Under the pieces are notes generated by a model. It had not been told where the DNA came from and made no database searches. It saw nothing but the letters and a program-made list of their open reading frames with translations. Made by a program: the position numbers and the translations under genes. Shown here piece after piece: positions 1 through 32,466 of a DNA stretch of 32,466 nt; the stretch's first letter is position 1, and each line of letters opens with the position of its first letter. Origin of the DNA: a virus; IMG/VR virus record IMGVR_UViG_3300021168_000265, positions 1-32,466 of that record; one strand, 5' to 3'.

Positions 1-1954
1 AGTATTGATATATCTCAGAGAAAACACCGCTTGTTGTGTCGCCGCAAAAAAGATGGTGGTCTACATTGCGATTCGATCTGGCACTAAACCACCCTGCCTG
101 GATGTAGACATTGGGAAACTGAGGAACTTCAAAAAGGCCGTTACTGCTCGGAGTATATTGAAAACTCATTGTATCGGTTGGCGTCGAAGGCGAACAGTTG
201 TTATAAGGAGTGCCTTGAAAATCAAAACTGGGGTGCCCCCCGACGTTTACCGCCGCCATCCATGTCGCATTGCTGGCGTTCACGGAAAGACCTGAAATGT
301 CTGTGTTAAAAATGTGATTGTTCGGCAACATTTGGAAACCGCCAACCATGTGCTGCGCTGTAACGCTGGCTGGAGCCGTATAGACTCCGGTTCCTGCAAC
401 GATGCTGCCGTGACAGGCAGAGGCCGTTCCTGTGTTATCTGTACCCGCGCAAGCCCATGTGCCCGCCGCATCTGCTGTGAAGTTGATCGTTCCACCCTGG
501 TTGACTACGGGCTGGCCTGGAGTAATTACAGGAGCCGTTCCGCTTGGAAAGGTAACCGTCGTGCTTGACGCCACATCCCCGAGGTATTGAACCAAGAGAT
601 GTGTACCATCCGTCTTGACCGCCACGAAATCCGTGTTGAGTGTTTTCGTCACGCCACCCACCGTCATTCCGGTGGAGGATGCCGACCAGTTGGAAATCAG
701 CCATGCGGGACTGTGGAGAATTCCATTCGCTGAGATGCTCACTGTGTCTGCCGTGCGAGCGAGCGACCAATATCCCTGTAAGGCATCGAAGGTGCCGCCT
801 GTGGCATTCGTCGGCGTCATTGTCGGCGGCGTCTTATACTCCGCCACGAAAGGGGAAGCGGTTGACTCACTGATGATTCCGTTGTCGCCGATGAATCGAG
901 CATAAGTCCATGTTCGCGGAGTACCGGCAGCCAATGAAATAGCCGCATAAGTACAAGACGTGCGATACCCGCCCGAAAGATAGGTATATGGAGTGGTAGC
1001 AGAACATTGCTGCTCATTTTCGATGAACAAGGAATTTGCTTTGACGGTGTAGGAACTAAGCGTCGTGGATGTGCAACCGGAATTAGACGCTCCGTTACAT
1101 AGATAGAGTTGCCCAGGCGTTGGTCCATTAGGAGTGGCGTGAGTATCGGCAGGAATAAACTCCCCGGCATTGGCGGAGTTCGCCGCCACTGGAGCATAGA
1201 GAATATAATCCTTTGCCCCGCCTACACCAGGAGCTTGGTAAATAAGGCTCCACGGAGACGGAGTTGCGGGATCGAATCCCCAGGGATAACTGACGCTGAC
1301 CTCACCGGCAGCAACAAACCATCCAACCTCATGCAGGAAATCTTGGACGCTAATGTTCAGCGGACCTTTGCCGTCCGTGCCATCATAGGCGAGTTTTGCC
1401 TGTGTGAATAATTTTACTCCTCCCTGCCCTACGCCTGCACCCGCCCCGCCATGACGGTAAAATACCCATGTTTCCGTCAACACAATGCAGCAATCGGCGG
1501 GATTGCCGTAATAACCGACCTCCCTCAAATTCCCTGTCATGGTCAAAACTTTACGGACATTGTTATCCTCTGTGACTACAACCGTTCCGGGGCCTTCGGT
1601 AGCTTCCGGGTAGCGGTTGGTCGTGTCGCTGTTCAAGATGTTCCAGCGGTGATAATCGCCGCCAAACCCGTTGCGGAGGTTGTAGGTAGCGGAGGCGTCG
1701 TTCTTCAAATCATAGTAAGCTACGATCCCCTGGCACATCGTGAAACTCTGACTGCTGCCGCCACCCAGCTTGTTGCATTGGGTTGGATTCGGGATACCAT
1801 CACCTATCTGAAACTGAGCATAACCAGGAAACGAAAAGGTGTAGTAATGCGCTTCCGCAGGAGCAGTTACCACGACGCTTGAAGCTGCGGAAATCTGCGC
1901 ACTGGCTATTCTAGGAAGCAGAAGCAACAAAATTAGAATTACTTTGCGAGGCAT
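1..1954 (-). CDS. Secreted beta-rich tail-fibre-like protein with Ig-like region (3' end outside window)
   Basis: The reading frame is open from the ATG at 1954 to the left edge (651 codons), so the C-terminus is missing. Residues 1-19 form a Sec signal peptide (MPRK, Ile/Leu core, ASA|Q). The rest is Gly/Ser/Thr/Asn-rich and aromatic-rich, as in beta-structured adhesins. Around residues 485-560 an Ig-like stretch (GTWACAGTDN, later GVYTAPASVTAQ, then LLPNNHIFNT-like LPNNHIFNTD) resembles Ig-like domains I remember from Acidobacteriota proteins. The start overlaps the upstream stop by 16 nt, suggesting coupled translation; no strong Shine-Dalgarno is visible. Fifth in a row of five signal-peptide proteins in the tail-fibre position. 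Function is unproven: receptor-binding fibre or exported surface protein. Confidence 0.75.
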   Translation of the reverse strand, partial: MPRKVILILLLLLPRIASAQISAASSVVVTAPAEAHYYTFSFPGYAQFQIGDGIPNPTQCNKLGGGSSQSFTMCQGIVAYYDLKNDASATYNLRNGFGGDYHRWNILNSDTTNRYPEATEGPGTVVVTEDNNVRKVLTMTGNLREVGYYGNPADCCIVLTETWVFYRHGGAGAGVGQGGVKLFTQAKLAYDGTDGKGPLNISVQDFLHEVGWFVAAGEVSVSYPWGFDPATPSPWSLIYQAPGVGGAKDYILYAPVAANSANAGEFIPADTHATPNGPTPGQLYLCNGASNSGCTSTTLSSYTVKANSLFIENEQQCSATTPYTYLSGGYRTSCTYAAISLAAGTPRTWTYARFIGDNGIISESTASPFVAEYKTPPTMTPTNATGGTFDALQGYWSLARTADTVSISANGILHSPAWLISNWSASSTGMTVGGVTKTLNTDFVAVKTDGTHLLVQYLGDVASSTTVTFPSGTAPVITPGQPVVNQGGTINFTADAAGTWACAGTDNTGTASACHGSIVAGTGVYTAPASVTAQHMVGGFQMLPNNHIFNTDISGLSVNASNATWMAAVNVGGHPSFDFQGTPYNNCSPSTPTDTMSFQYTPSSNGLFEVPQFPNVYIQAGWFSARSNRNVDHHLFCGDTTSGVFSEIYQY

Positions 1955-3753
1955 TGATAATTTATCCAATAAGCTGTCGAAGTGGAAAGAGCTACACCGG
2001 CTGGGGTTGCTCCAGTAGCATTGGTCCATGTGAAAATGTCGCTCGTAGTGGATGGAGTTGTATCCCGGATCGTGACTAGCGAACCCCACTGACCCGCCCC
2101 GCCGTTGCTCGCCTCCATGACGCACGGAGGTTTGTTGGTGCCCATTGCGGCAGTAAAGGTCAGAGTGATCGTTCCTGTCAAGGCTGGTGCGCCGGTGCCC
2201 GTCGTGGCGATGATAATTCCGCCTTGATTATTACTGCCAGTATCCAAAGTACAAGAAGGAGAAGTACCGCCGCCGCTGGTGAACGTGCAGGTTGGGGCCG
2301 AACCGAACATCTGCAAACCGCCGCCAGTTAAAGGAAGGAATTCGGCTGTTTCCGCACGATTTGGACGGATAGAGATAGACTTCGCTCTTTGTGTACTAAG
2401 AGCAAGCCCCATAGATGTTCCTGACGAATCGCTTGCTTCGAGAATGTCCCAAGACGTTGATCCTACAGCGACGATCTCTACTCTTTGGTCATTGGTTCCG
2501 AATAAACTGTTCTGAAAAATTGCCAAACCGCCATTGTTGCTGTTCGTGTTGATGTCAAATTCATTCGCATTTGGCGCGACTAAATTGATGCCGTTTGTGT
2601 TGAAATTTATGGCGGTGCTTGTATTGCCGTTGATTAGTCCGGCCACGGCGGTAGCATGGACGATATTTGCGTCCGTTGCGGGAGCACTACCAGCCCCGCC
2701 ACCGTAAACAAAAGCGTTCGTTCCCAGGAGCGCCGAGGAAGATTCAACTGTTGTAGAACTGAAATATGGAATGCCGCCGGAAGTCACAGTTCCAGAAACA
2801 GTCACCGGGAATACCGGAGCACTCGCGCAAGCCGCCCCCGCATCCGCTAATATCGTGCCGGTTGTCCCTGAAAACTTCACGCAATCATTGTTAGTGGAGG
2901 ACGCAGGTAAGGCCGGGTTGCAAGCCACTTCCGCCCCGTTATTCCAGGAACAGATGTCGTGATGCGTGACGGAATCCGCCCGATGACAGTCTTGACCAGC
3001 AGTGGGTGTGCAAGCCGTCGAAGCTTCCGTTGCTGCTAGACAGCCGGTAGCCGTTCCACAGATGACAGGGGCCGTCCCGACGCTTACGCTTGAAGCCGAA
3101 ATGATTGGTTCCGTGCAGCTAAATGTTGTTGCATTGTCGGTGCAGGACGATTGCTGCGTGATCGTCGTGGCCGTCGTACCTTTGGGAATCACGTTGTTGG
3201 CTTGGCCGGAGACACTGCCGCCACCGCCCCCGGCCCCCCAAGTGCAAGGAGCAGGTCCATTACACACCCTAGATGAATTACTGGTTACGTTGTAGTAAGT
3301 CGATCCCACAGCGGGATTCAAAATCTCTCCATCTGCATAAGCCAGGACTCCCGGACCTGGAGAAATCGAAATTGTCGGCGGTGTAGCGTTGACCGTTTGC
3401 GTGGCTCCCGTCACCGTAACGTTCGCCGTTGTGAAGCATGGACTCGTCGCCTGCGGGCAGAATTGGAACTTCCATAAAGAGTTTATAGGCGTGATGGCTG
3501 TGTTCGACGGAACGGAAATGGAATACGATCCTGTGCCTGTCAGCGTGCCCGTAATCGTGAAGTTCAAAAAACCGCCCGTCCAAACGTATTGAGGTTGAGG
3601 AACGTAAAGAGGATTTGGAACGAACGTGGCTGTTACCGTGCCGTTGTTCCAGGATTGTCCGCCAGCATCGGTTACCTGCCCGCTCACGTTCGTGGATTGT
3701 GCGTGAGCCAAGCACGGCGACAATAGCAACAACACAAGCAACCACTTTTTCAT
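1939..3753 (-). CDS. Tail fibre-like protein with Sec signal peptide and shared N-terminal module
   Basis: 604 aa. The frame is open further upstream, but the ATG at 3753 is chosen because AAAGGA lies 5-6 nt before it and a perfect signal peptide follows (MKKWLL..., cleavage AHA|Q after residue 18). Residues 19-172 are a beta module (VSGQVTDAGGQSWNNGT ... GSTYYNVTS ... CNGPAPCTW) almost identical to that of the 727-aa protein at 8088-10271. A Gly/Ser/Thr-rich middle follows, then a C-terminal domain (about the last 115 residues, starting near APTCTFTSGGG) of a kind seen on many environmental phage fibres. Likely a receptor-binding fibre or spike, but the signal peptide is odd for a protein assembled in the cytoplasm. 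LSPC in the h-region is not a lipobox because Pro occupies -1. Confidence 0.8.
   Translation of the reverse strand: MKKWLLVLLLLSPCLAHAQSTNVSGQVTDAGGQSWNNGTVTATFVPNPLYVPQPQYVWTGGFLNFTITGTLTGTGSYSISVPSNTAITPINSLWKFQFCPQATSPCFTTANVTVTGATQTVNATPPTISISPGPGVLAYADGEILNPAVGSTYYNVTSNSSRVCNGPAPCTWGAGGGGGSVSGQANNVIPKGTTATTITQQSSCTDNATTFSCTEPIISASSVSVGTAPVICGTATGCLAATEASTACTPTAGQDCHRADSVTHHDICSWNNGAEVACNPALPASSTNNDCVKFSGTTGTILADAGAACASAPVFPVTVSGTVTSGGIPYFSSTTVESSSALLGTNAFVYGGGAGSAPATDANIVHATAVAGLINGNTSTAINFNTNGINLVAPNANEFDINTNSNNGGLAIFQNSLFGTNDQRVEIVAVGSTSWDILEASDSSGTSMGLALSTQRAKSISIRPNRAETAEFLPLTGGGLQMFGSAPTCTFTSGGGTSPSCTLDTGSNNQGGIIIATTGTGAPALTGTITLTFTAAMGTNKPPCVMEASNGGAGQWGSLVTIRDTTPSTTSDIFTWTNATGATPAGVALSTSTAYWINYQCLAK
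3238..3699 (-). repeat. Copy 2 of duplicated tail-module DNA
   Basis: This stretch encodes residues 19-172 of the 604-aa fibre-like protein and matches 9748-10211 closely along its length, both as protein and as DNA. Differences fall mostly at third codon positions, so both copies look to be under selection. It points to gene duplication or recombination among the phage's own tail genes. Confidence 0.8.
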
Positions 3754-3773
3754 AAAAATCCTTTCACTCACAG

Positions 3774-4247
3774 TTACGGTATGACGCGAATCGAATATGT
3801 CTTTGCGCCCGGCGTCAATGCAATAATCGCAACCAAATTCACCGTCACCGTGTTTGCTGCCGTCACCGTACAAGTCGGCGTCGCTCCGAGAGCAGCCATG
3901 TTCGTACCGTCACTCGCCTGGGCCTCGCAGACCATTCCAGTTGTCGCTCCTGTCACTGTGGCTGTTCCAGATGCGCTGGCTCCCACAGCGAGTAAGCCGC
4001 CGCCAATAGAACCTGTCGTGCCAGCCATAATCCCAGACGTTGCGCTTAACTTCCAAGCGCCCGCAGTGCAAGTCCAGGCGTTTCCAGTCGCGCTGTCGGT
4101 ATAGGTACTGCCGGAGATGCAAGCCCCAGTGGGTGCGCCGCTTCCGCTAGACGTTGAAGAACCAGCTAACTGCGCACGAACGGCGATTCCGGCAGGCAGT
4201 AGCCAGCCTAGAACAAACAGGAGATAGAGGTGACGCTTAGTAAGCAT
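3774..4247 (-). CDS. Small secreted tail-fibre-like protein
   Basis: 157 aa. A signal peptide occupies residues 1-25 (MLTKRH, hydrophobic core, VRA|Q). The mature part is Ala/Gly/Thr/Ser-rich and beta-like; the last ~85 residues (GSIGGGLLAVGAS ... CEAQASDG ... TYSIRVIP) resemble the C-terminal domains of the neighbouring larger fibres, so it looks like a stand-alone copy of that domain. The ATG overlaps the upstream gene's stop by 11 nt and the next gene starts 20 nt downstream. Possible roles are a fibre tip, a chaperone or a surface-exposed decoy; the sequence does not decide. Confidence 0.75.
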   Translation of the reverse strand: MLTKRHLYLLFVLGWLLPAGIAVRAQLAGSSTSSGSGAPTGACISGSTYTDSATGNAWTCTAGAWKLSATSGIMAGTTGSIGGGLLAVGASASGTATVTGATTGMVCEAQASDGTNMAALGATPTCTVTAANTVTVNLVAIIALTPGAKTYSIRVIP

Positions 4248-7200
4248 GGCACATTACCCTGATCGTATCGCTGCCAGCATAGCTTTGGAGCGCTGCGGCA
4301 TCCGTGAAAAGCGTCAACACGACCGAGGTTGTACTCACCGCTCCGGTCTGTCTTACCAGGAAGTTGGTGGTTGATATTGCGCTCACCGTGTTGGCATCGC
4401 AGACCCATCCTGTTGTTGCTGCTGGCATCGTGACGGTGCAAGCGGAAGTAGGAGTCGTGCCCGTGCCGATGCTGAACGCCGCTGTGCCGTTGTTGGCTGA
4501 GATCGTGGCACCTGAGCCGCCGCAACCTGCGCCTGCAATCGTAGGAGCCGTGCTGTTCAGCAAAAGATTCGTGACGTTGAGGCCAGGAACCTTCAGATTG
4601 TTGGACGATACAACAGGGTTCGCTATGGTCCCGGCTACAGCAGGGGCCGTGAACGTAGCGACTCCTGATGTGGAGCCTCCCATACCAAGAATCCCGCCTG
4701 CACCGCCCGCCGCCCCTGCCTGAAATGCGTTGCTGCTGATTACAGCATTGGAAAGCGTCCCGGCAACTGCTGGTGCTGTCAAGGTGGCAATGCCGGAAGT
4801 TGATCCGCCTAAGCCGAGTACTCCACCAGCGGTTCCTGCCGCACCTACTTGCCAGGAATTGCTGCTAACTACAGCATTGGTCAAAGTGCCCGCTACTGCC
4901 GGGCCAGTGATGCTAGCGGTACCAGAAGTCGTGCCAAGAAGATTGATTGTTCCAGAGGTTCCACCCACCGCACCGATGGAAGTTACGCCACCCTTATCTA
5001 CGCTAAACATCGTGACATTTCCAACCCGGAGGTTCTCCAAGAGCGAACCCGCCGCTGAAGATGTGTTGGTCACGTTTTCCACGATGCCTTGCCCCACTAG
5101 GCTCGCATTGTTCCAAGTCGATTCAAGTTGTATGATGGGCGGTCCAGTAGTCGCGGTTACTCCCGCTTGCTGCACCTCAAGGGGCACCGCTGTCGAGCCA
5201 GAGGCGGTGGAAACGTTGAGTTCCGCTTGATTGCCCAACAGATTTGTAAGCGTGCCACCCGTGGCAGCGGAAGTTTCGCCGTGCGTGAAACAATCTTGCG
5301 CGTCGTTCGTTTGAGCGCAGTTGAAGGTGACTGGGTTGTTGCCATCCGCAAACGTCGTTACGGCTCCCGTGGGGCTGACGACTTGATTGAGCGGGATGTT
5401 GGGAAGATCACCCGTGGCAATCGCGCGAAATGCCGGACGAGTCGCCGTGGCCGTGGCGAAAAGAGCTTGCGTAGTAGTCGTGCTATTCGCCGCCCGTACT
5501 AGCGGAAGAACGGCGTCATTGTTGTAGGTACATTCGACCGCATGGGCTGTTGAATCCGCGTAGCAGGCGTCAAAACTGCCCACTGCAAAATTAGCCGGGG
5601 CAGCGGCAATCTCGGGCAGCTTCCAAGTAGAAAAATTCATCTGCGCGAAGGCGGCAGGAGTAGACGTATGGTATTCGAGAGAGCAAGTGAACGAATTATT
5701 GCAGATATTCGGAGGACTCACATTGGCAAAGGCCCCGGTAAACAAGCCGTCAATGTCACAGTTGGTGCCACAGTTGAAGGGCAGCCCTGAATAAGTGCGT
5801 CCTCCAACTCCTCCGAAAATGGCGAACCCTTTTGCAGACCCGCTCCCAAAGCTAAACCAGTTTGCCGCAGTCGTTCCGCCACTGGTATCGTCGGTGATAT
5901 CGCCACCCTTGAGCAGCAACTTGGTGGAAGTTCCGCCGGTCACATAGACTAAATTCGTTGTCCCGTTATTCTCCCAATGCACATCCGTCGTCATTAATAC
6001 GGCATTGCTAACGCCGCTACCGAGCGCGATTCCCGCAACCGTGTTTGAGTCGATGGAACCGCCCTCAATGCTGATGTCGCCCGAGGTCGTGGCATTATTG
6101 AACTGAATCCCCGTGCCGTTCACAACGATAGTGGTGTTGGTAAAGACATCGTTCTCATGCGCCACGGTAAGCGCATAATTTATCCCCGTACTGTTGTATG
6201 AGATGACGCTGTTTAGAAAATGAACACCCCATCCAAAACCAGTCGCATCGTTGAACTGCACTCCAGTCCCGAATCCCTGCACCATGAAATTTAGAAATAG
6301 AGCACGCCGGATACCGCCATTCGTTAAGCCTATATTCAAACCGATAGCGGAAGACCCGCACCCGCCGTTTGTGGCGCAAGCATTGTTCACTAGGCCAAGA
6401 TTCTGGATGCCAGCGCCAGGCGTATAAGCGCCTCCCGTAGTGGGGGTCCAATCGAGAGTGAAGGCAGCGGTGGCCGTTGTGGGTGTGTAGTTGATGCACG
6501 CGCCGTCTGTAATCACGTTGGAACTGTTAGCGGTGAGCGATCCCGTGCCGATGACCGTTACGGCCTTGCCCGACACATTGAGATTGGCGGTAGAAGTCGC
6601 GTTGTAGCAGCCTCCCCCTAGCTGCGGACTAACATTGATGACACCCCCAGCAGTGGGCAGTGCAGCGTAACCATTCCCGATCTGCGCGAGAATGTCCGCA
6701 CCGGGAAACCACAGGGCTTGTATAACGTTTGCTAAAGCGCCTAGTACAAGTGTTCCCGTCCCCGCGAATATCTGCACAGGCGGGGCCAGAATCGGCCCGT
6801 TGATCGTGAGCGTAAATCCAGTCGTGGTGATCTGCGCTGGCGGCATGAACCTGAGTGTTACCCCGGACGCGCAGGTTACACTCGCATTCATAACTATTGC
6901 TTGAGATATAGTTACCGTTCCCGATGCTCCAGCGGCGGCACAAGCTGCTGTTAGGCCCGCGCTTGTGGCAGGATAGGTCGTGCCGTCGATGTAGAAGATG
7001 CCGTTTAATTTGGGAGTCGCTACTGGTTCTGGTGTGATGACTGTGGTTCCGTTGTCCGTCAAGCTGGAAGCTGTCACTAAGCCGTTCGTGACATTGGTCT
7101 GTTTTAGGATGGTGTTTGCAGCCGGTGCGGAAGCCTCAGCGAGACACAAGGCATCGGCATTATTTTCAAAGATGTGACAGTTGTTATTCGTCGTGTCGAG

Positions 7201-8067
7201 GCCGATAGTTGAGTTCACATTTGTCGTGAAGCCAGCCGCCTCGGGTATTTCCATTGTGACCGCGCTGAAATCCTGCAATCCTGCCGTATATACATTGGAA
7301 TTTCCAAGTATTCCAGTTCCAGCAATCAGGCTACCCAAATTCCCTGTCCCCGTAATCCCTGCGCTGAATGTGCCGAGGCCAGCAGCCGTGATGCCGCCAA
7401 GTCCAAGCGTCAAAAGGCCGCTTCCAGAGTTGTAAGTGAAGTTGTTGCTACCTGCGATTGAATTTACTCCGCTTCCGAATGCAACTTGCATGTTTCCGAG
7501 AGTGCCCGTGACACCGCCGCCAATCGAAAGCCAGGTACAGACCGGCACATTACAAATATGCTGCGTTGAGTCCGTCAAGTTGAAGTACGTGGCTCCCTGC
7601 TTGGCCCCAAATATCTCCGCATCCGTATAGGCCGCATAGAATCCCGGAAAAGATACGCTTACGACAATCGCAGGCGGAGTTACAGCGGAGGTGATGTTCT
7701 GCGTCGCTCCTGTGATGGTCAGGTTCTTTTGGTAGCAGCCATTAGTAGCCGTGGCCGCAGGGCAGACTTGGAACGTCCATTGCGAACCGGAAGGCGCAAT
7801 CGTCAGGTTATCCGGTACGGCAACGCCTGCGAAAGAGCCTGTATTGTCAAGGTTTCCTGAGATGATCTGGTTTTTGTTGAACGCTACACCATTCTGAAAG
7901 TAGTTGGCCGTGGGATTGGACGGCGAAGGCAAGAACGTCAGACTGTAGGTCCCATTCTTCCACACCACGCTTCCGGCGTCGGTGATCGTGCCGCTCACAC
8001 TAGTCGTTTGGGCATAGGCCGTCTGAGCCAAGAGCAATGCAAGCACGAGCGCGAGCTTCTTAAACAT
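4237..8067 (-). CDS. Large tail spike-like protein: signal peptide, N-module, beta-helix, tandem repeats
   Basis: 1276 aa from the ATG at 8067, chosen because the signal peptide starts there (MFKKLALVLA..., AYA|Q after residue 19) with AGAGG 10 nt upstream. A GTG at 8091 would add eight charged residues and overlap the upstream stop as GTGA. After the signal come a diverged copy of the N-terminal module (VSGTITDAG ... CNVPVCTW, to about residue 190), a region of short Gly-rich repeats, and a central right-handed parallel beta-helix-like part (NINVSPQLGGG-type turns, IQFNNATTSGDISIEGGSI), like pectate-lyase-fold spikes. Three 43-residue repeats lie at about residues 1030-1160, then a Cys-containing C-terminal domain. 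Likely a receptor-binding or polysaccharide-processing spike; no catalytic residues could be assigned. Confidence 0.8.
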   Translation of the reverse strand: MFKKLALVLALLLAQTAYAQTTSVSGTITDAGSVVWKNGTYSLTFLPSPSNPTANYFQNGVAFNKNQIISGNLDNTGSFAGVAVPDNLTIAPSGSQWTFQVCPAATATNGCYQKNLTITGATQNITSAVTPPAIVVSVSFPGFYAAYTDAEIFGAKQGATYFNLTDSTQHICNVPVCTWLSIGGGVTGTLGNMQVAFGSGVNSIAGSNNFTYNSGSGLLTLGLGGITAAGLGTFSAGITGTGNLGSLIAGTGILGNSNVYTAGLQDFSAVTMEIPEAAGFTTNVNSTIGLDTTNNNCHIFENNADALCLAEASAPAANTILKQTNVTNGLVTASSLTDNGTTVITPEPVATPKLNGIFYIDGTTYPATSAGLTAACAAAGASGTVTISQAIVMNASVTCASGVTLRFMPPAQITTTGFTLTINGPILAPPVQIFAGTGTLVLGALANVIQALWFPGADILAQIGNGYAALPTAGGVINVSPQLGGGCYNATSTANLNVSGKAVTVIGTGSLTANSSNVITDGACINYTPTTATAAFTLDWTPTTGGAYTPGAGIQNLGLVNNACATNGGCGSSAIGLNIGLTNGGIRRALFLNFMVQGFGTGVQFNDATGFGWGVHFLNSVISYNSTGINYALTVAHENDVFTNTTIVVNGTGIQFNNATTSGDISIEGGSIDSNTVAGIALGSGVSNAVLMTTDVHWENNGTTNLVYVTGGTSTKLLLKGGDITDDTSGGTTAANWFSFGSGSAKGFAIFGGVGGRTYSGLPFNCGTNCDIDGLFTGAFANVSPPNICNNSFTCSLEYHTSTPAAFAQMNFSTWKLPEIAAAPANFAVGSFDACYADSTAHAVECTYNNDAVLPLVRAANSTTTTQALFATATATRPAFRAIATGDLPNIPLNQVVSPTGAVTTFADGNNPVTFNCAQTNDAQDCFTHGETSAATGGTLTNLLGNQAELNVSTASGSTAVPLEVQQAGVTATTGPPIIQLESTWNNASLVGQGIVENVTNTSSAAGSLLENLRVGNVTMFSVDKGGVTSIGAVGGTSGTINLLGTTSGTASITGPAVAGTLTNAVVSSNSWQVGAAGTAGGVLGLGGSTSGIATLTAPAVAGTLSNAVISSNAFQAGAAGGAGGILGMGGSTSGVATFTAPAVAGTIANPVVSSNNLKVPGLNVTNLLLNSTAPTIAGAGCGGSGATISANNGTAAFSIGTGTTPTSACTVTMPAATTGWVCDANTVSAISTTNFLVRQTGAVSTTSVVLTLFTDAAALQSYAGSDTIRVMCHAY
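4588..4975 (-). repeat. Three tandem 129-bp repeats in the spike gene
   Basis: The motif encoding PAVAGT recurs at about 4631, 4760 and 4889, exactly 129 bp (43 codons) apart. Each unit reads roughly GGSTSGxATxTAPAVAGT followed by xNxVxSSN. The units differ at many silent positions, so the expansion is not recent. It probably forms a repetitive fibre shaft. Confidence 0.85.
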
Positions 8068-8087
8068 CAATCGTCTACCTCTTTCTT

Positions 8088-10271
8088 TCACTGTGACTGG
8101 CAGAAACTCCCCGGCTGAATCGTCAGGCCGTTCGCTACAGTCACTTGACTTCGCGCCAGTAAAGTCACGTTTCCAGCCGTAGCGCCGTTGGTGACGCTAA
8201 ACGTGACCAAAGCATCAAAGTCAGTCGCCGCCGTCCCAACCGCCGCACCAAGAGATGTGCTATAAGCGCCGGATGCTTCCGAACTGATCGGGGCCGTTCC
8301 CGTCGTCACCGGGAGCAATAAAGAATAGTGCAACGCGGTGAATCCTGCTGGCCCTGTAAATTCGATGTTAAGACCACCTGTCGCCGCCGATTGATAATAC
8401 AGGTGGCAAGTGACATCCAACTGATCGTTGGCGTCCACGTTCCACAGGAAGGGTTCGCCGCTGCCGCCCACGACGACGGTAAATGTGTTCGTGGCATTTG
8501 CGTAGGCCGTGCCGGTGAGAGTGGTCTTGCCGTTGACCGTGCCCGCTCCCGTGTAGACTGCGGTCCCTACCTGCACCATTTGGTCGGTGCCGTCTTTATA
8601 AAGCTGGCCGGCGTTGTTGTAGTTGAAGCCTGTACCCTGGCTGAACATTGAGTTGTGGCTGGAGTAGGCGCGGGCGCTCGCTGCGGTGAGGCAGATGTCA
8701 GAAGTGTTCGTGCCCAGCCGGTTGCCGAGGTTGTTCCCGACAAACACGGCAGAGGTATTCGCCGCTCCTGTGTAAGCGCATCCGGTGCCGTTGCCGAAGA
8801 TCGTGACTCCTAAAATCTGCCAAGCCTCCGGGGTTCCCTGCGCGACGTTGGTGATCGCCGAGCAGTTCGCGCCGGTACAGCTAATCGTCCCGCCAATCAA
8901 CTGCCCACCGAAATCGAACAACTTCGCGCCGTTGACGCTGCCGTTAAACTGTCCGTGAATGATGCTCTGCGTTTTCCACTGATCGTAAAGGCCCACCGCG
9001 CAATTCTTACTTACTGGATTGATAGCCGTCGTGCCGTCGATCTGGCTTGCCCAACAAGCCGTGGGAATGCTGGTGGCGACAAAGTTGTCTATACGCACGT
9101 TCTCAACTGGGTTGCCCGTAATGCTGGCCATGAAGTTCTGGTTGCTGGTGCTATTCGCTACTTCGGGGCCGGGAACGACTTTGAAGTCGTGGACATAGGC
9201 TGTATTATTCGCCATTCCCAAAACTTGGCTTGTAGTAGCGGTCGTCGCAAACGGCGGAAACCACAACTGCGTGGATTCCTGCCCGTCACCCATCAGCGTG
9301 AAGGGGCTGGTACTGGAGGCAAATATGCCGCTGTTAAAAATCTGGTGGTTGTCCCACATGTACACGCCGGTATTGGTGACCGGAAAATAGAGCGTCTGGC
9401 CTGCCGTGAGCGCCAGTTCCGCCGCATGAATCGCCGCGTAGTTGTTGGTCCCGATGTGGCATTGCTGCGTGCCCACGGTCTGAGTGGCGTTGCCGCTCAG
9501 CACGATGTCGCTGGTGTCGGTGACACTTGAAATCGTGCCCAGCGTGAAGGCGTTCCCATTGTTGGAGTTGTAGATGTAGATTTCCTTGCCCGCATCGGAT
9601 GGCAGAAACAGCGCGGCACTCGTCACATTGGGGGTTGTGTTGGTAACGCCGCACAGCACGTCGCGACCGTCGTCCACGGCGAAGTAAGGGGACTGCGTGA
9701 TGTTGACCCACTTCGTCGGCGCTCCACCCACTACACCGCCAGCCACAGCCCAAGTACAAGGAGCGGGTCCGTTGCACACTCTTTGTGCGTTGCTCGTCAC
9801 GTTGTAGTACGTCGATCCAATGATGGGATTCAGAATCTCCGCGTCCGCATACGCCAGAACTCCCGGACCGGGAGATATGGAGATCGCGGGAGGCGTGGCG
9901 TTCACCGTCTGCGTTGCGCCAGTCACGGTAACATTTCCTGTCGTGAAGCATGGGCTTGTCGCCTGCGGACAAAACTGAAATTTCCAGGAAGAGTTTACGG
10001 GCGTGATCGCACTGTTCGACGGCACGGAGATTGAATAGGAGCCAGTTCCCGTGAGCGTGCCTGTGATCGTGAAGTTGAGAGCGCCGCCCGTCCACACATA
10101 TTGAGGCTGCGGAACGTAGAGAGGATTCGGGACAAATGAGGCCGTCACCGTGCCATTGTTCCAGGATTGACCTCCAGCGTCGATGACTTGCCCGCTAACG
10201 GTTGTGGACTGCGCCCAAGTTGACCGAGCCAGAGTCAACAAGATCGCCAACAACAAAATCCTTTTGTACAT
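8088..10271 (-). CDS. Tail spike-like protein with signal peptide and beta-helix region
   Basis: 727 aa. The ATG at 10271 is preceded by GGAG within the upstream gene's last codons, and a signal peptide follows (MYKRILLLA..., TWA|Q after residue 20). Residues 21-175 are the shared N-terminal module, nearly identical to the 604-aa protein. The middle (NYAAIHAAELALTAGQTLYF, then MGDGQESTQLWF and VRIDNFVATS) has the look of a pectate-lyase/parallel beta-helix spike, followed by a C-terminal beta domain ending CQSQ. It lies 2 bp after the ATP-grasp gene and shares GTGA with the next frame. Likely receptor-binding or depolymerase-type spike; no active-site assignment is possible by eye. Confidence 0.8.
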   Translation of the reverse strand: MYKRILLLAILLTLARSTWAQSTTVSGQVIDAGGQSWNNGTVTASFVPNPLYVPQPQYVWTGGALNFTITGTLTGTGSYSISVPSNSAITPVNSSWKFQFCPQATSPCFTTGNVTVTGATQTVNATPPAISISPGPGVLAYADAEILNPIIGSTYYNVTSNAQRVCNGPAPCTWAVAGGVVGGAPTKWVNITQSPYFAVDDGRDVLCGVTNTTPNVTSAALFLPSDAGKEIYIYNSNNGNAFTLGTISSVTDTSDIVLSGNATQTVGTQQCHIGTNNYAAIHAAELALTAGQTLYFPVTNTGVYMWDNHQIFNSGIFASSTSPFTLMGDGQESTQLWFPPFATTATTSQVLGMANNTAYVHDFKVVPGPEVANSTSNQNFMASITGNPVENVRIDNFVATSIPTACWASQIDGTTAINPVSKNCAVGLYDQWKTQSIIHGQFNGSVNGAKLFDFGGQLIGGTISCTGANCSAITNVAQGTPEAWQILGVTIFGNGTGCAYTGAANTSAVFVGNNLGNRLGTNTSDICLTAASARAYSSHNSMFSQGTGFNYNNAGQLYKDGTDQMVQVGTAVYTGAGTVNGKTTLTGTAYANATNTFTVVVGGSGEPFLWNVDANDQLDVTCHLYYQSAATGGLNIEFTGPAGFTALHYSLLLPVTTGTAPISSEASGAYSTSLGAAVGTAATDFDALVTFSVTNGATAGNVTLLARSQVTVANGLTIQPGSFCQSQ
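9748..10211 (-). repeat. Copy 1 of duplicated tail-module DNA
   Basis: Encodes the N-terminal module after the signal peptide of the 727-aa spike and matches 3238-3699. Runs such as gccgccc(g/a)tccacac-type codons and the segment around VPQPQYVWTGG are conserved at DNA level with mainly silent changes. A third, strongly diverged protein-level copy is in the 1276-aa spike (about 7530-8010). Confidence 0.8.
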
Positions 10272-10273
10272 CC

Positions 10274-11584
10274 TTAATCTCCGTAAACTGGTTTCAACCA
10301 GCCATTTGCCTCAAGTTCGTTGTAACGCTTAGCCGTCAGGTTGCGAATATCCGTCCGGTACTGAAGGTTTGGCACGCGGATCGCTTCGATGACGGCCTTC
10401 ACATGGTCGAAAGCCATGCCAATCGTCTCTCCGCACCCAATGGCCGCACCCAAAAATCCACTTACGCCCGCTGTCTCAAACTTATCTTCGTCCATCTCGT
10501 TCACGCGCATGTCCATCGCATAGAAACTTGTCAGCAATTTCCGGTTCATGCCCTCAATCGGGATGCCCGCGCGAAAATGTTTTCTGGGGATTCCATCGCC
10601 CAGTCCCGGCTCGTGCGGCTCGTTGGGATACGGGGGCACCGACAGGCGTACCGATGCAGAAAAGGAATGCCGTGGAGTAAGGTCAGGGAGGCTCTCGCCT
10701 CGGGTAAGGGCGCAAATGAATTTTCCAAAATCCATCGGCAGAAGGTGAGCGACGTTACAGGTACCCTCATAACCCACTCGGGGTGTCCATTCGAGTCCAA
10801 AGACTTCTCCCTCTGTAGCAATAGAGTTCAGGTCGATCATGCCGACGTAGCCCGCATCGTGCAGCGCGTGCAAGGCTTTCTTTAGCCCCAGACAGAACAG
10901 CGCATTCTCGCGTTCCGGCGCGAAGACCAGGTTCCCGGAGCATCCCGTGGCTGGCCCCAGATCACCATTCATAAATTTCTTGCATTCGAGCGTGTGATTC
11001 AGGAAATAGTAGCCGTTGCCGTTCATCCACACTTCGGTTGAGACTTCCGTTCCGCGAACGAACTCTTGCAGGATGAACTCAGTTATGGGATTGTTTCGCC
11101 ACAGCACTTCGATGTAGCGCAGCAAATCTTCCGCCGACGTGCTGACGTAAGTCGAAGCAGTGTCGGCCTTCTTCCCGCACGGTTTGAACACGTAGGTCTT
11201 TTTTGTTTTCTTGATGAAGCGGATGGCGTCGGCTACGTCGGTGAAGTGCTCGTAGGGAGGAACTTTGATCCCGGCTTGCTCCATGAACTGAATGCCGAAG
11301 AGTCTGTCATCCTCCAGTTGATCCGCGAAGCTGGAATCTCCGAGCGTCGGAACTTTCTGCGCCACCTCGTCGGCGAGCTTGCCAGAGCCAGTCTGATCAA
11401 ACAGGATAACGTCGTATTCTTCGGGTTCGTACATCGCGGATTCGGAAGTTTGTTCGATCAAACCTCGCAGAACATCGCGCCCCGAATCCTTCTCGACGGA
11501 AAGCGAAACATCATGGCCTGCTTGCTTCATTAGCCAAGCCAGCCAAGCGCCTTCTCCGAACTTCGACAGAACACAAATTTTCAG
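10274..11584 (-). CDS. PurD-like ATP-grasp ligase, non-canonical start
   Basis: About 436 aa, close to the usual GAR synthetase length (~430). All three PurD parts are visible: an N-terminal Rossmann-like strand (KICVLSKFGEGAWLAWL), an ATP-grasp core (FKPCGKK 133-139, LQEFVRGTE near 172-180, LGPATGCSGN 209-218, D251, E265) and the C-terminal domain (SASVRLSVPPYP; NLQYRTDIRN near 406). Known family members join glycine to phosphoribosylamine using ATP. Here the usual E-x-N-x-R metal site reads E-W-T-P-R, so the substrate may differ. The first canonical start is the ATG at 11530, but that would cut off the first beta-strand; the coding similarity continues to CTG 11584 (GGGG 6 nt upstream) or ATT 11578, with an in-frame TGA just before. 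It lies between small proteins and tail spikes, an unexpected place for purine synthesis. Confidence 0.8.
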   Translation of the reverse strand: MKICVLSKFGEGAWLAWLMKQAGHDVSLSVEKDSGRDVLRGLIEQTSESAMYEPEEYDVILFDQTGSGKLADEVAQKVPTLGDSSFADQLEDDRLFGIQFMEQAGIKVPPYEHFTDVADAIRFIKKTKKTYVFKPCGKKADTASTYVSTSAEDLLRYIEVLWRNNPITEFILQEFVRGTEVSTEVWMNGNGYYFLNHTLECKKFMNGDLGPATGCSGNLVFAPERENALFCLGLKKALHALHDAGYVGMIDLNSIATEGEVFGLEWTPRVGYEGTCNVAHLLPMDFGKFICALTRGESLPDLTPRHSFSASVRLSVPPYPNEPHEPGLGDGIPRKHFRAGIPIEGMNRKLLTSFYAMDMRVNEMDEDKFETAGVSGFLGAAIGCGETIGMAFDHVKAVIEAIRVPNLQYRTDIRNLTAKRYNELEANGWLKPVYGD

Positions 11585-11595
11585 GACTCACCCCG

Positions 11596-11838
11596 TTATT
11601 TCGGCGTCGAAGAATGGTCCAGGCCATACGACCTTCGCATCGTCTTTGTGTGGTCCTGTATTCCCGTGCGCGTGCGCGATTGCGAAAATTCCGCGTTCGG
11701 CACGTTTGTTGCAATCGGTGCGCCGCCGACATCGGAACCCCCGTCTCGAACTGGACTGGTCGTTGATTCTTCGTCGATTATTTTTGTCGCTTGGTTCGCG
11801 TAATTCTTTGCATCTTCCTTCGTTCCGAAAAAACTCAT
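11596..11838 (-). CDS. Small hydrophilic protein with RTRTG motif
   Basis: 80 aa, not recognised. A strong GAGGAGG lies 4-5 nt before the ATG at 11838. The protein is polar, starts MSFFGTKEDAKNYANQATK, and carries ATNVPNAEF followed by SRTRTGIQ. The neighbour at 11848-12069 has a similar ANVP ... RTRTGMQ arrangement, so the two may be diverged copies. It ends 11 nt before the proposed start of the ATP-grasp gene. Confidence 0.65.
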   Translation of the reverse strand: MSFFGTKEDAKNYANQATKIIDEESTTSPVRDGGSDVGGAPIATNVPNAEFSQSRTRTGIQDHTKTMRRSYGLDHSSTPK

Positions 11839-11847
11839 ATTGCCTCC

Positions 11848-12069
11848 TCAGTCTGGTTTCGCGTGCGGATGTTTCCTGTCTCCACTGCTGAAAACCCTGT
11901 TTCCCCAAACGAGATTGGAATGCTGCATTCCCGTGCGGGTGCGCCCCATGTGGCTAGGCACGTCCACGCGCCCCACATCCACGGGAACGTTCGCGCTCTG
12001 TTCAGAAATCGGAACAGCCTTGCCGCCCTTCGGTTTCTTGATCTTCGCCATGCGGGAGGTTTCGCTCAT
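11848..12069 (-). CDS. Small basic protein with RTRTG motif
   Basis: 73 aa, not recognised. AAGGAAG lies about 9 nt before the ATG at 12069, and a TATAAT box sits a further ~15 nt upstream, so this is probably the first gene of the tail-fibre transcript. The N-terminus is Lys-rich (MAKIKKPKGGKAV); the C-terminal half has SANVPVDVG and MGRTRTGMQ, shared with the next gene. No membrane segment or known domain is visible. Confidence 0.6.
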   Translation of the reverse strand: MSETSRMAKIKKPKGGKAVPISEQSANVPVDVGRVDVPSHMGRTRTGMQHSNLVWGNRVFSSGDRKHPHAKPD

Positions 12070-12088
12070 AAGTTCACGCTTCCTTTTG

Positions 12089-12124
12089 CGCTGGAATTAT
12101 ACGATACTTGGTCCCATGCTAGAC
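12089..12124 (-). promoter_or_regulatory. Possible promoter for the tail-fibre module
   Basis: On the minus strand a perfect TATAAT occurs at 12101-12096, in the 95-bp gap between the ejection-protein gene and the first small gene. The expected start would be near 12089, giving a ~20-nt leader with an AAGGAAG site. The -35 position (TCTAGC-like) is poor, so it may need an activator or a phage sigma factor. Confidence 0.45.
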
Positions 12125-12164
12125 GTGCTAATCGCCCTCTTTGGTGTCTTCCTTATCGCATTGA

Positions 12165-13559
12165 TTACTGCGTGGGAGGACCGGATTGTTGAGGCGATTG
12201 CTTCGATTCCATGGCTGCTCCTCCGAATCTTGCGGTTAGTGCCATCAGGTCACCAACGCTCCCTCTAGCCAATGCGTCCGCGATTTTGGATTTAACGACC
12301 GCTGACGTTGTCCGCCAGAGTGGGCTTCGAATAGCCTGAGCCGTCAGCCCTGTAAGCGTAGCGATAACACCCGCTTCGATTCCCGCAGTGCTGCTGTGAG
12401 TCGCAACGCCCGTCGCCAATCCCACGCTTCCCGCGAGCGGACTGAGGACTTTCACAAGACCGCCAGCCTGTCCCGTTCGCCGTAATGCCGATTGTGATGT
12501 AACTCTCTGTACGTCCAGCCAAAAACTGATTTCCTTGTTCAGAGCGCCGATGTCAGGGGCTTTGTTCAAAATTCCGCGAATCGAATCAGCCGCCTTCTGC
12601 TGGGCTGCCAGAGTGTAGTTGGTGGATAAATCCTTCCCTGCATATCCGCCAGCCTTCGCTACTGGGTCTTCAAAGATTTGCCGCAATCGGCGCAGAGTGT
12701 TGGGCGAAACATCTGGGCCGTATTGCTTCACGATGTCTTGCAACCCTTCAATCGCATTGACTGCTTGCGGCTGCGCTACGACGCCTTGAGGCATGTAGGT
12801 TTGCTTCAATTTTTCAAGGTCCGCGATTACTTTTGTTCCAGCATCTTGAATCGGTCCTGTCCCTTGCGCTTTCCCGTAGGCAGTGCTGAGTTTGGGATTG
12901 ATCTCCGCTATCTTCTGAGTCGCTTTCTTTTCGAGGCCCTCAAGACTTCCGACTTCCCCGCGCTTGAGCAAACCAGGAACAATGTCCTTCGTAATCTCTT
13001 TGTTGATTTGCGTTGTCGGAGCGAGCGCCCGCTCATATTGCGTGGTAGCCGCTCTCTTCAATGGCCCTGCGAGACCTGGAAGAACTTCCGTAGCTGCCTG
13101 AATTCCAGCTTGCGTGACGCCTTGCCTCGTGATGTCTTGCGCCGCCTCTCCCCCAGTTTGCGGAACGTTGGGATACCCGAGCGCACGCCGCATGAGTTGC
13201 TGAAGACCTGCGCCGCCAGCACCGCCCATACCTGCGCCGCCAATCGCTCCCGCAGGTCCGCCTTCTGAGCCAACCATAGCTCCAATTGTCGCTCCCGCTG
13301 CTGGGGCCACATCCGCCGTGCTTGCTCCCGCTCGCCACAATCCCTGCTTGAACCATTCCTTTGTGAACGGTTTCGGCTGTGCGCGGATTCCCGTGGCCTT
13401 CGAGAGCGTCTGGTTAAATTCGTTGGGAGGAGTTGCTTGTGCCTGAACCGCAGTGCCTCCGTACTTCTTTGCCAAATCATCCAAGCTAGACGCCGCAATG
13501 ACGCCGCCATGCTTCTGCGCGAGCGCATCGAAATCAACGGTTTGTGTGCCGTTCGGCAT
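12165..13559 (-). CDS. Ejection/internal virion protein candidate with Gly/Ala-rich membrane region
   Basis: 464 aa. The ATG at 13559 overlaps the upstream stop as TAATG. Residues ~80-125 are a Gly/Ala-rich hydrophobic stretch (APAAGATIGAMVG ... GGAGMGGAGGAG), and another hydrophobic region lies near 370-410 (LAGSVGLATGVATHS ... VIATLTGLTAQAIRS). Between them are amphipathic helices. Such architecture is typical of short-tailed phage ejection proteins that form a channel across the host envelope. Its N-terminus (MPNGTQTVDFDALAQKHGG) partly resembles that of the upstream 617-aa protein. Function is inferred from composition and location. Confidence 0.7.
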   Translation of the reverse strand: MPNGTQTVDFDALAQKHGGVIAASSLDDLAKKYGGTAVQAQATPPNEFNQTLSKATGIRAQPKPFTKEWFKQGLWRAGASTADVAPAAGATIGAMVGSEGGPAGAIGGAGMGGAGGAGLQQLMRRALGYPNVPQTGGEAAQDITRQGVTQAGIQAATEVLPGLAGPLKRAATTQYERALAPTTQINKEITKDIVPGLLKRGEVGSLEGLEKKATQKIAEINPKLSTAYGKAQGTGPIQDAGTKVIADLEKLKQTYMPQGVVAQPQAVNAIEGLQDIVKQYGPDVSPNTLRRLRQIFEDPVAKAGGYAGKDLSTNYTLAAQQKAADSIRGILNKAPDIGALNKEISFWLDVQRVTSQSALRRTGQAGGLVKVLSPLAGSVGLATGVATHSSTAGIEAGVIATLTGLTAQAIRSPLWRTTSAVVKSKIADALARGSVGDLMALTARFGGAAMESKQSPQQSGPPTQ

Positions 13560-15412
13560 TAGGGAATTTTCGCTTCTTTCTTAAACGAGTCCAAAGACTT
13601 CTGATCCTTGAAGGTGTAGGTTTTTCCCCCAGCCGTAACGCTGAAACTACCAATACCAGCGGCCTTCCCCGGATGCGCGATGCCGGTTTTGAGTATTTTC
13701 ACTTGATTATCGAACGCATCCAACTGCTTGTTCATCATTTCCTTGCTGCCCGAGCGAATCCCCGGAATCATCGAACGAATCGCCGTGCGCAAGTCCTGAG
13801 CGCCCGCGCCCATGCCTGCCACGTTTCTTAGCGACATGGCCCGCTCGTTCAACTGTCGCGCCCAGATTACGAAGTCTTGCTGCTTCTCCGTCAAATTCTG
13901 CGTTGCCAGAGTAGACAGTTCCGTATTCGCCAGCGTGGGGTCTTCCGATGACATCGCATAGTACAGTTTCGCAATCTGGTCAGGAGTGAATTTCTTGTCC
14001 AGAGCGTTGATCGCCTCACGGGTCTTCTGGGAAGCCACCTGAATGTCATTGATCTGCGCCTCGCGCGGCTTCAGCTTGATGCCTTCCCCGGCTCCGGCCA
14101 TCCCTTGTTCAATGGCCTTCTTTGCGGTCGTGTAGAACACGTTCCCATCCGCGTCCATTGCCTGAACCGGACGGTATTCGTTGAATGCCTTCGCCCGCGC
14201 TTCCCCAGAGATGGCGGCTTTCTCCTCTTGCTTGGCGAAAACCGCCTTTCCCCAGGTCGTCAGTTCCTTGCCGTACTCGGGATCGCTCCTCCCTCCTTTG
14301 AATTTACCGGGATCGGGCGGATCGCCGACCATAGCCGCAATCGCCGGATCAACACGCAAGAATTGCTTTTCCTTCGCGCCGTTAACGGCAACGTCGAACA
14401 TCTTCTGATCTTCCGGCTTCCACTCGGGATCGCCGGGCATTACGGGCTTGCCAGCATGGAATACACCAGCAGGCATCCCGTTTGCCATGTAGACTTGACC
14501 TTCCTTCGCCGCCGTTTTCCCTTTCACCGCTTCGCCAGTATCGGTATCGCGCAGTTGATGCGCGTCGGAACGGTCGTTCTTGTTCACCGCCCAGATGGAC
14601 CCGTCCGCCGCTGGGATGTACTGATACTTCTGGCGGGCTTCGACTAGCGTCTTTTCGAGCGTCGAGAGTTCATTGACCTGCTTGATGTCAAACACACCCG
14701 TAGTCGTGGGAGCCTTGTTGATGATTTCCTGCTCCATCTTCTTTTGCTCGTCAGGCGTGTATTGCGTCTGCTGGCCCTTCACCTTGTCGATCAGGCTCTT
14801 GAATATCTTCTGAATTCCGCCCTTCGCTTGCTGTTTTTGCTGGTCTTTCTGCTGCGTCTCGGCGGCTACGCGCTTCAAGGCTTCGCCATGCACGGTCGTC
14901 TTGTCGGGGTTCAGCCAATCCTGATTGAGCGCCTTCGCCATGAGTTTCAATTTCTTCGGATCGCCGAACACCACATCCAGTTTTCCTTGCGCCGACTTCA
15001 ACGCTTCCTGGTCGCCGCTCTGTTGCGCCGCGTAATACTCGTTCAAGGCTGATTGCGCGTACTCCCAATCCGCCGTGGCCTTCGTGATTTGCTGTTCTTT
15101 TTGGCGGTTGACCGCATTGCGAATCATCGACTGCACGCCGTACATCAACCGTTCCGCTCCCCAGGCGTGAGGATTTGGCCCGCTAGTCATGTATGAAGGC
15201 GGGTTCATCGGATTAGCTGTGCCGGGAAGAGATACCGGGTGAGGTGTGCCAGCGGCTCTCTTTTGAGTAGCTGCCTGCGTCAACGCGGCAAGAATTCTCT
15301 TGGTCTGCTCGTCCACGCCTCCGCTCGTCGGCCCGCTTTGCGACTGCATGAACGGCGGTGTGCCAGGAACTTGTTCCTGCCCCGGCACTGCGGTTTGTAG
15401 TCCGTCTGGCAT
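13559..15412 (-). CDS. Large ejection/internal virion protein candidate
   Basis: 617 aa. AAGGA lies 6 nt before the ATG at 15412. The sequence is largely helical, Lys/Gln/Ala-rich, with long charged stretches (QQKDQQKQQAKGG, TPDEQKKMEQE) and a Pro-rich N-terminus; no signal peptide, enzymatic motif or membrane segment is evident. Located between the tail accessory proteins and the membrane-region protein, it fits one of the two or three large proteins ejected ahead of DNA in P22- and T7-like phages. No lysozyme-like motif was seen. Confidence 0.65.
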   Translation of the reverse strand: MPDGLQTAVPGQEQVPGTPPFMQSQSGPTSGGVDEQTKRILAALTQAATQKRAAGTPHPVSLPGTANPMNPPSYMTSGPNPHAWGAERLMYGVQSMIRNAVNRQKEQQITKATADWEYAQSALNEYYAAQQSGDQEALKSAQGKLDVVFGDPKKLKLMAKALNQDWLNPDKTTVHGEALKRVAAETQQKDQQKQQAKGGIQKIFKSLIDKVKGQQTQYTPDEQKKMEQEIINKAPTTTGVFDIKQVNELSTLEKTLVEARQKYQYIPAADGSIWAVNKNDRSDAHQLRDTDTGEAVKGKTAAKEGQVYMANGMPAGVFHAGKPVMPGDPEWKPEDQKMFDVAVNGAKEKQFLRVDPAIAAMVGDPPDPGKFKGGRSDPEYGKELTTWGKAVFAKQEEKAAISGEARAKAFNEYRPVQAMDADGNVFYTTAKKAIEQGMAGAGEGIKLKPREAQINDIQVASQKTREAINALDKKFTPDQIAKLYYAMSSEDPTLANTELSTLATQNLTEKQQDFVIWARQLNERAMSLRNVAGMGAGAQDLRTAIRSMIPGIRSGSKEMMNKQLDAFDNQVKILKTGIAHPGKAAGIGSFSVTAGGKTYTFKDQKSLDSFKKEAKIP

Positions 15413-15421
15413 TTCTAGTCC

Positions 15422-16228
15422 TTAAAAACCAGCGAGAGCACCCGCTATCGTATCAAGTACCCCAGTATTCGCGTTGGGATTCGATGCTGTAATCGCGGCA
15501 GATGCGCCTGAAGCACCTGACCCGGCAAGACCCAGACCGCCCATAATCTTGTCCCAGATGCTCGGTCCCGGAGATGTCTTAGTCGCCGATCCCATCATCA
15601 CGTCCATGTAGTTTGTGAGCGCCTGCTCGTACATCTGCGTGATCAGTTCTCCTTCGTTCAGGTTCACACGCGAAAGATAATCCCCCAAGCCGATCTGAGC
15701 GCCGCTCCCGAACCTGTTCCCCGATGCGCTGAACTGCGACATCAAATCTTCTTCCCCGCGCTGAATGCCAGGCTGCAACGATGCGAGCAAATTACTTATC
15801 GCCTGCTGATTGTAGCCCGCTCCTCCCTGCAAGAAATTGAAAATCATTCCGGCCATGCCGGGACCGTAAGCATTCTTCAAGTCCGTCCAAAGTTGATGCT
15901 GCTGCTTGTCGCCGGTAGGAAAACCAAACATCGTGCTGCCGGGTGAACCAGGGGCGGCATTCAAGGGTCCGGCTCCCGTTGAGGTATACGGCCCAGTGTT
16001 CGCGGGGAAATTAGGCGGCGCAGTCGCGGGTGCAGCACCAGGCGTAGCAGGCACTACGTCGTATGGGTTGCCGCTTCCCGCCACGTTCGGAGAAAGATTC
16101 GTTTTCGGCAATAGAGGATTAGCGCCCTGAGTATTCGTCTGCTGCACGCCAGGCAACGCGATTTGATTGCCAGTTGGATTTTGTCCAGCGATGAAGTTTT
16201 GAAACAACGGGTTGATCGTGCTTCCCAT
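15422..16228 (-). CDS. Virion/ejection protein candidate, Pro/Gly-rich
   Basis: 268 aa. The ATG at 16228 overlaps the upstream stop as TAATG. The first ~100 residues are Pro/Ala/Gly/Asn-rich and probably disordered. Residues ~105-215 (QHQLWTDLKNAYGPGMAGMIF ... RFGSGAQIGLGDYLSR ... LTNYMDVMMGS) look helical, and the C-terminus is Gly/Ala-rich and mildly hydrophobic. Its location before the two larger ejection candidates suggests an internal virion or tail-plug role. No family can be named with certainty. Confidence 0.65.
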   Translation of the reverse strand: MGSTINPLFQNFIAGQNPTGNQIALPGVQQTNTQGANPLLPKTNLSPNVAGSGNPYDVVPATPGAAPATAPPNFPANTGPYTSTGAGPLNAAPGSPGSTMFGFPTGDKQQHQLWTDLKNAYGPGMAGMIFNFLQGGAGYNQQAISNLLASLQPGIQRGEEDLMSQFSASGNRFGSGAQIGLGDYLSRVNLNEGELITQMYEQALTNYMDVMMGSATKTSPGPSIWDKIMGGLGLAGSGASGASAAITASNPNANTGVLDTIAGALAGF

Positions 16229-17016
16229 TAGTATCTCGCCACGATAGGCGTAATTTGAATGGTAGACAATCGCCTATCCCGTTCTTGTTGCAGGACTCTC
16301 GCCGCAATCAAACCGGGTCTTCCAAGTGTCCCGTCTTTCATTTGGCTCGCCGGATCGCCGTATAATGCCTTGTGAAGGTAGTCTGCCTGATCGTTCCAGC
16401 GCAGCTTGATGGCTCCCCGCTCCGCCGCTGCCATCGAAAGAATGTCGAACCACGAATTCGGAATATAGACGGGCGATTGCTGCAAACTATCCTCGTTGAA
16501 GGGGTGCCTCAACTGATAGGGCAAATACGTAAGAAAGTTTTGCCCCGGTTGCGTACCGAACCAAAACTGATCTCCGAAGCGCGTATACTTGAACGGAATC
16601 CCTCCCGGAATTCCAAGCAAGGGAGCAATCGCTTTTGGCGTGAGATAATCCATCGGATAAGGCACGTTATTCAGCGTGGAAGCTGTTCCGACCGTTGCTC
16701 CCGTCAGGAAAATTACCGGGTCTTCCATCAACGTCACATCGTCGCCCGCATTCAGAAACGCGCTGACTTTGTACTTGTAGTTGCTTCCGCCGATGCCCAG
16801 CCCCGGTCCAATCGTCACCATCGGCGGATTCGGCTGCCGCAATTCCTCGAATGGCATACTCTCGGTGATTTCGCGCAGCGCGTCCCGAATCCATGCCGAA
16901 GGCCGCATTTCGGGATTGGAGTTCGATTCGTTCACGTCTTGGCGATTCTGTAGGTCGGACTGGACCTTGGGGATAAGGTCGCTGATTTTCGCCGTTGATG
17001 CGCCGGGGAGATTCAT
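16228..17016 (-). CDS. Head-tail adaptor / tail accessory factor (gp4-like)
   Basis: About 262 aa from the ATG at 17016, which overlaps the upstream stop as ATGA; a TTG at 17028 would add four residues. The pattern WIRDALREITESMPFEELR near the N-terminus and the C-terminal helix (NSWFDILSMAAAERGAIKLRW ... YLHKALYGDP) resemble P22 gp4-type adaptor proteins, which join the portal to the tail. Known members are shorter (~165 aa); the extra mid-section (GNYKYKVSAFLNAGDDV-like, beta-rich) could be a small insertion domain. Assignment rests on pattern and position. Confidence 0.6.
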   Translation of the reverse strand: MNLPGASTAKISDLIPKVQSDLQNRQDVNESNSNPEMRPSAWIRDALREITESMPFEELRQPNPPMVTIGPGLGIGGSNYKYKVSAFLNAGDDVTLMEDPVIFLTGATVGTASTLNNVPYPMDYLTPKAIAPLLGIPGGIPFKYTRFGDQFWFGTQPGQNFLTYLPYQLRHPFNEDSLQQSPVYIPNSWFDILSMAAAERGAIKLRWNDQADYLHKALYGDPASQMKDGTLGRPGLIAARVLQQERDRRLSTIQITPIVARY

Positions 17017-17453
17017 CCTGCTAGACAAAGCTCCAAATTGCCAGAGGTCGTCGATCCAGTAGTTATCGTCATGGCTGTGATTCCTGGAGCTATCGCACTA
17101 ATGGTCACAGCGCTTAATAAAGGAGATATATATAAGAAGACTCCCCCAACATCCAGATTCAATGCAGCGATTAAACCACCGCCAGTTGGAGTGATGTTTA
17201 TTACAACATTCCCAGAACCTTGACCTCCAAAATTTCTTACGAATACAACAGCCCAAGAAATTACTGGTGCGATAGGAGTAAATCCGGTCAATCCTCCCGC
17301 TGCTACGTTTACATATCCCTGATATTGAACCTCTAGAGCTTTGAAGTTTATGCTCGGAACAACGCGATTCACGATTTGCGCACTCGAAACTATATCGCTA
17401 ACCGAAAGCGTCGCTCCTGCAGTAACTATACTCGTCGGATTGGGAAGCGCCAT
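17013..17453 (-). CDS. Small beta-rich virion protein, paralogue of the next
   Basis: 146 aa. GAGGAG lies just before the ATG at 17453. The protein lacks charged residues and is rich in Val/Ile/Thr/Gly. The segment VFVRNFGGQGSGNVVINI ... LNLDVGGVFLYISPL lines up with AFVKNLDAAANLTVAWT ... LLVPGGVFIYLQPT in the adjacent 131-aa protein, so the two are tandem paralogues. Likely a minor virion component on the capsid or tail; exact role unknown. Confidence 0.65.
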   Translation of the reverse strand: MALPNPTSIVTAGATLSVSDIVSSAQIVNRVVPSINFKALEVQYQGYVNVAAGGLTGFTPIAPVISWAVVFVRNFGGQGSGNVVINITPTGGGLIAALNLDVGGVFLYISPLLSAVTISAIAPGITAMTITTGSTTSGNLELCLAG

Positions 17454-17459
17454 CTCTCC

Positions 17460-17855
17460 TCACTTCGCTACGAAAACTTCCGTGTTGATCGTGCCCGCCG
17501 ATGCCGTCAAGGTCATGGCCGTAAATCCGCCCGCGCCCTCTGTCGGCTGAAGATAGATAAACACACCGCCCGGCACAAGCAAGAACGTGCTCGAACCAGC
17601 CGCACCTACAGCCGTCCACGCAACGGTCAGATTTGCCGCCGCGTCCAGATTCTTCACAAACGCGCACCAGCACGTCGCCGCTGGCAGTGTGACCGCCGAA
17701 CCTGCCGCCAACGCTTGAAAGAACGGGTCGTAGAATACAACCGTTCCGGCGAGCGTTGGGTTATTCAGGTTGCGCGTGACGATGGTCGCGCTCGGCGAAA
17801 GCGTCGTGTCTGTCGCGCTGAGCGTGGCGTTCAAAAGAACGGAGATATTCGGCAC
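17460..17855 (-). CDS. Small beta-rich virion protein
   Basis: 131 aa with a GTG start at 17855, preceded by AGGAGG at 4 nt. Beta-rich with the PGGVFIYLQPTEGAGGF motif shared with the 146-aa paralogue 6 bp downstream. Similar small proteins are common among the tail genes of environmental podoviruses, without a defined function. Confidence 0.7.
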   Translation of the reverse strand: MPNISVLLNATLSATDTTLSPSATIVTRNLNNPTLAGTVVFYDPFFQALAAGSAVTLPAATCWCAFVKNLDAAANLTVAWTAVGAAGSSTFLLVPGGVFIYLQPTEGAGGFTAMTLTASAGTINTEVFVAK

Positions 17856-17863
17856 TTCGCCTC

Positions 17864-18214
17864 CTAAATTACCACGACATTATAATCCGCTGTCGCAGTC
17901 GTGCAGCGCAGTGTGATCGTGGTTTTTGTCCACGCGGTTACGCTGGAACGGTACAACAATCCGCCGTTGTTCGTATCCTGCGCCGCAATCGTGATCGGAA
18001 TTCTGCCTAAACTGTGGGTGATGGTGAAATCCGTGTTCGCCGCTCCCGGAGTCGTCCCGCTCGCTTTCCAGCACTGGATATTTCTTCCAGGTTCTTTGTT
18101 TGTCATCGTGTCGCCGAAGCTGACATTTCCTGCGAGCACTCGCGAATGGTTGATCATCCAGTCATGCAAGCCCTTCAACGTCAGATTCGAGAGTACGATG
18201 CGTTGGGCTTTCAA
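17864..18214 (-). CDS. Small tail-associated beta protein
   Basis: 116 aa from a TTG at 18214 (TTGA overlap with the upstream stop, AGGGGAA about 5-7 nt before). A GTG at 18244 would give 126 aa but has no ribosome binding site. The C-terminal half (TDFTITHSLGRIPITIAAQD ... GLLYRSSVTAWTKTTITL) is the 'H-x-LGR-x-P' beta motif found at the end of many phage tail proteins. Probably a minor tail component. Confidence 0.65.
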   Translation of the reverse strand: MKAQRIVLSNLTLKGLHDWMINHSRVLAGNVSFGDTMTNKEPGRNIQCWKASGTTPGAANTDFTITHSLGRIPITIAAQDTNNGGLLYRSSVTAWTKTTITLRCTTATADYNVVVI

Positions 18215-18684
18215 GCGTATTCCCCTGTCTCTACTCGTCCGCACAGCAGAACTTTAGCAATCGAAAGAGGTCCGGCTCCAGCCGCCCGCGTGATCATCAA
18301 CTGAATGTTTTGCGCTGAAAGAGAAATCCCCACGAATATCGTCATCAACTTCCCCGTCGCCAGAGCGTTGCCCATCTGAACAACTTGCATCGAGCCTTGT
18401 CCGGTCAGACCTCCCACCACCTGATTGTCCTGCGTTCCCGTCAACGTGAAGACAGCCGTGACCAGTCCCAAGTCCCGATAGGTCACAATGACCCGGCTGA
18501 TCGTCGGCGTCCTGCCCTGCATGACATCCTCGACCTTGAACGCATAAAACGAACTAGCAAGCGGATCGTTATAGCCTCCCGCTGGGTCGAAAGCGTAGAA
18601 CCCGATGATGCCCGTGACGGCGTTCTGCATCGGGTAGAGCGTGAGTCTGCTTGTTGTTGCGACGCCACCCGTCGATTGCGCCAC
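18211..18684 (-). CDS. Beta-rich virion protein
   Basis: 157 aa with a GTG start at 18684 and GAGGAG 6 nt upstream. Regular alternating hydrophobic pattern (TISRVIVTYRDLGLVTAVFTL, KLMTIFVGISLSAQNIQLMI) suggests a beta-sandwich. Situated between the gp10-like tail protein and small tail proteins, so probably a tail component. Family not recognised. Confidence 0.65.
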   Translation of the reverse strand: MAQSTGGVATTSRLTLYPMQNAVTGIIGFYAFDPAGGYNDPLASSFYAFKVEDVMQGRTPTISRVIVTYRDLGLVTAVFTLTGTQDNQVVGGLTGQGSMQVVQMGNALATGKLMTIFVGISLSAQNIQLMITRAAGAGPLSIAKVLLCGRVETGEYA

Positions 18685-18698
18685 GCATCACTCCTCAC

Positions 18699-20036
18699 TC
18701 AATTCGGATTCCCGCCACGGAATGGACCTCGACCAACTCCGCCCCCTCCGCTGCCACTCCCGCTACTGCCGCCCCCAGTAACACCCGTTCCTACCGGCTG
18801 CGCTCCGATAGGCAGGCTCCCTAGCGTGCCTGTCCATACTTCTTCACATCGGCCCGTCTGAAGAAGTCCCGGCGTATCGAACGCCATCCAGTTCTTGTCT
18901 TCGATGGAGTACCAATAGTGTCGCGTGAACGTCGTCAGAGGAATCGAAATCCTGTAGGTCAAGTAAACGTAGCCAAGTCTCTCCGTGGGAACGATGGCCG
19001 CTGTAGGAACTCCGCTCGTCAAAGCCAAGTCCGCCATGATCGCGTCTCGAGCTTTCCCTCCAATCGCCTCGAAACTCGCCACGCCCATTTGATAGATTTG
19101 CTCAACCGAGATGAAGCACACGATGGAACCGTAACTGTGGATCGACCAGGAGTAGACGTTGCCGATTCCATGATTGGACGCCCAGAGATGATCGAACTGA
19201 AACGGTACGAGAGAACTTCCCGTTGGCGTAAAGAACGTGATTCCATTGGTGCGGAACAGGTAGCCGCTGACACCAATCGTGACAAGTCCCGTGATGGCGT
19301 CCGGCACATCGAGGAAATCGTTCTCTCCCGCGCTGGTATTGGACGCGAAATCCCACTGCGTTGGTATTCCGTTTGCGCTCCACCATAGACGGTTTGGGAA
19401 ACTGTAGATGGTTCCGTTGGGATTATCGAGAAGCGAAATGTTGGCGAGCAAGAGTTGGTTGTTCAACTCTCCGAGAAATAATCCCCCAAACGAAAGCGGA
19501 CCCGTGGAACCCGGCACGATGGTCGGCGCATCCGCTGTCGCTATCGCCGCAACCGAAGTTGCGCCGGGCGCACCGGAATTAGAAGCTGTGGGCGACGTAG
19601 CGATGCCGTCCCACGACGAGAGAAACGTTCCTCCGTTCGTGTAGTAAAGAACGTTGGCGAATGCCTGATACGCGACAGGATTCCCAGCAACCAGATTCGG
19701 ACCGCCGAGAATCGACCACGGCGACAGCGCACCAGGAGGAAGTCCCGAGGGAGCTAGTTGCCACAGCCCGCGCGTATTCCAGCCTACAGTGTGTGTAACG
19801 GAATTTACGTCGTTGAAACTATAAAGACCGAGCGCCGGGTTGATGGCATCCATTCCGGCGTACTGGAGCGCGAAACTCGCACGCGACCGAAGCTCTTTGT
19901 TTCTGATTTGGAAATTGTTTGCGAAAGGAGTGCAATTGTCAGGAATTTCGGTCTCAGGCTCCTGGACGTTGAGGCCTCCGTCGAAGCCTTTGTAAGTTAT
20001 TTCGAAGTATCCAGCCTTGCCCCATTGAATCGACAC
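18699..20036 (-). CDS. Tail nozzle / DNA-stabilisation protein (gp10-like)
   Basis: 445 aa with a GTG start at 20036 and GAGGGG upstream. The N-terminus FDGGLNVQEPETEIPDNC followed by FANNFQIRNKELRSR is the typical opening of P22 gp10-like packaged-DNA stabilisation or tail proteins, in which a beta-propeller forms the tail nozzle. Repeated blades are suggested by SPFLSS/SWDG and LWWSANGIPTQWDF motifs. The last ~35 residues are a Gly/Ser low-complexity tail (GGGSSGSGSGGGGVGRGP), unusual for the family. It helps define the particle as short-tailed. Confidence 0.65.
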   Translation of the reverse strand: MSIQWGKAGYFEITYKGFDGGLNVQEPETEIPDNCTPFANNFQIRNKELRSRASFALQYAGMDAINPALGLYSFNDVNSVTHTVGWNTRGLWQLAPSGLPPGALSPWSILGGPNLVAGNPVAYQAFANVLYYTNGGTFLSSWDGIATSPTASNSGAPGATSVAAIATADAPTIVPGSTGPLSFGGLFLGELNNQLLLANISLLDNPNGTIYSFPNRLWWSANGIPTQWDFASNTSAGENDFLDVPDAITGLVTIGVSGYLFRTNGITFFTPTGSSLVPFQFDHLWASNHGIGNVYSWSIHSYGSIVCFISVEQIYQMGVASFEAIGGKARDAIMADLALTSGVPTAAIVPTERLGYVYLTYRISIPLTTFTRHYWYSIEDKNWMAFDTPGLLQTGRCEEVWTGTLGSLPIGAQPVGTGVTGGGSSGSGSGGGGVGRGPFRGGNPN

Positions 20037-20045
20037 ATGCGCCCC

Positions 20046-20564
20046 TCAGTTGATCGTGATCTGGAGCGTTCCTGATCCAGTAAATGTATTGATAACGAGT
20101 CCGCGAATCCAAAACACCTTGCCGTATGTGTAAGGTCCGATAGGTGGTGCTGCTGCCGATGTTGGTTTCCACACTAAGTTACCGAATACATCCGTCAGAG
20201 ACAGCGTATCTCCCGCCGCTTGGGGCGACCAAAGAATTTGCTCCGCACGAATCATGTCTAAGTACGCGGCTGGCGTGAGCATGTTCCCCGTTGCCCCCGT
20301 GTTCGCCAACCCTCGATTCTTCATTTGGTTCTGAAGCAAGACCGTCGTCGCGCTCGGAACGTTTACCACACGATAGCCGCCTGCATAGTTTCCAATCGTC
20401 CCGCCCTGCAAGCTGATTGCCTGCCCGCTCGAACCCACCGCAAATCCGTGCGCCGCGCTCGTGACCAGCAACGACTCGCCTTGATTGACGATGCTCGTCA
20501 AGGCAAGCGTAGTCGCCGCATCAGCGGCTACGAAACTCCAGGGATTAGCGGCTATTTGAGCCAT
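20046..20564 (-). CDS. Virion protein of unknown role
   Basis: 172 aa, ATG at 20564, 6 nt after the upstream stop. Beta-rich without a signal peptide. Contains SLLVTSAAHGFAVGSSGQA and GYRVVNVPSATTVLL, a pattern seen in phage baseplate or tail-associated beta domains, and a C-terminus ending GSGTLQITIN. Role inferred only from context. Confidence 0.6.
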   Translation of the reverse strand: MAQIAANPWSFVAADAATTLALTSIVNQGESLLVTSAAHGFAVGSSGQAISLQGGTIGNYAGGYRVVNVPSATTVLLQNQMKNRGLANTGATGNMLTPAAYLDMIRAEQILWSPQAAGDTLSLTDVFGNLVWKPTSAAAPPIGPYTYGKVFWIRGLVINTFTGSGTLQITIN

Positions 20565-20570
20565 AGGAAC

Positions 20571-21494
20571 TCAGTCGTAATTGAACGCACAACTTAGCGT
20601 CATTCCAATAATGTCTATCGTCGTAGCCGCTCCCACATTGAAATCCATCTCGATGGCGACCAGCGTATTCGGAGTAACGATGAAACCGCGATTTGCTATC
20701 GGCACCGGAATGGGCGTCGTGTACGCCTGCGCATTTGTCGCCGTTTGCAAGTTGTTGGTCGCCTGAGCGATCAATGTCGTGACTGTTGGAGCCGTGAGAT
20801 TCGGATACTGGACCGCAAACATTCCAATTGTCGGAACGGTCAGGTTCGCTCCGGTAATTAGGTAAGTCACCTGCAAGGCCGTCAGAGAAATTCCCTTGGG
20901 TCTCGCCACCGTCACGGGCGTCAGTTGCGATAGCCCTGTGAACGGAGGGCGTCCGCTCACGTCGGCTGGAGTCGTGAATATGTTCTGCGTGATGGGAGCG
21001 CCGCCCGTAGCCGCCCCGGTATGCGCGTTGGCGAGCTTATTCACGGTGATGTGCGTGGCGTCAGGGATGGCGGTGATCTGCGCGAACTCCTGAACTCCGC
21101 TCGCTACCGTATCGACCGTGACGAATGAACCAACTGTGAATCCGACGCTGGAAAAAACGGCTAGGTTTACAGCAGACCCGGCGACAGAACTTGACGTCAT
21201 CAGGGTAATCGGGTTCCCCACTGAAAGACCCTGCGCTCCTCCGGCACGCGCCGAACCGAAGAACTCTTGAACATCATCCTGCGAACCTGTGCGGAAGATC
21301 AGACCTGTAACACCAGCAAAAACTACAACAGCGCCAGCGGCAGCCGCGTAGTGAAGCGAAAACTCGCCCGTCGCAATCTTCGTGATCGTGAATGCGGTCG
21401 CCCCGGTATTGACAATATCAGCGCCGGGCGCGAGAGGAATCAGGCCATCAAATGAAGGGGTATCGGACTCTAGGCTCGCTCTGGTACGGGACAT
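20571..21494 (-). CDS. Beta-rich structural protein
   Basis: 307 aa. GGGAGGAG lies 7 nt before the ATG at 21494. Ala/Gly/Thr/Val-rich, with a central section (GFTVGSFVTVDTVASGVQEFAQITAIPDATHITVNKL) of the 'sticky-end' beta type common in phage tail proteins. It could be a tail or head-fibre protein. No catalytic motif seen. Confidence 0.65.
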   Translation of the reverse strand: MSRTRASLESDTPSFDGLIPLAPGADIVNTGATAFTITKIATGEFSLHYAAAAGAVVVFAGVTGLIFRTGSQDDVQEFFGSARAGGAQGLSVGNPITLMTSSSVAGSAVNLAVFSSVGFTVGSFVTVDTVASGVQEFAQITAIPDATHITVNKLANAHTGAATGGAPITQNIFTTPADVSGRPPFTGLSQLTPVTVARPKGISLTALQVTYLITGANLTVPTIGMFAVQYPNLTAPTVTTLIAQATNNLQTATNAQAYTTPIPVPIANRGFIVTPNTLVAIEMDFNVGAATTIDIIGMTLSCAFNYD

Positions 21495-21558
21495 TCGTTT
21501 TCTCCTCCCACCGGGTCAATACTTCGCACCGGCACATGGGTTCGTTGAGGATCAATTA

Positions 21559-21825
21559 CTAATAAACTCCGCTGCTGGCTGGCAGCGTTTCTATTTGAAG
21601 AGCAGGATCAACTGGATTGATGAGCTTAGGTTCAGGTACGCGCTCCTGTCGGTCGCGCCCTACTTCCTTCGCCCACGCCAGTTCCAGACTCCCGTTAATC
21701 GCGCCGTCGATGGAACAGTACAGCCTGCATACCAACCTGCCGTTGTCCCATTCCATATCGTCAATGGGAGCTTTGCGCTGACATCTCATGCAGGTAAAGT
21801 AAGGTCCGAGTTGACGTAAGATCAT
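21559..21825 (-). CDS. Small zinc-ribbon-like protein
   Basis: 88 aa. The ATG overlaps the upstream stop as ATGA (21822-21825). Residues 10-37 read FTCMRCQRKAP ... NGRLVCRLYC, a CxxC ... CxxxC metal-binding ribbon. The C-terminus is Pro-rich and polar. Similar small zinc ribbons occur after capsid genes in environmental phages; function unknown. Confidence 0.6.
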   Translation of the reverse strand: MILRQLGPYFTCMRCQRKAPIDDMEWDNGRLVCRLYCSIDGAINGSLELAWAKEVGRDRQERVPEPKLINPVDPALQIETLPASSGVY

Positions 21826-22100
21826 TCGCCCGCCGCCTCTGCCTTCTCTTCCGGCTGTGGTTCGACCTTCGCTGGCTCCTCTTGCTCAGGAACCTTCTCC
21901 GGCTGCGGGATAGGCACCGGCGCTACCGTTGCATCCTGGAATTCGGCTGAGTTGATGCCCTGAAGCCGCGACAAGTGCATCGCCAAATAGTCTCTAGCCT
22001 CCTGGTGGCTGGCGAAATCTCCCGCCGTTGAGCAAGAGCACTCCGCATGGTAGGGACGATTTTCAACTTTTCCGAACGTGATCTTCGCTACGTGGTGCAT
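21822..22100 (-). CDS. Small protein with CSC motif and acidic Pro/Glu-rich tail
   Basis: 92 aa. The ATG at 22100 is 3 nt after the upstream TGA. Residues 1-45 contain YHAECSCSTAGDFASHQEA and a short helix; the last ~35 residues are Pro/Glu/Lys repeats (PEKVPEQEEPAKVEPQPEEK), probably disordered. Not recognised. Confidence 0.6.
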   Translation of the reverse strand: MHHVAKITFGKVENRPYHAECSCSTAGDFASHQEARDYLAMHLSRLQGINSAEFQDATVAPVPIPQPEKVPEQEEPAKVEPQPEEKAEAAGE

Positions 22101-22103
22101 AGG

Positions 22104-22349
22104 TCAACTCGCAATCGTTGGCAGTCCAGTGCCCGGATGCAGAATCTTTCCCTGATTCGCGTCAATGTATTTTCGGATCACGTCCTTCGCCGCTTCCATC
22201 ATTCCGAAACAGATCACCGCGTTCTGGATCGGCCCTGTGACGTTGAGCGCCCCAGTCACCTGATCGAACGTGATGACCAGTTGCAGCGCCGTCACAGCCA
22301 TCGGCGGGACGCCCGCATCCTTCCGCGTTGGATTACCGTTTTCAGCCAT
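22104..22349 (-). CDS. Small conserved-type phage protein after the capsid gene
   Basis: 81 aa, ATG at 22349 with AAGGTAA upstream. Core TALQLVITFDQVTGALNVTGPIQ then AVICFGMMEAAKDVIRKYI: a beta hairpin followed by an amphipathic helix. This pattern is common in small proteins of environmental phages but has no known role. Confidence 0.6.
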   Translation of the reverse strand: MAENGNPTRKDAGVPPMAVTALQLVITFDQVTGALNVTGPIQNAVICFGMMEAAKDVIRKYIDANQGKILHPGTGLPTIAS

Positions 22350-22366
22350 GTTGTTACCTTAATCCT

Positions 22367-23314
22367 CTACGGCCCGAAGCTGCCGAACGTTCCGTACCAG
22401 GTCGTAGCTCCCACGGAAAATCTCTGCGTGCTCAAGAACAGCAACACCTGCGTCGCAAAGTCGTCGTCAGTCTGCGCCATGATCGGCTCGCGTTCGTAGA
22501 ATTTCATCTGATGGCCCTCTTTCTCGGCAATCAGGAACCATGCGCTCGCGCTCGTCAAGTAGTTCAATTCCAGACCTTGCAGGTTATCGGCTTGCAGCGC
22601 ATTCAGTTCGTTGTCGTTGGTGTAGGGCTTTCCCGGAGAACCGAGAATCTCGCGCACGATCCAGCGCAACTCGGGCGGATGAATCAAGTGCCGTGGCTGT
22701 ACGTGAACGGGGATGCCGCGTCCATCGGGCATTCTCGTAAAAATGTTGATGGCCTGCTGTAGCGCCGTGAAACTCAGGTCCGCGTCCGGGTTCGGACGAT
22801 TGGGATATGTTCCGCTCGACGTGATGATGTTTGATATGCCGGGCGCCAAGTTCGTTGCTTCCGCGCCGCCTAGCAACGGCTGCGACGTGTTGAATAGCGA
22901 GATTCCAGTATTCGTCAGCAGCGTCGTGCCGCCCAGATTGAAGATCGACGCCGACACGGCTTCGCGTCCGAACAGCGCCGAACGTCCATGCGCCTTCGGT
23001 ATTTGCCGGATGATGCCGTACTTGTCGTCGGCGATCAGTTGCCGCGTGGCCTGCGAAAGAAGCCCGTACTGGAGATGCACGTACTTCTTCGTTCCGCCCT
23101 GCACGATGCCGTCCGCAATCGGTCGCGTCCCTTCCGGCATTTCCGGCATCGGGCCGGTCCCGGACAATTCGTAGTCGATCTCATACGCATCTTCCGAAGT
23201 CATCTCGTTCAGGTAGTGCGTGTACTGCGGGGAGCGTTGCTTAAGATCGAAGAATTGCACGAAAATATGACGCATCCCAGGAGCCAGCAGTGGCGGGAAG
23301 TTTGCGCGGCTCAT
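22367..23314 (-). CDS. Major capsid protein
   Basis: 315 aa (321 if it starts at ATT 23332). It is the expected gene after scaffold and decoration candidates, and the sequence matches HK97-fold capsid proteins of Mu-type and podovirus heads: GGTKKYVHLQYGLLSQATRQ, IADDKYGIIRQIPKAHGRSA, ASIFNLGGTTL, the segment PDADLSFTALQQAINIF and the C-terminal PIMAQTDDDFATQVLLFLS. The ATG at 23314 has no nearby ribosome binding site, whereas a perfect AGGAGG sits 7 nt before an in-frame ATT six codons upstream. I kept the ATG as the conservative start. It should self-assemble into the icosahedral shell on the scaffold. Confidence 0.85.
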   Translation of the reverse strand: MSRANFPPLLAPGMRHIFVQFFDLKQRSPQYTHYLNEMTSEDAYEIDYELSGTGPMPEMPEGTRPIADGIVQGGTKKYVHLQYGLLSQATRQLIADDKYGIIRQIPKAHGRSALFGREAVSASIFNLGGTTLLTNTGISLFNTSQPLLGGAEATNLAPGISNIITSSGTYPNRPNPDADLSFTALQQAINIFTRMPDGRGIPVHVQPRHLIHPPELRWIVREILGSPGKPYTNDNELNALQADNLQGLELNYLTSASAWFLIAEKEGHQMKFYEREPIMAQTDDDFATQVLLFLSTQRFSVGATTWYGTFGSFGP

Positions 23315-23329
23315 TTGCGTATTGAATGG

Positions 23330-23345
23330 AATTTTTCTACCTCCT
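23330..23345 (-). promoter_or_regulatory. AGGAGG ribosome binding site placed for an ATT start of the capsid gene
   Basis: AGGAGG occupies 23345-23340 on the minus strand. It is 7 nt from the ATT codon at 23332-23330, ideal spacing, but 25 nt from the ATG at 23314. No ATG, GTG or TTG lies in frame between the upstream TAA and the ATT. Confidence 0.55.
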
Positions 23346-23378
23346 GTGGCTGCTAATTATTTTTAGTCAGTCCACTTA

Positions 23379-23996
23379 TCACGCGAACAATTGCGCTGCG
23401 CCGTTTTGGATCGTGAAGAACACATGGCCGCCAACAGTGCCGATCGCTTCAAGCGGAGAAATGGCAACGATGTTCACCGTGTTGGTCTTGTTGGTATCCA
23501 CAAACCAGAAGTTATTGCCGGGGTCTTTCGTCAAACCAGCGAGCGTTCCGACTTGAGTTTGAGCCGTCGCCACCGGAGTGTTCGTCGCGCTCGTTCCCAA
23601 CTTGGCGATAAACACCGTGCCTGGTGCGGCAAGCCAGAAACGCAAGCGGCCATCAGACATGGGAACCATAGGCGGGGTAATAACTGCTGACGCCTGATTA
23701 GGATTCGCCGCAAAATTCCCGACGACGGAACCAATTCCCAAGATCGGCGAGAATCCTACAGGAGCGCCGCTGCCCGTTGCGCCGAGGTTGTTGCCAGCCT
23801 CCATCGCTATACCGGCGATTCCTTGCACAACTGTCGCGCCATCCCACGCTTGCAGCCCGCCGTCCGCAGCCTTGACTTGCACAGGCGTGCCAATAACGAA
23901 GGTCTGTCCAGCTTCTTCGATTTGATAGCCGACAGCGAAACTCACAGCCCCGCCGAGATTCTGTACTGGAAAAATTGCATCCGCGAAATTACTCAC
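23379..23996 (-). CDS. Capsid decoration/cement protein candidate
   Basis: 205 aa with a GTG start at 23996 and AGGGGG upstream. Gly/Ala/Val/Thr-rich and beta-like (GTPVQVKAADGGLQAWDGA, GRLRFWLAAPGTVFIAKL, HVFFTIQNGAAQLFA). The 'G-x-P-V-x-V-K-A-x-D-G' opening is typical of DUF2190-like head decoration proteins, which are usually encoded beside the capsid gene as here. It ends about 65 bp before the capsid start. Confidence 0.6.
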   Translation of the reverse strand: MSNFADAIFPVQNLGGAVSFAVGYQIEEAGQTFVIGTPVQVKAADGGLQAWDGATVVQGIAGIAMEAGNNLGATGSGAPVGFSPILGIGSVVGNFAANPNQASAVITPPMVPMSDGRLRFWLAAPGTVFIAKLGTSATNTPVATAQTQVGTLAGLTKDPGNNFWFVDTNKTNTVNIVAISPLEAIGTVGGHVFFTIQNGAAQLFA

Positions 23997-24002
23997 GAGA
24001 CT

Positions 24003-24638
24003 TTACCCCCTCGTTTTGTTGATCGAATCCTTTGACACCACACTCGCGTTCCCGCGAATCTGCCCGTCAGCTAAATCCTTTGCCGCGTCGCTCACTACTG
24101 CCCGTGCGCGGATGTCCTCAATCGGCTCGTCGGTAACCGTCGTTCTCACGCCGGGTATCAGACTTTGCACGCCCATGACTGTCCCGTCGTCGCCCATCGC
24201 TTTGCCGCGCGGGTTCATCATCATAATGGCCTGTAGTTGCTGGCTCTTGCGAATCTCCAACCAACGTTGCTTGGGAACTTTCATCAGTCGCAAGTCGCCG
24301 TTGCGAATTTCGTTCGAGAAGCCCTTGTCGTCCTTGCCCTTAATCACGTCGTCCACGGCCATCTGTACGTCTTTGGTCGTGGCGTATTCAAATCCCACGG
24401 CACGCAAGCGGTCAACGCGCTCGTGATAAGGGTTCTGCCCCAGACGGTCGAACGCCCAGAAGTATTCCATCTCCCGGTTCAAGCGTTTCTGGATTTGCCC
24501 AGCCATTGGAACGTGCAGAGGTCTTGCGGTGATCGAAGGATTGAAGAGTGCGTCCGCTTCTTCGTTCTGCCCCGGACGGTACGATGGAGCCGCTTCCCGG
24601 AATTGCTGGACGAATGAGGCCGGTAGTTCCCCTGCCAT
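24003..24638 (-). CDS. Virion morphogenesis protein of unknown function
   Basis: 211 aa; the ATG overlaps the upstream stop as TGATG. Mostly helical and charged, with KVPKQRWLEIRKSQQLQA followed by MMMNPRGKAMG. No enzymatic motif. It lies between the scaffold candidate and the decoration candidate, so a head-assembly role is likely but unproven. Confidence 0.6.
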   Translation of the reverse strand: MAGELPASFVQQFREAAPSYRPGQNEEADALFNPSITARPLHVPMAGQIQKRLNREMEYFWAFDRLGQNPYHERVDRLRAVGFEYATTKDVQMAVDDVIKGKDDKGFSNEIRNGDLRLMKVPKQRWLEIRKSQQLQAIMMMNPRGKAMGDDGTVMGVQSLIPGVRTTVTDEPIEDIRARAVVSDAAKDLADGQIRGNASVVSKDSINKTRG

Positions 24639-25327
24639 CAGACCACGCCTTTCTTGATGCTTTCAGCGAACTCTTCGGGCTTGATGCCCAGCTTCGCTAG
24701 TTGCTGGCTGGCCGAGACAACCTTGCCAGAACGCGGGTCGGTCCAAGCCATGTCGCCTGCGAGAAAATCATACTGCTGGTTCTCGCCGCCCTTGCCCCCA
24801 GCATCCTCTAGAAAGAACTTCTTGTTGTTGCCGTCGAAGCGCAGTCCGCCCGTTCGCGCCGCCTCTCCCACAACCATGTTGACGATGTTCCGGCAATACA
24901 CGGCGTAGTCGGCCTGTCCCTTGCGGTCGATGGGAGTGTTCTGGAAATACTCTTTGATCTTGGGAATGAATTCGCTAAGTCCTTGCGTGGAAACTTCTCC
25001 GAGGATTTCGCCTTCCGTGATGCGGGCGTTGGTGGCAATCGTCAGGGCCAGATGCTTGCGGTTGTTCAATTCCAGCTTTTGCTCGGGGGTAAGTTCCTCG
25101 CCGCCTCCGCCGCCATTGTCAGAGCCGTTGTTTCCTCCGCCCTCTCCGGCTGCTTTTTCCAGCGCCTCCCACTTCGTCTTGACAGCGCCTACTTCCTCGC
25201 GGATGGGCTTGAGTTTTTCTTCGAGTTTGGCTTCGAGGCTCGTCCCGATGCGGTCGATGAAAGCGTCTAGTTCTTTCTTGGCATCGTCTTCGGTCTGCCC
25301 TTCCTTCTTTCCAAACGGCCACGCCAT
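24638..25327 (-). CDS. Scaffolding protein candidate
   Basis: 229 aa, with GAGGGGAAA 4 nt before the ATG. An acidic, coiled-coil-like N-terminus (DDAKKELDAFIDRIGTSLEA, LKPIREEVGAVKTKWEALEK), a Gly/Asn linker (GGGNNGSDNGGGGGEE, residues ~63-78) and a helical C-terminal half. Position between portal and capsid genes and this layout are typical of scaffolds, which build the procapsid and then leave. Confidence 0.6.
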   Translation of the reverse strand: MAWPFGKKEGQTEDDAKKELDAFIDRIGTSLEAKLEEKLKPIREEVGAVKTKWEALEKAAGEGGGNNGSDNGGGGGEELTPEQKLELNNRKHLALTIATNARITEGEILGEVSTQGLSEFIPKIKEYFQNTPIDRKGQADYAVYCRNIVNMVVGEAARTGGLRFDGNNKKFFLEDAGGKGGENQQYDFLAGDMAWTDPRSGKVVSASQQLAKLGIKPEEFAESIKKGVV

Positions 25328-25378
25328 GCGGTTTCCCCTCAGCGCGTAAGTGTCCTACTTTCCTCAACGAAAAGAAAC

Positions 25379-25561
25379 CTAACGTCTATTATTCTTATAT
25401 AACTGTGCGAGAGGTCTGTTCGTAAGCAGAACTACGATGTAGCGGCGCAATGAGAGGTTCTTGGGCTTTTCTTCGCGTAGTTGGCACTTCAACTCTTCCG
25501 GCAGTTCAATCAGGAATGGCGAGCTTTCTTTTTTCATCGCTACTTGTGCGACTGCTGCCAT
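25379..25561 (-). CDS. Ribbon-helix-helix DNA-binding protein candidate
   Basis: 60 aa. GAGGAG lies 8 nt before the ATG at 25561, inside the preceding gene (22-nt overlap). Residues 15-48 (SPFLIELPEELKCQLREE, then LSLRRYIVVLL) fit the beta-strand plus two-helix pattern of Arc/CopG repressors, with a basic tail. A transcription factor embedded in the head-gene operon could autoregulate late genes. A second ATG at codon 9 is possible. Confidence 0.6.
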   Translation of the reverse strand: MAAVAQVAMKKESSPFLIELPEELKCQLREEKPKNLSLRRYIVVLLTNRPLAQLYKNNRR

Positions 25562-25824
25562 TCTTTCATCTCCTCTTCAAACTCCAGGAGCCGTTCCAGG
25601 ATCGCCACTTGACCGCGTTGAAAGTTCTGCTCCGCCTGTCCTTCCGGCGTTGGTTTGATCTCATGCACTACGCGATGGGAGAGGTCCGCGTGCAGCAGCC
25701 GCAGGTCCGTTAGGAGATTCGCCCATGCCGGGTGTGCTACCAGGGACTGCGCTTGTTCCAGACGGGCGAAACTGCTGGGCCATCTGAACGACTCTTGGAT
25801 CGACTCCACCCGGCGCTTGACCAT
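25540..25824 (-). CDS. Small protein overlapping the portal 3' end
   Basis: 94 aa. Its first 55 codons are read in another frame inside the portal gene (165-nt overlap). AAGGAG, 9 nt before the ATG at 25824, supports the start. Charged, helical and Trp-containing (LVAHPAWANLLTDLRLLHAD, QRGQVAILERLLEFEEEMKE), like small conserved proteins that follow portal genes in environmental phages. Function unknown; the overlap covers the low-complexity portal tail. Confidence 0.65.
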   Translation of the reverse strand: MVKRRVESIQESFRWPSSFARLEQAQSLVAHPAWANLLTDLRLLHADLSHRVVHEIKPTPEGQAEQNFQRGQVAILERLLEFEEEMKEWQQSHK

Positions 25825-27709
25825 TGGGTTTCGCTCCTTCTTCTTCCGGGAACTCCACGTCAGGAATGTATTCCTCCGGTTGGTCGGACAGATTGAAGTC
25901 CCGCACGATCTGCTGCATGAGCCGCGTTCGAGACTTGATGATGCTCACGAGCCACTTCTTATAGAACGGCGGCGCTTGGGCATTCTGCACTGCCTGAATC
26001 ATGGTCGAGGCTTCTTTGACATACAGCATGGTCGCCTGATTCAAGAGAAGCTCGTTCTGCTTGGTGACTTCCTTGTTGGCGCTGGCCGTCGCCGCGCGAA
26101 TGGGAATCTTTACGCGACGTTCCAAATAATCCTGCAGCGCCTCGTCAAGCAAACGATCATCCAATCCGAAGAGCGATCCTTTTCTTCCGAGGCCCATAGC
26201 CCCATACATGTCAGTAAGCAGCCCGAATAGCTTGACGTGAGCGTGTCGGAAATCACTCGTTCGGTGAGCCACGCGGGTATTCGAATCTTGCATGACGGCG
26301 AGCGTCCCCATGCTTCCGTATTGCGCATTGCGCCCCCTTCCCATCAATCCGCCCGCGCCCTGCCCCGCCACAGCCGGACCCACGCCCGCCCGCTCCCGCG
26401 CCTGCTGGATCATGGCCGCTTCGTTCTCCAGCGACAGGCTTCCCATCATTGGATTGCCCACGTCGTAGTGCTCGAACTCGTCCTTGTTGAACGGAACTGC
26501 CGCGCCGGGGAATATCTTAAAGTTTCTGTCAATGTTCTTGTTCATCGGGCTGGCACGATTGATGCCCAGCATTCCCCAAGTGATCGCGTCCGTGCGCTGG
26601 TTCTTGGCCGTGCTGATCTCTTCCTGCGAATACTTCAGCATTGACGCATAGCCGGTGCCGTTCATGCCTTTCTCTCCGCTCGACAGCCGCGTGCGCACCA
26701 CGGGAATCTGGTTTTCAGGGATGAAGTTGAACACCTGGTTCATCACCGTTTTTGTCTCGTAATGAAACCACGCAATCAGGCGGAACTTCTTGTGATTGTG
26801 ATACCAGTAGAAATAGCACTCTTCGATGTCCCACTCGGCGAGAACCTTGTCTTCGCTCGCGTCGCCCGTGCCCTTCGTCTTCTCCGCTTTGCGCCGCGTC
26901 TCGTCAGGGCCGTAACGGTCGGGATGCCCGAGAATCAAAGCGACCGAGCCTTTCTTGTAGAGACCCTTGAACTCGCGCTCTTGCAGCATCCGTCGCGTCA
27001 GCGTCACCTTGCGCGAGAAGAAGTCGGAATCTTCCGGCGTATCCACTTCTGGATCGTAGAGCGTGTCCTCATCCCGTAAGTTCAGCACACGCGGACCTTC
27101 GTACAGCGTGGCCTCTTCAAAGTTCGATCCCTTCGCCGTCTTGTCATAGCCGACAAAGACTTGCTCGACGCGCTGCTCCGGCACGGCGCATATCCAAGCT
27201 GTCCCCAATTTTGCTGAATCGCTGAACCAGATGTTCTCCCGATTCCACAGGTCCAGCTCGTTCGGCTCGTAGGCGAAGTAATCCATCGCCTGTTCGAGTA
27301 TCTTCGACTTCTTCGCGTTGTTTTCGATTTCCTGCGGGTCTTTGGACTTCGTGAAGTAGCGATAGAGAGCGATGGGAGCCGTGGCCCAGATAATTCCCAT
27401 GACGCGAGCCGCCAAATCGTCCGTGGCTTCGCCTACGATTTGATGGACGAGATTCGCGCAGTTCTCAAACGGCCACGACTTCTTCTCTTCCTTCGGTCTG
27501 CCCTCCGCGATGAGCCGCCACTCGGGTACCAGTTTCTTGTGCCGATTCTCTAGTTGCCTTCGTCGCGCGCGGATTTGCTCGTACAGCCAAGTCTTGATGG
27601 CTTCGTCCACGTCCTTTGAGAACGAAGTCTCACGCATTTCAAATTTACGCTTGCTGCGATAGCTTAATTTCGGGGTTTGCTCAGGAGCGATCTGCGGGAG
27701 CGTTGCCAA
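25661..27709 (-). CDS. Portal protein
   Basis: 682 aa with a TTG start at 27709, supported by GAGGAG 6 nt upstream. It follows TerL and resembles podovirus portals: NLVHQIVGEATDDLAARVMG, SKILEQAMDYFAYEP, the beta-region of DEDTLYDPEVDTPEDSDFF, NQIPVVRTRLSSGEKGMNG and the stem/wing helices near LLTDMYGAMGLGRKGSLFG. The portal forms the dodecameric ring through which DNA is packaged and ejected. The last ~60 residues are Pro/Gly/Ala/Ser-rich and encode part of the next gene in another frame. Confidence 0.85.
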   Translation of the reverse strand: MATLPQIAPEQTPKLSYRSKRKFEMRETSFSKDVDEAIKTWLYEQIRARRRQLENRHKKLVPEWRLIAEGRPKEEKKSWPFENCANLVHQIVGEATDDLAARVMGIIWATAPIALYRYFTKSKDPQEIENNAKKSKILEQAMDYFAYEPNELDLWNRENIWFSDSAKLGTAWICAVPEQRVEQVFVGYDKTAKGSNFEEATLYEGPRVLNLRDEDTLYDPEVDTPEDSDFFSRKVTLTRRMLQEREFKGLYKKGSVALILGHPDRYGPDETRRKAEKTKGTGDASEDKVLAEWDIEECYFYWYHNHKKFRLIAWFHYETKTVMNQVFNFIPENQIPVVRTRLSSGEKGMNGTGYASMLKYSQEEISTAKNQRTDAITWGMLGINRASPMNKNIDRNFKIFPGAAVPFNKDEFEHYDVGNPMMGSLSLENEAAMIQQARERAGVGPAVAGQGAGGLMGRGRNAQYGSMGTLAVMQDSNTRVAHRTSDFRHAHVKLFGLLTDMYGAMGLGRKGSLFGLDDRLLDEALQDYLERRVKIPIRAATASANKEVTKQNELLLNQATMLYVKEASTMIQAVQNAQAPPFYKKWLVSIIKSRTRLMQQIVRDFNLSDQPEEYIPDVEFPEEEGAKPNGQAPGGVDPRVVQMAQQFRPSGTSAVPGSTPGMGESPNGPAAAARGPLPSRSA

Positions 27710-27712
27710 AGG

Positions 27713-27823
27713 TTACTCCTCGTCGTCTGCGTCTGAATTATCCGGGCCGTATTCGTCGTCTAGCATCTCGTCCACAACGGACTCAGGGAACTCTTCTTCC
27801 GTGGCGATTGACTCTTGTGGCAT
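27713..27823 (-). CDS. Tiny acidic ORF between TerL and portal
   Basis: 36 aa, nearly half Asp/Glu (MPQESIATEEEFPES ... DADDEE). It starts 4 nt after the TerL stop with GGGGA about 10 nt upstream, and its stop is 3 nt before the portal TTG, so it fits exactly between the two genes. Its end also supplies the portal ribosome binding site. It may be a real small acidic protein or a translational bridge. Confidence 0.45.
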   Translation of the reverse strand: MPQESIATEEEFPESVVDEMLDDEYGPDNSDADDEE

Positions 27824-27827
27824 CACC

Positions 27828-29501
27828 TCAGTATCCCCCAGGCCCCGCTTCCCGCGAAGCGAACGCCTCTTGCTGCCCCGCAAACCACTTCATTGCGTTC
27901 TTGTCCCGCACCATGTTCAACGTCTGCGGAACGTAACCCAACGTGTCCAGCACGTCCTTCAACCCAGCGGGATAACTATTGTACTCACTGATGAATGCCG
28001 TTTGGCTTCGGTGGCACCAGAACTGTCCGTTCTTGAACATCGGCTCTTCCGCCTCGATGCGGTTCGTCTTTGCATTTTCGGAATTATCATACGGCAATTC
28101 GTTCACGTAAATCGGTCTTTTCTCCTTGGTGTTCCGCTCGTCAAGATAGAACTTCATCAAGTTCTGCGCCGCGACCGTTTCCAAATACGCCTCGCGCATT
28201 CCCCAGCGGTGGCCGATCTCGTAATACTTGTCCACCAGCACCGAGTACTGCGTATTCTGCGCCCACACTTCCAGCAAGTACAGTCTGTCATCTTCGGGAT
28301 TCCAACCCACAACCAGGATGACGTGATTGCAGCGGCTTTTCTTCTTGGCATGATTGAGGTCCACGATCATGCGCCGATGCAGCACGCCCGCCGGCACATC
28401 CTCAATCGTCTGTCCGTTGTAGACTTCGTGCTCAATAAGAAGCTGGTTTCGTAAATCTTCCAAGTCCAGGTCAGGCCGAGATTGCTTGAAGCGAAAGTAC
28501 TTCAGCCACTCTGGTTTGAAGATGCACTCTTCCGGCAGCACGCTCTGATTCAGATAGAAGTGCGCATAGTCGTAGGTGCCGATGTCAGCCCGCTTTTGCG
28601 CCAGACGAACCATTGACCATTCTTCGGGAAAGATTGGCTGATTGGCTGGATGACGTTTGCAGCAACCGCCCTCCGCTGAGTGTGTCTCAAATGTGAATTG
28701 CTTTTGATTGGCCTTGATCCAACTGTTCAAGTCGGCGTGCCCCCAGCGGTTCCCGATGACGAGTTGCCGACCGATGCTTGACGCGTCAAAGGCCGCAGTA
28801 TCAAGGCGGGTGGTAAGCTGGCGGTGCCATCGAATAAGACCTTCCAATACTCGACCATCACCATGAAGCATCGACTCCTGCGCAGCACGCCCCATGTTGT
28901 CATCCTGAATCGTGGAGTCCGGGTGGATTCCTTGCAGAGCCTGACCAACACCGCGATACTCAAACGTCCCAGTCGTAGCGTCAATGTTGGCGGCTCCCTT
29001 CATCCGCTTGTGAAACTTGCTGTGATCGTTCCAGGTTACTGTGTTCGACGGAAGAATGTCCTCAAACACATGCCTGAAACGGTCGTTCTGCTGGTAGTGC
29101 TCATCCACTTCCTTGCCCATGTCGATAGCCCGGCCTTCAATCTCATGCGTCACGAGCGTGCGGGTGTTCTGGTCGTGCGCGAACTTCATCCAGCGTATCC
29201 ACGCATCGTCATAACCAAGCTCGCGCATGAGAAATTCATCGCGCTCCGTGAACGGCAGCGCCCACCACATGCTTAACCCGATTCCGATGGTCGTCTTGAA
29301 ATGGCCCATCGGCTCTTCAAGGACCAAGTGCAGGTCTTCCTTCTCGACGGACTTGCACATCTGCCAGTGGAGTTTCGCCAGGCGGGTCTTGCGCAGAACG
29401 TAGTTGTTGAAGAAAAACAGTTGACCGAGTGCGTTCAGGCGTACTGCGTCTTTGTAGGCTGTGGGATCGTCAGTGGGGATCGGCAATACGAGCCATTTCA
29501 C
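27828..29501 (-). CDS. terL: Terminase large subunit (TerL)
   Basis: 557 aa with a GTG start at 29501 overlapping the upstream stop as GTGA. The P-loop is at 63-71 (EPMGHFKTT), a Walker-B-like DSTIQDD at 195-201, and a candidate first nuclease Asp at 381 (MIVDLNHA) with DRLYLLEVWAQN after it. TerL is the ATP-driven DNA-packaging motor and cuts the genome with its RNase-H-fold nuclease. Length is usual for the family (450-620 aa). It heads the TerL-portal-scaffold-capsid series. Confidence 0.9.
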   Translation of the reverse strand: MKWLVLPIPTDDPTAYKDAVRLNALGQLFFFNNYVLRKTRLAKLHWQMCKSVEKEDLHLVLEEPMGHFKTTIGIGLSMWWALPFTERDEFLMRELGYDDAWIRWMKFAHDQNTRTLVTHEIEGRAIDMGKEVDEHYQQNDRFRHVFEDILPSNTVTWNDHSKFHKRMKGAANIDATTGTFEYRGVGQALQGIHPDSTIQDDNMGRAAQESMLHGDGRVLEGLIRWHRQLTTRLDTAAFDASSIGRQLVIGNRWGHADLNSWIKANQKQFTFETHSAEGGCCKRHPANQPIFPEEWSMVRLAQKRADIGTYDYAHFYLNQSVLPEECIFKPEWLKYFRFKQSRPDLDLEDLRNQLLIEHEVYNGQTIEDVPAGVLHRRMIVDLNHAKKKSRCNHVILVVGWNPEDDRLYLLEVWAQNTQYSVLVDKYYEIGHRWGMREAYLETVAAQNLMKFYLDERNTKEKRPIYVNELPYDNSENAKTNRIEAEEPMFKNGQFWCHRSQTAFISEYNSYPAGLKDVLDTLGYVPQTLNMVRDKNAMKWFAGQQEAFASREAGPGGY

Positions 29502-30073
29502 GCCGCTGTCCCTAGTGCCGCCGACTTCTTTACACGACGAAGTTCAAGGTGGCCGCTGATCTTCGCCAGCACTTCCGACTCGCGCAAGATGACGATGGTG
29601 ATTTGCACAGGATTTCCTTGCATGTCCTCCGCCGTCAGATCGTAAGCATGGCCCGCGAAGGAAGGATAGATTACCGACTGCCCGCGCTCGAAATGCGTCA
29701 CTTCGTTCCCGATACTCGCTATCGTTCCCGTCGTCGGTCTGCGCTCGCTCGCGTCCGGCACGATGATCACGCCGCCCTTACCTTCACAAGCGGGACAACG
29801 AACGAGACCTCTTCCTTCGCAGTGGGAACATTTGACCTTAAGATCGTCGGCAAGATCACGCTTGCGCCAGTTGAAACCAAGTCCGCTACATTCGGGACAA
29901 ATAACGTGCGAAACTTGATTGATGACGTTCTTGCCGCCGCACACCGTACACTCGTACCCACTCACAAACGGGTCTTGCACAATCAGCAGGCGATCCGCAT
30001 GAGCCTGCATCGTCATGGTCCCAAGTTTCAGGACGTTCGTTTCCAGCGCCGAAGCCAAATCTATCTCAGGCAC
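29498..30073 (-). CDS. GroES-fold cochaperonin with inserted DnaJ-type zinc finger
   Basis: 191 aa with a GTG start at 30073 and GAGGA 9 nt upstream. The ends fit GroES: HADRLLIV (residues 25-32) matches LHDRVIV, KGGVIIVP (99-106) matches the GroEL-binding mobile loop GGIVLT, TGTIASIGN (115-123) matches RGEVLAVGN, ERGQSVIYPSFAGHAYDL matches VGDIVIFNDGYGVK, and ILRESEVLAKI (162-172) matches IMSESDILAIV. Between the first strand and the mobile loop lies a DnaJ-type finger with four CxxC motifs: CTVCGGKN 42-49, CPECSGLG 59-66, CSHCEGRG 82-89, CPACEGKG 93-100. Like T4 gp31 it could steer host GroEL to fold capsid proteins. It sits between TerS and TerL. Confidence 0.8.
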   Translation of the reverse strand: MPEIDLASALETNVLKLGTMTMQAHADRLLIVQDPFVSGYECTVCGGKNVINQVSHVICPECSGLGFNWRKRDLADDLKVKCSHCEGRGLVRCPACEGKGGVIIVPDASERRPTTGTIASIGNEVTHFERGQSVIYPSFAGHAYDLTAEDMQGNPVQITIVILRESEVLAKISGHLELRRVKKSAALGTAA

Positions 30074-30165
30074 GTCAGTTTTTCCTCGATGCCGCGAATC
30101 GTCAGCGTTGCCATCGTCTCACTTGTAGCATAAGTCTCATTCGTCGCATAAGTGGAAGAAATCAT
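30061..30165 (-). CDS. Possible 34-aa ORF with truncated ribbon-helix-helix-like end
   Basis: Starts as an ATGA overlap with the TerS-candidate stop and ends inside the next gene. Its last 17 residues, MATLTIRGIEEKLTCLR, resemble the N-terminal strand and first helix of FitA-like antitoxins. The front half is encoded by two near-perfect 18-bp tandem repeats. It may be a remnant, or just a leader whose translation feeds the cochaperonin gene. Confidence 0.3.
   Translation of the reverse strand: MISSTYATNETYATSETMATLTIRGIEEKLTCLR
30118..30153 (-). repeat. Two tandem 18-bp repeats
   Basis: 30118-30135 and 30136-30153 agree at 15 of 18 positions (ctcacttgtagcataagt-like on the plus strand) and encode TYATNE/TYATSE in the small ORF. 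Confidence 0.7.
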
Positions 30166-30596
30166 TCCTCTACGATCTCTCCGTCGATAATCTCTTCGCT
30201 GTCTTCATCGCCCGCAAACGCCGCAATGCGCTTTAAGCTCTCGGTTGCTTCTTTCTTTTCAGTGGCCGTCAACGTGTGAAGAATCTGTCCGCTATGCTGA
30301 ATTTCTTGCGCGGGCATTCCCAGTTTGTACTGCAACAGCGTGCGCCAAATACCCACTGCAATCTCCGCCGACTTCAAACGAGCGGCCCAGTTAATCGTCT
30401 CGCGTGAATCAGTCACAACTCCTTCATGCGCAAAGAACTTAGTCTCCATCGCTTCACGCGCTGGATGAGTCATCAAGCGGCAAGCGAATGCTTCAAGACC
30501 GCCCGTGTCACCGCCCTTCGCCAAGCGGTTCTCAATCCGGCGCACGAAAGCCCGAACCTCTGGAAGTTTGCTCTTGCTGCCTATAGGACGCGCCAT
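30162..30596 (-). CDS. Terminase small subunit candidate
   Basis: 144 aa. It lies two genes before TerL at the head of the packaging block. The N-terminus (ARPIGSKSKLPEVRAFVRR) is basic and DNA-binding-like; the middle is helical (NWAARLKSAEIAVGIWRTLLQYKLG) and the end is acidic (EDSEEIIDGEIVEE). TerS recognises viral DNA and starts packaging, but lengths vary and similarity is weak, so this is mainly positional. There is no ribosome binding site; the mRNA leader is predicted to be ~9 nt. Confidence 0.5.
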   Translation of the reverse strand: MARPIGSKSKLPEVRAFVRRIENRLAKGGDTGGLEAFACRLMTHPAREAMETKFFAHEGVVTDSRETINWAARLKSAEIAVGIWRTLLQYKLGMPAQEIQHSGQILHTLTATEKKEATESLKRIAAFAGDEDSEEIIDGEIVEE

Positions 30597-30604
30597 AATA
30601 TGTT

Positions 30605-30640
30605 AATGGGAGTTATAGCGTAGTTTTTTTGCGGTTTCCA
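30605..30640 (-). promoter_or_regulatory. Possible promoter for the packaging block
   Basis: Minus strand: TGGAAA (-35, 30640-30635), a 17-bp spacer, TATAAC (-10, 30617-30612). The expected start is near 30605, 9 nt before the TerS candidate's ATG. Both boxes deviate from consensus by one or two bases. Confidence 0.4.
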
Positions 30641-30698
30641 TAGGTACTATCGGGGTTGTTGCCAAACGTCGCTCATCTTGAAACTTCAGCCCCGCGTC

Positions 30699-30748
30699 CC
30701 TCATGCAGGCACCAACCTGCCTGCCGGCGAGGCAGGTCGCTGCTGAGG
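30699..30748. repeat. Palindromic element, copy A
   Basis: A hairpin with an inner stem ACCTGCCT/AGGCAGGT (30715-30722 / 30730-30737) and an outer stem CCTCA/TGAGG (30699-30703 / 30744-30748). It resembles copy B at 31255-31304 and REP-like elements found in environmental genomes. It overlaps the end of the zinc-finger gene and supplies its last codons. Confidence 0.65.
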
Positions 30749-30934
30749 CTTGGCCGGTTTGCTTGCGTGATATGTTTCCAGCGTGGCCTCAATGCACTCC
30801 GCGCAACAGATATATCCCCGCTTGGCCTTGCGAATACAACACCGCGTACAAATCCTCTGCAATCTACACTTTGCACGCAATTTGCGCTTGTATTGCCTCT
30901 GGTAAGCAGTCGCATTTACAGGGTCTCGCCCCAT
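30701..30934 (-). CDS. Small zinc-finger protein, leaderless
   Basis: 77 aa from the ATG at 30934, which coincides with the predicted transcription start. An in-frame TTG at 30955 lies upstream of the -10 box, so it is unlikely. Residues ~28-50 (RICTRCCIRKAKRGYICCAEC) form a CxxC ... CxxC zinc site; the first part is basic (YQRQYKRKLRAKC). The last ~10 residues (SPAGRLVPA) come from palindromic element A, so the original end may have been different. Possibly DNA- or RNA-binding; function unknown. Confidence 0.6.
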   Translation of the reverse strand: MGRDPVNATAYQRQYKRKLRAKCRLQRICTRCCIRKAKRGYICCAECIEATLETYHASKPAKPQQRPASPAGRLVPA

Positions 30935-30968
30935 GTTCCAATTATGCACATCCAAAAATCTTTGTCAA
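30934..30968 (-). promoter_or_regulatory. Leftward sigma70-like promoter
   Basis: Minus strand: TTGACA (-35, 30968-30963), a 16-bp spacer, CATAAT (-10, 30946-30941). The predicted +1 is 30934, the A of the zinc-finger gene's ATG, giving a leaderless mRNA. It is a strong match to consensus. Confidence 0.65.
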
Positions 30969-30983
30969 TAGCTCATTTTGTGC

Positions 30984-31017
30984 TTGACAACAATTTGCGG
31001 ATTGTATATTCTCTGTG
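30984..31017 (+). promoter_or_regulatory. Rightward sigma70-like promoter
   Basis: TTGACA at 30984-30989, then TATATT at 31005-31010 (15-bp spacer) or TATTCT at 31007-31012 (17 bp). The predicted start is about 31017-31019, two bases or none before the ATG at 31019. It is back to back with the leftward promoter; the two -35 boxes are 15 bp apart, so regulation is likely to be shared. Confidence 0.6.
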
Positions 31018-31018
31018 C

Positions 31019-31246
31019 ATGGAGACCAACACAATGACCTACCAAGAGCGGTATCAAGCAACAACGACCTGGCAAGCGCGGCACATCGCCAAGGACATGA
31101 TGGAACTGCACGAGAACGAACAAGTCAGCGAGCAAGACGAAATCAAGCTCCAGATCGCTGAATACGCTGATGCAAATGACATGCCGTTTCACGTCGCAGC
31201 AGCGATTTGCAGGCTCGAAGGCAAGCGGCTGATTCAGAAATCGTAA
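31019..31246 (+). CDS. Small hydrophilic early protein
   Basis: 75 aa from the ATG at 31019 (leaderless) or 70 aa from the ATG at 31034, which has GGAG 9 nt upstream. The frame continues upstream but crosses the promoter, so those codons are not used. Helical and charged (RHIAKDMMELHENEQVSEQD, FHVAAAICRLEGKRL). Not recognised; a regulator or early host-takeover protein by position. Confidence 0.6.
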   Translation: METNTMTYQERYQATTTWQARHIAKDMMELHENEQVSEQDEIKLQIAEYADANDMPFHVAAAICRLEGKRLIQKS

Positions 31247-31254
31247 CTTTGTGA

Positions 31255-31304
31255 GCACCCATCTCCAGACCTGCCCGCTGGCAAGCAGGCCGCTTGGAGG
31301 GTGC
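31255..31304. repeat. Palindromic element, copy B
   Basis: Nested inverted repeats: GCACCC/GGGTGC (31255-31260 / 31299-31304), CTCCA/TGGAG and CCTGC/GCAGG. Against copy A the outer stem differs on both arms (CCTCA/TGAGG versus CTCCA/TGGAG), so pairing is kept. It follows the first rightward gene; without a T-run it is not a standard terminator. Confidence 0.65.
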
Positions 31305-31369
31305 CGTACAGCAAAATGTGTAGCCTTAGCGGGGGAACCCGTCGTTTACCTGACAGGAGGGAGCGGACA

Positions 31370-31570
31370 GTGAGCAAATCAAAGTTGCGCAACCTGCTTT
31401 TTGTATCTATCAAATCCGATGGTGACGAAGGCTGGCTTTCAGCAAATGAGTTGCCTGAAGATGCGATTGAAGATAATGGGCCTACGCTCGTCGCCACCTA
31501 CAAACTGGTAGGCAAGCGAACGCTTATCAGGGCCATGCAAGAAGTCCCCAAAAAACGGCGGAAACGGTGA
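31370..31570 (+). CDS. Small protein of unknown function
   Basis: 66 aa with a GTG start at 31370 chosen for AGGAGG 9 nt upstream; the frame is open 23 codons further back, from a GTG at 31301 that falls within palindrome B. Contains FVSIKSDGDEGWLSANEL and a basic tail (VPKKRRKR). Not recognised. Confidence 0.6.
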   Translation: MSKSKLRNLLFVSIKSDGDEGWLSANELPEDAIEDNGPTLVATYKLVGKRTLIRAMQEVPKKRRKR

Positions 31571-31743
31571 GTGCGCTCCCACAAGCCTTAGAGGAGCTTC
31601 ATCGCCTACTCGCCGCCGCCAAGCGCAACGGAGTGCAATCCCTCGTGCTGCTGCGCCGCAACCAGATTGAAGTGCTGGAGAATCGCTTGCTCTATGAGAC
31701 TCAACAAACGTACTTTGCCAATTTGGAGAAGTTATCTCAATGA
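31567..31743 (+). CDS. Small helical protein
   Basis: 58 aa with a GTG start that shares GTGA with the preceding stop. Leu/Glu-rich helices (LPQALEELHRLLAAAKRNG, LVLLRRNQIEVLENRLLYE). Too short to place in a family; translation is probably coupled to the upstream gene. Confidence 0.5.
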   Translation: MSALPQALEELHRLLAAAKRNGVQSLVLLRRNQIEVLENRLLYETQQTYFANLEKLSQ

Positions 31744-31764
31744 CCGCCGATTGGAGGCTCTGAA

Positions 31765-32232
31765 ATGAGCGAAATACCAAAAGTCGCCTATCACAGCGTC
31801 GAGATCGAATACCGCGAATCAGAAAATAAATGGTATTTTGAACTGCGCGGACGCGAACGGTCCGCCCATACGCTGAAAGACGCAAAGGAAATTATTGACA
31901 AGCCGGAGCCAAAAGAAAAATCCACGTTCAAGCGCGTCAACGCTATCCGCATCGGCTATTCGCCAAATGACATTGAATTCATTGAAGTCACCTCCATCGC
32001 CGAAAAAGGCCGATACGACAGGGAAACATCTTTTTGGACCGTGGCTAACGGTAACAGACAGAAACGCGATGGACGCAGCATTTATAGTGACAACGAATTC
32101 AACCGCGCCGTCGTCGCCAAAATCCAGTCGCTTGCCAAAGAAATTGAAACCCTCGAAAAACAGCAAAAAGAATTAGTTCAGTCCATGTCGCATCTGGAAC
32201 TGGACCTGAAAGCAGAGGCTAAAAATGCGTGA
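31765..32232 (+). CDS. Protein with C-terminal coiled coil, unknown function
   Basis: 155 aa, GGAGG 7 nt before the ATG. N-terminal beta-rich, charged part (YHSVEIEYRESENKWYFEL) and a C-terminal coiled coil (AKEIETLEKQQKELVQSM). No known domain recognised. Overlaps the next ORF by 8 nt. Confidence 0.65.
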   Translation: MSEIPKVAYHSVEIEYRESENKWYFELRGRERSAHTLKDAKEIIDKPEPKEKSTFKRVNAIRIGYSPNDIEFIEVTSIAEKGRYDRETSFWTVANGNRQKRDGRSIYSDNEFNRAVVAKIQSLAKEIETLEKQQKELVQSMSHLELDLKAEAKNA

Positions 32233-32365
32233 GTCCGATGTCATCAACTTTGAGCGCCGCCAGTCCCGCCTCACCCGCCAGCGGGCCGTCAACGTGCTGT
32301 GGGACATACTCGGCATCCTGGCCGTTATCGCTCTGGTGTACGCCGCTGTCGAATGGGGGAAATAA
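32225..32365 (+). CDS. Small single-pass membrane protein
   Basis: 46 aa. The ATG overlaps the preceding stop by 8 nt. Residues ~24-42 (VLWDILGILAVIALVYAAV) form one transmembrane helix after a basic N-terminus. Its size allows a holin or spanin-like role, but the location in the early region gives no proof. Confidence 0.5.
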   Translation: MRESDVINFERRQSRLTRQRAVNVLWDILGILAVIALVYAAVEWGK

Positions 32366-32366
32366 C

Positions 32367-32466
32367 GTGGACGAAAGCAAGCTAGAGCCAACATTCAGTA
32401 TGCCTGGACCGGGAGGATCGCTTGGAAAGTGTGCTCTATGCGGCGATCCGTTTTTTTACGAAGTCT
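32367..32466 (+). CDS. Start of a Cys-containing protein (cut by window end)
   Basis: Starts with GTG at 32367, 1 nt after the upstream stop, with GGGGGA about 6 nt before. The 33 codons seen encode GSLGKCALCGDPFF, the first half of a possible zinc site. The rest lies outside the window. Confidence 0.45.
   Translation, partial: MDESKLEPTFSMPGPGGSLGKCALCGDPFFYEV

Follow-up and report, generated by a model that had tools for sequence, protein, structure and literature searches.

Fibre-like proteins with Sec signal peptides and paired cysteines in the late operon of a soil phage

The tail fibres and tailspikes of Caudoviricetes are modular, with a shared N-terminal anchor and exchangeable bodies, and there are several of them per phage. 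Tail fibres normally fold inside the cell and are assembled on particles in the cytoplasm, and we know of no description of Sec-exported fibre assembly at lysis in Caudoviricetes. Among phage proteins that do cross the Sec translocon, the coat proteins of filamentous phages, for example M13 G3p, are made as Sec preproteins (available text of PMC8310372), and Sec-exported endolysins carry a Sec signal and act outside the cytoplasm (an example in the available text of PMC8951688). The accessible text of the open-licence papers searched yielded no report of tail fibres with signal peptides.

Here we analyzed a virus record of 32,466 bases (hereafter the window), which is listed as linear in IMG/VR and is possibly a fragment. 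It carries a cassette of five consecutive genes, SP1 to SP5. As with the fibres and tailspikes of Caudoviricetes, the cassette lies in the late operon among tail genes, with several genes in a row, and a shared N-terminal module (a putative anchor) is combined with bodies that are unrelated between close relatives. Unlike those proteins, the cassette proteins have a Sec signal and paired cysteines, and they match no known tail-fibre profile. They resemble M13 G3p, as described in the available text of PMC8310372, in being virion proteins that cross the Sec translocon, with the qualification that the virion role is putative for the window proteins; unlike M13, the window, with genes for a terminase and a capsid, belongs to a tailed phage, and its proteins have no clear C-terminal membrane anchor. 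They differ from Sec-exported and SAR endolysins, as they lack a lytic domain and four of the five are far larger, and from the small, lipobox-bearing superinfection-exclusion lipoproteins of the Cor/Llp type, as they lack a lipobox and four of the five are large.

Layout of the late operon

Gene calls were made mechanically. The minus strand of the window carries a tailed-phage head module (terminase, portal-position gene, capsid and phrog_3287 protein). Past the head genes, in the same direction, come three genes of unknown function, which occupy the place of internal virion proteins, then an ATP-grasp gene and then the five signal-bearing genes:

27828-29501, minus strand: terminase
25661-27709, minus strand: large gene at the portal position, no profile match
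22367-23314, minus strand: capsid
18699-20036, minus strand: phrog_3287 structural protein
10274..11530, minus strand: ATP-grasp (PurD-like) gene, directly upstream of SP5 with a 2 nt gap, same transcription unit
8088..10271, minus strand: SP5, signal, shared module and body, 727 aa (ORF, signal rule, module match)
9720..10211, minus strand: mature N-terminal module of SP5, predicted beta-sandwich that has two conserved pairs of cysteines and closes with a G-x-x-Y-Y-N...C...C-x-W element
4237..8067, minus strand: SP4, signal, shared module and long body, 1276 aa (ORF, signal rule, module match)
3774..4247, minus strand: SP3, small signal-bearing protein, 157 aa, two cysteine pairs (ORF, signal rule)
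1939..3753, minus strand: SP2, signal, shared module and tail-fibre-like body, 604 aa (ORF, signal rule, module match)
2..1954, minus strand: SP1, signal-bearing, without the shared module, at least 651 aa, C-terminus beyond the window (ORF, signal)

The junctions from the ATP-grasp gene to SP1 measure, in order, 2, 20, -11, 20 and -16 nt, which marks out a single, tightly packed transcription unit. The original prediction had given the cassette a TATAAT box of its own, an idea that did not survive: TATAAT occurs five times in the window against 4.3 expected, which is the chance level, and only 2 nt separate the ATP-grasp stop from the SP5 start. Promoter-like sites in general were no more frequent than in shuffled sequence, and no cassette-specific promoter was found among them. 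The idea that the ATP-grasp gene is functionally tied to the cassette was also rejected, since one relative has this gene but no signal-bearing cassette. Apart from the cassette and the conserved core, the late operon of the window has no large gene that could serve as a spike candidate.

Two further observations concern neighbouring genes. The ATP-grasp frame can be extended (10274-11550, minus strand), as the gene in relatives begins VKICVLS... and this stretch is in frame here, preceded by CTG where the relatives start with V; the true start may be this CTG or the later ATG at 11530. Adjoining the terminase, at 29498-30073 on the minus strand, a DnaJ-type zinc-finger region is fused to a GroES-like region, which may be compared with the annotated chaperonin-10 gene near the terminase of MW202796, a distant relative.

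Signal peptides, the shared module and cysteine pairing

Signals were called with a rule-based score of our own, not SignalP, that considers a charged n-region, an 8-residue hydrophobic core and the -3/-1 rule. In line with the original prediction, which placed Sec signals on all five consecutive genes at 1-10271, the rule called a signal in 5/5 cassette genes and in 0/24 other genes of the window, while 0.3-4.7% of shuffled N-termini pass it. The N-termini up to the predicted cut, and the three residues that follow it, are MPRKVILILLLLLPRIASA and QIS in SP1, MKKWLLVLLLLSPCLAHA and QST in SP2, MLTKRHLYLLFVLGWLLPAGIAVRA and QLA in SP3, MFKKLALVLALLLAQTAYA and QTT in SP4, and MYKRILLLAILLTLARSTWA and QST in SP5, where the cut was placed by eye and the rule scored an earlier one. 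All five are of the standard Sec/signal-peptidase I class, with short h-regions, clear A-x-A sites and Gln at +1; a lipobox, a twin-arginine motif and a clear C-terminal membrane anchor were looked for in SP1-SP5 and none was seen. The objection that the true start codons lie after the signals was also considered: Shine-Dalgarno-like sequences stand ahead of 4/5 starts (weak at SP1), and a start placed after the signal would remove the conserved module from SP2, SP4 and SP5. At the DNA level the signal has diverged (24/54 identical) compared with the adjoining module, which is kept (369/475), and both versions remain signals. Judged from sequence, the signals in the cassette are real and not a product of chance.

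About 160 aa behind the signal are common to SP2, SP4 and SP5. This module is absent from SP1 and SP3, such that the idea of a shared cassette holds for three of the proteins and fails for the other two. The module is modelled as a beta-sandwich with a mean pLDDT of 93, while SP5 outside it, and likewise the bodies of the cassette proteins, are poorly modelled. Comparison of the module with the PDB gave no match at E<=0.001, and the weak similarities seen (best E 0.0015) were to intradiol dioxygenases, pilins and a phage neck protein. The module model does resemble parts of predicted phage proteins, some of them annotated as tail fiber or collagen-repeat proteins, which is a possible further likeness to Caudoviricetes fibres. 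The whole SP5 model matches phage proteins among predicted viral structures, some annotated as tail fiber or collagen triple helix repeat, with the longer alignments resting on the poorly modelled parts. The element that closes the module also has cysteine-free copies, for example GAEYFNTTSLLTRVWNGSAW, which resemble what we take to be a phage tail-fibre motif. Profile searches of SP1-SP5 against Pfam and PHROG matched neither a tail-fibre profile nor a lytic domain, and SP1 had no match in Pfam, PHROG or NCBIfam. Pieces of the SP4 C-terminus also occur in signal-bearing proteins of other phages, and neither SP4 nor the SP5 module had a match in public phage records.

The cysteines provide evidence on export that does not depend on the signal score. 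In 64/66 complete signal-bearing proteins of 200 aa or more, the cysteines of the mature part add up to an even number, as they do in 57/59 after clustering at 40% identity; related sequences are not fully independent, but the counts range from 2 to 44. Among signal-less genes from the contigs that supply these proteins, those with 6 or more cysteines have an even count in 33/58. Cysteine content is 2.2% in the signal-bearing proteins versus 0.77% in signal-less structural homologues. The module cysteines form two pairs that are kept or lost together, and among SP3 homologues one cysteine pair has switched to other positions. Parity and paired loss indicate disulphides formed outside the cytoplasm, and the overall pattern is that of extracytoplasmic proteins with disulphide bonds. 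Together with retention of the signals in relatives, the parity and the concerted loss of cysteines strongly support the export that the original prediction proposed, and we consider export with disulphide formation of the cassette proteins very probable.

Soil relatives and cultured Acidobacteriota phages

The soil phage contigs of IMG/VR yielded 47 distinct copies of the module. The rule called a signal in 42 of them, and the remaining five are fragments, duplicates, or GTG/TTG-started genes whose N-termini look signal-like by eye. Relatives fetched by the capsid gene alone have signal-bearing genes in every contig that spans either the cassette region or the structural operon in full. Conservation is high in the core genes, but cassette proteins of different relatives mostly have unrelated bodies, as would be expected of receptor-binding proteins. 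The cassette is old, many independent contigs of related phages have it flanked by phage genes, and one genome-contig scan found no bacterial homologue of the module, with seed patterns so narrow that absence is not proven; the suggestion of recent capture from a host is therefore not borne out.

The place of the signal-bearing genes in the late operon varies: after the ATP-grasp gene, before the terminase, between the MCP and phrog_3287 genes, or before the MCP gene. In contig L117 (5892-8177), for instance, a signal-bearing module gene stands directly before the terminase, a position unlike that in the window. Some relatives have further large, non-core, signal-less genes that are possible spikes, and signal-bearing proteins of relatives carry domains of extracellular type (CHB_HEX_C_1, Fn3_assoc and a weak beta-helix). 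Contig L127 has the module and SP3, with neighbouring proteins that do not match the structural genes of the window. Homologues of SP3 occur in four phage contigs, in similar cassettes; the one at L113:9561-9974 has a called start without a signal, unlike those in L104 and L105. MW202796, which shares the gene order and has capsid and ATP-grasp homologues, has fibre genes without convincing signals, situated between the capsid and stabilisation genes.

The trait also appears in culture. Tunturi_1 and Tunturi_2 (PP887698, PP885685; PMC11924767) are cultured Acidobacteriota podoviruses with five signal-bearing genes, and like the window they have several large genes of this kind in a row. In Tunturi_1 these are ORF12, 13, 14, 16 and 17, with ORF13 scoring weakest (5.7), and the cysteine counts are even in ORF12, 13, 14 and 17. 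Across the two phages the five are annotated as hypothetical, tail fiber, tail spike or pectin lyase, and virion structural protein. Unlike the Tunturi phages, the window has the module, for which Tunturi_1/2 gave no match, and bodies are shared only in a stretch of SP2, which is 47% identical over 87 aa to Tunturi_1 ORF13 (its Tunturi_2 counterpart is annotated as a tail fiber protein), and in one domain shared with a relative. The structural genes of Tunturi_1/2 have no detectable relation to those of the window, so that the signal trait occurs in two lineages, the stretch common to SP2 and ORF13 notwithstanding. A search of IMG/VR with the Tunturi_1 tail spike found no relatives, and the words 'signal peptide' were not found in the available text of the paper on the isolates (PMC11924767). 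No signal-bearing run of genes was found in Tunturi_3, which grows on the same host strain, Tunturiibacter psychrotolerans X5P2, nor any among the tail genes of Tunturi_4 (to 50 kb) and Tunturi_5 (to 286 kb). Since Tunturi_3 infects that strain without such genes, the arrangement is not needed on that host, and a host requirement for the cassette was rejected.

A Ca. Sulfotelmatobacter (Acidobacteriota) MAG includes, by binning, a 5-kb contig whose capsid gene is 93% identical to that of the window. This one match points weakly to an Acidobacteriota host, as the phage contig is short and was placed by binning. The same contig (L156:2986-3846) has a signal-bearing gene of 286 aa between head genes, just before the capsid.

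Possible fates of the cassette proteins

Of the options offered by the original prediction, fibre assembly on the outside at lysis is the best, with decoys, superinfection blockers and secreted adhesins as possible alternatives. The five genes would encode late-expressed, modular fibre- or spike-like proteins of a podovirus-type Acidobacteriota phage. A cleavable signal would direct each protein to the Sec translocon, the protein would leave the cytoplasm, and the signal would be removed after export. Each would then fold in the periplasm, an oxidising compartment where most or all of its cysteines would form disulphides. The mature beta-sandwich module of SP2, SP4 and SP5 would most likely be a docking domain, while the variable bodies may bind or cut surface glycans or other receptors. 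At or after lysis, particles from the cytoplasm would meet the periplasmic pool, and the proteins would most likely join virions as receptor-binding spikes. Support at the level of sequence covers the signals and their retention, the cysteine pairing, the modular fibre-like build, the late-operon position and the recurrence in cultured Acidobacteriota podoviruses. Incorporation into virions is put forward tentatively, as a real possibility, and the same tentative standing applies to the whole chain, in which Sec-exported, disulphide-bonded, modular receptor- or glycan-binding fibres join progeny virions at lysis.

The proteins could instead be exported and remain free, never entering virions, as periplasmic or extracellular adhesins or as proteins that bind or cut glycans; they would cover or remove the receptors of the infected cell and of its debris, thereby blocking superinfection or wasted adsorption, or would open the extracellular matrix. 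Signals and disulphides fit that case, and the varied positions of the signal-bearing genes in the late operon favour it, as do the CHB_HEX_C_1, Fn3_assoc and weak beta-helix domains of relatives and the module in L127. The same scattered positions, which cargo genes might show, weigh against a virion fibre, together with the module and SP3 in L127, the spare signal-less spike candidates of some relatives, Tunturi_3 without such genes and the missing match to any Pfam or PHROG tail-fibre profile. However, three points favour joining of virions over free secretion: nothing else in the window is a spike candidate, the proteins are built like receptor-binding fibres, and large signal-bearing genes are regularly present in these phages, including relatives fetched by the capsid gene alone; the annotations in the cultured phages as tail spike or virion structural protein also speak against free proteins, which we regard as possible but somewhat doubtful.

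The remaining alternatives are less probable. If the conserved hydrophobic N-terminal helix were left uncleaved, the fibres might be anchored in the inner membrane, where particles would mature, or the segment might stay in the virion; short h-regions, clear A-x-A sites, Gln at +1 and even cysteine counts beyond the cleavage site make this unlikely. Domains such as CHB_HEX_C_1, which are widespread in bacterial proteins, might suggest bacterial genes recently taken up by the phage or mis-assembled beside it, but phage genes flank the cassette in numerous independent contigs and the one narrow-seeded scan yielded no bacterial module homologue, leaving this explanation very improbable. That the signals are an accident of leucine-rich N-termini, without a role, is hardly credible: up to 4.7% of these genes' shuffled N-termini do pass the rule, yet all five cassette genes pass it, nearly all module copies retain a signal and the cysteines are paired.

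Arrays of large fibre-like proteins that appear to be exported and cross-linked outside the cell are present in a soil phage, in dozens of phages related to it and in two cultured phages of Acidobacteriota. By extension, and more tentatively than for the window itself, some tailed phages may build their receptor-binding apparatus outside the cytoplasm, through Sec export, periplasmic disulphides and addition at lysis. The setting is a phylum abundant in soil, of whose viruses little is known, and the cultured pair with the same trait, Tunturi_1 and Tunturi_2, makes the question directly testable. If the fibre-like proteins are exported, they would represent either a second route of assembly or a distinct class of surface proteins that phages secrete.
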